Assembly (NCBI GenBank): GCA_029267335.1
Contig: JAJUJC010000001.1
Coordinates: 248,001 to 312,000, forward strand
Reading direction: 5' to 3'
From: Intestinibacillus massiliensis
Lineage (GTDB): Bacteria; Bacillota; Clostridia; Oscillospirales; Butyricicoccaceae
Length of the DNA: 64,000 nt
The notes under the pieces are model-generated. The model had not been told where the DNA came from. It worked only from the letters and a program-made list of their open reading frames with translations, and did not search any database. This document shows, in pieces, positions 1 through 64,000 of the stretch. Both the position numbers and the translations under genes were made by a program. Position 1 is the first letter of the stretch. Each line of letters opens with the position of its first letter.

Positions 1-1167
1 GCCCACCTTACAGGTGAATGAAGTGAGTGCATACAGGAATCCCGAGGCACTTACGCCGGATTTGAGTTGGCTATAGTCGATTGCATCCGGGATCATCGAA
101 TACAGCATGACCATATACGCGCCGAAGCCCAGCCCGCCGATAAAAGTTAGAGCATAGAATGCTACGATATTTTGTGTAGGTGGAAAAAAGTAGATCAGCC
201 CGGTGCATACTGCAAATACGCCTACATCAAATATGGTCGCATGCCCTTTATGGCGAAAAAAACGGTGGATATAAGGGCTGATAATGGTACCAAGAATATT
301 GGCAATACCCTGAATGATACCAAAGCTCGCAATCATGGATGCGCTGCCACAAAGATATGTAAAGTAATACGGGTAGATTGCCGCTCTTCCATAGTAGACA
401 AAGCCATGGAACAGCATAACTGTAATCATGATCAGGATCGGCGCGGATTTCAAGCAGCGCATCCGATCCCCCATGGTCAACTTTTCGCTCTGGCTCTCCG
501 GTACCAGTACAACTTCTTTGCTGCGAAATGCAGTAATCAGAAACATCGGTACCGAAAGAGCGCAGAAGAGCGCGACTGTGACCAGATAAGAGCGTTCCGC
601 ATGTCCACTGTTTAAACCAAAGAAAATGAGCAGCGGCGCGGCGATAACCGTGACGACCATATTGCCCATCATACAGCAGGCAAATCGCAGACTGCTGATT
701 TTGCTGCGCTCCTGTACGTCGGTAGTGAGCGTTTGTGTCAACACACCATACGGCATATTGGTTGCGGTGGACGCGCACACTACAACAATATAGGTCGCAT
801 AGACATAAATGTATTTGAGCACCGTCGGCCAGGAGGCGTGCGCCCAGAACAGCAGCGTGATGGAGATGCCCAATGTGATCGGCCCCCAAATCAGCCACGG
901 CTTATAGGTACCGGTTTTCTGCTTGGTGCGGTCGGCCAACGACCCGATGAACGGATCATTCAGCGCGTCAAAAATACGCACGACCAACATCAATGTGGTG
1001 ACTGCCATCGCACTGATGCCGAATACATCCGTATAAAAGATCATGAGATAGGCGCTCACCCAGAAATACATGCAGTTATAGCCCAGATCGCCTACGGCAT
1101 ATGCAAGGCGTTTTCCAAAAGTCAATTTGACATCAGTTGATAAGGTATTCCCTGGCTGTTGTGTCAT
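1..1167 (-). CDS. GPH-family sugar:cation symporter (MFS), partial
   Basis: The gene runs off the left edge, so the C-terminus is missing. About 389 residues are visible. The start opens with MTQQPGNTLS and then the family-typical segment FGKRLAYAVGDLG, followed by many hydrophobic helices. An NDPFIGSLADRTKQKTG loop (about residues 65-85) is the hallmark of the glycoside-pentoside-hexuronide:cation symporters (MelB, UidB, YicJ). These carry sugars or glycosides into the cell with Na+ or H+. An AGGAATTTTCTATG-like ribosome site precedes the ATG. It lies 51 bp downstream of the zinc alcohol dehydrogenase on the same strand and is probably co-transcribed. The substrate cannot be read from the sequence. 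Confidence 0.85.
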   Translation of the reverse strand, partial: MTQQPGNTLSTDVKLTFGKRLAYAVGDLGYNCMYFWVSAYLMIFYTDVFGISAMAVTTLMLVVRIFDALNDPFIGSLADRTKQKTGTYKPWLIWGPITLGISITLLFWAHASWPTVLKYIYVYATYIVVVCASTATNMPYGVLTQTLTTDVQERSKISSLRFACCMMGNMVVTVIAAPLLIFFGLNSGHAERSYLVTVALFCALSVPMFLITAFRSKEVVLVPESQSEKLTMGDRMRCLKSAPILIMITVMLFHGFVYYGRAAIYPYYFTYLCGSASMIASFGIIQGIANILGTIISPYIHRFFRHKGHATIFDVGVFAVCTGLIYFFPPTQNIVAFYALTFIGGLGFGAYMVMLYSMIPDAIDYSQLKSGVSASGFLYALTSFTCKVG

Positions 1168-1218
1168 AGAAAATTCCTCCCGCTATATTTTTTACGGTCA
1201 ACAATATTCATTCCCTTT

Positions 1219-2250
1219 TTAAAGCTCAAACAGATATTTAAAGCCTTCACAGCTCCGGTATGCATCAAACGCTTCTTCCCAATGTTCGAGCGGATAAATT
1301 CCGCTGATGAGTCGGTTCAGATTCAGTTGTTTCTGTCGCAGCAGTTCGATCGCACGCGTCCACCAGATCGGTTTTTGCGCGAAAGTGCCTATCACCGACA
1401 GATCCTTCATCACAATCAGATTCATATTCAGTGCGACCGGCTTGCCGGACAGACCAACCTGCACCATACGTCCGCCTTTTCGAACCGCACGCAGTGCTAT
1501 TGCAATTGCTGCTCCTGCACCAGAACACTCAAATACAATATCTGCGCCATCGCCCTGTGTTTTTTCTAGAATCTGTGCTTCTGCATCCGCATCATCTGAA
1601 AAAACGGTATGCTGTACGCCAAGCTGACGTGCGACTTCCAACTTATGCGCATCAGCATGCATACCGGCTAACGTAACCTCTGCACCGCATGCCAACGCAA
1701 GTTCTGCACACATCATGCCGATTGCCCCCGGTCCTGTAATTAGCACGCGATCACCTGCGCGTAAATTCCCTTTTTCGAGGACTGCTTGCGTGCAGCATGC
1801 CAATGGTTCAACCATTGCAGCTTCCGCCATGTCGATCTCTTGGGGAAGAACATGCAGCTTATGCGCCGGCACCACGACCCACTCTGCCATAGCGCCATCC
1901 ACACCGCTGCCAATCGACAAGCGTTCACTGCACAGATTGGGATACCCTGATTCACAGAATCTGCAATGTCCACAGGTGTGGAAGTACGTCTCACTGATAA
2001 CGCGTTTCCCGATCAGATCCTGACACACCCCATCTCCGACTGAATCGACAACGCCGGAGAATTCGTGTCCCAATATGACCGGCGGATTGGTATGGTATCC
2101 CCCATCGTCCAAAAAAATATGGATATCTGTACCGCAAATTCCTGCATAGCGTACCCGTACCACTGCCTGTCCAGCCGCGGCGTTTGGCTTTGGACGAACC
2201 ATAAGTTTGAGCTTACGTGAACCATCTTCATACTTTACCAATGCTTTCAT
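1219..2250 (-). CDS. Zinc-dependent medium-chain alcohol/polyol dehydrogenase
   Basis: A 343-residue protein of the sorbitol/threonine/galactitol-phosphate dehydrogenase type. Catalytic zinc ligands are visible in CGTDIHIF and GHEFSGVV (about residues 40-65). The structural-zinc cysteines are in CGHCRFCESGYPNLC (about 93-107). The Rossmann motif is GPGAIGMMCAELALACG (about 167-183). It most likely oxidises a polyol or sugar hydroxyl with NAD(P)+. A ribosome site AAGGAG lies 10 nt before the ATG. A strong terminator lies between it and the upstream permease gene, so it probably has its own promoter or depends on readthrough. It sits next to a sugar symporter and a sugar-sensing locus, which fits a catabolic role. 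The exact substrate is unknown. Confidence 0.9.
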   Translation of the reverse strand: MKALVKYEDGSRKLKLMVRPKPNAAAGQAVVRVRYAGICGTDIHIFLDDGGYHTNPPVILGHEFSGVVDSVGDGVCQDLIGKRVISETYFHTCGHCRFCESGYPNLCSERLSIGSGVDGAMAEWVVVPAHKLHVLPQEIDMAEAAMVEPLACCTQAVLEKGNLRAGDRVLITGPGAIGMMCAELALACGAEVTLAGMHADAHKLEVARQLGVQHTVFSDDADAEAQILEKTQGDGADIVFECSGAGAAIAIALRAVRKGGRMVQVGLSGKPVALNMNLIVMKDLSVIGTFAQKPIWWTRAIELLRQKQLNLNRLISGIYPLEHWEEAFDAYRSCEGFKYLFEL

Positions 2251-2360
2251 TATTTTGTGCTCCTTTGATTGGATTCCGGATCCTGCCTTTATTGTATCGA
2301 AAAACCACGTTCAAACAATGCCACCATCTTTCGAAAATGTGCATTATACTAAATATGAGA

Positions 2361-2409
2361 AAAAAATTGCGCCTAATATTAGTGCTATATGCACAAATAT
2401 TAGGCGCAA
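2361..2409 (-). terminator. Rho-independent terminator after the ribose-type permease
   Basis: Perfect 14-bp arms at 2367-2380 and 2396-2409 are followed, on the minus strand, by a run of T (the A-run at 2361-2366). It lies just downstream of the permease stop and closes the sensory/ABC operon. Confidence 0.85.
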
Positions 2410-2425
2410 AACACGCTTACTCCAT

Positions 2426-3430
2426 TCATTTCAGATGGTCATGCCGCGAAACACGCTGTAACCATACTGCCAAGATAATAATACTCCCTTTCATCACCTG
2501 CTGCACATAGGGGGAAAACGCAAAAAGATTCATGGCGTTCTGACTCAATCCCCAAATCAATGTCCCGCATATTGTGCCAAATACAGTGCCGCTGCCGCCG
2601 GACAAACTGACACCCCCTAAAATAATTGCCGTAATCGCATCCAACTCAATACTGCTTCCGATACCCGGGGTGCCTGTGCAGGTGCGTGCGGTCACAACGA
2701 TCCCTGCTGCGGCATACAGTGTTCCTGCGAGCATATATGCCAAACACTTATACCGTGACGCATGAATGCCCGCAAAGCGAACCGCTTGTTCGTCCGCACC
2801 GCACGCGGCGAGTAAGCGTCCACATCGAGAATATTTCTGCAAGAAGGATAGAAGCACCGCACAAATGATTGCTGTCAGAACCACATATGGAATGCGGAAA
2901 AGCGGCGTTTCCGCACGTCCAAACAGCAGCAGCGCGCGTCCGGCTTGACTGAGCGCGGAAACTCGCACAGACTGTCCTTGCGACAAGAGATATGTCAATC
3001 CTCGCGCCACTGACATCATTGCAATCGTGATAATAAACGGTTCCATCTTGAGATAGCCGATCAATAGCCCGTTGCATGCCCCAAGGATTGCGCCGCAAAG
3101 CAGGGTCAGGAATACTGCGAAGCAGGCACCTTGTACGCTGGATAAGTTCCCGTAAGCAATCAGGACGGAAATCATCATACCGCCGAAAGCCTCGACGGCA
3201 CCCGCAGAAAAATCAATACCTCCGGTCAGAACGATCAGGAGCATGCCGAGCGCAATTAAAAATAGCGGTGTGAGCTGACGCAGAAGATTGCGTACATTCT
3301 GTCCCGAAAAAAACGCGGGAAACAATAACAACAGCATTCCGGATAGGATAAGCAGCATCACTCCCGCTCGCAATCCCCCAGTGGTGTAGTGTTTCGCCCA
3401 TTTTTTCACATGTGTATCCCTATCTTTCAC
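2426..3430 (-). CDS. RbsC-type sugar ABC transporter permease
   Basis: A 334-residue polytopic membrane protein of the CUT2 (ribose/xylose/galactose) permease family. It has about 8-10 hydrophobic segments, the family segment LTGGIDFSAGAVEAFGG (about residues 68-84), and the C-terminal ITAIILGGVSLSGGSGTVFGT loop. Unlike its ATPase partner, the permease looks intact. GTG is the likely start, with GGGGGGAGAAGT just before it. It is the last gene of a five-gene operon and lies 15 bp after the ATPase-like gene. With an ABC partner that has lost its ATP-binding motifs, it may act as a membrane platform for sensing rather than as a pump. It could also borrow an ATPase from elsewhere, although CUT2 systems rarely do. 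Confidence 0.85.
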   Translation of the reverse strand: MKDRDTHVKKWAKHYTTGGLRAGVMLLILSGMLLLLFPAFFSGQNVRNLLRQLTPLFLIALGMLLIVLTGGIDFSAGAVEAFGGMMISVLIAYGNLSSVQGACFAVFLTLLCGAILGACNGLLIGYLKMEPFIITIAMMSVARGLTYLLSQGQSVRVSALSQAGRALLLFGRAETPLFRIPYVVLTAIICAVLLSFLQKYSRCGRLLAACGADEQAVRFAGIHASRYKCLAYMLAGTLYAAAGIVVTARTCTGTPGIGSSIELDAITAIILGGVSLSGGSGTVFGTICGTLIWGLSQNAMNLFAFSPYVQQVMKGSIIILAVWLQRVSRHDHLK

Positions 3431-3445
3431 ACTTCTCCCCCCTTT

Positions 3446-4870
3446 TTACCGCTCAATGTCCGGCAATTCGTATACAGTTTCTGTGTTTAATACTTGTATG
3501 CGATCGCAGCAGCGCCGCAACTCTTGTGCGCTGGGCGAAAGGATCACAAACGCCGTGCCGCGTGCCCGCATTAACGAAAGATAGTCAATCAGGATATTTT
3601 GATGCAGAATATCCGAGTGGGAAAATGGGCGATAGCATAGCAACACAATGGGATCACATAAATACCAACGCAACAAAATTATGCGCAGACACGACAAATG
3701 ATCTAAATCCGAAAGAGATCTTGCGCGCAGCATACTGTCTGCAAGCCCTACTGCCTCTCTTCCCTGCTCAATGCGTTCATATGACAGCGGCTGCTGCAGC
3801 TGCTGCGCTAAAATAGTCGCATTTTGCAAAGGTGTCAGCATGGGCAGAAGCTGCCGGCGAACCGATAGATCATCAAGCAGCCCAACGCGTGCACGCAGCG
3901 CATCACGCAGTCCGTGATTTGGCGAAAGCAATTGATCAGCAACTGTTATGCGGGCACTTGGCGGCAGCGGATTGTCTCCTGACAAGTAGCGCAAAGGCTG
4001 CATATCGCTGTCGTTAAGTGGATCAAGCAGTCCCAAAATTTCTCCTCGGTATACAATGAATGAAACCGTCCCTGCCGCGCTAGGCACACGCTCCGCCCGC
4101 ATATATATCGTGTTGTCAGGCGTCCGTTTTTCTATCACATGTCCTACTACGGGTGTACCGGATAGAATCGTCAGTAAGGATGAATGCGGATAGTGCGCAG
4201 GAATATCGAAAACATTCTGCCCCTCGCGTAATACAATTGCATGGCGACAGTGATGCAGTAATACATCTGGACGCTCGAGTAAAAGCACGATTGCCATGCC
4301 TGATGCGCATAGCTGTCGAAAGATCGTGAGCAGCGCCGCGTTGTCCGCATCTCCCAGCGTACGGTCAGTGCAATCCACAATGGCGCACACCGCACACTCA
4401 CGCCATGCTTTTACGAGCTGTACAATCAAATTTTGTCGGATTGTCAACTGTTTTGCGGCAAGACGGCTATTGATTGACACCCCGAATTGCCTGAACATTG
4501 CGTCACAGCGCGCAATTTGTTGTTTTTCCCGTATCAACTGCCTGTGCACACCGGGCGATGCCACCAGTATATTTTCCGCAACGGTCATCGTGCTTATCAG
4601 GCCCTCGGACGGCGTCACATATCGGATGCCTGCATTGCGCATCATCTGCGGATCACCTGATCGCAGCTCTCTACCGTACAACCGGATGCTTCCGCCATCC
4701 GGTTGTATCCAGCCGGTGAGCACCCGCGCGAGAGTGCGTTTTCCTGCATGTCGGAGTCCCAGAATACCGTGTAGACAGTCCGCGCGAATCAGCATATGAA
4801 AATCGCGAAGAGCTGATCCGCTTGCCAAACGCACATGTAGTCCCTGAATCGAAAGCAGCTCACGTTCCAT
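3446..4870 (-). CDS. Degenerate RbsA-like tandem ABC ATPase homologue (probable pseudoenzyme)
   Basis: A 474-residue protein with the length and two-domain layout of RbsA/MglA/XylG sugar ATPases, but the catalytic motifs are eroded in both halves. In domain 1 the Walker A reads GLRHAGKRT (R where S/T is required). The signature is LTIRQN instead of LSxGQ. Walker B is CAIVDCTDRT instead of LILDEPT. The switch histidine is absent (LLLERPD where ISHRL is expected). In domain 2 the P-loop region reads LGLLDPLNDSD and Walker B reads VLLCYRPFS. The frame is fully open and overlaps the kinase gene by 11 bp, so it is maintained rather than decaying. Start chosen at the ATG preceded by GGAGGATCCTC; an upstream in-frame ATG lacks such a site. 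It is probably a structural or signalling subunit coupling the lipoprotein, permease and kinase. Confidence 0.8.
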   Translation of the reverse strand: MERELLSIQGLHVRLASGSALRDFHMLIRADCLHGILGLRHAGKRTLARVLTGWIQPDGGSIRLYGRELRSGDPQMMRNAGIRYVTPSEGLISTMTVAENILVASPGVHRQLIREKQQIARCDAMFRQFGVSINSRLAAKQLTIRQNLIVQLVKAWRECAVCAIVDCTDRTLGDADNAALLTIFRQLCASGMAIVLLLERPDVLLHHCRHAIVLREGQNVFDIPAHYPHSSLLTILSGTPVVGHVIEKRTPDNTIYMRAERVPSAAGTVSFIVYRGEILGLLDPLNDSDMQPLRYLSGDNPLPPSARITVADQLLSPNHGLRDALRARVGLLDDLSVRRQLLPMLTPLQNATILAQQLQQPLSYERIEQGREAVGLADSMLRARSLSDLDHLSCLRIILLRWYLCDPIVLLCYRPFSHSDILHQNILIDYLSLMRARGTAFVILSPSAQELRRCCDRIQVLNTETVYELPDIER

Positions 4871-5885
4871 GAGGATCCTCCACATCACGCCGGCTCGGAT
4901 GAGCTGGTAGGATAAGTTCCATCTCTGTACCACACTGGGGTGTGCTTTTCACAAACATACCGCAGTTGTCCCCATAAAGCAGTTGGAGCTGCCGACGGAT
5001 ATTGCACAATGCAATTCCGTTATGCCGTGCCTCTGAGTCGACCGATGCGCTCTGTTCTTGCAAACAATCCCGCAGCATACGGTTAATTTCCTGCACACGG
5101 TCCTCACTCATGCCGACTCCGTCATCATAAATGTGGATTACCAGACTATGTTCTGTACGCTCGAGCCGTATCAGCACGCGACCCGCGCCCGGTCTCCCTT
5201 CTAGACCATGGGAAATCGCATTCTCCACAATGGGTTGCAAAATCAGCTTGGGCACCGGATAAGAACTGAGCCAGGTGTCATCGCTGCCGGTATCAACAGA
5301 TAACCGAAACCGATCCTCGAACCGGTACTGCTGTATTTTGAAGTAGTTGCGTACATTGTTGAGTTCCTCTTCCAATGTAACATAGCTTCCTTTTCGACTG
5401 ATACTATATCGAAAAAAGTTTCCTAAAGTCTCCACCATCTCCGCAATGCCCCGTTCCTGATGACACAGTGCCTCACTACGCACACATTCCAATGTATTAT
5501 ACAAAAAGTGTGGATTGATCTGGCTTTGCAGCGCAGAAAAAAGCGCGCCTTTTTCCGCGATCTCCTCCTTATAGCGCTGCACGGAAATTTCATACTGACT
5601 GGTCAAGACATACTTCAGTTGGCGTGTGACCGACAGTTTTGCCGGAAAATCGGAAAAATTAGGTTGTACAACATCAAATTTCGCCATAAAGTCCGAAATT
5701 GATAGTAATTCAAGTGCGTAATATGCCAAGAATAAAATGCCTGCAATGCCTCCGAGCAATGGTACGATCCACAGCCATGCATGCCGAACAGCAGCTGCAC
5801 CCATGCAGCATAATAATGTGCCGATCATCAGTGCGGCGGCCGCTTTGGCCAGCAGACTGCGCATCTGATAGCGGTATCTGTTCAT
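4860..5885 (-). CDS. LytS/YesM-type sensor histidine kinase with minimal membrane domain
   Basis: A 341-residue kinase. Two hydrophobic segments (about residues 10-35 and 39-60) have almost no extracytoplasmic loop. After them come the His_kinase motif QSQINPHFLYNTLECVRSEA (phospho-His in NPHFLYN, about residue 137) and an HATPase domain with PKLILQPIVENAISHG and IHIYDDGVGMS. With no sensor domain of its own, it must get its input from a partner. The gene overlaps the preceding sugar-binding lipoprotein gene by 4 bp, as in XylFII-LytS-YesN type three-component systems. It is expected to phosphorylate the YesN-type regulator encoded at the head of the operon. Confidence 0.9.
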   Translation of the reverse strand: MNRYRYQMRSLLAKAAAALMIGTLLCCMGAAAVRHAWLWIVPLLGGIAGILFLAYYALELLSISDFMAKFDVVQPNFSDFPAKLSVTRQLKYVLTSQYEISVQRYKEEIAEKGALFSALQSQINPHFLYNTLECVRSEALCHQERGIAEMVETLGNFFRYSISRKGSYVTLEEELNNVRNYFKIQQYRFEDRFRLSVDTGSDDTWLSSYPVPKLILQPIVENAISHGLEGRPGAGRVLIRLERTEHSLVIHIYDDGVGMSEDRVQEINRMLRDCLQEQSASVDSEARHNGIALCNIRRQLQLLYGDNCGMFVKSTPQCGTEMELILPAHPSRRDVEDPHGT

Positions 5886-7120
5886 GAGCCGTGCTCCTCT
5901 CGCCCGTGCATATACCGTCGGTACAAAATGGGAATATCTCGGGCAAATCCGCTGTGTGGATCATCCGGCAAAAAAGTATCGACATTTTCGCGGTGGATCG
6001 TAACCGGAATGTTCTGCAAATACAGCGGCAAGTCCGATGCATCTTCTCCCCGCACAAAAATATCGTAAATCAAATCTATCGCAGCCTTTGCTTGTATGCG
6101 AGGATTGTTATATCCGGTGCAGAGCAACTCGCCCTGTCGGATCATATCAAGCGCGCGACGCGTGCCATCGGCGGCCGCAGCGAGCAGCGTTTTTCCCGTT
6201 CTGCCCGCTGCATGGATTGCTTGTGCCGCGCCAAATGCCATCACATCGTTTTCACACAGCAGCAAATCCATATCCGGATAGGCATAGAGCAGGTTTTCGG
6301 TCGCCGTCAATCCGCCCTCTTCCTGCCAATTTCCCCAACCTTGTGCAACTAAAACGACGTTATATTCCGCATTTTCCGCATGTCCGTTCTTCATCAGCGC
6401 ATCCATCAGCGCATTTGCGGCGTGGTCGATTTGGCTTTCAGTTTGACCGGATGACCGCATATGCAGCACCCCGGTCAACATGCCGAAGGTGCGGCTCTCG
6501 CCCTGTGCATTTCCCGGTCGTCCCGAAAGGACACCGATGCGTAAGAGATTGCTGTTACAATGCGATGCCGCATACTGCCCTACCAGCATTCCCGTGCGAT
6601 AGCTGTCCGATGAAAACAGCGTGATAATAGGTGCGTCTGCGTTCACGCCTCCGTCCACCGCAATGACCGGAATGCCTGCTTGTACCGCTCTGCGAATATC
6701 TGCGACGTTTCCAATTGGATCTCGTAGATCAGCAATAATGCAGTCAACACCCTGCGCGATCAGACTGTCAAATGAGCTTGACTGCTTCTCCATATCATCA
6801 GAGGCATCGGTATAAACGAACCGCATGCCATAACCCTCTGCGCACTGTGCCGCATACCGAACTTCCTCCATAAAAAACGGATTTGCTAAGGTAAATGCGC
6901 TAAAGCCGACTGTAATCTGATGTGCATCGCGCGGCTCAATCTTTTGCAGGCAGCGCTGCACCAAAGCACGATTTTCGGCATCAGGCTGCAGCTGCGTTAA
7001 TACACGAAAATTTGTACTACTGTCTTGATGGAGCGTTTGTGCATCCACTGCCGGATCCTGCAGCGTGCAGCCCGAAAGCAACAGCACCTCCAGCCAGACG
7101 ACCAGCCTCCATACCTTCAT
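5882..7120 (-). CDS. RbsB-type periplasmic sugar-binding lipoprotein (sensor component)
   Basis: A 412-residue protein with a lipoprotein signal peptide (lipobox LLSGC, Cys about residue 18). It has a type-1 periplasmic-binding fold of the LacI/RbsB kind: TVGFSAFTLANPFF, GVDCIIADLRDP, GIPVIAVDGGVN, LLLCENDVMAFGAAQAIHAAG. An extra tail of about 30 residues (NVDTFLPDD to the end) follows the usual end of the fold and could contact membrane partners. It overlaps the regulator gene upstream and the kinase gene downstream by 4 bp each (ATGA), which implies translational coupling. It probably binds an extracellular sugar and passes the signal to the LytS-type kinase. Confidence 0.9.
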   Translation of the reverse strand: MKVWRLVVWLEVLLLSGCTLQDPAVDAQTLHQDSSTNFRVLTQLQPDAENRALVQRCLQKIEPRDAHQITVGFSAFTLANPFFMEEVRYAAQCAEGYGMRFVYTDASDDMEKQSSSFDSLIAQGVDCIIADLRDPIGNVADIRRAVQAGIPVIAVDGGVNADAPIITLFSSDSYRTGMLVGQYAASHCNSNLLRIGVLSGRPGNAQGESRTFGMLTGVLHMRSSGQTESQIDHAANALMDALMKNGHAENAEYNVVLVAQGWGNWQEEGGLTATENLLYAYPDMDLLLCENDVMAFGAAQAIHAAGRTGKTLLAAAADGTRRALDMIRQGELLCTGYNNPRIQAKAAIDLIYDIFVRGEDASDLPLYLQNIPVTIHRENVDTFLPDDPHSGFARDIPILYRRYMHGREEHGS

Positions 7121-8706
7121 GGGCTGACCTCGATTCTGTAGTGCAGCCGCCGATATTCTGTCGGCTTCAACCCTACGGTCTTCAAAAAAATTCGCGAAAA
7201 ATATCTTGGATCGGTATAGCCCACGCGATATGCAATGTCGCCGATACGGTCGTCTGAGGTTTTCAGCAACTCTCTTGCCGCATTCATGCGCACCTGTACG
7301 ACATAATCGAGAAAACTAATGCCTGTCTCGCGCTTAAACAATACAGAAAAATAAGTTGCGTTCATGCCGACCAATGTGGCAACATCCTCCAGTGTGAGTT
7401 TGTCCGCATAGTTTTCGCAAATATACTGTTTTGCCAAGTGAATGGGTTTTTTCCCGGTCTCCATCTTTTTTTGATAATAGCCGTGCATTTCATCTCTAAC
7501 CAGATTTTCCATATGGTCGAACAGTTCGCGCGCGGTGATGCTAATGTCAACAATCGCCGCATATTGCTCCGTCAAGCGCTGCCAATCGCTTTGCGCATCT
7601 AAAGTTGACCAAAAATCACGAAACAGTGAGAAAATCTGATCTGCGGTTACAAATGCAAGTTCGGATATATTTTCTGCCTGTGAACGCACTGCCTGATATG
7701 TACCAAAAAACCAATCCGCCATTTGCTCGATCTGTATACCTTCCAGCAGCCGTAAGAATGTCTTTCTGCGTTCCGCCGTGAGCACGGTGCCAACATCCGG
7801 TGCATTGGGTATCACGCCCTGCATGTAAATCACCTGATCCACACCACACTGCAACCGCTGTCGAATCCCATATTCTGTCTGTGTGATAGCGTCTCCGGTC
7901 ATCGCGATATCTTGATAGGTCGTGCTTGCGCTGACTACCACATGGCAGACCGTGACTAATGTGCGACATGCCCTTAGCTCGCGCAGCAGTTGTTTTCCAC
8001 TTTCTTCAAGCACGAAAGAATCTCCGCCTATCAGTACATATAGACTGCTTTCATACTGCACCGACGTATGGTCAATTCCGTTTGATTGCAGCGCGGAACG
8101 CACCAATAGAGACAACTTTCCTTTTTGCACGGTATACTCTGATAAACAATGCTCCCCCCGCGGATATAAATGCACACATAGCATACGATAGCACGTTCCT
8201 ACAGGCGGATAATGTATTGCAAGCATCTTGCGCTCCGAAGTCGACGCCGATACGAGCGTATGCAGTTCATTGCGCCGTAGAAGTGACTCCTGCTCCAGTA
8301 AAACGGTATTTTGCATGCGTTGCGTCGCACGGCTATCCAATTCCTTGCAAATCTGTTTGAGTACTTGATTCAGTTCCTGCTCGTTGATTGGTTTTAAAAG
8401 ATAGCTTTGTACATGCATCTGCATGGCAGCATGTGCATAATCGAACTCACGATATCCGCTGATAATGACGCACCGGATGCCTGGATACATTTTTTGCACA
8501 TTTTGGATCAGTGATAAACCGTTTGTACTGGACATTCGAATATCCGTTAGGATAATATCTACGGTCTGCGTATTCAAAATCGAAAGCGCCTGCTCCGCGC
8601 TTTCTGCCAAACCGACACAATGCAATCCCAGCCGCTCCCAATCAATCAAAATTCGAATGAGCTGTCGAACCTTTTTTTCATCATCTACAATGAGCACCTG
8701 ATACAA
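7117..8706 (-). CDS. YesN-type response regulator with AraC DNA-binding domain
   Basis: A 530-residue cytoplasmic regulator. It has an N-terminal receiver domain (YQVLIVDDEKKVRQL; phospho-Asp in IILTDIRM about residue 54; Lys in LLKPINEQEL), a middle region of about 270 residues typical of YesN proteins, and a C-terminal AraC double helix-turn-helix (LTLEDVATLVGMNATYFSVL and IGDIAYRVGYTDPRYFSRIF). Start chosen at a TTG preceded by AAAGGAG at 10 nt. An ATG 39 bp upstream (8745) lacks a ribosome site. It heads the operon of regulator, lipoprotein, kinase, ABC-like protein and permease. Likely targets are this operon and the neighbouring sugar genes. Confidence 0.9.
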   Translation of the reverse strand: MYQVLIVDDEKKVRQLIRILIDWERLGLHCVGLAESAEQALSILNTQTVDIILTDIRMSSTNGLSLIQNVQKMYPGIRCVIISGYREFDYAHAAMQMHVQSYLLKPINEQELNQVLKQICKELDSRATQRMQNTVLLEQESLLRRNELHTLVSASTSERKMLAIHYPPVGTCYRMLCVHLYPRGEHCLSEYTVQKGKLSLLVRSALQSNGIDHTSVQYESSLYVLIGGDSFVLEESGKQLLRELRACRTLVTVCHVVVSASTTYQDIAMTGDAITQTEYGIRQRLQCGVDQVIYMQGVIPNAPDVGTVLTAERRKTFLRLLEGIQIEQMADWFFGTYQAVRSQAENISELAFVTADQIFSLFRDFWSTLDAQSDWQRLTEQYAAIVDISITARELFDHMENLVRDEMHGYYQKKMETGKKPIHLAKQYICENYADKLTLEDVATLVGMNATYFSVLFKRETGISFLDYVVQVRMNAARELLKTSDDRIGDIAYRVGYTDPRYFSRIFLKTVGLKPTEYRRLHYRIEVSP

Positions 8707-8760
8707 GATGAATCGACTCCTTTCGCAATGTGTGTCAATAATCATCGGAATAACACTATT

Positions 8761-8802
8761 AAAAAAACGATAGCCGCCCGTTTTTCGTACGGACGGCTAT
8801 CG
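8761..8802 (-). terminator. Rho-independent terminator after the SSS symporter
   Basis: On the minus strand, arms CGATAGCCG/CGGCTATCG (8794-8802 and 8768-8776) with additional pairing toward the loop are followed by a run of seven T. It separates the symporter gene from the response-regulator operon. Confidence 0.8.
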
Positions 8803-8904
8803 CAAGTCACATATATCCGATAGGATAGCCACATCGGAAATACCATCTGCATAAAAGGGATCAAAAAGGATTATATAATGTTCTTAGTAAAGCCTACCGT
8901 TGCC

Positions 8905-10641
8905 TTAAGCCTCAGTTTCTTCGGTGTCCGCATAGAATCTGTCTTCGCGCGACTTAAATGCTTTTTTCAGACCCATGACCAGACAAATGGATGCGATAAG
9001 ACCAATCAGCAAGTAGATCGCTGTGATAGTATTTGCACCACCAACACGCGCGATACCGACAGGTGACAGGAGAATGAAGCCATCCACGACAAGTGCAACC
9101 AGAAAAGCACTGAACTCATACCGATACTTCCAAGGCTTCATATTAACAATATGCAGATTTTTGAGCTCGAAAATATCTTTTTTGGGCTTCACCGCTGCCA
9201 TAACAAACATGAACACAACCGCAATGACAAAGTTGATACCAATGCGATGGAGATAGTTCATGTTGGGCAGGAGTACATAGCTCAGACCATAACCGATTGC
9301 ATAGAGTAGCGCTGCGAGTTTTGCAGCAATCGCCGGTGCTCTTTTATTCAGATAACCGACGCCAAGCATGATCAGGATCGGGACATTGGTAAAGCCATTG
9401 ATCTGCTGCAAATAGGTGAAGATACCCGAAGGGGTATAATAAAGCAGCGGCGCGACTACGCAGGACACAATCGCAATCACAATGCCAAATTGCTTGCCCA
9501 ACTTGACCATTTTGCGCTCATCTGTATTATCCTTCATTCTAGGATTAATTACGTTCAAGGAAAGCAACGTCGTCGTACTGCTTAGCAGACCACAGAAAGT
9601 ACTGAGCACTGCGCCGAACATTGCAGCGGCAAAAATACCGCGAAGTGCGGGCGGCAGAACAATATTAACCAACGTAGGGTACACAAGATCTCTGGAACCG
9701 TCCATAGCAATACCCTGCTTGGCAAATACCTGATATGCAATCAGTCCGGGCACCATGAGCAGTAGCGGATCGAGGACTTTCAGTAAACCTGCCCACAGTA
9801 GTCCCTTCTGTCCATGCTTCAGATTTTTGGCAGCAATTGCTCTTTGCAGGATCGCCTGATCCATACCCCAGAAATACATACACAGCAGAAAGACACCCGT
9901 AAAGTTTGTCCCAAACGGGTTAATATCCGACGGGCTGCCGACTGCGTTAAGCTTTTCGGGATTATGCGTCAGAACCTCGCGAATACCCGAGATAAAATTG
10001 CCATCTCCAAGGAAAATGAAACCAAAAACTACTACCAGCGTACCGCCGATCACAAGCAGAATGCCATTGATGATGTCTGCAGTGGCTACCATTTTCAGCC
10101 CACCATACAGCGCGTAAATACTGCCAATCACACCAATGACGACGATAATACCGGTCATCGCTGCGACAAACGATACATTGAGCAGTGTGTCGATATTAAA
10201 CAGTCTTACCAGAACCACAGAGCCGGAATAAAGCGTAATGGGCAGCATATTCGCCATATACGCAAAAATAATAATGTAGGTCGCCAGATTCTTTGTCGAT
10301 TTATCATAGCGCTGTTCTAGAAAATCAGGCATTGTGGTAATGCCTTGCTTCAAATATCTCGGAATGAGAAACATCGCCGAAATAATAATGCAAATTCCGG
10401 AAAACCAGTCAAAACCAATGGTCGAAAGGTTTTTATACCACGTATCTCCTGTAAATCCTACGAAATGCGTTGCACTTGTGTTACTTAGCAGTAGTCCGAT
10501 GGCGATGACGCCGGCCGTCATAGAGCGACCACCCAGAAAGAAGCCTGATTTTTCTTTCTTATCCACATCTCGACTATTAAACCACGCAAAAAATAAAACA
10601 AATAACGTGGCCAACACAAATACCGATACCGTTAAAAACAT
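8905..10641 (-). CDS. SSS-family sodium:solute (sugar) symporter
   Basis: A 578-residue polytopic membrane protein of the sodium:solute symporter family, closest in feel to SglT/SGLT-like bacterial sugar carriers. It shows FFLGGRSMTAGVIAIGLLLSN early (about residues 35-55), ATHFVGFTGDTW, and roughly 13-14 hydrophobic segments. Start chosen at the ATG followed by FLTVSVF, preceded by GGGGGAAAAAC; the upstream in-frame extension is not hydrophobic and lacks a ribosome site. It lies alone with its own terminator between the sensory operon and the SDR gene. It is expected to import a sugar or related compound with Na+. The substrate is not evident. Confidence 0.88.
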   Translation of the reverse strand: MFLTVSVFVLATLFVLFFAWFNSRDVDKKEKSGFFLGGRSMTAGVIAIGLLLSNTSATHFVGFTGDTWYKNLSTIGFDWFSGICIIISAMFLIPRYLKQGITTMPDFLEQRYDKSTKNLATYIIIFAYMANMLPITLYSGSVVLVRLFNIDTLLNVSFVAAMTGIIVVIGVIGSIYALYGGLKMVATADIINGILLVIGGTLVVVFGFIFLGDGNFISGIREVLTHNPEKLNAVGSPSDINPFGTNFTGVFLLCMYFWGMDQAILQRAIAAKNLKHGQKGLLWAGLLKVLDPLLLMVPGLIAYQVFAKQGIAMDGSRDLVYPTLVNIVLPPALRGIFAAAMFGAVLSTFCGLLSSTTTLLSLNVINPRMKDNTDERKMVKLGKQFGIVIAIVSCVVAPLLYYTPSGIFTYLQQINGFTNVPILIMLGVGYLNKRAPAIAAKLAALLYAIGYGLSYVLLPNMNYLHRIGINFVIAVVFMFVMAAVKPKKDIFELKNLHIVNMKPWKYRYEFSAFLVALVVDGFILLSPVGIARVGGANTITAIYLLIGLIASICLVMGLKKAFKSREDRFYADTEETEA

Positions 10642-10869
10642 GTTTTTCCCCCGTATAAACTTAAAATGCCAGGACTTTGAATTGCTGTTTTTCGCTGCAT
10701 ATACTGACAATTTCGATCAGTCACCTATGCTTGTTCACTTTTTCATTTGATTTTGTATGCTGTTGTTCTGCGTCGATATAAGCTATATGTATGCGTCTAG
10801 CAATCGCAAAACCTTGAGAAGCGCTGAAAAGCAGGAAATGCCAAAACGTCCTTTTAACCAATACTTTAT

Positions 10870-11664
10870 TTAAATGCTGCGGATCAGACCGCCCTCCGCA
10901 CGGATGGTCGCGCCGTTCGTCGCAGCAGATACCTCAGAGCAGTAGTACACAACAGTAGCGGCGACTTCCTCTACTGTTGTGATACGCTGCAAAAGTTGTG
11001 TGGGCTCATATGTGATGAAATATTCGCGAATCGCCTGATCGAGCGCTTTTCCCTCGCGCCGCGCACGGTCTGTTTGATATGCCGCTGTATTTTCCGTCCA
11101 GGTTAGCCCCGGCAGTACAGAGTTCACAGCCACTCTTGTGCCCTTTGTGATCTCCGCGAGTGCACGTGCAAGACCGATTACCGCGGTTTTCGATACGCTA
11201 TAGTGAATCATATCCGTGAGCGGCTTGATGCCGCACTCACTGGCGATGAGCACGATACGTCCGCTGTTGCGTGCTAGCATCTTGGGCAGAAAGTGACGGC
11301 ACATGCGTATCTGAGAATAGAGATTGACGTTCATCATCCAATCCCATTCCTCATCTGAGATCTCCGCAAATGGCGTTCCCTTGTAAGTGCCCATATTCCC
11401 AACCAGAATATCAAGATCGCCCAAAGCATCCACTGCGTCGATGACCGCTTGCGCACCTTCTGCTGTTCCCAAATCGCCTACGGCCATGTGACATGTGCCA
11501 TATTGGGCTAACGCATTGGCGGTTTCTAACAGTGCTGCTTTATTACGCCCGTTAATGACCACGGTTGCGCCTTCTTGCAGCAGGCACTTGGCAATTCCCT
11601 TACCAATGCCCGCTGATGATCCGGTTACAAGCGCCAGTTTCCCTTTCATCTTCAGATCCATCAT
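10870..11664 (-). CDS. Short-chain dehydrogenase/reductase (SDR), KduD/FabG-like
   Basis: About 264 residues with the classical SDR signature: cofactor motif TGSSAGIGKGIAK near the N-terminus, NMGTYKG (the NAG-like motif), catalytic Ser in LIASECG, and Tyr-Lys in YSVSKTAV. It should carry out NAD(P)-linked oxidation or reduction of a sugar acid or polyol, as KduD-like enzymes beside hexuronate genes do. Two adjacent ATGs (11664 and 11661) follow AGGAGGTTAT, and the second has the better spacing. The upstream region shares two 10-11-mers with the IclR/transketolase promoter region at 19.9 kb, which hints at common control. Confidence 0.85.
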   Translation of the reverse strand: MMDLKMKGKLALVTGSSAGIGKGIAKCLLQEGATVVINGRNKAALLETANALAQYGTCHMAVGDLGTAEGAQAVIDAVDALGDLDILVGNMGTYKGTPFAEISDEEWDWMMNVNLYSQIRMCRHFLPKMLARNSGRIVLIASECGIKPLTDMIHYSVSKTAVIGLARALAEITKGTRVAVNSVLPGLTWTENTAAYQTDRARREGKALDQAIREYFITYEPTQLLQRITTVEEVAATVVYYCSEVSAATNGATIRAEGGLIRSI

Positions 11665-12406
11665 ATAACCTCCTGTTCTTTTATAAAACCCTTTCAGAGA
11701 CATTGTTAGTATAATATCAACATTGAGTTCCGTCAACAAAATTTGAGTTCAATAATATATAATTGTCGACAGCAACAAAAATAAAATTATATTGTTGTGT
11801 AATACGCTATATGTATTTACATGCGGAGCGCTGTGCATGCAACATTACTCCACAGCTCGACAAAGTGGATGAACAAATTGAAACGGTGCCAACACAAGCA
11901 ATATCAATGGATGCTCAAGAACAATCACTGCTGCGGCAAGGTAAAAAAAGGACCTGCCACCTGATCTTCACAGGCAGCAAGCCCTTTCGGCGGCTTGAGC
12001 AATGATCTACTTACATGCTTGTCTAGCTTTTGGGGTTTCATTCAGTGTCAAAGCGGAGGATTTTTTATTTTCAAATAGAATCCCGCCTTTGCATGCCAAA
12101 AGTAACCACGGCTTTGTCTTTTGAACGGTCATGTTCATATCTTTAAAGTTCGTGCAGTTCCAGATTTCCACGACGGATCTCGTGCTTTGTCATTTCATGC
12201 GGTGTAAGAGCTGTGGTTTATTGTTTAAAGTCAGCGGTCCGAGATGAGATACTTCAAACAGCTTTTTCTATTACAGTGTTTCATAATGGATACGCTCCAT
12301 ATTCCAACGGTCGGTGCGGTTCTACCGGTTTTTGCAGATAGGTACGCACACTGCGGCACTCAAAAATAGAATCCATCATCATTTTTCCTTTTCGTGTGAA
12401 ATGGCA
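11665..12406. other. Gene-poor stretch with coding remnants
   Basis: There is no convincing intact gene over about 740 bp. 11700-11800 is AT-rich promoter-like DNA for the SDR gene. On the minus strand at about 12195-12275, one frame reads KKLFEVSHLGPLTLNNK and then meets a stop. This resembles the N-terminus of old-yellow-enzyme flavin oxidoreductases (LFEPIKIGPLTLKNR). The following sequence is interrupted and unrecognised. A plus-strand open frame of 80 codons (11763-12005) has no family resemblance that I can see. I read this as decayed accessory DNA. Confidence 0.45.
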
Positions 12407-12433
12407 AAAGCGCCGGCGTGGAACCGGCGCTTT
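12407..12433 (-). terminator. Stem-loop terminator after the nitroreductase gene
   Basis: Ten-bp GC-rich arms (12407-12416 and 12424-12433) with a 7-nt loop lie 9 bp beyond the nitroreductase stop. The T-run on the minus strand is weak, so it may terminate inefficiently or mainly protect the 3' end. Confidence 0.6.
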
Positions 12434-12441
12434 CCTTCGAT

Positions 12442-12942
12442 TTACCAGCGGTTCTCGTGTACCATGGAAGCGTCGTAGCGGTCGGACACCTCCGGCTGCT
12501 TTTGAGGCCAGCCGATGGGCAGCACGGCGTAGGGCACGATGTTTTCAGGCAGCGAGAACACCTCGCGCAGGTGCGCCACGCGGTGTTCCATGGGGTAGGC
12601 TGCAAAGTAAACGGAACCGAGGCCCTTGTCGGCCGCCTCGACCAGAATGTTTTCAATGGCGGCAGAGCAGTCAATGACGTTGAAACCCGCGCCGTTGAAG
12701 TCCTTGTTGCTGTCGCCGCAGACAACGATCGCCGCCTGTGCGTCTTTCACAGCCTGCGTGTAGTTGTCCATCGGCAGCTTTTGCAAAAGTGCCTTGTCTG
12801 TCACAAGAATGAACTGCCAGGGGCGGTCATTCATTGCCGTGGGGGCGCTCATGCCGGCATGGAGAAGATCGTGCAGATCCTCACGGGAAACAGGACTGTC
12901 CGTGTACTTGCGTACACTTTTACGGGCAAAAATAGCGTTCAT
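12442..12942 (-). CDS. Nitroreductase-family FMN oxidoreductase
   Basis: A 166-residue protein of the small clostridial nitroreductase type. FMN-binding residues are visible in FARKSVRKYTD (about 5-15), APTAMNDRPWQFILV (about 33-47), and the C-terminal GWPQKQPE plus RYDASMVHENRW. It reduces nitroaromatics, quinones or similar acceptors with NAD(P)H. It is the last gene of a four-gene redox operon (flavodoxin-like, flavin reductase-like, tautomerase, nitroreductase). A ribosome site GGAGG precedes the ATG. A deleted relic of the same family is found at 26.2-26.4 kb. Confidence 0.9.
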   Translation of the reverse strand: MNAIFARKSVRKYTDSPVSREDLHDLLHAGMSAPTAMNDRPWQFILVTDKALLQKLPMDNYTQAVKDAQAAIVVCGDSNKDFNGAGFNVIDCSAAIENILVEAADKGLGSVYFAAYPMEHRVAHLREVFSLPENIVPYAVLPIGWPQKQPEVSDRYDASMVHENRW

Positions 12943-12970
12943 TGTGTTTTCCTCCGGTATGATTTTTGGT

Positions 12971-13171
12971 TTATTTCTTCAGTCTTGCTTTCATTTCTTC
13001 CACGGTCTCTCCGCCAAAACCCAGATTTTCGTCGGACTGTTCATGGAGCACAACGGTAAAGAACTGCGCGGGCACGCCGGTGGATTCCGAAGCGGTTTTT
13101 GTGAGGCTGTGGATCAGTGCGGCTTTCTGCTCTTTGTTCAGAGCTCCGCCTTCAAATGTAATGACAGGCAT
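12971..13171 (-). CDS. 4-oxalocrotonate tautomerase-family protein
   Basis: A 66-residue protein beginning MPVITFEGG. After removal of Met, the N-terminal Pro is the catalytic base of the tautomerase superfamily. The following LNKEQKAALIHSLTKTASES and FFTVVLHEQ fit the beta-alpha-beta fold. It isomerises keto/enol groups, but the physiological substrate is unknown. Its place between a flavin reductase-like and a nitroreductase gene suggests a role in handling reactive carbonyls or aromatic compounds. An AAAGGAG site lies just upstream. Confidence 0.85.
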   Translation of the reverse strand: MPVITFEGGALNKEQKAALIHSLTKTASESTGVPAQFFTVVLHEQSDENLGFGGETVEEMKARLKK

Positions 13172-13185
13172 TGTACATTTCTCCT

Positions 13186-13746
13186 TTATATTTTGTCTAT
13201 CAAGGTCTTACCGATATTCCAGCAGCGGCCGACTGCGTTGCCGGAGCGAAGATAGCGGGCCTGCTGCATTTCGAAGAGGATGGGATGGATCTTCTCAAAG
13301 TCGATCCGCCCGTTTTCCGAGAGAACATCCTCCCGGACATAAGTGGTGACCGGTCGCACGATGCAGTTTAGATGCGTCTTGGTCTCGTAGATTTCTTCAA
13401 TCAAACACTCCATCGCGACGGGCGCGTTCTCGATCAGCGGCACATCCCGCAACTGCCCGTGAAAAATCGGAAACACGTCGGATTTATCGACCGTTTCTCC
13501 CGAAACGATGCCGACGTAATCGGCACGCACCAGCATAGCTTCGTCCACCAGATTGACAGAAAGGGCTGTGCCGGCGTGCAGCGCCTTTGCCGTGTAGTGG
13601 GGCTTGCCGATGCTCAGCATCATGCAGTCTATTCCCCAGACGCCCACATGTGCCACATTCATCCAGTTGACTTTACCGTTTTGCACGGTTCCTACCACCG
13701 TGTCCGGCGTAGGATACAGCCCTACGACGCTCCCAATATTTTTCAT
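13186..13746 (-). CDS. Flavin reductase-family (FMN-binding split-barrel) protein
   Basis: A 186-residue protein matching the flavin reductase-like split-barrel family: GSVVGLYPTPDTVVGTVQNGKV at the start (only a partial stretch is characteristic), then NWMNVAHVG, IGKPHYTAKALHAGTALSVNLV and a C-terminal AVGRCWNIGKTL. Members bind FMN and reduce it with NAD(P)H, or act as small flavoproteins. It lies 12 bp after the flavodoxin-like gene and 14 bp before the tautomerase gene, in the MarR-flanked redox operon. Confidence 0.85.
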   Translation of the reverse strand: MKNIGSVVGLYPTPDTVVGTVQNGKVNWMNVAHVGVWGIDCMMLSIGKPHYTAKALHAGTALSVNLVDEAMLVRADYVGIVSGETVDKSDVFPIFHGQLRDVPLIENAPVAMECLIEEIYETKTHLNCIVRPVTTYVREDVLSENGRIDFEKIHPILFEMQQARYLRSGNAVGRCWNIGKTLIDKI

Positions 13747-13758
13747 GTCTGAATCTCC

Positions 13759-14304
13759 TTATCCTTTGATTTTCTGAATCAAAAACGCTATATTCTCGCC
13801 GAAGCGACGGATGGTGTTCATGCCTTCCTCGTCCTGCAACGCCTGACCGGCGGTCTGGCCGAACACGATGTTCCAGTAGGTGGAGCCGGGGACAATCATG
13901 TCGTTGGCGAGATAGAACATCATCATTTCCTGAATCGAAGTGGTGCTGCCGCCGCGGCGGGCGATGGCGATGGGGCCGCCCACCATGCGGGAGAGGAAAT
14001 TGCCCTGCTGCATGGAAGCCATTGCAATGCGCTGGAGCGCCGTCATCAGCTGGGCGCGAACTGTGCCCCAGTAGACCGGGCCGCCTACGATCAGACCGTC
14101 GGCTTCTTTGATCTTTGCGATGACAGCGTCGAAGCCGTCGTCGTCGCTTGTAAAGTCCATGGCGTCGTGCAGCTTCATTCCGGCGAGGGAAATCACCTCG
14201 GTCTCCACGCCGTTTGCCTCGATCGTCTTTGCGCACTCCCGCAGTACCTGCACGGTATTGCCCTCCGCGTTGGGGCTGCCGCTGAGTAAAATTGCTTTTG
14301 ACAT
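13759..14304 (-). CDS. Flavodoxin-family NAD(P)H-dependent FMN oxidoreductase
   Basis: A 181-residue protein of the NADPH-dependent FMN reductase/iron-sulfur flavoprotein type. The phosphate loop is LLSGSPNAEGNTVQVLRE (about 6-23), and GLIVGGPVYWGTVRAQL (about 71-87) lines the FMN pocket. The CxxCxxC motif of true iron-sulfur flavoproteins is absent. It is the first gene of the redox operon. Its start is preceded by AAGGAGATCTGT, and two abutting TTCAA-N2-TTGAA palindromes lie 19-42 bp upstream, where a repressor would block transcription. Confidence 0.87.
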   Translation of the reverse strand: MSKAILLSGSPNAEGNTVQVLRECAKTIEANGVETEVISLAGMKLHDAMDFTSDDDGFDAVIAKIKEADGLIVGGPVYWGTVRAQLMTALQRIAMASMQQGNFLSRMVGGPIAIARRGGSTTSIQEMMMFYLANDMIVPGSTYWNIVFGQTAGQALQDEEGMNTIRRFGENIAFLIQKIKG

Positions 14305-14322
14305 TTTACAGATCTCCTTTTA

Positions 14323-14346
14323 TTCAATCTTGAATTCAATATTGAA
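14323..14346. promoter_or_regulatory. Tandem palindromic operator upstream of the redox operon
   Basis: Two directly abutting 12-bp palindromes, TTCAATCTTGAA (14323-14334) and TTCAATATTGAA (14335-14346), lie between marR and the flavodoxin-like gene. The same TTCAA-N2-TTGAA pattern occurs twice upstream of marR. Binding of the adjacent MarR protein is inferred. Confidence 0.7.
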
Positions 14347-14391
14347 CTATATACTCAAAAAAGATGTCCGAGCTTGCTCAGACAGTCTTTT

Positions 14392-14826
14392 TCAGTTGAA
14401 ATTTTCGATGGCCCTCGCCATCATGACCACGAACTGCTGCTGTTCTTCCTCGGAAAAGCCGCGGAAAATCTTCTCGCGCAGCTCGGCTGAGATCCGATCA
14501 AAGTCGGGGCGGAATGCCAGCGCCTTTTCTGTCGCCTGCACATAGGTGCAGCGAGCATCAGTGGGGCAGGTCTCCTTGGTCAGATAGCCCAGCCGGACCA
14601 GACGGTTGATGCTCTCGGTAATCGTGGTCTTCTGCTTGCAGAGCGAATCATAGATGGTTTTGATCTGCGCCCTGCCGTCGTTTTTGTAGACGACGGAGAG
14701 CACGGAGCCGTAGCTCGGCACCAGTTCGCCGTGACCGCAGGCTTTGAGCTCATCGCGCAGAAATTCATTGATCTTTGTGCGCAGATGTGAAGTGTACGTT
14801 GCGGCGCCCATGGGGGATGCATTCAT
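14392..14826 (-). CDS. MarR-family transcriptional regulator
   Basis: A 144-residue winged-helix regulator. The recognition region is IKTIYDSLCKQKTTITESIN followed by LVRLGYLTKETCPTDARCTY (the wing, about residues 75-110). C-terminal helices complete the dimer. Start chosen at the ATG preceded by AGAGGAACCCTT; an upstream in-frame ATG at 14868 has no ribosome site. It is the likely repressor of the downstream flavin/redox operon and of itself, since matching palindromes flank it on both sides. Cysteines in the wing (CPTDARC) could sense oxidants or quinones, which is inference. Confidence 0.9.
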   Translation of the reverse strand: MNASPMGAATYTSHLRTKINEFLRDELKACGHGELVPSYGSVLSVVYKNDGRAQIKTIYDSLCKQKTTITESINRLVRLGYLTKETCPTDARCTYVQATEKALAFRPDFDRISAELREKIFRGFSEEEQQQFVVMMARAIENFN

Positions 14827-14989
14827 AAGGGTTCCTCTTTCCGTATCAGATGATCTGCTGATAAACATTCATATCACCCGCCTGTGCCCTTTCTCCTGAC
14901 GGGTGATCTCCACCCGTTCCCGGCAGAGAGATAAGATCTCGTTCAGATGGTTCAAATCAGCATAATTCTTTGCGATTTTTTTCAATAGC

Positions 14990-15051
14990 AAAATAATACT
15001 TCAATTTTGAATGTTTGTCAAGAATAAATTTCAAAGTTGAAGTATTATTTT
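14990..15051. promoter_or_regulatory. Nested palindromic operator upstream of marR
   Basis: Two TTCAA-N2-TTGAA palindromes (15000-15011 and 15030-15041), spaced 30 bp centre to centre (about three helical turns), are nested in a larger inverted repeat with perfect 15-bp arms at 14990-15004 and 15037-15051. It lies about 165 bp upstream of the marR start and matches the operator pair before the redox operon. Confidence 0.65.
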
Positions 15052-15165
15052 AACGGCAGCTTTTGCCGAATGCTGCAGCAAAGCGCACCGAATACATGAT
15101 GTGCCCTGCTCAAATATTTAAAAGTTGGACTGCTCCGGGTCGCGGCGGGCAGATTTGGAAATAGT

Positions 15166-15588
15166 TTACACGCCGTGCTCAATATCCCAACGAAGTACAA
15201 TCTGTGCCGATGGGCGACCGTATTTTTCAGCCAATGCTCGGAGCATCGGGTGCTCTAGGAGCGGTACACGCGGACCGCCCAGAGGCATCCTGACGCCCGC
15301 CGCGATTCCCGACCGATGCCGGGTATCGCTCAGTTCCTGATTGTTCATTAGCGAGTGCGACTCCACCTGATCCAGCATCGGCTTCACGCCGGTTGCGCGA
15401 ATCAGTCCCTGATCGTAAAACTGTGCCAGTATTTCCCTCGCTCCCTCTTCCACATAATAACGGATGTAGCGGTCTCAAAGGTTGCCGTCCTCATTCGCGT
15501 ATTCCGTCAGCATCGGCGGAACAATCAGGCGGTTCTTGACCTACATTGTGCCGATCTGTACGGTTGTAAAGAGATGATCGAATTTCAT
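15166..15588 (-). pseudogene. Chimeric relic: old-yellow-enzyme N-terminus joined to aldo/keto reductase C-terminus
   Basis: From an ATG at 15588, after a GGTGAACCAAT leader, the frame reads MKFDHLFTTVQIGTM, a stop, VKNRLIVPPMLTEYANEDGNL, a second stop, then DRYIRYYVEEG. This is the N-terminus of an enoate-reductase/old-yellow-enzyme protein carrying two in-frame nonsense codons. In the same frame it continues as aldo/keto reductase sequence (QGLIRATGV, QVESH, and the C-terminal ALAEKYGRPSAQIVLRWDIEHGV, about 23 residues in all and split here only for reference). The AKR part lacks its barrel N-terminus and has an internal deletion. Both halves are broken, so this is decayed DNA formed by deletion fusion. 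Confidence 0.75.
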
Positions 15589-15594
15589 ATTGGT

Positions 15595-15919
15595 TCACCC
15601 TTTCCAGGCGAAAGCATCTAACAGATGAAAAACAAACCGCATACCCCTCGGCAGAGAGCAGACCTTGTTTTTTCGCAAATAAGAATACAGCCAGAAATAG
15701 GACGCCGAAATGCGCATCGCCGCCGAGGCATAAAATGCAAACGAAAAGCGCATATTCGCTTTATTTTGCGTCACAAGCCTATCCGCCAAAAGGGACATGG
15801 AGTAGTTGAGCAGTGTCGTCAAAAGATGGAAAGCAGATTCAGCACGTTCAGCTTTGGGCTTGTTCTTTCACTATAGCTGATATGCCATCACTGAATGCCT
15901 GTACCCGATCCGCTTTCAT
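15595..15919 (-). pseudogene. Possible relic of a small membrane protein (DUF1211/TMEM175-like start)
   Basis: An ATG at 15919 begins MKADRVQAFSDGISAIV, which resembles the N-terminus of bacterial TMEM175/DUF1211 channels (NRLEAFSDGVIAI). The frame stops after about 23 codons. A second minus-strand frame (15595-15822) encodes a hydrophobic, aromatic-rich piece (FAFYASAAMRISASYFWLYS) whose family I cannot place. Together they look like fragments, not a working gene. The assignment is tentative. Confidence 0.3.
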
Positions 15920-16021
15920 ACGCCACCCTGCTTTCTGCTGCTGATGTCCGGCACGCGGTATCGGCATAACCGCGCTTTGCATTCCGCGCAAGCAGGCACT
16001 TTTCGGTGCGGCAGGCAACAA

Positions 16022-16063
16022 AATATGCGGTATTCAAGGTTACCGCCCCGAATACCGCATATT
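16022..16063. repeat. Long perfect inverted repeat
   Basis: Fourteen-bp perfect arms AATATGCGGTATTC (16022-16035) and GAATACCGCATATT (16050-16063) flank a 14-nt loop. It lies downstream of the ACR3 gene on the minus strand and could form a transcript 3' hairpin, but no T-run follows. About 100 bp on either side of it holds no clear gene. Confidence 0.6.
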
Positions 16064-16070
16064 CTGTTGA

Positions 16071-16226
16071 TCAATGGAAAATGCGGAATATATCATTATC
16101 CCTCTGCGATTTTCCGTTCCTGTTACGCATCTCGTGGATACCGTCGCATAGGTTGCCAGGGTTTTGCCTGACGGCTTCTGCATGACTCGTCTTTCCATTT
16201 TGTTTTTGCAGACTGTACTTTTCCAT
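16071..16226 (-). CDS. Unrecognised 51-residue open frame with strong ribosome site
   Basis: The ATG at 16226 is preceded by AAGGAGGTGCCTTGC, a near-perfect ribosome site 14 bp after the ACR3 stop. The product begins MEKYSLQKQNGKTSH, is hydrophilic and charged, and resembles nothing I know. The good start signal followed by featureless coding suggests the beginning of a former third arsenic-operon gene whose body was lost. It could still make a small protein. Confidence 0.3.
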   Translation of the reverse strand: MEKYSLQKQNGKTSHAEAVRQNPGNLCDGIHEMRNRNGKSQRDNDIFRIFH

Positions 16227-16239
16227 GCAAGGCACCTCC

Positions 16240-17292
16240 TTATGATTTGGCAGAAAACCAGCCTTTTGTTTTGTTCGCAATTTTCACCAGTGTCAGCATG
16301 ACCGGCACTTCCGTCAGGACACCGACCGTCGTGGCAAGGGCTGCCGGGCTGGTCGTACCGAAAAGCGCCACCGCCACCGCAACAGACAGTTCGAAGAAGT
16401 TGGACGCGCCGATCATGCCAGCAGGAGCAGCGATGTCGTAGGGCAACTTCAGGATGCGGCAGGCAGAATAGGCAATGAAGAAAATCAGATAGGTCTGAAG
16501 AATCAGAGGTACGGCAATCAGGAGAATATGAAGCGGGTTCTTGAGGATCACTTCACTCTGGAACAAAAACACCATCACTAGCGTAAGAAGCAGGCCGATT
16601 GTGGTTGCGCTGTCGAACTTATGAACGAACTTCTTTTCAAAGTATTCCGCTCCGCGGTTGCGCACAACCAGCACCCGCGTCAAAATCCCAGCGGTCAGCG
16701 GCACTACCACAAACAGCACCACGCTGAGGATCAACGTGCTGTAGGGAACGCTGACGTTGGAGACGCCCAGCAGGAATTTTACGATGGGAACAAACGCAAA
16801 TAAAATGATGAGGTCGTTGGTCGCGACCTGAACCACGGTATATGCCGGATTTCCCTTTGTAAGCGTGCTCCACACGAAAACCATCGCCGTACAGGGAGCC
16901 GCGCCGAGCAGCACCGCGCCCGCCAGATACTGCGTCGCAAGTTCAGGCGCAATCAGCCCCTTGAAGATCACAAAGAAAAACAGCACGGAGATGCCGTACA
17001 TCGAGAATGGCTTGATGAGCCAGTTGGTGATCCATGTGACATAGAGGCCGTTGGGATTTTTCCCGACGTTTTGCACGCTTTTGAAATCGACCTTCATCAT
17101 CATTGGATAAATCATAATCCAGATTAGAATGGCCATGGGAATGGAGACCTTGTAATACTCAAATTGATTCAAAAACGTGCCGATGCCGGGAAACCAGTGT
17201 CCCAGCAGGACGCCGACCACCATGCACAGTGCCACCCATACAGACAGGTACTTCTGGAAAAAACTGATTCCCTCATTTTTATTGTTAGCCAT
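16240..17292 (-). CDS. acr3: ACR3-type arsenite efflux permease
   Basis: A 350-residue membrane protein of the bile acid:sodium symporter superfamily, ACR3 branch, with about ten helices. The conserved cysteine segment GAAPCTAMVFVWSTLTKGNP (about residues 127-146) is essential for arsenite transport in this family. The C-terminal GASNFFELSVAVAVALFGT is also typical. Start chosen at the ATG followed by ANNKNEG, preceded by GGGGGAGGAAATTAT. It extrudes arsenite, As(OH)3. It lies downstream of arsR and a truncated permease and is separated from them by a hairpin, so it may be transcribed by readthrough or from its own promoter. It appears intact. Confidence 0.93.
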   Translation of the reverse strand: MANNKNEGISFFQKYLSVWVALCMVVGVLLGHWFPGIGTFLNQFEYYKVSIPMAILIWIMIYPMMMKVDFKSVQNVGKNPNGLYVTWITNWLIKPFSMYGISVLFFFVIFKGLIAPELATQYLAGAVLLGAAPCTAMVFVWSTLTKGNPAYTVVQVATNDLIILFAFVPIVKFLLGVSNVSVPYSTLILSVVLFVVVPLTAGILTRVLVVRNRGAEYFEKKFVHKFDSATTIGLLLTLVMVFLFQSEVILKNPLHILLIAVPLILQTYLIFFIAYSACRILKLPYDIAAPAGMIGASNFFELSVAVAVALFGTTSPAALATTVGVLTEVPVMLTLVKIANKTKGWFSAKS

Positions 17293-17343
17293 ATAATTTC
17301 CTCCCCCAAATTTCAAATTGAATCTCTTCGATGCGTTCTCAGT

Positions 17344-17375
17344 AAAGAAAGGCGTGCTTTTCCACGCCTTTCTTT
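17344..17375. terminator. Bidirectional hairpin between ars genes
   Basis: Perfect 13-bp arms AAAGAAAGGCGTG (17344-17356) and CACGCCTTTCTTT (17363-17375) enclose a 6-nt loop, with A/T ends on both sides. On the minus strand it lies 97 bp past the truncated permease and just upstream of ACR3. Between them (17392-17460), a 22-codon frame with a GAGGAG site is probably a remnant. Confidence 0.6.
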
Positions 17376-17472
17376 CATTTCCGAATCGGCTTTATGGTTT
17401 CGCAGCTGCACACGACGCTATTGAAAAAATGTTCCAAACAGGATACCATTTTGCAGCCATTTTACATTCTCC

Positions 17473-18216
17473 TCAAAAAATGTGAATATCTTTGCCGCCT
17501 TCCGGCGTTCCCTTATACCAGAAACGGATGAAGCACTTGAAAAGATAACCGACGATGATGATACCCACGGTGCAGATGGCAATGAATAGTCCCAGCAGTT
17601 TTGGCTTGACGGCTTTGCGCAGCATGATGAGCGAGGGAAGCGACAGTATCGTGCCCGCCATCATGAAGGACGGTACAGTCCCCAAGGGATTGTTGCCGCC
17701 AAGCACCGTTTCAACAACGCTTTCCGGAATCCAGTTGTGGATCACCGCGCCGATGCCCACGCCGACCAGAATATATGACAACACATTCTTAAAGGTGTTT
17801 CCGACCTGATCTTTCGCGTAAATTATACGGTCGCTCTTGGTGAGTTCCGGTGATGCAATGTCAACGCTTCTAGCGTTTTTAATGAAGTCCTCCACATAGC
17901 GTTCCATGTGCAGCTTTTCAATGATCGTGCCTCCGACAACGGCTACAACCATGCCAAAGATCACATAGACAATGGCGACCTTTGCACCGAAAATGCTCAT
18001 CAGCAGGACCACGCTGCCAAGATCGACCATGGGAAAGAAAATCAAAAAGGAAAACCTCACGCCCACCGGCAGTCCGGCGCCGGTAAAGCCGATAAACAGC
18101 GGGGCGGCGGAGCCGGAGAAAAACGGCGGCACCGTGCCGAGCAACGCCGCAATCGAGTTGGCACCGAGGCCATGAAAACGGCCCAGAATTTTCTTGCTCC
18201 GCTCAAATCTGTCAAA
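17473..18216 (-). pseudogene. N-terminally truncated DUF318/ArsP-type permease
   Basis: The open frame (about 247 codons from the first codon after a stop) encodes the C-terminal two thirds of a DUF318 permease. ALLGTVPPFFSGSAAPLFIG corresponds to the family's TVxPFCSCSxxPLFIG, and later membrane segments follow. The N-terminal membrane segments (roughly 70-90 residues) are missing. Only about 50 bp separate the frame from the arsR stop, so a deletion removed the 5' end. The usual CSCS cysteines are replaced by FSGS. No convincing start codon with a ribosome site is visible. Intact relatives export organoarsenicals or act with arsenic operons. This copy is probably dead. Confidence 0.7.
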
Positions 18217-18269
18217 TCAACATTTTTTGATGCGTTTGCCGTAAGAAAAGCCATCTGGAAAGATGACTT

Positions 18270-18578
18270 TTACTTGCAGCAATCACTCGTTTGTACGGTG
18301 TTCGGCGTCGTCAGCTGACGAAGCAGCAGCAGTGCCGATTCGCGGCCAGCCTCAGACAGATGGTAATGCGTCCATTTGCCCTCCTCCCTGCTCTCCACGA
18401 TCCCGGAATCACAGAGAATCTTCATGTGATAGGAAAGACCGGACTGACCAATATCCATATCCTCCTGCAGCATGCAAACGCATTTCTCGCCGGTGCGCAG
18501 ACGTTCCAGAATCGCAAGCCTGCGCGGGTCACATAGAGCCTTAAATACCTTTGCGTTCTTTTCGTAAGCAGATGCCAT
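18270..18578 (-). CDS. arsR: ArsR-family metalloregulatory repressor
   Basis: A 102-residue winged-helix repressor. It shows FKALCDPRRLAILERL, the metal-site cysteines EKCVCML (about residues 30-36) and the recognition helix GQSGLSYHMKILCDSGIV. The C-terminus ends DCCK. Arsenite binding to the cysteines releases it from DNA. It heads the local arsenic genes on the same strand. Just upstream (about 18592-18607), an imperfect ATCA-N8-TGAT dyad could be its operator, which is a weak call. Confidence 0.92.
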   Translation of the reverse strand: MASAYEKNAKVFKALCDPRRLAILERLRTGEKCVCMLQEDMDIGQSGLSYHMKILCDSGIVESREEGKWTHYHLSEAGRESALLLLRQLTTPNTVQTSDCCK

Positions 18579-18717
18579 TTCTTTACCTCAAATCAACTTT
18601 AGCTGATATGACATACGATACGCCTCCATTCAAGATTTGTCAATATGATTTTTTGTTTTTGCTGTAGCTAGAAATGAAGGAAACAACTGTAATGAAAATC
18701 TTCACAAAAGTAAAAGA

Positions 18718-18751
18718 GACAGACGCTCAGGTTTTGAGCGCCTGTCTTTTT
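18718..18751. terminator. Terminator downstream of the HxlR regulator
   Basis: Twelve-bp arms (18718-18729 and 18735-18746, one G-T type mismatch) lie about 85 bp beyond the HxlR stop. The plus-strand side ends in TTTTT and the minus-strand side in a pyrimidine-rich CTCTTTTACTTTT tract, so it may work in both directions. Confidence 0.6.
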
Positions 18752-18832
18752 GTCTATATTACGGACCGCGCACCTGTCAAGCCTATGTGACAGACCTATT
18801 TTATGAGAACCTGCTCTGATTTTTGACAGTTT

Positions 18833-19174
18833 TCAGAGTTCCTGACCACGCGCTTCCGGATAATTTTCCTGTGCCCATGCTTCAATGATTTTGAGCGCGG
18901 GCACGACTCCCTTTCCCTTTTCTGTCAGCGAATATTCTACACGTGGCGGCGTTTCAGGATATACCTTCTTGCGGATGAGGCCTTCTTCTTCCATCTCCCG
19001 CAGGCTTGTGTTGAGCACCTTTTGGCTGATCGCACCGGTCATGCGCTGCAACGCGAGAAAGCGCTTCGATCCTTCCTCTAAATGGCATAGAATCACGGCT
19101 TTCCATTTGCTCCGTATCTGTTCAAAGCCCAGATCGAGCGCACAGATATATGTTTTATCCTTGTATATAATCAT
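18833..19174 (-). CDS. HxlR-family transcriptional regulator
   Basis: A 113-residue winged-helix protein. It shows GFEQIRSKWKAVILCHLEEG, FLALQRMTGAISQKVLNTSL (recognition helices) and REMEEEGLIRKKVYPETPPR, the hallmark HxlR wing. The ATG follows GGAGAACTTATT. HxlR proteins often sense reactive aldehydes or oxidants through a cysteine near the N-terminus, and a Cys is present at about residue 11 (TYICAL). No target is obvious. It is transcribed in the same direction as the IclR gene upstream, 18 bp away, and the two may form an operon. Confidence 0.9.
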   Translation of the reverse strand: MIIYKDKTYICALDLGFEQIRSKWKAVILCHLEEGSKRFLALQRMTGAISQKVLNTSLREMEEEGLIRKKVYPETPPRVEYSLTEKGKGVVPALKIIEAWAQENYPEARGQEL

Positions 19175-19192
19175 AATAAGTTCTCCGAAATT

Positions 19193-19852
19193 TCAAAACG
19201 TCAAGCCCAGTTTTTTGAGCGTAGTTTGATAGAAGTGCCATGTATGTTCCATTTTCGCGGCGGTAAACCGATAACTGGGCCCAGATAGCGCGACACATCC
19301 CAACAGCGTGCCGCTGTAATAAAACGGTGCGGCAAAGCAGTTCAATCCTTCCTGCACACCCTCCAGATCGACTGCATAGCGAAATGCAGGGTCCGTGCTT
19401 GTGTACGCCTTTGTAACCGCAGAGTGCTCCGGTAAATTGATAAACTGATCCTCATCCGGCACCACCTTCAGCGGTTGGGTGGAAAGCACCACATCGTAAT
19501 AATAGTAACGTTCGCCAATGCGGATTTCAAAATAAGCTGTCTCGTCAATTTCTTTGACAAGCTCCGTCAGCAGCGCATGAATTTTTTCGGCCATGCCGGA
19601 ACTGCGGTTATAGCAAAGCCCGAGTTTCAGACTGGCAAGTCCCAAATTGTATTCCATATCGCCGCGTCCGCGCGATAGATAGCCGCAGTGCTCGAGCGTT
19701 TGCAGCAGACCAAACGTTGTGGAGGTTTTGAGACCAGCTGATTCGCTGATCTCTCCCAAACGCGCTCCGCCGTGATCCGCGACATAGCACAGGATTCCGA
19801 GCGCTCGTTCCACCGACTGAATATATTTCTTCTCTTCCGTGTTCTCTTTCAT
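19193..19852 (-). CDS. IclR-family transcriptional regulator
   Basis: A 219-residue regulator. The N-terminal helix-turn-helix (ALGILCYVADHGGARLGEIS, then SAGLKTSTTFGLLQTLEHCG) is followed by an IclR effector domain with GCVALSGPSYRF near the end. ATG start with AGGAGGTATCGT. It is divergent from the transketolase pair and probably controls that operon in response to a sugar-derived effector. The shared divergent region is AT-rich and carries GCAACAAAAA and TTATATTGTTG, also found upstream of the SDR gene at 11.7 kb. Confidence 0.9.
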   Translation of the reverse strand: MKENTEEKKYIQSVERALGILCYVADHGGARLGEISESAGLKTSTTFGLLQTLEHCGYLSRGRGDMEYNLGLASLKLGLCYNRSSGMAEKIHALLTELVKEIDETAYFEIRIGERYYYYDVVLSTQPLKVVPDEDQFINLPEHSAVTKAYTSTDPAFRYAVDLEGVQEGLNCFAAPFYYSGTLLGCVALSGPSYRFTAAKMEHTWHFYQTTLKKLGLTF

Positions 19853-20074
19853 ACGATACCTCCTGATTCCTGTGTTTATCATAGCACAGTGAATTTTGCT
19901 CCGCAACAAAAAACGCTCTATATTTGCGACAATATTGAAATTTATGCAGTTATACAAAATCATTTTTTTATATTGTTGAATATGTGGATTGACGGAAAGC
20001 TATCGATCCGTTATTATCGCAATATGCAATTTACTATTTCAATTTTTTCCGCATTGTCGAAAGGAGCGAATGTT

Positions 20075-20974
20075 ATGGAACCTGTTCAAGGAAATGCATT
20101 GTCACGAAAAAACGGTCTGACCGGAATAGGGCTGATTCGGAGTCTGGAGAAAGCCGCATTGGAAATTCGCAAAAATTTACTTACATTATGTGAGCAGCAG
20201 GTCATGCATATCGGCGGTGATTTATCCGCAGCGGATGTGATGACCGTTCTGTGGCAGTATCAGATGAAGTACGACCCAGAATCACCCAAGAACGAAGCAC
20301 GGGATCGCTTTGTGCTCTCCAAAGGACACGCAGCGGCGGTTACGAGCTTCAATCAGGCGGCAATCGGCTGCTACAATGTCGCGGACATCTTCAAGGAATA
20401 CGCCGGCGATAACGGACGTTTTGCCATGCACTCCTGTAACCTGATCAATCCCCATGTTGAAGTGTCTACCGGCAGCCTCGGCCATGGTCTGCCTGTGGCA
20501 GCCGGATTGGCACAGGGACTGAAACTCAAGGGGAATACACAGAGCCGTGTCTATGTGGTCATGGGTGACGGCGAGCAGTCCGAAGGCTCGATATGGGAAG
20601 CGATTTTGAATGCGGTGCATTACAAACTTGGCAATCTCGTGGGCATTCTCGACTGCAACGGACTGGGTTTTGACGGCACTATTGATGAGATCACAGCGCT
20701 GGGTGATATTGCGGACAAATACCGCACCTTCGGTTGGAATGTGACCGAGGTGGATGGACACGATATGGGTGCGCTCGTGGATGTATTCGATCATCTGCCG
20801 CCCGCCACCTTCGATAAGCCGACGCTTATCGTGTGCCATACGGTGAAAGGACATGGCGTCGATTATATGGAGAATCAGGTCAAATGGCATGCGGGACGGC
20901 TCAGTGCAGAAAACCGAGATGCCGCGATTGCGCAGCTGGAAAAAGCCTATGCGCAAAAATGGGAGGTGCAGTAA
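20075..20974 (+). CDS. Transketolase, N-terminal (TPP-binding) subunit
   Basis: A 299-residue protein equal to the first half of transketolase. It shows HIGGDLSAADVMTVLWQY, FVLSKGHAAAV, HVEVSTGSLGHGLPVAAGLA, and the thiamine-diphosphate motif GDGEQSEGSIWEAILNA...LDCNG (about residues 165-195). The start ATG follows AAGGAGCGAATGTT. The C-terminal half is the next gene, 1 bp downstream. Split transketolases of this kind are common in Clostridia and archaea and often act in sugar catabolism rather than the core pentose pathway. IclR control and a cupin neighbour support a dedicated sugar operon. Confidence 0.92.
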   Translation: MEPVQGNALSRKNGLTGIGLIRSLEKAALEIRKNLLTLCEQQVMHIGGDLSAADVMTVLWQYQMKYDPESPKNEARDRFVLSKGHAAAVTSFNQAAIGCYNVADIFKEYAGDNGRFAMHSCNLINPHVEVSTGSLGHGLPVAAGLAQGLKLKGNTQSRVYVVMGDGEQSEGSIWEAILNAVHYKLGNLVGILDCNGLGFDGTIDEITALGDIADKYRTFGWNVTEVDGHDMGALVDVFDHLPPATFDKPTLIVCHTVKGHGVDYMENQVKWHAGRLSAENRDAAIAQLEKAYAQKWEVQ

Positions 20975-20975
20975 C

Positions 20976-21932
20976 ATGGCAGTGACACAGAGCTTTGGCG
21001 ACATGGTCTCTGTCCGCGACGTCGCGGGCAAATACATTTCTACACTAGGCGAAAAGAACGACAAGGTGGTCGTTGTCAATGCCGACCTCTCCGGCACAAG
21101 CCGCAATAAGGGATTTTGCGAAGAATTCCCCGACCGCTCTTTCAATGTCGGCATTGCCGAACAGAACTTGGTGAGCTTCTCGGCAGGGCTTGCACATGAG
21201 GGATTCATGCCATATGCTTTTACGATGGCGCCCTTTATCTCCATGCGCGCTTGTGAGCAGTGCCGTACCGATGTGGCTTATGGTCATTTGAACGTGCGAC
21301 TCATCGGAAACTACGCCGGCTACTCCTCCGGTGTTTCCGGTGCGACGCACTGTGCTCTGGAGGATTGTTCCATAATGGGCAGCATGGCGGGCATGACCGT
21401 ACTCGAACCTGGAGATCCGTATCAGATCTGCAAGATGCTAGAAGCCACCCTCACCTGGGATGGTCCGGTCTACATCCGTAGTGGTATTGAAGCGATCAAG
21501 CCCATTTATCCGGAAAATTATGCGTATCAAATTGGCAAGGCGATCATCGCCCGCGAGGGTGACGACGGTGCATTCATTGCCAGTGGCATCGTGGTGCAGT
21601 TTGCATTGGAGGCAGCGGAGCGTATCGAAAAAGAAACCGGCGCAAAAATTCGCGTAGTCGATATGCACACCATTAAGCCTATTGACGAAGCTGCCGTTCT
21701 TTCCGCCGCAAAAACCGGGCGCGTCATCGCCGCGCAGGACCACAATATCATTGGAGGTCTTGGTTATTATACCGCAGCCGTGATCGCGCAGGCAGGCATT
21801 TCCACACAATATAAAATTCTCGGCTGCCCGGATCACTTTGTTCCCATCGCCACGGCGGCTTACCTGTTCCACAAAAACGAATATGACACGGATGGCCTTG
21901 TAAAAAACATGAAAGCTATGTTAGCGCATTAA
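20976..21932 (+). CDS. Transketolase, C-terminal subunit
   Basis: A 318-residue protein containing the pyrimidine-binding and C-terminal domains of transketolase. It shows VVVVNADLSGTSRNKGF, SFNVGIAEQNLVSFSAGLA (with the catalytic Glu in GIAEQN, about residue 62) and the C-terminal VVDMHTIKPIDEAAV. ATG start with GGGAGGTG, immediately after the N-terminal subunit stop. The two subunits should form one active enzyme moving two-carbon units between sugar phosphates. Confidence 0.92.
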   Translation: MAVTQSFGDMVSVRDVAGKYISTLGEKNDKVVVVNADLSGTSRNKGFCEEFPDRSFNVGIAEQNLVSFSAGLAHEGFMPYAFTMAPFISMRACEQCRTDVAYGHLNVRLIGNYAGYSSGVSGATHCALEDCSIMGSMAGMTVLEPGDPYQICKMLEATLTWDGPVYIRSGIEAIKPIYPENYAYQIGKAIIAREGDDGAFIASGIVVQFALEAAERIEKETGAKIRVVDMHTIKPIDEAAVLSAAKTGRVIAAQDHNIIGGLGYYTAAVIAQAGISTQYKILGCPDHFVPIATAAYLFHKNEYDTDGLVKNMKAMLAH

Positions 21933-21951
21933 GCGCAGAAAGGGTGTTCTT

Positions 21952-22302
21952 ATGCTGAAACGCAATGCTGATTTTGTCACCGTCACTGAAAAAGCGGACG
22001 GCGGGCTTGGTAACTTCACCATGCGCAATATCTTTGCTGCCGACGCGGAGCTGCCCGCGCACATGCGGCTCGCCTGCGAGGTCCTTATCCAACCCGGAGA
22101 GGAATGCAGAAGCCACGTTCATCAGGGTGATACAGAGATCTATTATATTCTTTCCGGTCGCGCAGCGTACGAGGGGGCGGAGGGCGTAAATATTTTGCAT
22201 CCCGGCGACGCCACCATTTGCTACGACGGTGAGAGCCATGCGATTCGCTGTCTGGGCGACCAGCCGCTGCTGTTTCTCGCTTTCATTCCCTACACCAAAT
22301 GA
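21952..22302 (+). CDS. Cupin-domain protein
   Basis: A 116-residue single-domain cupin. The metal-binding motif 1 is ECRSHVHQGDTEIYYILSG (HxH...E) and motif 2 is GDATICYDGESHAI (about residues 80-95). Start follows AAAGGGTGTTCTT, 19 bp after the transketolase gene, in the same operon. Small cupins in sugar loci often act as isomerases or bind a sugar acid. The function here is not determined. Confidence 0.85.
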   Translation: MLKRNADFVTVTEKADGGLGNFTMRNIFAADAELPAHMRLACEVLIQPGEECRSHVHQGDTEIYYILSGRAAYEGAEGVNILHPGDATICYDGESHAIRCLGDQPLLFLAFIPYTK

Positions 22303-22774
22303 ATGACCACTTTTGCGTCTTGCGTATTCAAGGCGTTCCAACACAGAAAAAAACCGTAATGAGAGTTGTTTTCGGCACACAAGCAGCAAAACCCGCACCA
22401 CATTGGAATGATGCTCCAACATCAACGGATCATTGTCCAGTGATTGCCGAATATCATATGCGCTCTGATCCAAAAGGACTGTTCCTTCAGATCAGTTCTG
22501 TAAATATGGGCAATTATGAATGAATAATTGCCCATATTTATATATTCTTGTCAAAAAAGCAACATCCCGTTGTTTGAATCCGGTGTAATAGAAAATGGTG
22601 TCCGATTCTTTTCATTTCCTTTTTCCGATGCAACGCATTGCAGATTGTCTCATATTATAAAAACGCGGGTTATATATAGGTATTTGAACCCATAAACCGC
22701 ACCCATGGCATTTTTCGTTTTGTTGTTTCATTTTATTTGATATGGATGTAGCATAATGAAACGAGGTGTGGTCA
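22303..22774. other. Intergenic region between cupin and recombinase genes
   Basis: There is no convincing gene. The first 200 bp show no recognised coding. A terminator hairpin lies at 22501-22540. The last 200 bp are AT-rich. A weak candidate mother-cell (sigma-E-like) promoter, TCATATT at 22650, 14 nt, then TATATATA at 22671, precedes the recombinase. The match is too loose to call as a feature of its own. Confidence 0.4.
22501..22540 (+). terminator. Long hairpin ending the transketolase-cupin operon
   Basis: Perfect 16-bp arms (22501-22516 and 22525-22540), extendable to 17 bp, surround a short loop and are followed by TATATTCTTG. It lies about 200 bp past the cupin stop. Confidence 0.65.
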
Positions 22775-24475
22775 GTGGCTGAAAAGAGAATTGCGATCTA
22801 CTCCCGAAAGTCCAAGTTTACCGGAAAGGGCGAGAGTATCGAAAACCAGATCGAGTTGTGCCGACAATACATTCGACTGAATCTGGGCGAGGATGCGTTA
22901 GCGCGGGTGCTGATTTACGAGGACGAGGGCTTTTCCGGCGGCAATTTGCAGCGCCCCCAGTTCAAGCGGATGATGGTGGATGCCAAGTCGGGTCATCTCT
23001 CTGCAATTGTAGTCTATCGGCTTGACCGCATCAGCCGCAACATCGGTGATTTTGCCGGATTGATCGAATCACTCAATGACATGAAAATTTCTTTTGTCTC
23101 CATCAAGGAGCAGTTCGACACCAACTCCCCCATGGGTCGCGCCATGATGTATATTGCGTCGGTTTTTTCTCAGTTGGAACGGGAAACGATCGCGGAGCGC
23201 ATTCGGGATAATATGCACGAGCTTGCCAAGACCGGCCGCTGGCTGGGCGGCGTCACCCCTACGGGCTATACCTCCGAGCAGGTGCAGCGCGTAACGGTGG
23301 ATGGCAAGATACGAAAGTCCTGCAAGCTGAAAATTGTACCGCAGGAGGCGGAACTGGTACAGCTGATTTTTGCAACCTTTTTAGAAACGCAGTCGCTCAC
23401 CGGGGTAGACACATTTCTGCTCCAACATGGCTACAAAACGAAGAACGGCAAAAATTTCACACGTTTTGCCATCAAGGGCATTCTGACCAATCCCGCTTAT
23501 GCGCAGGCGGATTGCGCAATATGGAATTATTTAGAAGAACAAGGCGCAGATCTATTTGTGGAGCAAGAAAGCTTTGACGGCAGTCATGGTCTCATGGCGT
23601 ATAATCGCACGGAGCAGAAGCTGGGCAAGACGAATCAAATTCGCCCGATCGAGGATTGGATCATTGCACTAGGCACGCATCAAGGACTGATCGAAGGCTC
23701 TGAATGGGTAAAGGTGCAGTACCTGCTTGCGCAAAATCGCAGCAAGTGTTATCGCAAGCCACGCAGCCATGTAGCGCTGCTTTCCGGTCTGCTAATCTGC
23801 GGCGCTTGCGGTGAGTATATGCGTCCCAAGCTTTCCAAGCGGGAAAACGTCGCTGGTGAGTTCATTTACTCCTATGTCTGTGAAATGAAAGAACGCAGTC
23901 ATGGGCAACGCTGTAATATCCGCAATGTGAGCGGGAATTTGTTGGACAACAAGGTGTTGGAGGAAATAAAAAAACTGCCGCAAAGCGACCGTCAATTTAT
24001 GCGATATTTGAAGCAGGGCGAACAAAGCATTCGCGGTGATCGAGAAGACAATTACCGACAGTTGGACCAGTTGGAAAGGGGGCTATCCGAAAAGGAACAG
24101 GAAATCAACGCGCTGCTCGATACCTTTGCCAAAGCGGGCGGGAGTGTGGCTGAGGATTATCTGCTTAAGCGCATTGAAACACTGCACGGCGAATCCGAGG
24201 GTATGCGCAGGCAGATCGAGGAACTGAAAAAGCTGACCGTAGCCCCTCCCATGTTGGATATGCAGTTTGACCTGCTGCAACAGATGATGACCTGCTTTGC
24301 TACGACCGTGGAAACCATGACGGTGGAGCAGAAACGCGCGGCTATTCGTACCTGCGTGCAGAAAATCGTCTGGGACAGTGCACAGGTACATCTCTACCTC
24401 TTTGGCAGCGAAGACGAGGTCGATTTTTCGGAACAGACGGACTCCGATGAGCCGCTGGGAGAGGATAGCAAATGA
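22775..24475 (+). CDS. Large serine recombinase, SpoIVCA-like
   Basis: A 566-residue site-specific recombinase. The N-terminal resolvase domain has the catalytic serine in IAIYSRKSKFTG (about residue 9-10), RLDRISRNIGDFAGLIESL and SQLERETIAERIRDNM. A recombinase domain (GGVTPTGYTSEQV, KGILTNPAYA), a zinc-ribbon region (CGACGEYM...CNIRNV) and a C-terminal coiled coil (about residues 425-490) follow. A GTG start at 22775 is favoured because GAGGTG lies 6 nt before it; GTG 22766 is the alternative. Its stop codon lies inside the AATGA core and directly abuts the 3' half of sigK. This layout is that of the recombinase that excises skin elements to rebuild sigK in the mother cell. Confidence 0.9.
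   Translation: MAEKRIAIYSRKSKFTGKGESIENQIELCRQYIRLNLGEDALARVLIYEDEGFSGGNLQRPQFKRMMVDAKSGHLSAIVVYRLDRISRNIGDFAGLIESLNDMKISFVSIKEQFDTNSPMGRAMMYIASVFSQLERETIAERIRDNMHELAKTGRWLGGVTPTGYTSEQVQRVTVDGKIRKSCKLKIVPQEAELVQLIFATFLETQSLTGVDTFLLQHGYKTKNGKNFTRFAIKGILTNPAYAQADCAIWNYLEEQGADLFVEQESFDGSHGLMAYNRTEQKLGKTNQIRPIEDWIIALGTHQGLIEGSEWVKVQYLLAQNRSKCYRKPRSHVALLSGLLICGACGEYMRPKLSKRENVAGEFIYSYVCEMKERSHGQRCNIRNVSGNLLDNKVLEEIKKLPQSDRQFMRYLKQGEQSIRGDREDNYRQLDQLERGLSEKEQEINALLDTFAKAGGSVAEDYLLKRIETLHGESEGMRRQIEELKKLTVAPPMLDMQFDLLQQMMTCFATTVETMTVEQKRAAIRTCVQKIVWDSAQVHLYLFGSEDEVDFSEQTDSDEPLGEDSK
24471..24475. other. Putative skin-type attachment core AATGA at the sigK junction
   Basis: The five bases AATGA encode the N-E of the conserved (E)NEILMHFR segment of sigma-K and also contain the TGA stop of the recombinase. 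In Bacillus subtilis the skin element recombines at an AATGA repeat at this same point in sigK (established knowledge). The second copy is not in the window. Confidence 0.6.
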
Positions 24476-24845
24476 GATACTGATGCATTTCCGCACGCTG
24501 AAAAAAAGCGCCGGTGATGTTTCGCTGTCCGATGCGATCGACAGCGATCCGGACGGAAACGCGCTTGCGCTGATGGATGTCATTAGCTGCGAGGACGAGG
24601 GTCTGCTGCGTATAGAGCAAGAGGATCGCTACATACAGCTTTATGAACGAATACAGGCTTGTCTCGACGAGCGCGAACGGGAGATCATCTGCCTGCGCTA
24701 CGGTATCGGCGGGAAAGAACCCCTCACCCAACGCGAAATCGCGAAATCGCACGGCATCTCACGCTCCTATGTATCGCGCATTGAGAAAAAAGCGCTGCTT
24801 AAGCTGCGAAGTGCTCTTGAAAAGACAGATCATAACGCGAAATAG
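24471..24845 (+). CDS. sigK: Sigma-K C-terminal half (SpoIIIC-like, split sigK)
   Basis: About 124 codons encoding NEILMHFRTLKKSAGDVSLS (end of region 2/linker), IDSDPDGNALALMDVIS, EREREIICLRYGIGG (region 4.1) and LTQREIAKSHGISRSYVSRI (region 4.2 helix-turn-helix). This matches sporulation sigma-K and not sigma-E. Regions 1.2-2.4 are missing, so it cannot work alone. The first sensible in-frame ATG (24483) lacks a ribosome site. The frame is intact to its end, with no decay, as expected for the 3' exon of a gene restored by recombinase excision. No 5' half was found on either strand of the window. Confidence 0.85.
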   Translation, partial: NEILMHFRTLKKSAGDVSLSDAIDSDPDGNALALMDVISCEDEGLLRIEQEDRYIQLYERIQACLDEREREIICLRYGIGGKEPLTQREIAKSHGISRSYVSRIEKKALLKLRSALEKTDHNAK

Positions 24846-24877
24846 CAGCAATACATGTCCCCTTTTTCTTTATAGGA

Positions 24878-24907
24878 TTGACAAAACCGCTGTAAACGGG
24901 GTATCCT
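24878..24907 (+). promoter_or_regulatory. Probable sigma-A promoter for the ThrE-type exporter genes
   Basis: TTGACA (24878-24883), 18-bp spacer, TATCCT (24902-24907), 28 bp ahead of the first exporter gene. Confidence 0.55.
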
Positions 24908-24934
24908 GAAAGAAACGGAAGGGGGCGCACTGCG

Positions 24935-25717
24935 ATGCAGGAAAAAATGACGACAGCCGAGCTGCTGACGATCGCTATCGAGATCGGGCAGCAGATGCTT
25001 GAAAGCGGTGCGGAGATCTACCGTGTAGAGGAATCTATCGGTCGTATTTGCATCGCATACGGTGCAGCGGACACGCATGTGTATGCGGTACCGACGAGCA
25101 TCATTGCGACTGTCGCGCGTTCCGGCGAGCCGCCGCTGACACGCACACGACGTATCCGTGCGCGCGGGATCGATTTGGATCGGCTCGATCGTCTGAATGC
25201 GCTGTGCCGTGCGATTTGTGCGCAGCAGATGACGGAAAACGAGGTGCGCAGCGAGCTGGCTTTGATCGCCGCGCGACCGGATTACCCGACATGGGTGCTG
25301 CGGCTTTGCTTTGGCATCGTCGCCGGGCTGTTTACGCTACTCTTTGGTGGAGATGCGCGCGGTGCTATGATTGCATTCGGTATCGGGCTGTGCCTGAAAC
25401 TTACACTCGATGCATTGGAGCGCATGCAGGTCAACAGCCTGTTCCTGAACATCGTCGGGGGCGCGCTGATCGCAACACTTGCCGTTAGTGCCGCGCGGTT
25501 CGGTCTGGTGAGCAGTTATGACCGCGTGATCGTCGGCAGCATCATGACCTTGGTGCCCGGTCTCGCGATCACAAATTCCATGCGCGACTTGATCGCCGGA
25601 GACTCCATCGCAGGTATGACGAAATTTACCGAAGCTCTGCTCGTTGCTGCCGGTATCGCCATCGGTGTCGCACTTCCCCTCAGCGCGCTGCATCTGTGGA
25701 GGGGGCTTGGCATATGA
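24935..25717 (+). CDS. Threonine/serine exporter ThrE-like, N-terminal (DUF1212) subunit
   Basis: A 260-residue membrane protein. The N-terminal cytoplasmic region (IEIGQQMLESGAEIYRVEES, PTSIIATV, about residues 11-70) is the DUF1212 hallmark. Five or so hydrophobic helices follow, with the conserved segment TLVPGLAITNSMRDLIAGD (about 203-221). It overlaps the next gene by 4 bp (ATGA). In Clostridia the ThrE exporter is commonly split into this protein and a short partner. Amino-acid export is inferred from the family. Confidence 0.88.
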   Translation: MQEKMTTAELLTIAIEIGQQMLESGAEIYRVEESIGRICIAYGAADTHVYAVPTSIIATVARSGEPPLTRTRRIRARGIDLDRLDRLNALCRAICAQQMTENEVRSELALIAARPDYPTWVLRLCFGIVAGLFTLLFGGDARGAMIAFGIGLCLKLTLDALERMQVNSLFLNIVGGALIATLAVSAARFGLVSSYDRVIVGSIMTLVPGLAITNSMRDLIAGDSIAGMTKFTEALLVAAGIAIGVALPLSALHLWRGLGI

Positions 25718-26145
25718 AACTACTGTTAGAGGTATTCTGGTCGTTTTGCGCTTGCCTCGCCTTTGGTGTGATTTTTCGGCTGCGCGGTAGGAAGCTGTTT
25801 TATGCCGCATTGGGTGCGGCACTCGGCTGGTTGGTCTTTCGCCTGGCAAACCGGCTGCCCGGTAGTGATATTCCGGACTACTTTCTGGCGACTATAGTCA
25901 TTTCGATCTATTCAGAAGTCATGGCACGCGTTTTCCGTGCACCGGTCAGCATTTTTCTTGCGATCGCACTCATTCCGCTCGTTCCCGGCGGCGGCATTTA
26001 TGACACCATGGAACAATGTCTCATCGGAAACGCATCCGAGGCGGCACGTCTGGGACTGCATACGGTCGGCATTGCGAGCGCGCTTGCCATCGGCATTGTC
26101 ATGGTCTCCTCAACTGTGCGCATCCTGACGCATAAACGCCGATGA
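25714..26145 (+). CDS. Threonine/serine exporter ThrE-like, C-terminal (DUF3815) subunit
   Basis: A 143-residue membrane protein with four hydrophobic segments. It carries the segment ALIPLVPGGGIYDTMEQCL (about residues 85-103), characteristic of the C-terminal half of ThrE. ATG start with GGAGGGGGCTTGGCAT, translationally coupled to the upstream subunit. The two halves presumably assemble into one exporter. Confidence 0.88.
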   Translation: MKLLLEVFWSFCACLAFGVIFRLRGRKLFYAALGAALGWLVFRLANRLPGSDIPDYFLATIVISIYSEVMARVFRAPVSIFLAIALIPLVPGGGIYDTMEQCLIGNASEAARLGLHTVGIASALAIGIVMVSSTVRILTHKRR

Positions 26146-26152
26146 AATCCGG

Positions 26153-26203
26153 CGCCAAAAACACCCGATCTAGCTGGTAAGCCGAGATCGGGTGTTTTTG
26201 GCG
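26153..26203. terminator. Strong bidirectional terminator
   Basis: Nineteen-bp perfect arms (26153-26171 and 26185-26203), GC-rich in the middle with an A5/T5 tract, lie between the plus-strand exporter genes and minus-strand DNA. Confidence 0.85.
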
Positions 26204-26224
26204 TTGAGAGCGGCCGCGCCATGC

Positions 26225-26386
26225 TCAAACTTTTTCATAATGAACGCGACTTGCGTCCCAACGGTCGATAAAATGATTGGCATGCGCGTCGTTGGGATAG
26301 CCGATTGCAAGCGGCGCATTTGCGGCCGGCTTTGCATATGGACTCATCTCGGAAAGGCGCACAAGCGCTTCCCTCTCATCCGCATG
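26225..26386 (-). pseudogene. Relic of a nitroreductase gene with internal deletion
   Basis: A 53-codon frame reads EALVRLSEMSPYAKPAANAP, then IGYPNDAHANHFIDRWDASR and VHYEKV before its stop. This corresponds to a central piece of a clostridial nitroreductase joined directly to the C-terminal GYP...RWDxSRVHYEK tail. The FMN-binding N-terminus is gone, and a stop codon lies two codons upstream. No start with a ribosome site is present. Confidence 0.65.
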
Positions 26387-26429
26387 AACTCAACAGAAGA
26401 CGACCGTCTTAACAGAAGGGAGCATCATT

Positions 26430-27698
26430 TTATTCCGCGGAGGACAGCATGAGTTTAATGCGGTTCTCCTGATTGATCTTGGAGGCGCCCGGATCATAAT
26501 CCACCGCGACGATATTGGCTTCGGGATAATGCTCGCGAATTTTGCGCAGCATGCCTTTTCCTGCGATGTGGTTGGGTAGGCAGCCAAACGGCTGTGTGCA
26601 TACGATGTTGCGCACGCCCTCGGAAATCAGTTCGATCATTTCCGCCGGTAACAGCCAACCCTCGCCCATCTTGACGCCGGGGCTGATGATTTTCTGCGAG
26701 AGGCGGCGTACCTTATCAAACGGCATAGGCGGCGCGAATTTTCCCTGCTCACGGATCAGCTTAATCATATCTGCCTGCTTTTTAAGCACGAAATGATACG
26801 CAAGCTTATAACCGATCGCTTTTTTCGGGCTTCTGCCATACAGTTCCGCGTCAATGACACTGTTGTAGATGCAGTACAGGCAAAAATCCATCAGTCCGGG
26901 CAGCACAGGCTCACAGTTTTCCGACAGCAGGAAACGCTCCAGATTGTTGTTGCCAAGCGGGGAAAATTTAACATAAATTTCACCGACGATGCCCACCCGT
27001 TTTTTATGCTGTGTTTTGTCGAGTTTGAGTTTACCGAACGCCTCGAGCACGAAGCGATACAGGCTCATGACCTCGTGGTATCGAATGAGCCGCCCCGCAG
27101 TAAAGCGCTGCGCCACTGTGCGGATGCAAATGCGGGCTGCCTGATCGGTCGAACCGGGCACGATCTCATACGGACGGCACTGATTCGCAACGAGCATGAT
27201 AAGATCGCCGATCAGCATGCCATAGGCGATCTGCACAAGCATCTTTCCGCTGAGTTGAAAGCCCGGATTCTCCTCCAAACCGCTGAAATTGAGCGAAATA
27301 ACCGGAATATAGTCATAACCGTTCTTCGCGAGCGCCTTGCGCAGCAGATGGATATAGTTGGAAGCGCGGCACCCGCCGCCGGTCTGCGGCATGATGAGCG
27401 CAATTTTGTGCGTATCATATTTGCCGCTCTCAATGGCGTTCATGAGTTGACCGATGACAAGCAGCGCCGGATAACAGGTATCATTATGCACATTTTTCAG
27501 TCCCTGCTCGACGATATCCGGCCCTTCGGTATCGAGCAGTTCCATGCGATAGCCGTAATTTTCCATGATGCGGCAAATCAGTCCCAACTGGATCGGCAGC
27601 ATATTGGGCACCAAAATGGTGTAGTCACGGCGCATTTCTTCGGTAAAGGCGACGCGCGGGACCGCCCGCGGGTCAGTCGTGTTTGGATTGTTCTGCAA
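26430..27698 (-). CDS. DUF2229/HgdB-like subunit of an acyl-CoA dehydratase activase system
   Basis: A 422-residue protein matching the C-terminal third of the large (about 1,400-residue) BadF/BcrAD-type activase-related proteins of Firmicutes. It contains cysteine motifs NDTCYPALLVIGQLMNAIES (start about residue 71), GGGCRASNYIHLLRKAL and VCTQPFGCLPNHIAGKG, suited to bind an iron-sulfur cluster. The likely start is TTG at 27698, preceded by GAGGAGGGGAGAAAGC. It overlaps the upstream activase gene by 26 bp in another frame. The split looks natural because the second gene has its own good ribosome site. The physiological substrate of this widespread family is not established. Confidence 0.8.
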   Translation of the reverse strand: MQNNPNTTDPRAVPRVAFTEEMRRDYTILVPNMLPIQLGLICRIMENYGYRMELLDTEGPDIVEQGLKNVHNDTCYPALLVIGQLMNAIESGKYDTHKIALIMPQTGGGCRASNYIHLLRKALAKNGYDYIPVISLNFSGLEENPGFQLSGKMLVQIAYGMLIGDLIMLVANQCRPYEIVPGSTDQAARICIRTVAQRFTAGRLIRYHEVMSLYRFVLEAFGKLKLDKTQHKKRVGIVGEIYVKFSPLGNNNLERFLLSENCEPVLPGLMDFCLYCIYNSVIDAELYGRSPKKAIGYKLAYHFVLKKQADMIKLIREQGKFAPPMPFDKVRRLSQKIISPGVKMGEGWLLPAEMIELISEGVRNIVCTQPFGCLPNHIAGKGMLRKIREHYPEANIVAVDYDPGASKINQENRIKLMLSSAE

Positions 27699-30636
27699 GC
27701 TTTCTCCCCTCCTCTACCGCGGCAAGCATACTGCGAATGCGAATCTTTGCCGCGCCAAGGTTGTTAATTTCGTCGATTTTAAGCTGTGTATAGATTTTTC
27801 CGCCGCCTTCGACGATGGCGCGCATTTCATCGGTCGTGATCGCGTCGATGCCGCAGCCGAACGATACGAGCTGCACAAGCTGCGCATTGGGCTTGCCTAC
27901 AACATACTCGGCAGCACCGTACATGCGTGAGTGATATGTCCACTGGTTGAGTACATGCACACTTGGCTCCTGCGCAAGCTGCCAGACCGCATCCTCGGAC
28001 ACGATGACCATGCCGTAGGAGCCGATTAGTTGATGAATACCGTGGTTGATCTCCGGATCGACATGATACGGACGACCCGCGATCACGGCAATTTCCAGTC
28101 CGTTTTCATCTGCGTAGCGGATCGCCCGTGCCCCCTCGGCACGCACTTCGGCATAAAAACGGTCTAATTCCGTATATGCGTATGAGATGGCGTTCGAAAT
28201 CGCACGTTTGGAAAGCGTCCTATATTTTCCCCGGAAATACCGCAGCGCCTGCTTCTCAAACTGCTTGTGATCGCGCAGTTCAAAGTACGGCATCATGAAG
28301 TCAAAGCCCTTGAGCGCGGAGACGTTGGCTTCGAGCAGTTCCGGATAGTACGCGACGACAGGACAGTTGTAACAGTTGGTCGCCCGTCCCTCGTCAAGAT
28401 TGTAGGTCATACACGGATAGAAGATCGCGTCCACGCCCTTTGCGAGCAGATTCTCGATATGTCCATGCATGAGCTTTGCGGGATAGCACACCGTATCAGA
28501 CGGAATGGAGTGCTGTCCCTTGATGTAAAGGTCGCGTGTAGAAACGTCGCTGAGCACGACCTCAAAGCCCAACTCTCGCCAGAACGTCGCCCAGAACGGC
28601 AGAAGTTCATAGTAGTTCAGGCCGAACGGGATGCCGATGCGTCCGCGCGACGCGGAAACTGGCTCCTGCACGTCGTAGCTTTTGAGCTTTTCGAGTTTCC
28701 ATGTATAGAGATCAGGCAGCTCACGCGCCTGCCCCTTGCCAAGCGGACGCTCACATCGGTTGCCCGAAATAAAGCGGCGTCCGCCGGAAAAATCATTGAT
28801 GGTCAGATTGCAGTGGTTGGTGCACAGACCACAGCGCACCGAGCGCACCTGATGCGAAAATTGCAGCAGCTCCATCGTGCCGAGCAAATGGGTCTGCGCA
28901 GGTACGTTCGCCTTGGCATGCAACGCCGCACCGTACGCGCCCATCAGACCGGAAATCGCGGGGCGCGTGACCTCACGGCCAATTTCCTGCTCGAAGGAAC
29001 GCAGGATCGCATCATTCAGGAATGTGCCGCCCTGTACCACGATATTTTTGCCCAAATCGTCGGGAGAGTGCGCGCGAATGACCTTATACAGCGCATTTTT
29101 GACGACCGAGACCGACAAACCTGCCGAGATCGCGTCAATGCCCGCGCCGTCCTTCTGAGCCTGCTTGACCGAGGAGTTCATGAACACCGTGCAGCGCGAG
29201 CCAAGGTCGATCGGCCCCGCCGCAAACAGTCCAAGCTTGCAGAATTCCTCAATGGAGTATCCCATCGAACGCGCGAAAGTCTCGATAAAGGAGCCGCAGC
29301 CCGAGGAACACGCCTCATTGAGCGAAATATTGTCGATGCAGTTGTTGCGGATCTTAAAGCACTTGATGTCCTGTCCGCCGATGTCGATGATGAAGTCCAC
29401 ATTGGGGCAGAAATGCCGCGCCGCCTTAAAGTGCGCCACGGTCTCGACGAGACCGTAGTCCACGCCGAACGCATTCTGGATGAGCGCTTCGCCGTAACCC
29501 GTGACCGCGGAGGAAACAATGTGCACGCGATCGGCACAGAGTTCACGCAATTTGAGCAGCTGCTCGCGGATCACGTCCGCCGGACTGCCCTTGTTGGAGG
29601 CATAGTGATGGAACAAGATCTGATCGTCCGCACCGATGAGCACCATTTTCGTGGTGGTCGAACCGCAGTCGATGCCGAGGTATGCGTCGCCTTCGTAGAC
29701 CGTGACATTTTCCGTCATCACATCATGACGGCTGTGACGCGCGCGGAACGCGTCATATTCTTCACGGCTCTTGAAAAGCGGCGGCAGGTGCACGGTCTCG
29801 ATCGGAATGCGTGCGGTTTTCTCAAGCAGCGTGAGCAACTCGCCGTAGCCGTACTCGCGTGTGGTGTTGTCGTGCGCATACTGCGCCGCGCCCGCGGCGA
29901 TCGCAAACGGTGCGAGCGCAGGAAAGTGCGCATGCGCCGCATCCAATCCCAGCGTCTCCTGAAACCGCTTTTGCAGCCCCTTGAAGAAGAACAGTGGTCC
30001 GCCGAGGAAGAGCACGTCGCCCTTGATTTCGCGCCCCTGTGCCAGACCGGTCAGGGTCTGGTTGACGACCGCCTGAAAAATAGATGCCGCGACATCCTCC
30101 TTGCGTGCGCCCTCGTTGAGCAGCGGCTGAATGTCCGACTTCGCAAAGACGCCGCAGCGCGAAGCAATGGTGTAAATACGCTCCATATTCACGCTGAGTG
30201 CATCCAGTTCCGACGGGGTCACATCGAGCAATACCGCCATCTGGTCGATAAACGCACCGGTGCCGCCCGCGCACGAACCGTTCATACGCTCCTCGAGCTG
30301 CCCGGACAGAAAGATGATCTTCGCGTCCTCACCGCCGAGCTCGATGACGACATCCGCCGCAGGCACAAAGACGCCGACTGCCTTGCGCGTCGCGAAAACC
30401 TCCTGCACAAAATCCACGTTCGCAGCTTTGGCAACACCTAAACCTGCCGAGCCGGTGATTGCCACACGAAGCGTATCGCCGCCGATAGCTGAGCGCGCGT
30501 CCTGCAACAGTTCGCACGCCCTCTCGCGTACCTTGGAAAAATGGCGCTCGTAGCGCTGATAGACGATCTCGCCGTCGCGCACGGCGACGAGCTTGACTGT
30601 GGTCGAGCCTATATCAATTCCTAAACTTACACTCAT
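27673..30636 (-). CDS. Tandem BadF/BcrA-type ATPase (acyl-CoA dehydratase activase-related) with DUF2229
   Basis: A 987-residue cytoplasmic protein. ASKHA ATPase domain 1 has SLGIDIGSTTVKLVAV at the N-terminus and SCAGGTGAFIDQMAVLL. Domain 2 starts near residue 315 (YLGIDCGSTTTKMVLIG) and has NEACSSGCGSFIETFARSMG. Then come a cysteine cluster (RCGLCTNHCNLTIN, near residue 645) and a DUF2229 domain with PSDTVCYPAKLMHGH and FYPCMTYN. Relatives use ATP to push an electron from a [4Fe-4S] cluster into 2-hydroxyacyl-CoA dehydratases. No dehydratase alpha/beta genes are adjacent, so this belongs to the widely conserved orphan group of unknown substrate. Confidence 0.85.
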   Translation of the reverse strand: MSVSLGIDIGSTTVKLVAVRDGEIVYQRYERHFSKVRERACELLQDARSAIGGDTLRVAITGSAGLGVAKAANVDFVQEVFATRKAVGVFVPAADVVIELGGEDAKIIFLSGQLEERMNGSCAGGTGAFIDQMAVLLDVTPSELDALSVNMERIYTIASRCGVFAKSDIQPLLNEGARKEDVAASIFQAVVNQTLTGLAQGREIKGDVLFLGGPLFFFKGLQKRFQETLGLDAAHAHFPALAPFAIAAGAAQYAHDNTTREYGYGELLTLLEKTARIPIETVHLPPLFKSREEYDAFRARHSRHDVMTENVTVYEGDAYLGIDCGSTTTKMVLIGADDQILFHHYASNKGSPADVIREQLLKLRELCADRVHIVSSAVTGYGEALIQNAFGVDYGLVETVAHFKAARHFCPNVDFIIDIGGQDIKCFKIRNNCIDNISLNEACSSGCGSFIETFARSMGYSIEEFCKLGLFAAGPIDLGSRCTVFMNSSVKQAQKDGAGIDAISAGLSVSVVKNALYKVIRAHSPDDLGKNIVVQGGTFLNDAILRSFEQEIGREVTRPAISGLMGAYGAALHAKANVPAQTHLLGTMELLQFSHQVRSVRCGLCTNHCNLTINDFSGGRRFISGNRCERPLGKGQARELPDLYTWKLEKLKSYDVQEPVSASRGRIGIPFGLNYYELLPFWATFWRELGFEVVLSDVSTRDLYIKGQHSIPSDTVCYPAKLMHGHIENLLAKGVDAIFYPCMTYNLDEGRATNCYNCPVVAYYPELLEANVSALKGFDFMMPYFELRDHKQFEKQALRYFRGKYRTLSKRAISNAISYAYTELDRFYAEVRAEGARAIRYADENGLEIAVIAGRPYHVDPEINHGIHQLIGSYGMVIVSEDAVWQLAQEPSVHVLNQWTYHSRMYGAAEYVVGKPNAQLVQLVSFGCGIDAITTDEMRAIVEGGGKIYTQLKIDEINNLGAAKIRIRSMLAAVEEGRKLAEQSKHD

Positions 30637-30758
30637 AGCTTTCTTTTAACCTACTCCGATAGCCTTGATGCTGCTCTGCAGCGATACTATTCTACGCTTT
30701 CATTCGACGGTTTGCAACAAAAATATTTAGTGCGTCAAACCTTCCAAAAATGTATCCA

Positions 30759-31094
30759 TTAAAAGACGAGCTGAATCAGCACCATGTACAAAACTGTGCC
30801 CCCGCCGATGCTGATGAGCGAGTTCTTTCCGAACCAATGCAACAGCGCTGTCGCGACGCATGCAATAATTTCCGGCAGACCGAACGGCCATGCGGAAAAC
30901 ACCGTACCGCGCATACAGTACACAATGAGCATCGCGATCACCGCGGCGGGCATGACGACACCGAGATAGCTGATGATTTTGGGCACACGGCCGCTGCGTC
31001 CAAATGCGAGGTAGGAGCCGAAGCGGGTAAATAGCGTCATAACCGCAATGACCAGAATGATAGCGAGAGAATACAAAATCATGTGGATATTCAT
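30759..31094 (-). CDS. azlD: AzlD-family branched-chain amino acid exporter subunit
   Basis: A 111-residue membrane protein with three to four helices. It shows MTLFTRFGSYLAFGRSGRVP and ISYLGVVMPAAVIAMLIVYC (about residues 19-60), as in AzlD. It overlaps azlC by 4 bp. Together the two proteins form an amino acid (branched-chain) exporter. Confidence 0.88.
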   Translation of the reverse strand: MNIHMILYSLAIILVIAVMTLFTRFGSYLAFGRSGRVPKIISYLGVVMPAAVIAMLIVYCMRGTVFSAWPFGLPEIIACVATALLHWFGKNSLISIGGGTVLYMVLIQLVF

Positions 31095-31852
31095 ACTGCG
31101 TTCTCCCCCTCACAGGAATCCTGCGCCGCGCCGAGCAGCATAGGTTCCAGTTTTGTGCGCAGGGCGAGAAAGCACAGGACGATCGCCAAAATCGCGGGGA
31201 TCAGCATGTTGTCGCTGCCCAGATGCTTTGTCACGAGAAGCGCAAGACCGGACGCCCCAAAGCCGAGCAACGCCGGCAGTTTGGTCTTGGCGGTACGCCA
31301 CTGATCGACGCAGATCACGATAAACAGCGCGGTCATGGCAAAGTCGATCCCCGTCGTGTCAAAGGTCAGAAACCGTCCGACGAGCGCGCCCAAAGTGCAG
31401 CCGACGATCCAATAAATGTGATCGCATAACGAAACCAAAAACATATACTGCTCGCTCGTCGTCCCCTCCGGTGGTTCGGAAGCGCACAGCAGCGCATAGG
31501 TTTCGTCTGTCAGTGCAAACATCATATAATATTTACGCGCGCCGAAGCCTTTAAAACGATCCAGAAAAGACAACCCGTACACAAAATACCGGAAGTGAAC
31601 GAGCAGGGTCGTGATCGCGACCGTGACGAGATCCGTCTGCGCGACCAGAAACGGGATCGCCATGTACTGCATGGTGCCGGCATAGATAATGACGCTCATA
31701 AACAGTGCCCAGACAAAGTTGTATCCTGCCTGTTGCAGCAGGATGCCAAAGGCAATGCCCATGAATAAATAACCGCACATGACAGGCATCGTGACAGTGA
31801 GTACACGCCGGATGAGCGCCCCGCGATGCCGACGGGGTTGGTAGCTTTCCAA
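31091..31852 (-). CDS. azlC: AzlC-family branched-chain amino acid exporter subunit
   Basis: A 253-residue membrane protein. It shows PVMCGYLFMGIAFGILLQQAG (a 21-residue segment, quoted here only as PVMCGY...LLQQAG), SVIIYAGTMQYMAIPFL, LLVHFRYFVYGLSFL and FALTDETYALLC, all typical of AzlC. The likely start is TTG at 31852 with AGGAG nine nt upstream; no ATG is well placed. It is coupled to azlD downstream. Confidence 0.87.
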   Translation of the reverse strand: MESYQPRRHRGALIRRVLTVTMPVMCGYLFMGIAFGILLQQAGYNFVWALFMSVIIYAGTMQYMAIPFLVAQTDLVTVAITTLLVHFRYFVYGLSFLDRFKGFGARKYYMMFALTDETYALLCASEPPEGTTSEQYMFLVSLCDHIYWIVGCTLGALVGRFLTFDTTGIDFAMTALFIVICVDQWRTAKTKLPALLGFGASGLALLVTKHLGSDNMLIPAILAIVLCFLALRTKLEPMLLGAAQDSCEGENAV

Positions 31853-31946
31853 ATTCCCACACTCCTAAGTTTTGATAAATTTATATACGAAGTTATTATA
31901 AGCCTTTCCATCCGGCTTTGCAACGACAGTTTTCGCGAAAATGCTC

Positions 31947-31974
31947 TTGACAAACGCAAAATCACTGTTATAAT
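31947..31974 (+). promoter_or_regulatory. Consensus sigma-A promoter of metK
   Basis: TTGACA (31947-31952), 16-bp spacer, TATAAT (31969-31974), a perfect match to both boxes, about 30 bp upstream of the SAM riboswitch. Confidence 0.85.
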
Positions 31975-32002
31975 AATAGTCGTATTTTAAAAAATTTCAT
32001 AA

Positions 32003-32127
32003 CCTTATCAAGAGCGGTGGAGGGACCGGCCCCATGAAGCCCAGCAACCTGCGGACATCCGTAAGGTGCTAAATCCGGCGGTGATTTTGTTCCGAGGAGA
32101 TTTCTCCTCACGGACCGAAAGATGAGG
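32003..32127 (+). promoter_or_regulatory. SAM-I (S-box) riboswitch
   Basis: The leader carries the S-box core: CTTATCAAGAGCGGTGGAGG, then GACCGGCCC, GAAGCCCAGCAACC, AAGGTGCTAAATCC and GAAAGATGAG closing the P1 stem. It is followed by a terminator hairpin (32139-32167) and then metK. High S-adenosylmethionine should stabilise the anti-antiterminator and stop transcription. Confidence 0.96.
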
Positions 32128-32138
32128 CAGTTGTGCTT

Positions 32139-32167
32139 GCGTTTCCGTCCGGGAAACGCTTTTTTTA
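32139..32167 (+). terminator. Riboswitch-controlled terminator before metK
   Basis: Eight-bp arms GCGTTTCC/GGAAACGC (32139-32146 and 32152-32159) are followed by eight T. It sits 12 nt after the SAM-I aptamer and forms its expression platform. Confidence 0.9.
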
Positions 32168-32201
32168 TTGCCCGATATGTATCAGAAAGGAAGAACAAAC
32201 T

Positions 32202-33395
32202 ATGGCAAGACACCTTTTCACTTCAGAATCCGTTACCGAAGGTCATCCCGATAAAATTTGCGACCAGATCTCTGATGCAATCCTCGACGCGATCTACGCG
32301 CAGGACCCGATGGCACGCGTTGCATGCGAAACCACAGTCACGACCGGCATTGTTTCCGTGATGGGCGAAATTTCGACGAACTGCTATGTCGACATTCCCC
32401 ATGTGGTGCGCGACGTTGTGCGCGGCATCGGCTATGACCGTGCTAAATACGGCTTCGACTGCGACACCTGTGCGGTTGTGACCTCGATCGACGAGCAGTC
32501 CGCCGACATCGCGCTCGGCGTGGACAACTCCCTTGAACGCAAGGGCGGCGCGCAGGATGCCGACCTTGCGATCGGCGCAGGCGATCAGGGCATGATGTTC
32601 GGCTACGCCTGCGACGAAACCGCTGAACTGATGCCGCTCCCCATCTCGCTCGCACATGCGCTTGCAAAGCAGCTCACCGCGGTGCGCAAAGACGGTACGC
32701 TCGATTATCTGCGTCCGGACGGCAAGACGCAGGTCACAGTCGAATACGATGCGGACAACCGCCCCGTGCGCGTGGATACTGTCGTCATTTCGACCCAACA
32801 CAGCCCCGACGTTTCCCTCGAGCGTATCCGCGAGGACATGATCACACATGTGGTCAAGCCCATCATCCCCACTTCTCTGCTTGACGAAAAGACACGTTAT
32901 TTTGTCAATCCGACCGGTCGTTTTGTCGTTGGCGGCCCGCAGGGTGACTCCGGTCTGACCGGCCGCAAGATCATTGTCGACACCTACGGCGGTATGGCGC
33001 GCCACGGCGGCGGCGCGTTCTCGGGCAAGGATCCGACCAAGGTCGACCGTTCCGCAGCTTACGCCGCGCGTTATGTCGCGAAGAATATCGTTGCCGCCGG
33101 TCTTGCAAATCGCTGTGAAGTGCAGCTTGCCTATGCGATCGGCGTCGCACAGCCGGTGTCCATCATGGTGGATACCTTTGGTACGGGCACTGTTTCCGAA
33201 GAGTTGCTGTCGGCGGTTGTGCCGCAGGTCTTTGATCTGCGCCCCGCTGCAATCATCCAAGACCTCGACCTGCGTCGTCCGATTTATCGTCCTCTTGCGG
33301 CTTACGGTCATATGGGACGCGAAGATCTGGGGGTCAAGTGGGAGCTGACCGATCGTGTAGATGCCCTCAAGGCTGCGGTACAGTCTGCAAAGTAA
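32202..33395 (+). CDS. metK: S-adenosylmethionine synthetase
   Basis: A 397-residue enzyme that makes S-adenosylmethionine from methionine and ATP. It shows [20 protein letters not shown] at the N-terminus, [16 protein letters not shown] (about residues 120-135) and [19 protein letters not shown] (about 268-286), all signature segments. ATG start with AAAGGAAGAACAAACT. It is controlled by the upstream SAM-I riboswitch, giving feedback by its product. Confidence 0.97.
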
Positions 33396-33412
33396 ACTAA
33401 GCTACCCATAAG

Positions 33413-33448
33413 AAAAGCGGGATGCGCGTTAAGCTGCATCCCGCTTTT
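33413..33448. terminator. Terminator between metK and the DtxR-family gene
   Basis: Thirteen-bp arms (33413-33425, 33436-33448), GC-rich core with A4/T5 ends. It serves metK and probably also the convergent regulator gene. Confidence 0.85.
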
Positions 33449-33461
33449 TATGCGCACGCAA

Positions 33462-33899
33462 TCACTCGGTTGCCTTTTGCTGCAATTCCATCTGAGACAA
33501 CAGCTGCGCCAGATGCTGCACCGTGCGCTCATCAATAAAATGCTCGATTTGCTCGACCAGTGTTAACTCGCTGTTTGTCCGGTTAATATGACAAAAAAAC
33601 CGGTTGAGTATGCCGTGTCGCCACAGTAAATACGCCCCCCGGGTATACCCGTCTTCTGTCAGCCGAATGACGCCATATTTTTCATATCGCAGATATCCGT
33701 TATCCGCCAGCTTAGTCACCATACGCGACGCCGATGATGGGCGCACATGCAGCCGCTCGGCCAAATCACTGATGCGAATGCCCTCTCCCCGATGCGCTGC
33801 GCGGTAGATCATCTCGAGATAATCCTCCATTGCTTCGGTCATGCCGTGTCCATCCTGCTGCCGATAGCCGGTCAGCGTGCGAAAGCCCGCGTCTTCCAT
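33462..33899 (-). CDS. DtxR/MntR-family metal-dependent regulator
   Basis: A 145-residue protein. The N-terminal helix-turn-helix is MEDYLEMIYRAAHRGEGIRI followed by SDLAERLHVRPSSASRMVTK. The dimerisation/metal domain has LLWRHGILNRFF and EQIEHFIDERTV, which place His and Glu ligands as in MntR. There is no SH3-like third domain, so it is the short MntR-like form. Start chosen at the ATG preceded by GGAAAGGGGAAGAC. It is divergent from feoAB, and an imperfect dyad lies between them, so it is probably the Fe(II)-responsive repressor of ferrous iron uptake. Confidence 0.88.
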   Translation of the reverse strand: MEDAGFRTLTGYRQQDGHGMTEAMEDYLEMIYRAAHRGEGIRISDLAERLHVRPSSASRMVTKLADNGYLRYEKYGVIRLTEDGYTRGAYLLWRHGILNRFFCHINRTNSELTLVEQIEHFIDERTVQHLAQLLSQMELQQKATE

Positions 33900-33944
33900 G
33901 TCTTCCCCTTTCCGCGCACCCCTAGTCGCCTTGCGCATATCCTG

Positions 33945-33977
33945 TTAGTGAGGAGCAACACTATTGTCTCCTACTAA
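33945..33977. promoter_or_regulatory. Dyad operator between the DtxR-family gene and feoA
   Basis: Arms TTAGTGAGGAG (33945-33955) and CTCCTACTAA (33968-33977) pair except for one extra base and are centred at about 33961 in the 102-bp divergent intergenic region. It is the probable binding site of the adjacent metalloregulator. Confidence 0.6.
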
Positions 33978-34001
33978 ATGGTATTGCGAGGTTCACCGTT
34001 T

Positions 34002-34223
34002 ATGAACACTTTAGAAAAAATGGCTGTTGGAGATACTGCACAAATCGAACGACTGCATGCGCGCGGGACGATTCGACGCAGATTGCTCGACCTGGGCATG
34101 ATACCAGGTACGCGTGTGGAATGTTTGCAAAAAAGTCCGGCAGGTGATCCCGCAGCGTTTTTAATTCGTGGCGCTGTGATCGCACTACGCTGTGAGGATT
34201 CTGCGCTCGTGCAGGTCGTATGA
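34002..34223 (+). CDS. feoA: FeoA ferrous iron transport accessory protein
   Basis: A 73-residue SH3-like protein. It shows LEKMAVGDTAQIERLHARGT, RRLLDLGMIPGTRVECLQK and VIALRCEDSALVQVV, the full FeoA core. Start chosen at ATG 34002 with GAGG upstream; an ATG 24 bp earlier has no ribosome site. It is cytoplasmic and acts with FeoB, whose gene begins 16 bp downstream. Confidence 0.93.
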   Translation: MNTLEKMAVGDTAQIERLHARGTIRRRLLDLGMIPGTRVECLQKSPAGDPAAFLIRGAVIALRCEDSALVQVV

Positions 34224-34239
34224 AGCCGGAGGTGCCAGT

Positions 34240-36372
34240 ATGGGACTGACTGTATCCAGTGTGGGAAGCAGGAGCTTGGATCAGGGGCTGCACATCGTGC
34301 GGGAGCATTCGGATGATATCGTAATCGCGCTTGCCGGCAACCCAAACGTTGGAAAATCAACTGTATTCAATGCGCTGACTGGCATGAACCAGCATGTCGG
34401 GAATTGGCCCGGCAAGACGGTGGCAAGCGCACAGGGAACTACCGAACATTGCGGGCGACGGCATATTTTAGTCGATCTGCCCGGTACATATTCGTTACTA
34501 TCACACTCTGCCGAGGAAGAGGTAGCACGAAATTTTTTGTGTTTTGATGCGCCAGATTGCACAGTCGTTGTCGCGGATGCCACCTGCTTGGAGCGAAACC
34601 TGAACCTCGTACTGCAAATCACCGAAATCACCTCTAAAGTCGTATTATGTGTAAACTTAATGGATGAAGCGGAGAAAAAGGGGATTTCTCTGGACTTGCA
34701 TGCATTGGGCAGCGCGTTGGGGATTCCGGTCATACCCTGTGCCGCAAGAGAGGGACGCGGTCTGTCCGAGCTGCTCGATGCAGTCGACGCCGTCGCAGAC
34801 GGAAAGAGCGTATGCGCACCCCCTCCCATCCGTTATTCGCGTGAAATCGCGGATGCTGCCGCAGACATTGCCGCCGCACTGCCGGAACACACGGCATTGC
34901 CGCGCACATGGCTCAGCTTGCGGCTGTTGGAGGACGAAGCGGGTTTATCGCGCACCATCGAGCAATGCTGCGGATTTGCGCTTCCTCGGGATGCGATCAC
35001 GCGATCACACGCCGCTCTTGCCGCCCAAGAGATCGACGCAGAGAACTTGCGCGACCGTATCGTGGCCGGGCTTGTACTCCGCGCGGAGGAAATCGCGTGC
35101 GATGTGGTGACTGTGCCTTCTGCAGCACACGAACGCGATCGAAAGATCGATCGCATTCTGACCGCACGCAGTACAGGCATTCCGATTATGCTGCTTGTGC
35201 TCAGCTTCATCTTTTTTCTGACGATTACGGGCGCGAACTGTCCCTCTCAGGCGTTGTCTGCATTGCTGTTTTCGCTCGATGCTCCATTTTTTCATGGATT
35301 GACATTGATCGGTGCACCCGATTGGCTGCAAAGTCTGCTTGTAGACGGTGTTTGGCGCTCACTCGCGTGGGTCGTCAGTGTCATGTTGCCACCGATGGCG
35401 ATTTTCTTCCCGCTCTTTACACTGCTTGAGGATTTGGGCTATTTACCGCGCGTCGCGTTTAATTTGGATCATTACTTTAAAAAAGCGCATGCCTGTGGCA
35501 AACAATGTTTGACCATGTGCATGGGGATGGGGTGTAACGCTGCGGGCATTGTGGGCTGCCGCATTATCGACTCGCCGCGCGAGCGGCTGATTGCCATTCT
35601 AACGAACAATTTTGTACCTTGCAACGGTAGATACCCCACTTTAATTGCAATCATCTCCATGTTCTGCATTGGAACAGCAGGCGGGTTTTGGGCTTCTGCC
35701 GCGTCCGCGTGCGCGCTTGTCGGCGTGCTGCTTCTTGGGGTCGGTGTTACGCTGCTGCTGTCGCGTGTGCTGTCCGCGACGATTCTAAAAGGGGTTCCCT
35801 CCTCGTTCACGTTGGAGCTGCCACCATACCGCGTGCCGCAGCTCGGCAAGGTCGTTGTGCGCTCCATTTTTGATCGCACCCTTTTTGTGCTGGGGCGCGC
35901 CGCAAGCGTTGCCGCACCGGCAGGATTGATTCTCTGGCTACTTGCGCATATCACGGTGCAGGATACGTCCCTGCTCACACACTGTGCAGTGTTTCTCGAC
36001 CCATTTGCGCGGCTGCTCGGATTGGATGGCGTTATCCTACTTGCATTCATTTTGGGCTTTCCCGCGAACGAAATCGTGCTGCCAATCATCTTAATGTGCT
36101 ATTTATCGACCGGACAGTTGACCGATTGGAGCGACTTGTCCTCGCTGTACACGCTTCTTGTTGCGCACGGCTGGACCGGGCTGACAGCACTGTGTACCAT
36201 GCTGTTTTCTCTGCTGCACTGGCCCTGCTCCACCACCTGCCTGACCATCCACAAGGAGACCGGCAGCATGAAATGGACGCTGCTCGCGTTTTTCCTGCCG
36301 ACTGCGGTCGCGGTGCTCACCTGCTTTGCTGTTGCGTCTATCGCACGACTGCTCGGCTTCGTGCCCGTATAG
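34240..36372 (+). CDS. feoB: FeoB ferrous iron transporter
   Basis: A 710-residue membrane GTPase-transporter. The N-terminal G domain has G1 GNPNVGKSTVFNAL, G2 region WPGKTV, G3 DLPGTYSL and G4 VNLMDEA. The membrane region carries two Gate domains, including MGMGCNAAGIVGCRIIDSPR (Cys near the pore) and GFPANEIVLPIILMCYL. ATG start with GGAGGTGCCAGT. Imports Fe(II). Co-transcribed with feoA, likely repressed by the divergent DtxR-family protein when iron is plentiful. Confidence 0.96.
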   Translation: MGLTVSSVGSRSLDQGLHIVREHSDDIVIALAGNPNVGKSTVFNALTGMNQHVGNWPGKTVASAQGTTEHCGRRHILVDLPGTYSLLSHSAEEEVARNFLCFDAPDCTVVVADATCLERNLNLVLQITEITSKVVLCVNLMDEAEKKGISLDLHALGSALGIPVIPCAAREGRGLSELLDAVDAVADGKSVCAPPPIRYSREIADAAADIAAALPEHTALPRTWLSLRLLEDEAGLSRTIEQCCGFALPRDAITRSHAALAAQEIDAENLRDRIVAGLVLRAEEIACDVVTVPSAAHERDRKIDRILTARSTGIPIMLLVLSFIFFLTITGANCPSQALSALLFSLDAPFFHGLTLIGAPDWLQSLLVDGVWRSLAWVVSVMLPPMAIFFPLFTLLEDLGYLPRVAFNLDHYFKKAHACGKQCLTMCMGMGCNAAGIVGCRIIDSPRERLIAILTNNFVPCNGRYPTLIAIISMFCIGTAGGFWASAASACALVGVLLLGVGVTLLLSRVLSATILKGVPSSFTLELPPYRVPQLGKVVVRSIFDRTLFVLGRAASVAAPAGLILWLLAHITVQDTSLLTHCAVFLDPFARLLGLDGVILLAFILGFPANEIVLPIILMCYLSTGQLTDWSDLSSLYTLLVAHGWTGLTALCTMLFSLLHWPCSTTCLTIHKETGSMKWTLLAFFLPTAVAVLTCFAVASIARLLGFVPV

Positions 36373-36374
36373 AC

Positions 36375-36404
36375 AAAAAATCCGCCCCAAAGGGCGGATT
36401 TTTT
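36375..36404. terminator. Bidirectional terminator between feoB and the Gfo/Idh gene
   Basis: Thirteen-bp arms (36375-36387 and 36392-36404), GGGCGGA core with A6/T6 ends and a 4-nt loop, between convergent genes. Confidence 0.9.
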
Positions 36405-36414
36405 CAGCGATTCT

Positions 36415-37434
36415 TTAGCGGATCGGCAGCATCTTGCCGGTCTCGAAGGATTCCTTGCAGCGATATGCCGCCTCAGAGACCGCCGTGCCGTCATAAACCG
36501 TCAGATCCTTGGGCTTGTCGCCGATGCGCACATGCTCGACAAATGCCTTCATCTCCGCAACAAAGGCTTCGTGCCAGCGGCTCATAAAGTCCGGATAGTA
36601 CTCCTCGCGCGAGCCGTGCTCATCAACGATGTTGAGCAGATTCTTCGCGCCGACGTTCGCGATGCGCAACGTGCCGTGCGTGCCAATGATTTCGGTCTCG
36701 ACGTTCGAGCCTGCCGCATGGGTGCGGTTTGTGAACATAAAGCCCATCGCGCCGTTGTCCATCTGGATCGTCGCCGCAGCGTTGTCCGCATCGTTCAATT
36801 CCTTGTACAGGTCGAACTCGAACACGCCGCCGATCGCCCAGACATTCTTAACGTCCGAGCCGGTGAACCAACGGATGAGGTCGATGTCATGTACGCACAT
36901 ATCGAGGAACTGACCGCCGGAGTGCGGCGCAAACTTGAGCGTGGATTCAATGGTCGTACGCGGATCTTGCGTGTAGGAACGCACCAGAACGACTTTGCCG
37001 ATGTCTCCATTATCGATCTTACGCTTTGCTTCCGCATAAGAGTTGTCAAAGCGGCGCATAAAACCAAGCTGGAAGATCAGATCGGGATGTGCCTCGACGA
37101 CCTTTTCCGCTTCTTTACACTGCGCAACGTCAGTGCCGAGCGGCTTCTCACAGAACACATGCTTGCCGTTCTTCATTGCAATTTCGATCTGCTGCGTGTG
37201 CAGGAAGGACGGCGATACAATCGCGATCGCATCCAGCTCTGGATTCTTGCACATCTCCTCGAAGTCGGTGTAGGTATAGGTGACGCCCAGCTCCTCCGCC
37301 ACTTCCTTAACGCGCGCCGCGTCTACATCACAGATCGCCGCAAGCTCACAGCCCGGGATCTGCGTGGCGAGGTTGCACGCATGCTCATAACCCAGACGTC
37401 CCAATCCTACCGAACCAATTTTAATCGTTTTCAT
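36415..37434 (-). CDS. Gfo/Idh/MocA-family dehydrogenase (inositol 2-dehydrogenase-like)
   Basis: A 339-residue NAD(P)-dependent oxidoreductase. The Rossmann motif is GSVGLGRLGYEHACNLA (about 7-23). The family motif is FCEKPLGTD (Lys-Pro, about residues 93-101). The catalytic region is GGQFLDMCVHDIDLIRWFTG (Asp...His, about 172-191). The overall layout resembles IolG. It oxidises a cyclic polyol or sugar. ATG start after AGAAAGGACATGAGAAG. It is divergently placed from an AraC-type regulator gene beyond a 198-bp gap (both on the minus strand), which may control it. Substrate not proven. Confidence 0.85.
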   Translation of the reverse strand: MKTIKIGSVGLGRLGYEHACNLATQIPGCELAAICDVDAARVKEVAEELGVTYTYTDFEEMCKNPELDAIAIVSPSFLHTQQIEIAMKNGKHVFCEKPLGTDVAQCKEAEKVVEAHPDLIFQLGFMRRFDNSYAEAKRKIDNGDIGKVVLVRSYTQDPRTTIESTLKFAPHSGGQFLDMCVHDIDLIRWFTGSDVKNVWAIGGVFEFDLYKELNDADNAAATIQMDNGAMGFMFTNRTHAAGSNVETEIIGTHGTLRIANVGAKNLLNIVDEHGSREEYYPDFMSRWHEAFVAEMKAFVEHVRIGDKPKDLTVYDGTAVSEAAYRCKESFETGKMLPIR

Positions 37435-37632
37435 CTTCTCATGTCCTTTCTGCTCTCAACCGTAAAACGCATGCCGCGTTTTGTTCTGTTTGATGCTTCT
37501 ATTATACCGGATCATGAAAAACTTACTAGAGATTTCTTGCTTTTCCGCACAGACTTGACCGGATTTTTAGGTGCGTAAAGCCGTCGCTATCCGCGGTGTC
37601 ATCAAAAAACTTGTGAATTCTTGCGCTGGCTG

Positions 37633-38475
37633 TCATTGCCGCCGTACGATATAGTTACGGCGATACTCACGCGGGGTCATACCAACGTTTTTGGCAAACA
37701 ACAGATTAAAGTGACTGGGGTTACCGTAACCAACACGCGCCGCGATGCGCGTGATCGATGCATCTGTCGTGATGAGCAATGTCTGTGCCTCTCCAATGCG
37801 GCGGCGCACGATGTATTGCAGCGGCGAGTAGCCCGTCATGTTTTTAAACACATGCGCCAGATAATATGGGCTGACATTGAGGCTGTCCGCAATAGATTGC
37901 AGACTGATTTCCTCAGCATAATGCGTATCAATATAAGTCTTGATGCGCTGTCCAAGTACATTGCCGCTTTCCTCGCGCGGCTGATCGCAATGCAGGATGT
38001 GCAGCACGCTTGCAAGCAGCGCGCGCATGAGATAGTGTGCGCTGTCCTCCTCCCCCGCGAGCAACGTTTGAAAGAGCGCTTCCATCATGCCCTCCAGTCT
38101 GTCGCAGGTCGCTTCGTCCAGATGCCGCACCGGCGTTTCGCGCTCTCCGATGATTGCGTTCTCACGCACACCCGCAAGGTGCAGGTCTCCGATCGCGCAG
38201 CAATACCGTCGGGTCTGGTCGTTTGGACCGGACGGTTCATCGTGCACGACGCCGCTGTTATACAGCATGAGATCGCCGCGGCCGATGTCATAGCGCACGC
38301 CGTCGATGGAGTACGTTCCGCGTCCGTTTGTCACGAGCACGATCTCGGTCACGTCCTCATGCGCATGCATCACGCGTGGATGGACACTGTCCGCCTCGCC
38401 GGTCTTGCTGACATATGCCAGTCTGGGCGCATCGGGCTGCGCGGTGAAATTTGTCTTTGCAAAGCACTGTACCAT
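37633..38475 (-). CDS. AraC-family regulator with cupin sugar-sensing domain
   Basis: A 280-residue regulator. The N-terminal cupin-like domain (HAHEDVTEIVLVTNGRGTYS, about residues 37-56) and GRGDLMLYNSGVVHDE bind a ligand. The C-terminal AraC double helix-turn-helix has ISLQSIADSLNVSPYYLAHV and ITRIAARVGYGNPSHFNLLF. Start chosen at the ATG followed by VQCFAKT, with GGGAG ten nt upstream. It probably activates a carbohydrate gene such as the downstream dehydrogenase on the same strand. Confidence 0.9.
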   Translation of the reverse strand: MVQCFAKTNFTAQPDAPRLAYVSKTGEADSVHPRVMHAHEDVTEIVLVTNGRGTYSIDGVRYDIGRGDLMLYNSGVVHDEPSGPNDQTRRYCCAIGDLHLAGVRENAIIGERETPVRHLDEATCDRLEGMMEALFQTLLAGEEDSAHYLMRALLASVLHILHCDQPREESGNVLGQRIKTYIDTHYAEEISLQSIADSLNVSPYYLAHVFKNMTGYSPLQYIVRRRIGEAQTLLITTDASITRIAARVGYGNPSHFNLLFAKNVGMTPREYRRNYIVRRQ

Positions 38476-38527
38476 GTGATTTTCGCTCCCTTTACTATTA
38501 AAAGGATAGCAAACTCCCGTGCACAAG

Positions 38528-38596
38528 TCAAGGGCGCAGCGCCGCGATTGCAAATGCCGCGATCCAGACCAGTACCCTGCACAGCTTGTCCCTCAT
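38528..38596 (-). CDS. Possible 22-residue hydrophobic small protein
   Basis: An ATG at 38596 is preceded by AGGAGGTGTATGCC, a near-perfect ribosome site. The product begins MRDKLCRVLVWIAAFAIAAL and then stops after two more residues: a positively charged N-terminus followed by one membrane-spanning stretch. It lies upstream of the AraC gene on the same strand (52 bp gap). It could be a small membrane protein or a leader peptide. The call rests only on start signal and composition. Confidence 0.35.
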   Translation of the reverse strand: MRDKLCRVLVWIAAFAIAALRP

Positions 38597-38768
38597 GGCA
38601 TACACCTCCTGTATGCGCCTAGGATACACCAGTTTCTGTAAAAACGTGGTCGGAATCTGACATCTGTGCAGCCTGTGTATGCTTTCACTTTTCTTTCGTC
38701 CGTTGGTATTCTACTGATTGCATAAATATTGTATCAAAATTCTGTCTCATTTGCCGCTTGCAACAATC

Positions 38769-38797
38769 TTGACTGCCTGATATGCTAGTATTATTAA
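38769..38797 (+). promoter_or_regulatory. Probable promoter of the amino-sugar PTS operon
   Basis: TTGACT (38769-38774), 17-bp spacer, TATTAA (38792-38797), about 15 bp before the antiterminator RNA site. Confidence 0.6.
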
Positions 38798-38811
38798 ATC
38801 AATAGAAAAAT

Positions 38812-38840
38812 GGATTGTAACTGGTCATGCAGGCAAAACC
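38812..38840 (+). promoter_or_regulatory. Ribonucleic antiterminator (RAT) of BglG/LicT type
   Basis: A 29-nt element starting GGATTGTAACTGG and ending GCAGGCAAAACC matches the LicT/SacY/GlcT class RAT. Its 3' end overlaps the left arm of the following terminator, so binding of the antiterminator protein would prevent termination. It differs at two positions from the RAT ahead of licT at 45.1 kb. Confidence 0.92.
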
Positions 38841-38897
38841 AAATTCCTTAAGCCACGCAGTATTTTGCGTCTGGCTTGTTGGGGTTTGGTTTTTTTT
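38835..38897 (+). terminator. Antitermination-controlled terminator before the PTS operon
   Basis: Outer arms AAAACCAAA (38835-38843) and TTTGGTTTT (38885-38893) with an inner hairpin AAGCCACGCA/TGCGTCTGGCTT, followed by a run of T to 38897. The left arm overlaps the RAT. Confidence 0.88.
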
Positions 38898-38950
38898 GTA
38901 TTTTTACTGCGTTTCCCGTGCAATGCAGCATCAGGGTAGGAGTGGCTATC

Positions 38951-39451
38951 ATGTTTGGAAAACTCAAAAAAAAGCTCGGCTTCAGTGCACTTTCCACTAC
39001 TTTTTTTGAGCTTCCCGCACCCGCTTCCGGCGATGTGGTCGCGCTGGATGATGTCCCTGATCCGACTTTTCGCGACGGCGTGCTCGGCAGCGGAGCTGCC
39101 ATTGCGCCCTCGCAGGGCCGGATCGTCAGCCCGATCGACGGGATCGCAGACATTGTCTTTCCGACCGGACATGCTGTCAGCCTGCGTGGCGACAACGGGA
39201 TGAAGGTTTTGATTCACATCGGACTGGACACCGTCAACCGCAAAGGAGACGGCTTCCGCCTTCATGTGCAGAGCGGTCAGCGCGTGACAGTAGGGACACT
39301 GCTGATCGAGTTCGATTGTGAGCGGCTGCTGGCAGACGGCTATGACGTCATCACGCCTGTCATCATTTGCAACAGCGAGGACTACACCTCCATTCATGCG
39401 TCGGTACAACATGTGACGGAAGGTGCGCCGTTCCTGCAAATTCAGAAATAA
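38951..39451 (+). CDS. PTS glucose-type Enzyme IIA (separate domain protein)
   Basis: A 166-residue cytoplasmic phosphocarrier of the Crr/EIIA-Glc family. The phosphorylated histidine is in MKVLIHIGLDTVNRKGDGF (HIGLDTV, about residue 93), with ALPSQGRIVSPIDG-like segments (here APSQGRIVSPIDGIADI) before it. ATG start with GTAGGAGTGGCTATC. It passes phosphate from HPr to the IIB domain of the next gene. It is the first gene of the RAT-controlled operon. Confidence 0.92.
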   Translation: MFGKLKKKLGFSALSTTFFELPAPASGDVVALDDVPDPTFRDGVLGSGAAIAPSQGRIVSPIDGIADIVFPTGHAVSLRGDNGMKVLIHIGLDTVNRKGDGFRLHVQSGQRVTVGTLLIEFDCERLLADGYDVITPVIICNSEDYTSIHASVQHVTEGAPFLQIQK

Positions 39452-39513
39452 AACGCTTTTTCATCACGCGATGTCTATTCAGGTTTTGCGCGAAACAGTT
39501 TCGGGGGATACTT

Positions 39514-40950
39514 ATGAAAAGCTTACAGCGATTAGGAAAATCACTCATGCTCCCCGTGGCGTGTCTGCCGGTGTGCGGCATTCTCATGGGCATTGGCTAT
39601 GCGCTGTCTCCGCACGCGCTGCAAGGGGGCGATATTCGGGGGGCTGCTGCCGTCATCGGATTTTTCCTCATCAAGGCGGGCGGTGCGCTGCTCAACAATA
39701 TGTCATGGCTGTTCGCGATCGGGGTCGCCGTCGGAATGTCGGACGACCGCAACGGCGCTTCCGCGCTCGCGGGTCTGGTGTCGTGGCTCATGATCGTTTC
39801 TCTGCTCGATGCGGATACGGTTGCGAAGCTGACCGGAGCGAGTGCCAATCTCGCATTTTCCAACATCAAAAATCAGTTTATTGGTATTTTAGCCGGTCTG
39901 ATCGGCGCGGCATGCTATAATCGTTTCAAAGACACCAAGTTGCCGGACGCGCTCGCCTTTTTCAGTGGCAAGCGCGCTGTGATGATCGTCACCGCACTGT
40001 TTTCTCTGGTGACTGCGGTTATTTTGTTCTTTGTGTGGCCGTTTGTATTTGATCTTCTGGTAGAAATCGGTCATTCGATCCTGCATATGGGCGCAGTCGG
40101 TGCAGGCTTATATGTTTTTCTCAATCGCCTGCTTATTCCCATCGGACTGCACCATGCGCTCAACGCCGTATTCTGGTTCGATGTGGTGGGTATCGGTGAT
40201 CTGACGAATTTCTGGGCAGGTGTGGCACAGCCGTACGGGACGGGCATGTATATGACGGGGTTTTTTCCGTTTATGATGTTTGGACTACCCGCTGCGGCGC
40301 TTGCCATGTATCACACAGCTTATCCGTCCAGAAAAAATACGGCAGCGGGACTGCTGCTGTCCGCGGCGATCTGCTCTTTCCTTTGTGGTGTGACCGAGCC
40401 GCTGGAATTTGCGTTCATGTTCCTCGCGCCCGGGCTGTATCTCGTTTATGCAGTGCTGTCGGGCATCACGGCGGCGGTCACAGTCGCGCTCGGCATGCGG
40501 GCAGGGTTCGCGTTTTCCGCTGGCTTGACCGATCTGATCTTCAGTACCCGTGTGCCGGTGGCGCAAAAGCTATGGCTCATTATACCCATCGGCATTGTGA
40601 CCGCCATCGTATATTATACGGTCTTTCGTTTTGTAATCGTGCGCTTTCATCTTAAAACACCGGGACGTGAAGATGAGCAGCCAGCGGTCAAGGCACCGGC
40701 ACCGGTCGACGACCATACAGCGACCGCGCGCATCATTCTGGAAGGTGTAGGGGGCAAGGAAAACGTCGTTTCGGTCGATCACTGCATCACGCGGCTGCGG
40801 CTCGAGGTGCGCGACCAGACGCGCATCAACGAACGCAAGATCCGCACGGCAAACATCGTCGGTATCCTGCGCCCCAGTAAGAATTCTGTGCAGATCATCA
40901 TCGGAACACAGGTACAGTTTGTCGCGGATGCCTTTGAACAACTGCTGTAA
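39514..40950 (+). CDS. nagE: PTS Enzyme IICB, N-acetylglucosamine-type
   Basis: A 478-residue membrane protein. The IIC domain (about residues 1-385) starts LQRLGKSLMLPVACLPVCGI and contains the sugar-site segment LIPIGLHHALNAVFWFDVVG, which is typical of the GlcNAc branch, plus GVTEPLEFAFMFLAPGLY. A IIB domain follows (about 400-478), with its phospho-cysteine in VDHCITRLRLEVRD. The nearby nagB supports GlcNAc as the substrate; glucosamine is possible. ATG start with GGGGGATACTT. EIIA is a separate upstream gene. Confidence 0.9.
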   Translation: MKSLQRLGKSLMLPVACLPVCGILMGIGYALSPHALQGGDIRGAAAVIGFFLIKAGGALLNNMSWLFAIGVAVGMSDDRNGASALAGLVSWLMIVSLLDADTVAKLTGASANLAFSNIKNQFIGILAGLIGAACYNRFKDTKLPDALAFFSGKRAVMIVTALFSLVTAVILFFVWPFVFDLLVEIGHSILHMGAVGAGLYVFLNRLLIPIGLHHALNAVFWFDVVGIGDLTNFWAGVAQPYGTGMYMTGFFPFMMFGLPAAALAMYHTAYPSRKNTAAGLLLSAAICSFLCGVTEPLEFAFMFLAPGLYLVYAVLSGITAAVTVALGMRAGFAFSAGLTDLIFSTRVPVAQKLWLIIPIGIVTAIVYYTVFRFVIVRFHLKTPGREDEQPAVKAPAPVDDHTATARIILEGVGGKENVVSVDHCITRLRLEVRDQTRINERKIRTANIVGILRPSKNSVQIIIGTQVQFVADAFEQLL

Positions 40951-41013
40951 CACAGGGCAACATCCCCATTCCCCCGTTTTGCATACAACATGGAAAGGTG
41001 AGGAAGGAACGCT

Positions 41014-41625
41014 ATGGAATATCCGGTTCATATTTTACAAACACCTGAACAGCTTACGGATTGCCCTCTGTTTTACATCGACCATTTTCAGTGGAATTGT
41101 GTCGTACATCCGCAGGCATGCGGGCGCATGGGATATCTGCCCGATCGGGGATTTCTGGTGCACATGGAATGCGTTGAGACCGATCCCAAACGCGAATATA
41201 CCGAACCGCAATCCGCGGTCTACCGCGACAGTGCACTTGAAGCATTTTTTGCTTTTACTCCCTATCAACCCAAGGATGAGGATATGTATCTCAACTTTGA
41301 AGTCAACGCTAATGGTGCAATGCTTGCAAAATACGGACGTGGCCGTAAAAACCGGCAGGTGCTGTCCGACGCCTTTTATCGCGCCTGTCAGTGCCGCGCA
41401 GCGATCTTAGAATACCGCTGGCAGGTGGAGCTGCTCATACCGCTCACTCTGATCTCCGATCTCTATGACATCACCTCGTTTACTACGGGGGACGCGTTTT
41501 ATTGCAACTTCTATAAAATCTCGGAAAGTCCAGAGATCGAGCACTATGCCGCTTTCCACCCGCTCCGCAGCGAAACGCCTAATTTCCATCTGCCCTCCGA
41601 TTTTGCACGGGCAGTACTTGTTTAA
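41014..41625 (+). CDS. Cytoplasmic CBM9-like carbohydrate-binding domain protein
   Basis: A 203-residue protein without a signal peptide or membrane segment. The pattern FLVHMECVE...DSALEAFFAF, MYLNFEVNANGAML and the C-terminal FYCNFYKISESPEIEHYAAF followed by PNFHLPSDFA is that of small CBM9-like proteins common in Clostridia and Bacteroidetes. ATG start with GAGGAAGGAACGCT. It lies between the GlcNAc transporter and nagB, where a deacetylase gene (nagA) might be expected. No catalytic residues are evident. It may bind a sugar or a sugar-bearing intermediate. Confidence 0.7.
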   Translation: MEYPVHILQTPEQLTDCPLFYIDHFQWNCVVHPQACGRMGYLPDRGFLVHMECVETDPKREYTEPQSAVYRDSALEAFFAFTPYQPKDEDMYLNFEVNANGAMLAKYGRGRKNRQVLSDAFYRACQCRAAILEYRWQVELLIPLTLISDLYDITSFTTGDAFYCNFYKISESPEIEHYAAFHPLRSETPNFHLPSDFARAVLV

Positions 41626-41666
41626 GGCAATGTTCACCATTTTAACCATATAGAAAGAGGGATATT

Positions 41667-42401
41667 ATGAAAATCATTCGTGCCAAGGACTATCAGGACA
41701 TGAGCCGCAAGGCGGCAAACATCATCTCCGCGCAGGTCATCCTCAAGCCGGACTCTGTGCTCGGTCTTGCAACCGGCTCCTCCCCCATGGGCATCTACTC
41801 GCAGCTCATCAAGTGGTTCCAGAAGGGCGACGTTGATTTCAGCGCATGCACTACCTTCAATCTGGATGAGTATCGCGGCCTGACCGCTGACCACGACCAG
41901 AGCTACCACTATTTCATGTATAAGAACTTTTTCGGTTCGATCAATGTACCCGATAACCGCATCAATCTGCCGGACGGCGCGCAGATGGCGGCGGAGAAAG
42001 AATGTGCACGCTATGATGCTGCGATCCGTGCGGCCGGCGGCATCGACCTCCAACTGCTCGGCATGGGTCTGAATGGTCATATCGGCTTCAACGAGCCGGA
42101 TGATTATTTCTCCAAGGGCACCCACTGCGTCGATCTGACCGAGTCCACCATTGAAGCAAACAAGCGCTTTTTTGCGAGCGCGGATGAAGTACCGCGTCAG
42201 GCGTACACGATGGGTGTTCAAACGATCATGCTCGCACGCAAGATCGTACTGGTCGTATCCGGCGAAAACAAGGCGGAGATCGTGCGCGACGCGTTCTTTG
42301 GTCCGGTTACGCCGCGCGTCCCCGCCTCTATCCTTCAGCTCCACACCGATGTCAGCGTCATCGCAGACGACGCTGCGCTTGCTCTTTGCAATGTAATGTA
42401 A
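41667..42401 (+). CDS. nagB: Glucosamine-6-phosphate deaminase
   Basis: A 244-residue enzyme converting glucosamine-6-phosphate to fructose-6-phosphate and ammonia. It shows GLATGSSPMGIYSQLIKW (phosphate loop, about residues 33-50), FNLDEYRGL (catalytic Asp), GMGLNGHIGFNEPDD (about 132-146) and a C-terminal RKIVLVVSGENKAEIV. ATG start with AGAAAGAGGGATATT. It is the last gene of the amino-sugar PTS operon and supports GlcNAc/GlcN as the operon substrate. Confidence 0.95.
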   Translation: MKIIRAKDYQDMSRKAANIISAQVILKPDSVLGLATGSSPMGIYSQLIKWFQKGDVDFSACTTFNLDEYRGLTADHDQSYHYFMYKNFFGSINVPDNRINLPDGAQMAAEKECARYDAAIRAAGGIDLQLLGMGLNGHIGFNEPDDYFSKGTHCVDLTESTIEANKRFFASADEVPRQAYTMGVQTIMLARKIVLVVSGENKAEIVRDAFFGPVTPRVPASILQLHTDVSVIADDAALALCNVM

Positions 42402-42459
42402 AGTAAGCAAATACGTTTCTTAACAATCCGGCATCCGCTTGCAAGTCGGATTCTTTGAA

Positions 42460-42491
42460 AAAAGGGGTCGTCCGATCGGACGACCCCTTTT
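42460..42491. terminator. Palindromic terminator between nagB and ptsI
   Basis: A perfect 16+16-bp palindrome with GC-rich core and A4/T4 ends lies between convergent nagB and ptsI, serving both strands. Confidence 0.88.
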
Positions 42492-42500
42492 ACTATTATT

Positions 42501-44159
42501 TTAGATCTTGGCAACGATTTCGTCGCGCACCGTGGAAACATCCGTGGCGCGTACCTTTTCGCGCAGCGGAAGGATACGGGACGGCGAGACAGACAGCTCG
42601 TCCACGCCGAGCGCGAGGAAGGTCTCGGTCAGACGCGGGTCTGCACCCAGTTCGCCGCAGATACCCATCCAGATACCATGCTTATGCGCGTTGTCTGCGG
42701 TCATTTTGATCAGGCGCAGCAGCGCAGGATGATGCGTATCGCAGAACATATCGAGGGACTCGTTCTGACGGTCGACCGCGAGGGTATACTGGGTCAGATC
42801 GTTCGTGCCGATGCTGAAGAAGTCGACCTCCTGCGCCAACAAATCGCTGATGATCGCTGCCGCCGGTGTCTCGATCATGATGCCAAGCTCCACGTTCTCA
42901 TTGAACGCAACGCCTTCGCACTTGAGCGCCTGACGTACTTCAGCCGCCAGCTTCTTGATCTCGCGCACTTCCCACACGGAAGTGATCATCGGGAACATGA
43001 TCGCGACCTTGCCATAGGCAGAAGCACGATACAGCGCACGCAGCTGCGTGATGAAAATATCGCGGCGGGTCAGACAGATGCGGATCGCGCGCAGACCCAT
43101 CGCAGGATTCTCCTCGTGCGGCAGCTCAAAATAGTCCGCCTGCTTGTCCGCGCCGATATCCAGCGTACGGATGACGACGCGCTTGCCGCCCATGCGCTCC
43201 GCTACCGTGCGGTATGCCTGGAACAGTGTTTCTTCGCTCGGATAATCCTTGCTCTCGAGATACAGGAATTCGCTGCGGAACAGACCAATGCCGCCCGCAT
43301 CATTTGCGAGTACAGCGTCCACGTCCGCCGGACTGCCGATGTTTGCATACAGCAGAATATCCTGACCGTCGAGCGTAACGTTTGGCTGACCCTTAAGCTT
43401 TTCCAACAGCGCTTTGCGCTCGCTCTCCTGCTGCGCCTTCTTGTGCAGCTTAGCGCTCGTCGTCTCATCGGGCCGCACATAGACCTCGCCCGCACTGCCG
43501 TCGATGACCGCATCCTTGCCGTCCATATCGGCAGTCAGCACATCACCCGCACCAATCACCGCGGGAATGCCCATCGTGCGCGCCAGAATCGCAGTATGCG
43601 AGTTGGCGGAGCCGCCCTGCGTCACGAACCCGAGAATCTTGGATTTATCAAGCTGCACCGTTTCGCTCGGCGCAAGGTCGTCCGCCGCAACGATGACCGG
43701 CACTTCGCTGTCGATGCCGCCCTCGGGCGCACCGGACAGTACGTTGAGCAGACGGCGCGAAATATCGCGCACATCGGCGGAGCGCGCCTTCATATAATTG
43801 TCATCCATGTTCGCAAACATATCCGCAAAGGTATCGGCGGTCTTGGAAACGGCGTACTCGGCGCACAGCTTCTCGTCCGTGATGATGCTCTCGATGGACT
43901 CGCAATAATCGTCGTCCTCGAGCATCATCTGATGTACCTGAAACAGCAGCGAGCCCTCCTCGCCGACCTCCTCGAGCGCCTTTTCATAGAGCACGCCGAG
44001 CTGTTCGGATGCCGTTTCGCGTGCCGCGCGGAAACGTTCTATCTCTGCCTTTACATCCTCGATGGTGCGACGCTCTACCGTCTGATCCGCGCGCTTATAG
44101 AAGCAAATCGGTCCAAATGCAACACCGTCGCATACGCCTTTTCCCTGAATCTTTGTCAT
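42501..44159 (-). CDS. ptsI: PTS Enzyme I (phosphoenolpyruvate-protein phosphotransferase)
   Basis: A 552-residue cytoplasmic enzyme. The phosphohistidine domain has GGSANSHTAILARTMGIPAV (His about residue 188). The PEP-binding TIM barrel has LFRSEFLYL, MFPMITSVWEVREIKK, ELGIMIETPAAAIISDLLAQ and DFFSIGTNDLTQYTLAVDR, plus the catalytic Cys in GICGELGADPRL. It takes phosphate from PEP and gives it to HPr. Its ATG overlaps the licT stop (ATGA), so it is made from the antiterminated licT transcript. ptsH is not adjacent. Confidence 0.96.
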   Translation of the reverse strand: MTKIQGKGVCDGVAFGPICFYKRADQTVERRTIEDVKAEIERFRAARETASEQLGVLYEKALEEVGEEGSLLFQVHQMMLEDDDYCESIESIITDEKLCAEYAVSKTADTFADMFANMDDNYMKARSADVRDISRRLLNVLSGAPEGGIDSEVPVIVAADDLAPSETVQLDKSKILGFVTQGGSANSHTAILARTMGIPAVIGAGDVLTADMDGKDAVIDGSAGEVYVRPDETTSAKLHKKAQQESERKALLEKLKGQPNVTLDGQDILLYANIGSPADVDAVLANDAGGIGLFRSEFLYLESKDYPSEETLFQAYRTVAERMGGKRVVIRTLDIGADKQADYFELPHEENPAMGLRAIRICLTRRDIFITQLRALYRASAYGKVAIMFPMITSVWEVREIKKLAAEVRQALKCEGVAFNENVELGIMIETPAAAIISDLLAQEVDFFSIGTNDLTQYTLAVDRQNESLDMFCDTHHPALLRLIKMTADNAHKHGIWMGICGELGADPRLTETFLALGVDELSVSPSRILPLREKVRATDVSTVRDEIVAKI

Positions 44160-45031
44160 GAAAAATCATCTCCTTCGTTGTTCGCTTGATTCTCTGTAGC
44201 GCCGTGGCGGCTAAGCCGCGTGATATGTGCTGTCAAATAGAGTATTTCATCGCTCTGACATTGATATTGGTATTTTTCAAAGATAAAATCACGAATTTTG
44301 GTGGCGCAGGAATAGGAATTTGGGTGCTTATAGCGAATCATTTCCAAAATATCCTGACTGTCGTCACCGTACGGTATTTTACCGCGCACACGCTGTGCGA
44401 AAAATTTCACATGGGTGATGAAACGATAATAGTCCAGAGAATCCTCATCGAACTCGATGTCCATGAACATACGAACGATGGCACAGACCTCCTGCATGAT
44501 ATAGGTGATATCGTAGACGGTGTTCATTTGCTCACCAAGCTGCGCATTGACAAAATGCATGGCGATGAACGCGGCTTCGTCCTCGCGGAACTCCACGCCG
44601 GTCTCCTCCTGCACAATGCAGTTTGCTTTCAGACCGATCTCATATTCGTCCCGATAAAAGCGTCGAATATCCCACAGAAGCGGATTTGTAAGAATCGTTC
44701 CTTCCTGATAACGCGTGATGGCGTTCGAGATGTGGTCCGGCAGCGTGACATAGATACTGTCATGCAGGCGTTTCCCCAGATTGATGCGTGCATAGTTGAT
44801 GATGCGCTCACTGAGCAGCATGTGAGACATCGGAATGCTCGCCATCAGTCGTTGAAACTTGTCGGATATATCCGCATCATTGATGATAAAAGTTTTGTCG
44901 ATCCGTGCGGGATCGACACGGTCTCCCGGCTTGCGCTGAAATGCCAAACCGCGACCCATTACGACGATTTCCCGCCCTTTTTCGTCGTGTGTGACCGCGA
45001 CATTATTATTGAGTACTTTTTCGATCTTCAT
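44156..45031 (-). CDS. licT: LicT/BglG-type transcriptional antiterminator
   Basis: A 291-residue protein. An N-terminal RNA-binding CAT domain (KIEKVLNNNVAVTHDEKGRE, about residues 2-21, and VMGRGLAFQRKPGD) is followed by two PTS-regulatory domains with the regulatory histidines in HMLLSERIINYAR and EAAFIAMHFVNAQ (PRD1/PRD2). ATG start at 45031 after GGTGGTAGCACGA. Binds RAT hairpins to prevent termination; PTS phosphorylation of the PRD histidines tunes its activity. RAT sites lie before its own gene and before the convergent amino-sugar PTS operon. Confidence 0.92.
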   Translation of the reverse strand: MKIEKVLNNNVAVTHDEKGREIVVMGRGLAFQRKPGDRVDPARIDKTFIINDADISDKFQRLMASIPMSHMLLSERIINYARINLGKRLHDSIYVTLPDHISNAITRYQEGTILTNPLLWDIRRFYRDEYEIGLKANCIVQEETGVEFREDEAAFIAMHFVNAQLGEQMNTVYDITYIMQEVCAIVRMFMDIEFDEDSLDYYRFITHVKFFAQRVRGKIPYGDDSQDILEMIRYKHPNSYSCATKIRDFIFEKYQYQCQSDEILYLTAHITRLSRHGATENQANNEGDDFS

Positions 45032-45049
45032 TCGTGCTACCACCCTAAT

Positions 45050-45094
45050 AAAAAAGGCAAAACCGTAGCACAATCAATGGCCTTCGGTTTTGCC
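45050..45094 (-). terminator. Antitermination-controlled terminator before licT
   Basis: On the minus strand, GGCAAAACCG (45094-45085) pairs with CGGTTTTGCC (45065-45056), followed by TTTTTT. The left arm overlaps the RAT, so LicT-type binding would allow readthrough into licT-ptsI. Confidence 0.88.
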
Positions 45095-45114
45095 TGCATT
45101 ACCAGTCACAATCC
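45086..45114 (-). promoter_or_regulatory. RAT element before licT-ptsI
   Basis: A 29-nt element read on the minus strand as GGATTGTGACTGG ... GCAGGCAAAACC, with 27 of 29 bases identical to the RAT at 38812. It indicates autoregulation of the antiterminator gene. Confidence 0.92.
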
Positions 45115-45125
45115 TTTATATTCCT

Positions 45126-45154
45126 GTAATAGGATACCAAAAAATGCGTTTCAA
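45126..45154 (-). promoter_or_regulatory. Probable promoter of licT-ptsI
   Basis: On the minus strand, TTGAAA (45154-45149), 17-bp spacer, TATTAC (45131-45126). Transcription would start a few bases before the RAT. Confidence 0.55.
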
Positions 45155-45267
45155 TTCTACTGGTATTTCGTACAAAAGAACCCCGTCACATTTTAACCAT
45201 ACGCTATTACGGAAAATAAGTGTATCTGATTTTGATTTTTATTGTCTATATTGCCCATAAATACGCA

Positions 45268-45293
45268 AAAGCGACGCCCGAGAGCGACGCTTT
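45268..45293 (-). terminator. Weak terminator hairpin at the end of the ubiB-like gene
   Basis: AAAGCG/CGCTTT arms with an inner CGC/GCG pairing overlap the stop codon of the kinase-like gene. The following T-run is interrupted. Confidence 0.4.
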
Positions 45294-46881
45294 AGCGTTT
45301 CTTGCGCATATCCCAGAGCACAGAGAATCCCATACATAATGCTGCGAGAAAACCAACTAATCCCAACAGCGGGATCTGTAGAATCTTGGGCTTCATATCC
45401 GTCGTACAGAGCATGCACGAGCCGATGAGGAGTGCGGCGGTAAACAGGCAGCGAATGAGCTTATTCACCATGCGGTCGATCGAGCCGAGCGGCTGCTCTG
45501 ATCCAATGAGTTCGAGATTGAGTTTTGCTTCGCCCTTGAGGCCCATACGCAGCAAATCGGACATTTGTGCAGGAATCTCCACCGATTTTCGTCCGGATTC
45601 ATGCAGCTTACGCAGCAGATTGCGTGTCTCCCGCTTCCAGTCGAAGTCGTCGTGCAGTTGGGTCGACATGCGGTTCGCCATGATTTGCAGCAGATTGATC
45701 TCCGGACTGATCGTGGCGAGCACGCCCTCAAGCGTCAATACGCCGCGTCCAAGCATGGACACGCCCTTTGGCAGCGAGATGCGATGCGACTTTGCAAGCG
45801 TGAGCAGCTCTTCAAGGATCTTACCGAGATCCATGCTGCCGACATCCATTTCACCGTACCGGCTGAGCAGCTTGTCCATGTCAGCATACAGTTGCGCATG
45901 GTCGATCTTCGCAGTGTATACGCCCATCGTGAGCAGCACGTTTTTGAGTGCTTCTACGTCACCGAACACGACAGCCTTTGCCGCAATGCGCAGCTGCTCT
46001 TGGTCGCGCGCGGACAGCCGCCCCATCATACCGAGGTCGATCCAGACGATCTGTCCCTCGCGCACGCGCAGATTGCCCGGGTGCGGATCCGCATGAAAAA
46101 AGCCGTCGTCAAGGATCTGCTTGACGTAGTGGTCCGCGAGCTTTGCGCCGATCTCGGATAGGTCGTAATCCTCCGCGCGCAGCGCGTCCACGTTGTCGAT
46201 CTGTACGCCGTCGATGTACTCCATGACGAGCACACGGGATGTCGTATGGCGGTGCTCGATGTAAGGGCAGGTCGCAAACGCGACTGCCCTGCTATGCTCG
46301 CGAAATTCCTCGGCATTCTGCGCTTCGATGAGAAAATCCATCTCCTGCTGTGCGACCGCCCACATTTCGTCGAGCACCATATTGAGGTCGACAACGTCCC
46401 CGATTGCGGTCAGGTCGACAAGGCGCGCGGCGCGATGCAGCAGTGTGATATCGCGCGACATCGTTTCGCGGATGCCCAGACGCTGCACCTTGACAACAAC
46501 GCGCGTTCCATCGAGCAGCGTCGCCGCGTGCGCCTGTGCGATCGACGCCGCACCAAGCGGCTGCTCCTCAAACGAAGCAAATACGCTTGCGATCGGCGCA
46601 CGGTATTCGCTTTCGATGACCGCACGCACCTCGTCAAACGGCATGGGGCGCACATCCGTGCGCAGCTGTGCAAGCTCGACGCAGTATGCATCGGGCAGCA
46701 TATCGCGGCGCATAGACATGATCTGTCCCAATTTGACAAAGGTCGGTCCCAGGTCCTCGACGATCGCACGCAGCTTGACCGGAGACAGTCCCTTGACGAT
46801 TTCGTGCCGCGCGAGGATCACAAGAATCTCGCGCAGCCGTCCCCGGTCTCCGGTCGAGCGGCGTTCCGGGTTATTCGCCAT
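45292..46881 (-). CDS. AarF/UbiB/ABC1-family protein kinase-like protein
   Basis: A 529-residue protein. The ABC1 domain shows the KxGQ motif (FVKLGQIMSMRRDMLP, about residues 49-64), the Ala-rich loop PLGAASIAQAHAATLLDGTR, VVVKVQRLG (nucleotide-binding Lys), FFHADPHPGNLRV (catalytic loop) and WIDLGMMGRL (DFG-like). Two C-terminal membrane segments (about 470-520) anchor it. Relatives support ubiquinone or lipid metabolism. In anaerobic Clostridia without ubiquinone the role is unknown. It overlaps the phasin-like gene by 11 bp, a pairing seen in other Firmicutes. Confidence 0.9.
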   Translation of the reverse strand: MANNPERRSTGDRGRLREILVILARHEIVKGLSPVKLRAIVEDLGPTFVKLGQIMSMRRDMLPDAYCVELAQLRTDVRPMPFDEVRAVIESEYRAPIASVFASFEEQPLGAASIAQAHAATLLDGTRVVVKVQRLGIRETMSRDITLLHRAARLVDLTAIGDVVDLNMVLDEMWAVAQQEMDFLIEAQNAEEFREHSRAVAFATCPYIEHRHTTSRVLVMEYIDGVQIDNVDALRAEDYDLSEIGAKLADHYVKQILDDGFFHADPHPGNLRVREGQIVWIDLGMMGRLSARDQEQLRIAAKAVVFGDVEALKNVLLTMGVYTAKIDHAQLYADMDKLLSRYGEMDVGSMDLGKILEELLTLAKSHRISLPKGVSMLGRGVLTLEGVLATISPEINLLQIMANRMSTQLHDDFDWKRETRNLLRKLHESGRKSVEIPAQMSDLLRMGLKGEAKLNLELIGSEQPLGSIDRMVNKLIRCLFTAALLIGSCMLCTTDMKPKILQIPLLGLVGFLAALCMGFSVLWDMRKKR

Positions 46882-47161
46882 CTTGTGCGTCGAGCGCCTC
46901 TAGCTTGCGGCGCAGTGCCTCGCGCTCCTCACGGGTCATGCTGTCCACATCGACCGCGGGTGCGGCGGCAGCCGTTCCCTCGCGCGTCTCACGGATTTTG
47001 TGTTTGAGCTCTTCGTTGAGTGCCTTACCTTGTTCTACCGTCAACTCGCCTTTTTTGACCAGTTCTTTCACGAGCGCTTCGGATTTTTCCGCCGTCATCG
47101 CCACCGCGCCGATTCCTGCAAGCAGCACCTTTTTCAGATCGTTTTCCAAATCACCAAACAT
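46871..47161 (-). CDS. Phasin-family/PhaF-like small coiled-coil protein
   Basis: A 96-residue, highly charged helical protein. LKKVLLAGIGAVAMTAEKSE and ALVKELVKKGELTVEQGKAL (about residues 9-48) are the phasin-like/PHA-regulator-like core. The C-terminus is an Ala-rich linker and a charged helix. ATG start with GAGGAGGTCACTGCC. No PHA synthase is nearby, so a role in polyester granules is doubtful. It probably works with the co-transcribed AarF-like protein. Confidence 0.75.
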   Translation of the reverse strand: MFGDLENDLKKVLLAGIGAVAMTAEKSEALVKELVKKGELTVEQGKALNEELKHKIRETREGTAAAAPAVDVDSMTREEREALRRKLEALDAQDGE

Positions 47162-47213
47162 GGCAGTGACCTCCTCAAAATCTCACAATAGACAGGTTTC
47201 CCCTGTTGTCTTT

Positions 47214-47242
47214 ATCATAGCACGTTTTCGCGCAAAAGCAAG
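47214..47242 (-). promoter_or_regulatory. Promoter of the phasin-aarF operon
   Basis: On the minus strand, TTGCTT (47242-47237), 17-bp spacer, TATGAT (47219-47214), just after the cbiK stop and about 50 bp ahead of the phasin-like gene. Confidence 0.6.
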
Positions 47243-47248
47243 CGGCTT

Positions 47249-48019
47249 TCAAGCCTGTGCAAGATGCGCCGCGAACTGTGCCGCGATCTCGGGATACTCT
47301 CCGAGACCGCGCAGCAACACCTCGGTTTCGCAGCCCTGCGCGCGTAGCATGGAGTTCCAGCTTTCCGCTTCGTCACCCGCCAAATCATTTTGCGCGTGAT
47401 CGCCTGCGACAATCATAAACGGCGCAAGATATACGCGGCGCACATGATGCGCGCGTAGCCGGCTTTGCACATAGTCAAAATCCGGAAACCCCTCGACCGT
47501 GCCGACATACACGCGCTCCGCACCCAGCGCACGAAAGGTGTTTTCCGCGAGCGCGTAGGACGCGTTGGAAAAATGATCCGTACCGTGTCCCATAAAGACG
47601 AACGCCTCATCCGGCGCGAGAGTAGGCATATGCGTCAGCAGCGAACGGCAGCATTCGATATAGTCCCCCTGCTCCCAAAGCAGAGGTTTTCCGATGTGCA
47701 AGCGTGCAAACTTGGACGCATACGGCGCGATTTGCGCACACATTTTATCATATTCATTACCCGGAATGACGTGCAGACTTTGGCACAGCACCTCCTCATA
47801 GCCCTGCGCCACGAGCTGTTCAAAAAGCTGCTCGGGCGTGGGGATACGGATGCCCTCCTCCCGCTCGATCTTGCGGATGATGACGCCGGAGGTAAACGCC
47901 CGATAAAAGTCGTGATCGGGCAGCGCCGCAGCAAGTGTGGCTTCAATATGCTCAATCGCAGCGCGCGCTTCGGGATAACTCGTGCCAAAGCTGATGACTG
48001 CCAGTGCCTTTTTTGCCAT
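47249..48019 (-). CDS. cbiK: Anaerobic sirohydrochlorin cobaltochelatase
   Basis: A 256-residue class II chelatase inserting Co(II) into sirohydrochlorin/precorrin-2-derived substrate. It shows AVISFGTSYPEARAAIEHIE at the N-terminus, LHVIPGNEYDKM, and the metal-site His in VFMGHGTDHFSNASYAL (about residues 140-156). Start chosen at the ATG followed by AKKALAV, 2 bp after the cbiC stop, with GGGAGG upstream. It is the last gene of the long hem-cob operon. Confidence 0.92.
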   Translation of the reverse strand: MAKKALAVISFGTSYPEARAAIEHIEATLAAALPDHDFYRAFTSGVIIRKIEREEGIRIPTPEQLFEQLVAQGYEEVLCQSLHVIPGNEYDKMCAQIAPYASKFARLHIGKPLLWEQGDYIECCRSLLTHMPTLAPDEAFVFMGHGTDHFSNASYALAENTFRALGAERVYVGTVEGFPDFDYVQSRLRAHHVRRVYLAPFMIVAGDHAQNDLAGDEAESWNSMLRAQGCETEVLLRGLGEYPEIAAQFAAHLAQA

Positions 48020-48021
48020 GC

Positions 48022-48660
48022 TCAGAAGCCCTCCCGCTGTACGATCTGATAGAGCAGCGCATTGACGATTGCCGCTGCGACGTTCGAGCCGCCCTTGCGT
48101 CCGCGCGCGATGATATAGGGCGTGTCGCCGCCGAGAAACAGCTCCTTCGACTCCACGACGTTGACGAAACCGACCGGCACGCCGATGAGCAGAGAAGGGG
48201 TGCAAACGCCCTGTGCAATCAGTTCATGCAGGCGCACCAGCGCAGTCGGCGCGTTGCCGATCGCAAAAATCAGCGGACCGTTCAGCTTCGACGCGTGCTC
48301 CATCGACACGGTGGCGCGGGTGACGCCGCGTTCCTTTGCCTCTCGTGCGACCTCGGCATCTGACATAAAGCACAGCGCCTGACCGCCGAGCGACGCGAGC
48401 ATCGTTTTGTTGATGCCTGCAAGCGCCATCTGCGTATCCGTGACGATAGTCGCGCCCGCGCGCAGCGCTTCCTGTGCCTTGCGCACAACATCGGGGGAAA
48501 ATGTGAGCGTATCGGCATACTCGAAATCCGCGGAGGTGTGAATGACGCGTTTGACGATATCCCCCTGTCCCTCAGGGAACGTGCGCATGCCCAGTTCCTG
48601 CGTGATGATCGCGAAGCTGCGTTTTTCGATCTCTGCGGGCTTCAGTGTTTCAAATCCCAT
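48022..48660 (-). CDS. cbiC: Precorrin-8X/cobalt-precorrin-8 methylmutase
   Basis: A 212-residue enzyme moving a methyl group from C-11 to C-12 to give cobyrinate. It shows KRVIHTSADFEYADTLTFSP (with the catalytic His, about residue 44), IVTDTQMALAGIN, and GVPVGFVNVVESKE. ATG start with AGGAGGCAGAGT. Lies between cobO and cbiK in the operon. Confidence 0.94.
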   Translation of the reverse strand: MGFETLKPAEIEKRSFAIITQELGMRTFPEGQGDIVKRVIHTSADFEYADTLTFSPDVVRKAQEALRAGATIVTDTQMALAGINKTMLASLGGQALCFMSDAEVAREAKERGVTRATVSMEHASKLNGPLIFAIGNAPTALVRLHELIAQGVCTPSLLIGVPVGFVNVVESKELFLGGDTPYIIARGRKGGSNVAAAIVNALLYQIVQREGF

Positions 48661-48670
48661 ACTCTGCCTC

Positions 48671-49189
48671 CTAGCGTTCGATGCCATCGCGCGCCGCAAT
48701 ACCGCGGTCAAACGGATGACGGATTTTTTTCATTTCGGAAATATAATCGGCAAGTGCCGTCAGTTCTTCGGGTGGATTGCGTCCGGTCATGACGAGTTCC
48801 AGCTCTGCGGGACGGTTTTGGACTGCGTCTGCGACCTCCTCCACTGTGAGAAAGCCGCAGGTCACCGCCGCCATGACCTCGTCGAGCACGAGCAGGCGTG
48901 CATCGTGCGCCGCCGCAAATGCCTCCCGCAGCGTGCACTGTGACACCTGTCTGGTCTGTTCCTTTTCCGTTTCGCTCATGCGAAAGGAAAACTTTCCCGA
49001 CGGATTGCAGCCAAGCAGCACTGCGTTCGGAAAAGTGCGCAGCGCGCAGCATTCTCCCGACTGTCCGTCTTTGAGGAACTGCGCGACCACGACCTTATTT
49101 CCGCCGCCCGCGCAGCGCAGCGCAAGCCCGAACGCGGCCGTCGTTTTGCCCTTGCCGTCGCCGCAGTAAATGTGCACCAGTCCGCTCAT
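48671..49189 (-). CDS. cobO: Corrinoid adenosyltransferase (CobA/CobO type)
   Basis: A 172-residue enzyme that adenosylates the corrinoid cobalt with ATP. It has the P-loop GDGKGKTTAAFGLALR (about residues 10-25), VVVAQFLKDG, LLVLDEVMAAV (Walker-B-like) and the C-terminal ELVMTGRNPPEEL. It overlaps cobQ by 4 bp. The order fits the pathway, where adenosylation precedes amidation by CobQ. Confidence 0.93.
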   Translation of the reverse strand: MSGLVHIYCGDGKGKTTAAFGLALRCAGGGNKVVVAQFLKDGQSGECCALRTFPNAVLLGCNPSGKFSFRMSETEKEQTRQVSQCTLREAFAAAHDARLLVLDEVMAAVTCGFLTVEEVADAVQNRPAELELVMTGRNPPEELTALADYISEMKKIRHPFDRGIAARDGIER

Positions 49190-50685
49190 ACGCCCTCCTG
49201 TAGGATCCGATAGATCTGTTCCATATCGAGCGACGCACGCACGACCTGCGCGAGCTTGTCGTACTGCGCCTGCTTGTATGCCTCGCTGTCAAATGCCGTG
49301 ACAGCGTCCGCCGCATAACCCTTGCGGGTGAGCAGCGTGCCGATAATCGCCTTGGCGACCGGTTCGGTGTCAAAAATACCGTGCACATAGGTGCCGTAGC
49401 AGCTTCCGTACTGGCAGCCCTCCTCGATGCACGTTCCGCCGCGGTCGATCACGGTGAGCGGCGCGCCGCCCAGCCGCGTGGTGCGTCCCATGTGGATCTC
49501 ATATCCGCTGAGCACCGCGCCGCCCAGTGCGGACAGCACGCCCTGCGTGGGCAGCACCTGTCCCTGCACCTGTGTCGTCATCTTTTCCGGCTCAAATACG
49601 GTCTCCGTTGGCAGCAGCCCCATGCCCGCAAGCTCACCGCCGCTTTCCGTACCTGCGGGGTCGGAAATACGCCGCCCCATCATCTGATAGCCGCCGCATA
49701 CGCCGAACACCGGCACGCCTGCCGCCGCACATTTACAAATCTGCGCCTCCAGACCGGCTTGCCGCAGCCAACGCAGATCCTCCATCGTATTCTTGCTGCC
49801 GGGCAGCACGATGAGATCGGCGTCCGCCAGTTCATCCGGCCGGCTGACGTACTGTACGCGCACGCCCTCGATGCGCGCGAGCGCGTTGAGATCGGTGAAG
49901 TTCGACAGGCGCGGCAGACGCGGCACGGCGATCTTGACGAGTGCAGGCGCCGCCTTCTCGGACAACCGCTCGGACAGGCTGTCCTCGTCATCGAGATCGA
50001 GCACGGTATACGGCACGACACCGAGCACAGGTTTGTGCACCAGATTTGTGAGCATGCTCAGTCCCGGCCGCAGAATCTCCACATCGCCGCGGAATTTATT
50101 GACGACCAGTCCCTTGACATGTGCGCGTTCCGTCTCGTCGAGCAGCGCGACCGTGCCATACAGCGCGGCAAATACGCCGCCGCGGTCGATGTCCCCGACG
50201 AGCAGCACGGGCGCGTGCGCCATTTTCGCCATGCCCATATTGACCAGATCGTCCTGTTTCAGATTGATTTCGGCAGGGCTGCCCGCACCCTCGATGACAA
50301 TGATGTCGTATTCCGCCGCCAAGCTGTCATATGCGCGCTGCACGAGCGGGCGCAGCGCCGCTTTTTCCGCGTAATACGCCGCCGCAGAGCGGTTTCCGAT
50401 CGGCTTGCCGTTTACGATGACCTGCGAGCCGCTGTCGCTTGTCGGCTTGAGCAGGATGGGGTTCATGCGCACATCGGGCGCAACGCCCGCCGCCTCTGCC
50501 TGCATGACCTGCGCGCGCCCCATCTCCATCCCGTCTGCGGTAATGTAAGAATTGAGCGCCATATTCTGCGCTTTAAAGGGCGCAACACGGTAGCCGTCCT
50601 GTTTGAAAATGCGGCACAGTGCCGCCGTGAGCAGGCTTTTTCCCGCGTTTGAGGTCGTGCCCTGTACCATGATCGCCTTTGCCAT
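49186..50685 (-). CDS. cobQ: Cobyric acid synthase
   Basis: A 499-residue glutamine amidotransferase amidating adenosylcobyrinate a,c-diamide at positions b, d, e, g. N-terminal synthetase domain: MVQGTTSNAGKSLLTAALCR (P-loop), NMALNSYIT, GAGSPAEINLK, VGDIDRGGVFAALYGT. C-terminal class I amidotransferase domain: nucleophile Cys in VFGVCGGYQMMG (about residue 330) and His in YGTYVHGIFD. ATG 50685 is favoured; a GTG 6 bp upstream is possible. Confidence 0.95.
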   Translation of the reverse strand: MAKAIMVQGTTSNAGKSLLTAALCRIFKQDGYRVAPFKAQNMALNSYITADGMEMGRAQVMQAEAAGVAPDVRMNPILLKPTSDSGSQVIVNGKPIGNRSAAAYYAEKAALRPLVQRAYDSLAAEYDIIVIEGAGSPAEINLKQDDLVNMGMAKMAHAPVLLVGDIDRGGVFAALYGTVALLDETERAHVKGLVVNKFRGDVEILRPGLSMLTNLVHKPVLGVVPYTVLDLDDEDSLSERLSEKAAPALVKIAVPRLPRLSNFTDLNALARIEGVRVQYVSRPDELADADLIVLPGSKNTMEDLRWLRQAGLEAQICKCAAAGVPVFGVCGGYQMMGRRISDPAGTESGGELAGMGLLPTETVFEPEKMTTQVQGQVLPTQGVLSALGGAVLSGYEIHMGRTTRLGGAPLTVIDRGGTCIEEGCQYGSCYGTYVHGIFDTEPVAKAIIGTLLTRKGYAADAVTAFDSEAYKQAQYDKLAQVVRASLDMEQIYRILQEGV

Positions 50686-50687
50686 GT

Positions 50688-51740
50688 TCACCGTTCCTCC
50701 CTGCCCAGCAGCAGCCGCAGCGGCGCGCCGGTATCCTCAAATGTATATCGTGTGGTCTCGCAATCCGTGTTTTCGTAGATCCAAAAGGGCACGGGCGCGC
50801 TCCCATGTGCGCCGGTCGTGCTGTCGGTCTCGTGGTCTGCACACAGCAGGATACGCTCCCCCGCACCGAGCGTGCGATAGAGCGGCTCAAAAATTTTATG
50901 CAGTATGCGGTCACGGAACGCGTATTTCTGAGCATGCTCACGGCGGTGTCCCGCTTCGTCGCAGCCGTTGACATGGATGATGACCAGTGCATGATCGCGT
51001 GCGAGCACGCGTGCCGCGTTGTATTTGGCATGCAGATCGGTATCGGTGTCGCCGGTCGCGCCTGCGATCACAGGACAATCCATTTGCAGCGCGTGCGCGA
51101 TGCCTCGAACGATGTCTGCGTGACACACCATTGCCGCATGTACTCCCGTTCGGCTCGTGAAGGATGGCAGCGTATACGGCGCGCTCTGTCCCCACGGCAG
51201 CAGGATGTGCTGCGGCAGAACCCGCGCGCTCTCGCGCACAAACGCCGCAAGCGCATCCCCCAATGCACCGCCGTGCGGCAGCAGCGCCTGCACCGGGCTG
51301 CCGAAATACTGATGCGGCGGAAGTGTCGTGATCTGTGCAAGCTGTGCCGCACTGCCCGCGATACACAGCAGACAGCGGTAGCCGCTCATCGGCGCGAGAA
51401 TCCATCCTGGGGGCAGCGGCATCGCGCGGAGCAATTCCGCAGCGTCGCGCGTTGCGGGTGCGATCGCACCGTTTTCCACGCGACACAGGGTGCAGCGCAG
51501 CACCGCATCGTCCGGTTGGAGTGGCAAGCCAATCGCAAGGGCTTCGAGCGCCGCCCGTCCGGTTGGAATATCACATTCCGCGCTGCCGAGCAGCCGCAAA
51601 ATGCAGCCCAGACTGTCCGCGACCACGCCCTGCGGCACGGTTGATACCGTGCCCTGCGCGAGCAGACCGCGCACGGGCAGCCGCGGTGCAGGCGCGCTCG
51701 CCTCCTCCATTCCGTCGATACAAAGCATGAAATTTGCCAT
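50688..51740 (-). CDS. Archaeal-type phosphoglycerate-mutase-like metalloenzyme in the cobalamin operon
   Basis: A 350-residue protein of the alkaline-phosphatase/iPGM superfamily, apgM branch. Conserved metal-site segments are present: FMLCIDGMEE at the N-terminus, VIIHVNGCDEAGHRREHAQK (Asp/His ligands, about residues 255-275) and LLCADHETD...GSAPVPFWIYE (about 300-325). Start chosen at the ATG followed by ANFMLCI, after GAGGACGACCT. It sits between cobD and cobQ with spacings of 25 and 2 bp. A role as alpha-ribazole-phosphate (or cobalamin-phosphate) phosphatase is plausible because no CobC/CobZ is seen. It could also act on phosphothreonine/phosphoserine intermediates feeding CobD. Confidence 0.75.
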   Translation of the reverse strand: MANFMLCIDGMEEASAPAPRLPVRGLLAQGTVSTVPQGVVADSLGCILRLLGSAECDIPTGRAALEALAIGLPLQPDDAVLRCTLCRVENGAIAPATRDAAELLRAMPLPPGWILAPMSGYRCLLCIAGSAAQLAQITTLPPHQYFGSPVQALLPHGGALGDALAAFVRESARVLPQHILLPWGQSAPYTLPSFTSRTGVHAAMVCHADIVRGIAHALQMDCPVIAGATGDTDTDLHAKYNAARVLARDHALVIIHVNGCDEAGHRREHAQKYAFRDRILHKIFEPLYRTLGAGERILLCADHETDSTTGAHGSAPVPFWIYENTDCETTRYTFEDTGAPLRLLLGREER

Positions 51741-51765
51741 AGGTCGTCCTCTTTTTCCTGTGAGT

Positions 51766-52809
51766 CTACGCCTCAAGTGCGGCGAGCAGCTGCTGCCGCG
51801 CGTGTGCATCGCGCACCGCAATGCGATAATATCCCGCCGAAAGTCCTCTGTAATTGGAGCAATCTCGCACCAAAATGCCCTTCTGCGCGAGTTTTTGTCC
51901 AAAAGCAAGGTCTTGCGTATGGAGCAGCACAAAGTTCGCCTGCGCCGGATAAACGGTCAGCCCACGCGCACGCAGCGCTTCGGTCAAGACGCCCCGCTCC
52001 CGCGCAATCGCGGCGGCGGTCTGCCGGACAAATTCCCCCTCCTGCGTCGCCGCGACACCGCATGCCTGTGCAATGACCGACACGTTCCACGGCTGCCCCG
52101 CGCGGTACAATGCGTTGATGAGCGCGGCGTTCGCGCTCATGCAGTAGCCCAGACGCACGCCGGGCACGGCATACATTTTGGTGAACGCACGCAGCAGTAC
52201 CAATCGGTCGTAATCGGGCAGCGCCGTGCGCAGGGTATGTGTCTCCTCGTCCTGCAAAAAATCCAGAAAACATTCGTCGACGATGAGCCATGTCCCATTT
52301 TGCTTGCACCGTTCGACGATTTCACGCAGCAGCGCGGGATCAATCGTACGTCCGGTCGGGTTGTTGGGGTTGCAGAGATAGACCGCGTCGAGATCGGGTG
52401 TGAGTGCATCCAAAAAGCGTTCGGTCAGCGCGAACCCCTCATGCTCGCGCAGCAGGTGAAAACGCAATTCACAGCCGGACAGCGATTGCTCGTACTCCGC
52501 GAAGGTCGGCGCGGTCAACAGCGCGTGCCGCGGGCGCAGGACCGCAGACAGCCGGAACAGCACCTCCGCCGCACCGTTTCCGCAGAAGATTTGACCCGCG
52601 CCCACATGCTGGGTCTCCCCGATCGCGTGCCGCAGCGCACGGCAGAGCGGATCGGGATAGCGCTCACAGCGCGCGATCGCGTCGTGCATCGCTTGCGATA
52701 CGCGCGGCGGAATGCCGAACGGGTTGATATTTGCCGACAGGTCGAGCGGCATCGCACCGCCGTGCTCTGCTGCGTAGCTGTAGACATCTCCGCCGTGAAT
52801 GAGTTCCAT
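51766..52809 (-). CDS. cobD: L-threonine-O-3-phosphate decarboxylase (CobD, Salmonella nomenclature)
   Basis: A 347-residue PLP enzyme of the aspartate-aminotransferase fold. HGGDVYSYAAEHG and LDLSANINPFGIPP at the N-terminus are the CobD signature. NPNNPTGRTI, VDECFLDFL and the PLP lysine in RAFTKMYAVPGVRLGY (about residues 208-223) follow. It makes (R)-1-amino-2-propanol phosphate for the nucleotide loop. A HisC-type aminotransferase is the alternative, but the N-terminal motif and location argue for CobD. Confidence 0.9.
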   Translation of the reverse strand: MELIHGGDVYSYAAEHGGAMPLDLSANINPFGIPPRVSQAMHDAIARCERYPDPLCRALRHAIGETQHVGAGQIFCGNGAAEVLFRLSAVLRPRHALLTAPTFAEYEQSLSGCELRFHLLREHEGFALTERFLDALTPDLDAVYLCNPNNPTGRTIDPALLREIVERCKQNGTWLIVDECFLDFLQDEETHTLRTALPDYDRLVLLRAFTKMYAVPGVRLGYCMSANAALINALYRAGQPWNVSVIAQACGVAATQEGEFVRQTAAAIARERGVLTEALRARGLTVYPAQANFVLLHTQDLAFGQKLAQKGILVRDCSNYRGLSAGYYRIAVRDAHARQQLLAALEA

Positions 52810-52824
52810 GACAATCGTTCTCCC

Positions 52825-53787
52825 TTAAAAAATGAGCAGCAGCCCAAGTGCGATCAGTGAAAAGAGCAGCAGCGCAAAGGTCGCCGCGGCGGTCATCAAA
52901 CGGTTCGTGCGGTCGATGTCCTCCGCTTCGATCGCACGCAGCGCGTCGCCCAGTGTAGGCTTTTCATAAAGCTTGCCAAAATAAAAGGCGTTTCCCGCGA
53001 GCTGGATACCGAGCGCACCCGCGCAGGCGGCTTCGGTCTGCGCCGCGTTCGGACTGGCATGCTTGCGACGGTCGCGCTTCCAGATGCGATGCGCGCCGGC
53101 ACCGTCGAGTCCGATCGCGGGCGCGGTCAAGATCATGCACAGCGCAGTCAGCCGCGCAGGAATCCAGTTGAATACGTCATCGAGCTTGGCCGGAACGCAC
53201 CCAAAGTGCAGATATTTATCGTTTTTGTAACCCACCATGGAGTCCATGGTATTGACCGCCTTATATAGGAATCCGAGCGGCGCGCCGCCGAGGAACAAGT
53301 ACAGCATGGGCGCGACCACGCCGTCCGATGCATTCTCCGCGACGGTTTCCACGGTCGCCTTCGTGACGCCCTCCGCGGACAGTGCACCGGTGTCTCGCCC
53401 GACGATGTAACCCACCGCGGTGCGCGCCCCCGCGAGGTCATCCTGCGTCAGACGGTCGTAGACCTTGCTGCTTTCATCGCGCAGCGAGCGCCGTGCGAAA
53501 ATCTGATAGCACATCAGGGTCTCGAGTGCAAAGGCGAGCAGCGGATGCACCTGCCCGGCGAGCCACAGCAGTCCAAACGGCACGGCAAACGACAGCGCGC
53601 ACACGATGACCCACATGCATGCGCCCGCGGCGCGTTCCCCGCGCGGGGTTCGGGGGAAGATGCCGCGCAGCAGCTTTTCCATGCGCGCAATCAGCGAGCC
53701 GATCGCCCAGATCGGATGCCACAGCCAATGCGGGTCACCAAACAGCGCATCGAGCACATATCCCAGACAGATTGCAGCGATTCTCAT
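52825..53787 (-). CDS. cbiB: Adenosylcobinamide-phosphate synthase
   Basis: A 320-residue membrane protein attaching aminopropanol phosphate to adenosylcobyric acid. It shows GYVLDALFGDPHWLWHPIWA (about residues 9-28), VGRDTGALSAEGVTKATVET, SDGVVAPMLYLFLGGAPLGF and YKAVNTMDSMVGYKNDKY. Start chosen at the ATG followed by RIAAICLG. It overlaps the short CobU-like gene by 4 bp and precedes cobD, its precursor-supplying partner. Confidence 0.95.
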   Translation of the reverse strand: MRIAAICLGYVLDALFGDPHWLWHPIWAIGSLIARMEKLLRGIFPRTPRGERAAGACMWVIVCALSFAVPFGLLWLAGQVHPLLAFALETLMCYQIFARRSLRDESSKVYDRLTQDDLAGARTAVGYIVGRDTGALSAEGVTKATVETVAENASDGVVAPMLYLFLGGAPLGFLYKAVNTMDSMVGYKNDKYLHFGCVPAKLDDVFNWIPARLTALCMILTAPAIGLDGAGAHRIWKRDRRKHASPNAAQTEAACAGALGIQLAGNAFYFGKLYEKPTLGDALRAIEAEDIDRTNRLMTAAATFALLLFSLIALGLLLIF

Positions 53788-54116
53788 GGCAATTCCCCCT
53801 TCAGCACCTGCGGCAATCCCGCTGTCACACGCACGACCAGATCGGCGCGCGCGGCGAGTGCACAGCACAGTCTGCCGACCGCTTCGCGCCAGTCGCGCTC
53901 CCCGCGTTCGAGCGGCACGACCCCGCAGCCAACCTCGTCGCACAGCACAATTTGATCTTGCAAGGTGGGCAGCAGCTCCATCGGATCGCCGCCCTGCACA
54001 AGGATATCCCGCACGCGCTCGTGCAGCGCGTCGACGAGGGGCGCCTCGGCACCGTGGATACGCCGCGCGAGGGCGTACTTGCCCTGCCCCGCGCCGCCAA
54101 TATACAAAGCCGTCAT
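53784..54116 (-). CDS. Short CobU-like protein (second, divergent CobU homologue)
   Basis: A 110-residue protein. The N-terminus MTALYIGGAGQGKYALARRI resembles the CobU P-loop, but the Ser/Thr after the Lys is Tyr. The middle of CobU (nucleotide and GMP-His region) is absent. The C-terminus VLCDEVGCGVVPLERGERDW, then AARADLVVRVTAGLPQVLKG, matches the NEVGxGIVP and VSGIPLRLK end of CobU. It is tightly coupled (4-bp overlaps) to cobS and cbiB and has a full-size cobU two genes upstream. It is probably a regulatory or partner subunit and not a complete kinase/guanylyltransferase. Confidence 0.7.
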   Translation of the reverse strand: MTALYIGGAGQGKYALARRIHGAEAPLVDALHERVRDILVQGGDPMELLPTLQDQIVLCDEVGCGVVPLERGERDWREAVGRLCCALAARADLVVRVTAGLPQVLKGELP

Positions 54117-54901
54117 GCCAAACCTCTCATCAGCAGTCCGCCGACCGTGCACAGCAATAGGATGCCAGTCTCAGACAAAGTGATTGCAAAACCTGCCAGG
54201 TCACCCGTCACACCGCCAAAGGTGTGCAGGCAGAATCTGCGATACAGCGGCAGCAACACCGCCAGCACCGCAACAAGAACCGCCGCACAAACTGGGCTAA
54301 AAGACGCGATCCCGAGCAGACACATGATGCCCTCGACGACCATCGCAATGCGCACCGGCTTGCGGTCGCTGCCCTCGGCGAAGGTATGCGCGAGACCGGA
54401 GTTCTTGGCGCAGGGCAGCCACACGATCGCGCCGCCGCCGATCGTGCGCGCCAAGGCGAAGCCGATCACGAGCACCGGCATCAATGCGGGCACGGAGAAA
54501 AACTGACTGTACAACCCGCACTGGAGCAGCAGCAGCGCGGCGAAATACATCACGCCGAACGCGCCAACATGGGGGTCTTTCAGGATTTCGAGCCGCTTGT
54601 CACGGTCGCCATAGGAGCACAGCGCGTCACTGGTGTCCGTAAAGCCATCCATATGGATGCCACCCGTCACGAGCATGGGCAGCAGCGCGGCGACCACACC
54701 GTACAGCACGGTTTCCAGCTGCAAGCGCATTGCTGCATACAGCCAGCCCAGCTCGAGCAGACCGACGATGCCGCCGACGAGCGGCAGAAAGCCGAGTGCG
54801 TACTTCATGGTATCGCGATTCCATTCGGTGCGCGGCATGGGGATTTTGGAATACAGCGAAAACGCCACGCAAAAGCCCGATACCAGATTCTTTCCTAACA
54901 A
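54113..54901 (-). CDS. cobS: Adenosylcobinamide-GDP ribazoletransferase (cobalamin synthase)
   Basis: A 262-residue membrane protein joining adenosylcobinamide-GDP with alpha-ribazole (phosphate). It shows FCVAFSLYSKIPMPRTEWN near the N-terminus, GGIHMDGFTDTSDALCSYGD (with metal-binding Asp residues, about residues 80-99), RLEILKDPHVGAFGVMYF and TFGGVTGDLAGFA. The start is probably TTG at 54901 after GGGGGAGAAATT. It overlaps cobU and the short CobU-like gene. Confidence 0.94.
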   Translation of the reverse strand: MLGKNLVSGFCVAFSLYSKIPMPRTEWNRDTMKYALGFLPLVGGIVGLLELGWLYAAMRLQLETVLYGVVAALLPMLVTGGIHMDGFTDTSDALCSYGDRDKRLEILKDPHVGAFGVMYFAALLLLQCGLYSQFFSVPALMPVLVIGFALARTIGGGAIVWLPCAKNSGLAHTFAEGSDRKPVRIAMVVEGIMCLLGIASFSPVCAAVLVAVLAVLLPLYRRFCLHTFGGVTGDLAGFAITLSETGILLLCTVGGLLMRGLA

Positions 54902-55431
54902 AATTTCTCCCCCTCATGTGCGATCAGGATGCCGCAGACCGATTCATAGACCGCGTCCGCATGCGCCGCGAGTGCAGTGTTGAGCTGCCCGAGCGCACGG
55001 ATGTAGCGCACGGTCTCGTCGTCGTAGCGCAGACCGTCCGAAAAGACCTCATTTGTGACCGCAACCAGCGTGCCACACTGCGCCGCGAGATGCGCGATGC
55101 CCGCGCAGGCGGCGGAAACCGCATGTTCTCCCGCGCCGCCCGGTGCATATAGCTCGTTTGCGAGCAGATTCCCCACATCTTCGAGCAAAATACCGTCATA
55201 GTCAGTGGAAATCTGTAAATGGGCAAGGTCATGCGTGCGCTCGAGCGTTTCAAAGCCCTTGTCCGCACGCATGGTGCGATGACGTGCAATACGCGCCTGT
55301 GCCTCCGCACCGAACGGCTGCATCGTCGCGAGATAGAGCCGGCTACGCGGCGCAAGCGTGCACAAGATGCGCTCGGCATGCGCGGACTTCCCGCTTGCCG
55401 ACCCGCCGGTCACTACAATGAGTCGACTCAT
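54895..55431 (-). CDS. cobU: Adenosylcobinamide kinase / adenosylcobinamide-phosphate guanylyltransferase
   Basis: A 178-residue protein. P-loop VVTGGSASGKSAHAERIL (about residues 6-23), ATMQPFGAEAQARIARHRTM with the guanylyl-accepting His region (about 35-55), LLEDVGNLLANELY and VAVTNEVFSDGL. The C-terminal end differs from the usual GIVP/VSGIPL pattern, which is found instead in the short CobU-like gene. Overlaps cobT by 4 bp. Confidence 0.9.
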   Translation of the reverse strand: MSRLIVVTGGSASGKSAHAERILCTLAPRSRLYLATMQPFGAEAQARIARHRTMRADKGFETLERTHDLAHLQISTDYDGILLEDVGNLLANELYAPGGAGEHAVSAACAGIAHLAAQCGTLVAVTNEVFSDGLRYDDETVRYIRALGQLNTALAAHADAVYESVCGILIAHEGEKFC

Positions 55432-56486
55432 GTCAAATGCTCATAGTGGTCGATATGGATGTCGTCGAAGCTGACCATCTCATGGTAGACCGCAAGCGAC
55501 AGATCGAGCAGCGCAATCGCCGCGATTGCACCCGTGCCCTCGCCCAGACGCATGCCTGCGCAAATCAGCGGTTTGGCATCGAGCGCGTCCAGTATGCGCT
55601 GTCCCGCGGGCTCCGCGGAAACATGCGACGCCATGAGGTAGCCGCGCACGTTCGGGCACAGCCGCACCGCGGCGAGCGCGGACACCGCGGAAATGAAACC
55701 GTCCATGACGACCGGAATATGATAGAGCGCGCCGCCAAGATACAGCCCGATCATGCCTGCAATGTCAAGTCCGCCCACGGACGAAACCACGCCGATCACA
55801 TCGTCCACGCACGGATGATGCAGTGCAATCGCACGCTCGATCGCACGGATTTTACGCGTCAGACCCTCGCTCGACAACCCCGCGCCCCGTCCCGTCACGG
55901 TGTCGGGTGCAACGCCGAGCAGTACCGACGCGACCGCAGAACTGGTCGTCGTGTTGCCGATGCCCATTTCTCCGGTTGCAAGTAGCTGATACCCGCACTC
56001 CTTGCACTCACGCACGATGTCGATGCCGGTCTCGATGGCGCGGATGCATTCCTCGCGTGTCATCGCAGACTCGACCGTCATATCCCGCGTACCGCGCATG
56101 ACGTTGCGCTGTAAAATCTTATCCCCCGTGACCGGACGCGCGACGCCGATGTCGACCGGAAGCACATCGACCCCCGCATGACGCGACATGATGCACACGG
56201 TCGTGTCGCCCCGATTGAGGTTTTCAGTCACGACCGCGGTCACTTCCTGCCCGCACTGTGTGACCCCCTGCGCGACAACCCCGTTGTCCGCGCAGAACAC
56301 CACGACCGCGCGGCGGCCGATTTCGACACGCGCGCTCCCCTGTGCGCCTGCCAGTGTGTCGATCGCATCCTCGAGCAGTCCCAAACTGCCCAAAGGTTTT
56401 GCCATGTCGTTCTGCCGCCGTCTCGCCTCGCGGCGCGCGTCTTGGTCGGCCGGCGCAATGCGCTCCATAGCCTGTGCGAGCGTCAT
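55428..56486 (-). CDS. cobT: Nicotinate-nucleotide--dimethylbenzimidazole phosphoribosyltransferase
   Basis: A 352-residue enzyme making alpha-ribazole phosphate from a lower-ligand base and NaMN. It shows QNDMAKPLGSLGLLEDAIDT near the N-terminus, VVVFCADNGVVAQGVTQ (about residues 61-77), GEMGIGNTTTSSAV (about 173-186), GRGAGLSSEG, and the catalytic Glu in LICAGMRLGEGTGAIAA (about 310-326). Lies between cbiA and cobU. Confidence 0.95.
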   Translation of the reverse strand: MTLAQAMERIAPADQDARREARRRQNDMAKPLGSLGLLEDAIDTLAGAQGSARVEIGRRAVVVFCADNGVVAQGVTQCGQEVTAVVTENLNRGDTTVCIMSRHAGVDVLPVDIGVARPVTGDKILQRNVMRGTRDMTVESAMTREECIRAIETGIDIVRECKECGYQLLATGEMGIGNTTTSSAVASVLLGVAPDTVTGRGAGLSSEGLTRKIRAIERAIALHHPCVDDVIGVVSSVGGLDIAGMIGLYLGGALYHIPVVMDGFISAVSALAAVRLCPNVRGYLMASHVSAEPAGQRILDALDAKPLICAGMRLGEGTGAIAAIALLDLSLAVYHEMVSFDDIHIDHYEHLT

Positions 56487-56489
56487 AGG

Positions 56490-57845
56490 TCATTTCCCCT
56501 TTCGATAAGCGTCACAGCGACGCACAAAGTTGATTGCAAAATCGGGATTTGCACACAGATGAAGATGCGGATACCCGGCAAACAGGGTATCGGTCGCATG
56601 GATGCAGTTCCATTCCCGTGCCCGCAGCGGCTTTGACGCGCGAAATGCATCGCCCGCGTCGTCGGACACCGAGTAGTGGAACTCGTGCGCGCGAATGGAC
56701 TGTCCCGTGCGGCACAGCAGCGTGTCCCGCTGCGCGGTCAGGGTGACATAGCCGAAATTTTGCAGCCTCTTTTCCAGATGCGCTGCACCCGGCAGCACGC
56801 CGACCATGGGCTGCTCTTCGATGCGCTGCTGCAAATACATGAAGCCGCCGCACTCCGCAATCGTCGGCAAACTGCCGCGCACAGCGCGCGCGATACTGTC
56901 GCACATCGTGCGGTTAGCGCCCAGTGCTTCGCGCGCAAGCTCGGGGTAGCCTCCGCCGAGGTACAGTCCGTGTAGCCCGTCCGGCAGCGCGCGGTCGTGG
57001 AGCGGCGAAAACTCGATCAGTTCTGCCCCGAGTGCGCGCAGCAAATCCAGACTGTCCGCATAGTAAAAGCAGAAGGCACGATCACGCGCCAATCCGATCC
57101 GGACGGGAGGCGTACAGATTGGCTGCGGCGCGAACGGTGTATAGGGCAGCACGGGGGCGCTGCGCGCGAGTGCGAGCAACCCGTCAAGGTCGATCGTACG
57201 CGCAGCGAGCGCCGCCAGACGGTGCAGCCGTTCCTTGAGGTCTGCAATTTCCCCCGCTGTAATCAGTCCCAGATGGCGGCTGCCGATTTCCGCTTCCGGA
57301 CAGTGCGGCAGATGCCCATAGACGTGCAGACCGGTGTTTTGCTCGATGATGTCGCGATAATAGGCATACATTCCCTCCGACACACCGTTCAAGATCACAC
57401 CGCGTACCGTATTGGGCGCAAATTCCGCGAAGCCGCGCAGCACTGCGGCTGCAGACAGCGACATGCCCTTGACCGACAGCACAAGCACGCTCGGCGTGTC
57501 GGTCTGCACCGCAAGATCGCACGCAGACGCCTGCGTTGTCGTACCGCCGACGCCGTCGTAATACCCCATCACTCCCTCAATGACCGCGAGCGGTGCGCCT
57601 GCGCCGTTTTTCGCGAGCAGCGCGCGCACGGTATCGGGTGTGCACAGGAACAGATCCAGATTGCGGGAGGGCGCGCCGATGACCTCGGTGTGGAACATGG
57701 GGTCAATATAGTCCGGTCCGCACTTAAACGCGGCGGGGATCTGTCCCCGATCGACAAACGCCTGCAAAATCGCACTTGTCACGGTAGTTTTGCCGCAGCC
57801 GGACTGCGTGCCGCCGATCAGCAGACGCGGCAGTTCAAGTTGCAT
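56490..57845 (-). CDS. cbiA: Cobyrinate a,c-diamide synthase
   Basis: A 451-residue ATP-dependent glutamine amidotransferase. P-loop IGGTQSGCGKTTVTSAILQA (about residues 11-30), FKCGPDYIDPMFH, VIEGVMGYYDG, LGLITAGEI. The C-terminal amidotransferase half has GGYPELAREAL, and the nucleophile Cys in IAECGGFMYLQQ (about residue 331). It amidates the a and c side chains of (cobalt-)cobyrinate. Overlaps cbiET by 11 bp. Confidence 0.95.
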   Translation of the reverse strand: MQLELPRLLIGGTQSGCGKTTVTSAILQAFVDRGQIPAAFKCGPDYIDPMFHTEVIGAPSRNLDLFLCTPDTVRALLAKNGAGAPLAVIEGVMGYYDGVGGTTTQASACDLAVQTDTPSVLVLSVKGMSLSAAAVLRGFAEFAPNTVRGVILNGVSEGMYAYYRDIIEQNTGLHVYGHLPHCPEAEIGSRHLGLITAGEIADLKERLHRLAALAARTIDLDGLLALARSAPVLPYTPFAPQPICTPPVRIGLARDRAFCFYYADSLDLLRALGAELIEFSPLHDRALPDGLHGLYLGGGYPELAREALGANRTMCDSIARAVRGSLPTIAECGGFMYLQQRIEEQPMVGVLPGAAHLEKRLQNFGYVTLTAQRDTLLCRTGQSIRAHEFHYSVSDDAGDAFRASKPLRAREWNCIHATDTLFAGYPHLHLCANPDFAINFVRRCDAYRKGK

Positions 57846-59034
57846 CGCTGCCGCCTCCGCTGATGATAAAGACCGGATTATTTGCAGTCATCATGGTGTA
57901 TCTGCCAACCGCTCTCCCGCGCGCCGCAGAGATCTGCACGACTTCGCGGTCGCCAAAGCCCAATTCTTCAAGCGCCGCCATCGCCTCTTGCAGCGTTTCG
58001 AGCGCGATCGCATTGATGACGACGCGTGCCGCGCGGTTTTTTTCGCGCACGATGCGGAGGATCTCGCGCAGCTGCCCCCCGCTGCCCCCGATGAACACGC
58101 GATCGGGCGCTGGTAACTCATGCAGCGCCGCAGGCGCCGCCCCATCCACCGGACAAATATTGTAGCCGCCGAGCTTCGCACGGTTGAGGCAGAGCAGCGA
58201 GACCGCCTCGGGATCGCGCTCGATCGCATACACCGTACCCTGTGCCGCGCGGCGCGCAAGCTCAAGCGTGACCGCGCCCGTGCCTGCGCCCACATCCCAC
58301 ACGGTGTCGTGCGGACGCACCGCGAGTTTGGCGGCGGATACCCAACGCACCTCTTCCTTCGTCATGGGCACATTGCCGCGCGTCAGCATATCGTCGCGCA
58401 CAGGTTCGCGCGCATCGACCGCGTCGTCGTGCTCCACGAGCAGCACTGCAAGATCGCCGCACGGCTCGTCCGCAAACATGCTCGCGGTTCCCGTAACGAT
58501 GCGCTCATCCGATGCGCCGAGATTTTCTCCGATCGCAACGAACACACCGCCCAGTCCCGCCGCGGTCAGCGCGCGGCATACGGTCTGCGCGGTCTGCGCG
58601 CCGCCAGTCAGTGCAAAAACGCGCTTGTGATAGCTGACCGCACCGAGCAGGCTGCCCTCGCGCCCATGCACGCTGCAAATATGAATATCATCATACTGTG
58701 TGCCAAGCTTTGCGCAAAAGTATTGCAGACTGGACACCCCACACAGCGTCGTGACCTCACCGTGCGCCGCAAGCTGCGCGTGCAGCCGTTTCGCTGCGCT
58801 GAAAAAGCCCGTGTCACCCGAAACCAATACCGCGACCGTGTCGACCTGCGCGGCACACGCGCACGCCGCAAGCTCTCCGATTGCGCAGACAACGCAGTCG
58901 GGACGAAGGGTGGACAATCCCTGCGCCAACCGTGCGGTCGAAAACACCGCGTCCGCCTCGAGCAGCGCACGCCGCGCATCGCCTGTCAGCAGCGCCTCGC
59001 TGCCCAGTCCCACACCAATAATAAAAAAGCGCAT
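57835..59034 (-). CDS. cbiET: Fused cobalt-precorrin-7 C5-methyltransferase / cobalt-precorrin-6B C15-methyltransferase (decarboxylating)
   Basis: A 399-residue two-domain enzyme. CbiE half (about residues 1-200): IIGVGLGSEALLTGDARRAL, VLVSGDTGFFSAAKRL. CbiT half (about 210-399): the segment VPMTKEEVRWVSAAKLAVRP and the SAM motif VWDVGAGTGAVTLELARRA (about 245-263), then VFIGGSGGQLREIL. Corresponds to CobL. It adds methyls at C5 and C15 and decarboxylates the acetate at C12. Precedes cbiA in the operon. Confidence 0.94.
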   Translation of the reverse strand: MRFFIIGVGLGSEALLTGDARRALLEADAVFSTARLAQGLSTLRPDCVVCAIGELAACACAAQVDTVAVLVSGDTGFFSAAKRLHAQLAAHGEVTTLCGVSSLQYFCAKLGTQYDDIHICSVHGREGSLLGAVSYHKRVFALTGGAQTAQTVCRALTAAGLGGVFVAIGENLGASDERIVTGTASMFADEPCGDLAVLLVEHDDAVDAREPVRDDMLTRGNVPMTKEEVRWVSAAKLAVRPHDTVWDVGAGTGAVTLELARRAAQGTVYAIERDPEAVSLLCLNRAKLGGYNICPVDGAAPAALHELPAPDRVFIGGSGGQLREILRIVREKNRAARVVINAIALETLQEAMAALEELGFGDREVVQISAARGRAVGRYTMMTANNPVFIISGGGSDAT

Positions 59035-59052
59035 GCGTTTCCTCTTTCTTCC

Positions 59053-60345
59053 TTATGCGTCCGCCGCCATTGCCGCGAGCGTCTCCTCTGCCGCCTGTAC
59101 GGTGAACGCGAGATCGTTCTGCGTGTGCGCAGCGCTGACAAACATCGCCTCAAACTGCGACGGTGCAAGATAGATACCGCGTGCAAGCATGCTGTTAAAA
59201 TAACGCGCATATCGCGCGGTATCTGCCGATTTTGCGTGTGCAAAGCAGGTCACCGCATGATCCGTGAAGTACGGGCACAGCAGCGAGCCGATCTGGTTGA
59301 CCGTCAGCGCAATGCCGTGCGCCGCCGCACTCTCCCGCAGATGCTGCGCAAGAAACGCCGCGCTCTGCTCCATCACGGTGTAGCACTCCGGATGATCACA
59401 CAGGATTTTGAGTTGGGTCACGCCCGCCGCCATCGCGACCGGATTGCCCGAAAGCGTGCCCGCCTGATAGACCGGACCGCAGGGCGCGACCTGCTCCATG
59501 AGCGCGCGGCTACCCGCATACGCGCCCACCGGCATGCCGCCGCCAATGATTTTTCCATAGGTAACGAGGTCTGCGCGCACGCCAAAATACTCCTGCGCGC
59601 CGCCTTTTGCCAGCCGAAAACCCGTGATGACCTCATCGAAAATCAACAGTGCACCGTGCTTGTCACACAGCGCGCGCAGCCCCGCAAGGAAGCCCTCCTG
59701 CGGGGCGACCACACCCATATTCGCCGCGACCGGCTCGACGATGATCGCCGCGACCTGTCCCGCATTAGCGTCGAGCAGCGTTTCGACTGAGTGAAGATCG
59801 TTATATTGTGCGATCAGCGTATCGCGCGCCGCGCCGCTCGTCACACCGCTCGAATCGGGCACGCCCTGCGTGAGCGCACCCGACCCCGCACCCACGAGCA
59901 TCGCGTCGGAATGGCCGTGATAGCAGCCTTCGAACTTGATGATCTTTTCACGACCGGTCGCGCCGCGCGCCAGACGCAGCGCGCTCATGACCGCCTCCGT
60001 GCCGGAGTTCACCATGCGCACCATCTCGATGTGCGGTACCATATCGACCATACGCTCCGCCATTTCGACCTCGAGCGCGGTTGGCGCACCGAACGACAGC
60101 CCGTCCGTCATGCGCTCATACACCGCTGCGAGAATATCGGGATGGCTGTGCCCGAGGATCATCGGCCCCCACGAGCCGATAAAATCAATGTATTCCTTGC
60201 CGTCCGCGTCGAGCACATGGCTGCCCAGTCCCTTTTGCAGAAACCGCGGCTTGCCGCCGACCGCGCGGAACGCACGCACCGGCGAGTTCACGCCGCCGGG
60301 CAGCACCTTGCAGGCGCGTTCAAACAGCTTTTCCGACACATCCAT
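59053..60345 (-). CDS. hemL: Glutamate-1-semialdehyde 2,1-aminomutase
   Basis: A 430-residue PLP enzyme making 5-aminolevulinate. It shows LPGGVNSPVRAFRAVGGKPR (about residues 15-34), FIGSWGPMILGHSHP, NSGTEAVMSALRLARGATGR, IFDEVITGFRLAKGG and the PLP Lys in VTYGKIIGGGMPVGAYAGS (about residue 265). Its ATG shares a base with the hemB stop (TGATG). The genes hemL, hemB, hemC and hemD here supply uroporphyrinogen III to both haem/sirohaem and cobalamin. Confidence 0.96.
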   Translation of the reverse strand: MDVSEKLFERACKVLPGGVNSPVRAFRAVGGKPRFLQKGLGSHVLDADGKEYIDFIGSWGPMILGHSHPDILAAVYERMTDGLSFGAPTALEVEMAERMVDMVPHIEMVRMVNSGTEAVMSALRLARGATGREKIIKFEGCYHGHSDAMLVGAGSGALTQGVPDSSGVTSGAARDTLIAQYNDLHSVETLLDANAGQVAAIIVEPVAANMGVVAPQEGFLAGLRALCDKHGALLIFDEVITGFRLAKGGAQEYFGVRADLVTYGKIIGGGMPVGAYAGSRALMEQVAPCGPVYQAGTLSGNPVAMAAGVTQLKILCDHPECYTVMEQSAAFLAQHLRESAAAHGIALTVNQIGSLLCPYFTDHAVTCFAHAKSADTARYARYFNSMLARGIYLAPSQFEAMFVSAAHTQNDLAFTVQAAEETLAAMAADA

Positions 60346-61328
60346 CAGCCGATGTCCCCCTTACGAATGGCTTCCGCAAGCTCGTTTGCAAAATAGGTAA
60401 TCAGAATATCTGCGCCTGCACGGAAGATGCTGACTGCGCTTTCGCACATCACACCGTACTCGTCGATCAGACCTGCTTTTGCCGTCGCTTTTATCATCGC
60501 GTACTCGCCCGAGACCGAATACGCCGCGATCGGCAGATCAAAGCGCTGTTTTGCTTCGTGCACGAGGTCTAGATAGCTCATCGCAGGCTTAATCATCAGA
60601 ATATCCGCACCCTCCAGCACATCCAGCTCGCATTCGCGCATCGCTTCTCGTCCGTTGTGCCAGTCCATCTGATAGGAGCGGCGATCTCCGAACGACGGCG
60701 CAGAGCCTGCGGCATCACGGAACGGACCGTAGAAAAAGGATGCGTATTTCGCCGCATAGGACATAATTGGCACATTCTGGAAACCGCTTTCATCCAGAAC
60801 TTCGCGGATCGCCTCGACACGACCGTCCATCATATCAGACGGTGCGACCATATCCGCACCTGCCTGTGCGTGGCTCAGTGCGGTCTTGGCGAGCACCTCG
60901 AGCGTCTTGTCGTTGTCGACGTCGTGTCCGCACAGGATGCCGCAATGCCCGTGCGAGGTGTATTCACACATGCACACATCGGTGATGACGTAAAACTCCG
61001 GATCGAGCGCCTTGATCGCACGAATGCCCTGCTGCACGATGCCGTCTGTCGCCCAGGCACCCGAACCGATCTCGTCCTTATGCTCCGGCAGTCCAAACAG
61101 AATGACCTTACTCACGCCGCTCGCCTTGGCGCGGTCGAGCGCACGATAAAGCTGATCAGGGCTGTAATGATACTGCCCGGGCAGCGACGGGATCTCCTCA
61201 TAGATCCCCTGCCCCTCGCGCACGAAAATCGGCCAAATCAGGCTTTCGGGCGACAAACGGGTCTCGCGTACCATTTTACGCAGCGAAGGTGTGCGCCGCA
61301 GGCGGCGCGGGCGAATACTTTGTTCCAT
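60345..61328 (-). CDS. hemB: Delta-aminolevulinic acid dehydratase (porphobilinogen synthase)
   Basis: A 327-residue enzyme condensing two 5-aminolevulinates to porphobilinogen. It shows RRLRRTPSLRKMVRETRLSP at the N-terminus, the zinc cysteines in DVCMCEYTSHGHCGIL (about residues 116-131), the catalytic Lys in MSYAAKYASFFYGPFRDAA (about 192-210) and MIKPAMSYLDLV. The three-cysteine site indicates a zinc-dependent form. Lies 1 bp after the cobA-hemD fusion. Confidence 0.97.
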   Translation of the reverse strand: MEQSIRPRRLRRTPSLRKMVRETRLSPESLIWPIFVREGQGIYEEIPSLPGQYHYSPDQLYRALDRAKASGVSKVILFGLPEHKDEIGSGAWATDGIVQQGIRAIKALDPEFYVITDVCMCEYTSHGHCGILCGHDVDNDKTLEVLAKTALSHAQAGADMVAPSDMMDGRVEAIREVLDESGFQNVPIMSYAAKYASFFYGPFRDAAGSAPSFGDRRSYQMDWHNGREAMRECELDVLEGADILMIKPAMSYLDLVHEAKQRFDLPIAAYSVSGEYAMIKATAKAGLIDEYGVMCESAVSIFRAGADILITYFANELAEAIRKGDIG

Positions 61329-61329
61329 A

Positions 61330-62811
61330 TTACGATCCCTCCAGAATACAGGCGATCATGTCGTCGATCGTGGCATTTTTCGCCGTGATGATGTTCATGC
61401 CATAGGTTTTCGCCGCCGCTGCGGTCGCGTCCCCAATGCAAACCGCACGGAACGTGTTCACTGCGGCGTGCGGCGCAGACTGCACAAAAGCATGTACGGT
61501 CGACGCGCTAGTAAAGGTTACGAAATCGACCGTACCCGCCGCGATGTGCGCGGTCAGCGCATCGCTTTGCGCGCTGCGGTAGCGCGTTTCATAGACCGCA
61601 GCTTCGTCGTAGGCAACGCCGCCGGCGGTCAAAATTTCGGTCAGCTCGGGCGTGCCCTGTGCCGCGCGCAGGATGAGCACGCGCTCGTCCGCATGCACAA
61701 TATCGCACAAGCCTTGCGCCAGATGCTTCGCGTCGAAGTGCTCGGGCACATAGTCCGCGCGAATGCCGTATTCCGCGAGCGCTTTCGCCGTACCCTGTCC
61801 GATGCAGGCGAACCGGCAGCCATAGAGCGCGCGCAGGTCGGTGCCGTGGGCTTCGAGCGCGTGACGCATCGCGGGTACGCCCGCGGGACTGGTCAGCACA
61901 ACCCAATGATAGGCGCGCAGATCGTCGGGCAGCGGCGCCTCCGGCGTTTCGACGGTTTCGATGCACGGGTACTCGGTCACGCCCGCGCCCAGTGCGCGCA
62001 GCCGGTCTGCAAGCGTACCCGCACGTTCTCTGGGACGCGTCACGACGACGTGCTTGCCGTGCAGTGGCAGCTTACTGAACCAATCGAGCGTGTCTGCAAG
62101 GGTGCACACCTTGCCGACGAGAATAATCGCCGGGCTTTGCAGTCCCATTTCTTCGGTTTTGCGCTCGAGCGTGCCCACGGTCGCGACCAGACGGCGCTGA
62201 TTATACCGCGTGCCGTTTTCGACGACCGCTGCGGGCAGATCGGGCGGCGCGCCCGCCGCGAGCAGGCCGTTCATCACGAAGCCCAGTGCGCTTACCCCCA
62301 TCAGAAAGACCAGCGTGCCGCCGGTTTTGAGCAGGCTCTCAAAGTCGATATGCAGCTCGCCACCCCTTTTGGCATGTGCCGTCACGATATGCACCGACGA
62401 GCAGAAATCGCGATGTGTCACCGGTATGCCCGCATACGCAGGCGCAGACATCGCGGAGGTGACCCCGGGCACGACCTCAAACGGTACACCCGCCGTGACC
62501 AGCTCCTCGACCTCCTCACCGCCGCGCCCGAACAGATAGCAGTCGCCGCCCTTGAGTCGCACGACCTGCTTGCCCTCGCGCGCTTTTTCCACCAAAATTT
62601 CATTGATGCGCTCCTGCGGCACAGGGTGACGGTTGCTCTGCTTGCCGACATCGATGCGCTCGGCGTCGTCGGGAATCATTGCGAGTACATCCGCGCCGAC
62701 CAGACGGTCATATACGACCACTTCGGCATTTTGCAGTACCTCAGCACCGCGCAGGGTCAGCAGCCCTTTATCGCCCGGCCCCGCGCCGACCAAAATCACT
62801 TTTCCGTTCAT
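61330..62811 (-). CDS. cobA-hemD: Fused uroporphyrinogen-III C-methyltransferase / uroporphyrinogen-III synthase
   Basis: A 493-residue fusion. The SUMT half (about residues 1-245) has [49 protein letters not shown] and [19 protein letters not shown]. The uroporphyrinogen-III synthase half (about 250-493) has [32 protein letters not shown] and [11 protein letters not shown]. It cyclises hydroxymethylbilane and methylates the product to precorrin-2. Start chosen at the ATG followed by NGKVILVG. Such fusions are common in Clostridia. Confidence 0.95.
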
Positions 62812-63689
62812 GGTGTCTCCTTTCCCGCGCGCAGTCGCTGCGCGAGCGTGCTTCCGAGTTCCTCTGCCTGTGCGGATGTGCCGTCGATCGTACCAAACCG
62901 GACGATGCGCTCGTCCGCGCTGACATACATGCCGCGCAGGTGCAGGCGTTCTCCCTGCAACGTCGCATGCGCCGCTACGGGCGAGGAGCAGCCGCCGTCC
63001 AGTGTACGCACGAACGCGCGCTCTGCGAGCATGCAAAACCATGCGTTGTCGTCACGCCATGCCGACAGACAGGATGCATCGGCATCCGCACGCCCCTGCA
63101 CCACAATGATCGCCTGTCCGGCAGCGGGCAGAATCTCATCGACCGAAAAATAGCGGTCGATGCGCGCCTCCAGTCCCAGCCGATGCAGCCCCGCCGCCGC
63201 GAGCACGAGTGCGCTGTACTGCCCCTCGTCCAGCTTGCGCAGCCGCGTCTGCACATTGCCGCGCACCGGCTCGATCCGCGCCTGCGGATACAGCTTTTGC
63301 AGTTGGATGCGCCGTCGTGCGCTCGAGCAGCCGATGGGCTTGTCAAAGTTGAGCATGCTCACACCCTCGGGCAGAACGAGCACGTCGCGCACATCCGCGC
63401 GGGGCGATACCGCAACGAGCGGGAGATCGTCCGGTGTGTCCATCGGCATGTCCTTCAAGCTGTGCACCGTGAAATCCGCGCGGCCGTCGCGCAGCGCCGC
63501 GTCCAACTCCTTGACGAACAGCCCTTTTCCGCCGATTTTATCCAGTGTTTTATCTAAAATCTTGTCTCCGGTCGTTTTCATCGTCACAAGCGAGGTTTCA
63601 TAACCCGCCGCATTAAGTGCGGAAATGACGTTTTCCGACTGCACGACCGCAAGGCGGCTTTCCCGACTGCCGATTTTAATGACTTTCAT
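62808..63689 (-). CDS. hemC: Porphobilinogen deaminase (hydroxymethylbilane synthase)
   Basis: A 293-residue enzyme polymerising four porphobilinogens. It shows IKIGSRESRLAVVQSENVIS, KGLFVKELDAALRDGRADFT followed by VHSLKDMPMD (about residues 57-85), SARRRIQLQKLYP, and the dipyrromethane-cofactor Cys in LDGGCSSPVAAHATL (about residue 232). ATG start inside the end of the precorrin-2 dehydrogenase gene (14-bp overlap). Confidence 0.96.
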   Translation of the reverse strand: MKVIKIGSRESRLAVVQSENVISALNAAGYETSLVTMKTTGDKILDKTLDKIGGKGLFVKELDAALRDGRADFTVHSLKDMPMDTPDDLPLVAVSPRADVRDVLVLPEGVSMLNFDKPIGCSSARRRIQLQKLYPQARIEPVRGNVQTRLRKLDEGQYSALVLAAAGLHRLGLEARIDRYFSVDEILPAAGQAIIVVQGRADADASCLSAWRDDNAWFCMLAERAFVRTLDGGCSSPVAAHATLQGERLHLRGMYVSADERIVRFGTIDGTSAQAEELGSTLAQRLRAGKETP

Positions 63690-64000
63690 GTGATACGCCG
63701 CCTTCCTGCTGTAAAATTTCGCGAATGCGCGCTGCTGCTTTCGCGGTCGCGGCATGATTGCTGCCGTCGGATACGACGCCTGCGGTCAGGCTGCCCGCCT
63801 GACACAGCGCGGGAAAATAAAAGGTGCTCTCCTCTGCGCAGTCCGCGACGCTGCACAAGATCTGAGCATGCTCACAGTCCGCCGCGATACGCGCATTGAC
63901 CGCACGGTCATCGGTCGCCGCGACGACGAGGAACGTCCCGACGAGATCGTCCGGCTCGTAACCGCGTACAAGATCGGGCGTCACACCGCGCGCTTCGGGC
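63676..64000 (-). CDS. Precorrin-2 dehydrogenase/sirohydrochlorin-forming protein, partial
   Basis: The gene enters from the right edge, and only about 107 C-terminal residues are visible. FLVVAATDDRAVNARIAADC is the NAD-binding segment of CysG-N/Met8p-type proteins (AATdd..lN..i). STFYFPALCQAGSLTAGVVS followed by SDGSNHAATAKAAARIREIL fits the same family (FPAl...g.l.vaisT.G.sP.la..iR..ie). It oxidises precorrin-2 to sirohydrochlorin, the substrate of CbiK. It heads the visible part of the hem-cob operon. Confidence 0.85.
   Translation of the reverse strand, partial: PEARGVTPDLVRGYEPDDLVGTFLVVAATDDRAVNARIAADCEHAQILCSVADCAEESTFYFPALCQAGSLTAGVVSDGSNHAATAKAAARIREILQQEGGVSHESH

Follow-up and report, generated by a model that had tools for sequence, protein, structure and literature searches.

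Organization of the operon

The window, that is, the whole stretch of 64,000 nucleotides of Intestinibacillus massiliensis DNA that was analysed, carries five genes at positions 2426–8706, all on the minus strand, which were confirmed from the sequence and by Pfam searches (Table 1). In operon order, they encode a YesN-type regulator, an RbsB-type lipoprotein, a LytS-type kinase, an RbsA-like protein and an RbsC-type permease. The first three junctions down the operon are overlaps of 4, 4 and 11 nt, respectively, and the last one is a gap of 15 nt; terminator-like hairpins bound the operon on either side. The tightly overlapping five-gene operon of the original prediction was found with all of its genes and its overlapping or abutting junctions, including the RbsA-like frame, which is open over 474 codons and shares the 11-nt overlap with the kinase gene. 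An annotation or frame artefact was rejected on account of these open codons and of an independent paralogue, since the same genome contains a second, diverged paralogous operon.

Table 1. Features of the operon and of the RbsA-like protein (positions in the window)
Feature	Position	Strand	Evidence
YesN-type response regulator, receiver and AraC-type HTH	7117..8706	-	Pfam Response_reg 1.1e-24, HTH_AraC/HTH_18
RbsB-type sugar-binding lipoprotein, lipobox LLLSGC	5882..7120	-	Pfam Peripla_BP_4 2.9e-41
LytS-type histidine kinase, 341 aa	4860..5885	-	Pfam His_kinase PF06580 2.1e-27 and HATPase_c
RbsA-like tandem ABC protein, 474 aa, without catalytic site	3446..4870	-	Pfam ABC_tran, N-half only, 39 bits
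N-half Walker A, degenerate, GLRHAGKRT, Lys kept	4733..4759	-	Alignment to intact RbsA GENGAGKST
TVAEN segment retained after Q-loop position	4571..4585	-	Alignment across pseudo-RbsA
N-half Walker B, degenerate, CAIVDCTDR, catalytic Glu to Cys	4361..4387	-	Alignment
N-half switch loop, degenerate, LLLERPD, His to Glu	4265..4285	-	Alignment
C-half Walker B, degenerate, VLLCYRPFSH in place of IIILDEPTRG	3617..3646	-	Alignment
RbsC-type permease	2426..3430	-	Pfam BPD_transp_2 3.2e-41
Intrinsic-terminator-like hairpin TTGCGCCTAATATT / AATATTAGGCGCAA and T run, operon end	2357..2410	-	Read from sequence
Intrinsic-terminator-like hairpin between upstream symporter gene and YesN	8760..8802	-	Read from sequence

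The YesN gene starts with TTG at position 8706, preceded by an AAAGGAG site, and its product has an intact Asp. An ATG is present nearby, at position 8745. The lipoprotein also retains an intact lipobox, and its closest solved structure is 4ry9 (E 4e-49). Alignment to other RbsC proteins showed that the canonical conserved cytoplasmic loop ILGGVSLSGGSG is intact in the permease. The sequences between the genes of the window cluster were searched for common regulatory repeats; only a match to ATACATATAGC was found, before the SDR and symporter genes, and it was too weak to use.

The kinase was claimed to have no sensor domain, and this was borne out. In the AlphaFold model its membrane part consists of helices 3–32 and 36–76 separated by a turn of three residues, and the hydropathy profile likewise gave a two-helix membrane hairpin and nothing of sensor type. 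Its active-site boxes are intact. Judging from hydropathy, the kinase of 12 relatives is soluble and has no membrane helix, while the hairpin is kept in most others. Input to a kinase of this kind is therefore expected from a partner.

Loss of the catalytic site in the RbsA-like proteins

Homology of the RbsA-like protein to tandem ABC ATPases extends over its full length, as the NCBIfam AraG, YtfR, XylG and RbsA models match residues 4–465, all of them below their cut-off. The tandem NBD fold is kept in the predicted model (pTM 0.49), whose N half has a Z of 24.1 to 1ji0 and of which 454 residues align to DppD (8wda). The catalytic site that characterizes RbsA/CUT2 ATPases is absent. In addition to the changes listed in Table 1, the N-half Q-loop Gln is gone and LDHLSCL replaces the LSGGNQQ signature of the C half. 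Alteration of the catalytic motifs in both halves had been claimed, and the motif calls were right; however, some of these sites are non-canonical in intact RbsA too, which has LSVAQCQ as its N-half signature, an Arg in the C-half Walker A (GAGR) and no C-half switch His. Therefore, the diagnostic losses are those of the N-half Walker A, Walker B and His and of LSGGNQ in the C half, the elements from which the single catalytic site of RbsA is built. Given that the window protein and 38% of relatives still have the Walker A Lys, the protein may bind nucleotide, as far as its sequence indicates.

The combination of YesN, a short LytS and a motif-less RbsA (hereafter pseudo-RbsA) was found at about 40 loci in Bacillota and at one in a Treponema MAG. 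The catalytic set was missing in 34 of the 35 RbsA-like proteins scored beside short LytS/YesN genes; thus, the conservation of motif loss by which the original prediction was to be judged is present. Within the family the switch His is retained in 0% and the Gly of LSGGNQ in 4–8% of the proteins. Other positions are conserved specifically in the family, such as an N-terminal M[KR]xEI motif, and purifying selection is apparent (dN/dS of about 0.03–0.15 in relatives where dS was measurable). The segment following the Q-loop, which we take to lie near the permease-contact pocket as in MalK-like NBDs, is also well kept, the Asn of its xxEN being retained in 88% of pseudo-RbsA proteins for the N half and in 100% for the C half; this permease-contact argument follows the general placement of the segment and not a mapping on a solved RbsABC. 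At the threshold used, a PDB sequence search with intact RbsA returned other ABC families and no RbsA chain, and one with the window permease gave no match.

In the phylogenetic tree, pseudo-RbsA and RbsA fall on opposite sides of one branch (100/99). Given the many long branches, a single origin of the catalytic loss is not claimed. The window protein lies on a very long branch, while a less degenerate relative (L130), which keeps the N-half Walker A, Walker B Glu and switch His, attaches near intact RbsA. The plasmid collection searched contained thousands of RbsA-family matches, with a best identity of about 25%, and nothing closely homologous to the pseudo-RbsA of Tepidanaerobacter.

Association with the short kinase and alternative explanations

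A search of genome contigs placed pseudo-RbsA beside all nine short kinases and at none of 71 loci with sensor-bearing LytS; every member of the short-kinase clade that was examined has a dead RbsA beside it and the sensor-bearing kinases never do. The eight matches of a phylum-level search all scored 394–442 bits and were followed by a gap down to 271 bits. Three loci found later, two of them independent, fitted the pattern, and a sensor-bearing kinase of 289 bits from the same search was without pseudo-RbsA. In the reverse direction, all 15 pseudo-RbsA matches above 300 bits in an order-level search sit at short kinases. Chance association with LytS was rejected from the 9/9 versus 0/71 count and the bit-score gap. 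The co-occurrence makes the ABC paralogue a well-supported input partner of the kinase, as do the conserved motif loss, the purifying selection and the intact key sites of the other components.

An intact RbsABC lies near the pair in 34 of 40 loci, with intact RbsA within about 6 kb and its gene often less than 300 bp from that of pseudo-RbsA. The window is the sole locus without a nearby intact RbsABC that no contig edge or broken gene explains. The original prediction of a scaffold made of permease and pseudo-ATPase suits the window and three other loci (L061, L127 and L177), where an extra RbsC gene directly follows pseudo-RbsA, but not most relatives, which lack an additional permease and carry an intact RbsABC operon alongside. 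In the latter, therefore, the RbsC of the live transporter is the probable docking site of the dead RbsA, and the window system is probably a derived, autonomous form. Seven intact RbsA proteins are encoded elsewhere in the genome, and one of them could serve the window RbsC.

On balance, we are inclined to regard the 474-aa protein as a dedicated signalling paralogue of RbsA that docks on RbsC and on the kinase, so that the kinase reads the transporter and YesN responds. It must be considered, as an unlikely but serious alternative, that pseudo-RbsA senses a ligand in the cytoplasm or inhibits the kinase, in direct contact with LytS and without engaging any permease, the transporter being merely a regulated target. 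The 12 relatives with a soluble kinase have no dedicated permease and would suit such a protein, and the degenerate nucleotide pockets could serve another ligand; against it stand the permease gene next to pseudo-RbsA at the four loci named above, the membrane hairpin of most other kinases, and the segment by the permease-contact pocket, which few other parts of the protein match in conservation. Less probable still is a role as a transport regulator that competes with RbsA for RbsC to throttle import, with LytS adjusting and not reading the transporter. Although both proteins are homologous over their full length and are encoded side by side, pseudo-RbsA tracks the short kinase and not the transporter: its adjacency to LytS is nearly constant, while the order relative to RbsABC varies (upstream, downstream or divergent), and in the window there is no adjacent RbsA to throttle. 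We give very little credit to a working ATPase with an unusual active site powering uptake through the window RbsC, for which the Walker A Lys and the motifs retained in L130 might speak, since the window protein has lost the catalytic Glu, switch His, Q-loop Gln and LSGGQ and its relatives carry intact RbsA alongside. Finally, a local RbsA pseudogene in decay, suggested by the lost motifs and the very long branch, is scarcely credible with the frame open, the loss conserved in 34 loci and the family-specific positions kept, and it is refuted for the family, in which neither relaxed selection nor a disrupted frame was found.

Proposed receptor and comparison with known systems

Under the signalling-paralogue reading, pseudo-RbsA would dock through its retained permease-contact surface onto the RbsC-type permease dimer, and also onto the kinase. 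The state of the kinase would then shift when sugar-bound RbsB loads the permease, or as the transporter turns over, and YesN would turn on neighbouring sugar genes. For most relatives, this permease would belong to the live transporter encoded alongside, with RbsA as motor and pseudo-RbsA as reader competing for one site. The window system, which comes with a lipoprotein and a permease of its own but lacks a motor, would act as a pure receptor, and the Na+ symporter and dehydrogenase genes next to it are its probable targets. More tentatively, and with somewhat less than even confidence, we propose a widespread class of importer-derived receptors in which RbsC is common to the motor and to a dead ATPase with a sensorless LytS, the window being an autonomous motorless receptor.

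The arrangement resembles the XylFII-LytS-YesN and CuaD-CuaS-CuaR systems in that a sugar-binding protein gene (5882–7120) lies beside kinase and YesN-type regulator genes concerned with the control of sugar uptake. In those systems, as in the XylFII-LytSN complex and the 627-aa CuaS, the kinase has an extracytoplasmic domain of its own that is activated by the binding protein (PMC10384115). Such a domain is absent from the kinase described here, and a paralogue of an ABC ATPase is interposed, in some cases together with a permease. Bce modules (BceAB-BceS) also have a short-hairpin histidine kinase that relies on an ABC transporter for input, as the present kinase would. However, their permease is of the BceB type and their ATPase is active, the complex being primed when it binds nucleotide (PMC10314905), while here CUT2 importer parts (BPD_transp_2/RbsC), a LytS-family kinase and an ATPase that has lost its motifs are found. 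A transporter or its paralogue is the receptor or co-sensor for a kinase in UhpC-UhpB and DctA-DcuS (PMC5703999), which are secondary carriers without an ATPase paralogue and not ABC importer parts. The transporter fold is also reused for kinase sensing, LytS-type kinases included, in the S-component/5TMR transceptors (PMC11109136); there an ECF S-component-like membrane domain lies inside the kinase, and here the CUT2 importer paralogue is separate. With the RbsABC, XylFGH and AraFGH importers all three ABC parts share full-length homology and fold, but the ATPase site is destroyed and the operon is built around a kinase and a regulator.

A literature search of open-access text returned no published description of a dead RbsA paired with a sensorless LytS. 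If the proposal is true, this would be, as far as we found, the first ABC importer made a receptor through ATPase loss, and a single permease would serve both uptake and sensing. Gut Bacillota are rich in LytS/YesN pairs, and for many of them we know of no input; where a dead ABC ATPase is conserved beside a sensorless kinase, it is a concrete candidate input partner. This suggests that many gut and anaerobic bacteria use a dead copy of the motor of a sugar transporter to read the transporter's state. Pseudo-RbsA proteins are probably annotated as if they were normal ATPases of sugar ABC transporters, in which case transporter counts and sugar-uptake predictions need correction.

Catalytic degeneration of the RbsA-like protein

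The 474-aa RbsA-like protein (pseudo-RbsA, as its homologues are also called here) is encoded in a five-gene operon whose junctions, in gene order, are overlaps of 4, 4 and 11 nt and a gap of 15 nt. Its alignment with intact RbsA from the same genome confirmed that the catalytic motifs are missing: N-half Walker A is GLRHAGKRT (GENGAGKST in intact RbsA), the Q-loop TPSE (HQEL), N-half Walker B CAIVDCTDR (VIVMDEPTS), the switch loop LLLERPD (YISHKMD), the C-half signature LDHLSCL (LSGGNQQ) and C-half Walker B VLLCYRPFSH (IIILDEPTRG). Since the second site is degenerate even in intact RbsA (GAGR in the C-half Walker A, LSVAQ as the N-half signature, C-half His absent), the meaningful loss is that of the single good site. 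According to the AlphaFold model (pLDDT 78, pTM 0.49), the ABC fold is retained, and the N half matched ABC ATPases with a Z of 24 (1ji0, 231 residues, rmsd 3.5). The full-length model aligned with the tandem NBD protein 8wda_D over 454 residues with an overall rmsd of 17.7 A; therefore, the domain arrangement differs. A PF00005 scan of the genome revealed no further ABC ATPase inside the window.

Features of the operon, its surroundings and related loci
Feature	Position	Strand	Remarks
YesN-type response regulator, RbsB-type lipoprotein, LytS-type kinase, RbsA-like tandem ABC protein, RbsC-type permease	2426-8706	minus	Head to tail, in that order; Pfam
Terminator-like hairpins	8760-8802 and 2357-2410		Flank the five-gene unit; read from sequence
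Sodium:solute symporter	8905-10710	minus	Directly upstream of operon, terminator-like hairpin in between; PRK10484, above cut-off
SDR dehydrogenase	10870-11739	minus	Upstream of operon
Zn-dependent dehydrogenase	1219-2250		Downstream of operon
Regions with common element ATACATATAGC	11740-12060 and 10711-10869		5' of SDR and symporter genes; weak candidate operator
L130, pseudo-RbsA	589-2112	plus	Relative with the least degeneration; N half has intact Walker A (GSNGVGKST), Walker B (ADEP) and switch His; LSRGMQ in C half
L131, pseudo-RbsA	6701-8688	minus	Apparent frame shift near C-terminus
L181, RbsB-type protein	6129-7913		594 aa; two tandem binding-protein domain matches
L185, RbsB-type protein	3535-5406		623 aa
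L183, Treponema MAG locus	8285-15932		Sole non-Bacillota locus found

Conservation of pseudo-RbsA and its kinase

A local pseudogene, the reading that would have undone the original prediction, is refuted by the absence of the catalytic set from 34 of 35 tabulated proteins and by dN/dS values of 0.03-0.15 among the pseudo-RbsA of close relatives where dS was measurable, figures that are rough because dS is high. These values were up to a few-fold higher than those of the partner RbsA, still far below 1. The exception, L130 (gene order pseudo-RbsA, YesN, LytS), is possibly an intermediate on the way to the loss of catalysis. At L131, the adjoining RbsA is only a 242-aa N-terminal piece, which together with the frame shift appears to reflect decay or an assembly error.

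Retention was scored at 101 columns near-invariant in intact RbsA. In 24 de-replicated pseudo-RbsA, the switch His was retained in 0%, the signature glycines in 4-8%, the Walker B Glu in 12 and 4% and the Walker A Lys in 38%, while the Asn of the xxEN segment after the Q-loop was present in 88% of N halves and 100% of C halves. In MalK-like NBDs this segment borders the pocket that takes the coupling helix of the permease. A conserved M[KR]xEI N-terminus is specific to the family. On this sequence evidence, the degeneration is conserved and under selection.

The catalytic boxes of the kinase (NPHFLYN, N box, DDGVGM) are intact. In the window kinase, the predicted topology comprises two membrane helices with a 3-residue turn between them, after which come a long helix in the cytoplasm and then the kinase core. 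Even this hairpin was lost in 12 relatives (L134-L142 and L144-L146), whose kinases are of about 272 aa and, by hydropathy of those scored, soluble, and whose pseudo-RbsA are the most uniform (FPFAGQES and HHEMII motifs). Because the kinase is a bare hairpin or soluble, its input should come through a partner.

Distribution and gene layouts

Family-level searches with kinase and pseudo-ATPase queries, plus neighbourhood reading, gave 19 further loci. A GTDB genome scan with the kinase alignment returned 80 loci; all of the best nine (Pelethocola, Tepidanaerobacter, soil Bacillota, Herbinix, an uncultured Firmicutes, two Lachnospiraceae, Treponema and Muricomes intestini) combine YesN with a short LytS and an RbsA that lacks the motifs, and none of the 71 weaker, sensor-bearing ones does. 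The Treponema locus may be due to horizontal transfer or a binning error. Across 398 genomes searched phylum-wide, the eight kinase matches at 394-442 bits all carried the arrangement, the next falling to 271 bits. Like Tepidanaerobacter, the window's genome belongs to the Bacillota. Two additional family searches yielded three new loci, all with the arrangement (two independent, one being identical to the Tepidanaerobacter locus), and a sensor-bearing kinase at 289 bits without it. At order level, all 15 matches of the pseudo-ATPase profile above 300 bits sit at short kinases.

Four layouts were distinguished: (i) hairpin kinase and pseudo-RbsA adjoining intact RbsABC, which is the most frequent layout beyond the window's family; (ii) intact RbsABC followed by soluble kinase and pseudo-RbsA, at 12 loci of that family; (iii) the first with an extra RbsC after pseudo-RbsA (L061, L127, L177); and (iv) the window, with dedicated lipoprotein and RbsC and no intact RbsA across 64 kb. 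Of 40 loci, 33 have an intact RbsA no more than 6 kb away and a 34th has one at 6.03 kb. L130, L133, L139 and L142 reach contig edges and the L131 copy looks broken; the window is thus the only locus of the 40 truly without a nearby intact RbsA.

The genome's ABC-domain scan also found another very weak tandem ABC protein on contig C4, in the order YesN, LytS (340 aa), degenerate RbsA-like, RbsC-like, then intact RbsA, RbsC and RbsB. Identities to the window of 41% (kinases), 31% (permeases) and 24% (pseudo-ATPases) rule out a recent duplication and mark this operon as an old, diverged paralogue.

Proposed signalling and known systems

The original prediction of a transporter turned into a transceptor is partly supported, and its scope is widened. 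The partnership of pseudo-RbsA with a sensorless kinase is constant, beyond one operon, the loss of catalysis is conserved and the fold is kept in the model; the scaffold of permease and pseudo-ATPase applies only to the window and a few relatives in which an extra RbsC is present (L061, L127, L177). Regarding docking and signalling, pseudo-RbsA would take the place of RbsA on the RbsC dimer and bear the kinase, and the binding of RbsB loaded with sugar, or turnover of the transporter, would be signalled from RbsC through pseudo-RbsA and LytS to YesN. With a shared RbsC, motor RbsA and reader pseudo-RbsA would compete; with a dedicated one, the complex would act purely as a receptor.

Nearest in working principle are Bce modules, in which a hairpin kinase reads an ABC transporter (PMC10314905), alongside the transporter-sensor pairs UhpC/UhpB and DctA/DcuS (PMC5703999), the window system being a member of neither. 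XylFII-LytS-YesN and CuaDSR have YesN and a binding protein in common with it but depend on an extracytoplasmic kinase domain (PMC10384115), which the window kinase lacks. The transceptors known for LytS-type kinases have an S-component fold (PMC11109136). No description of a dead RbsA paralogue was found in the open-access literature.

From their position, the adjacent symporter and dehydrogenase genes are the likely targets of the system, and they suggest a polyol or sugar oxidation pathway. The closest solved structure to the lipoprotein is 4ry9, which presumably contains a sugar alcohol, as would suit the neighbouring dehydrogenases.
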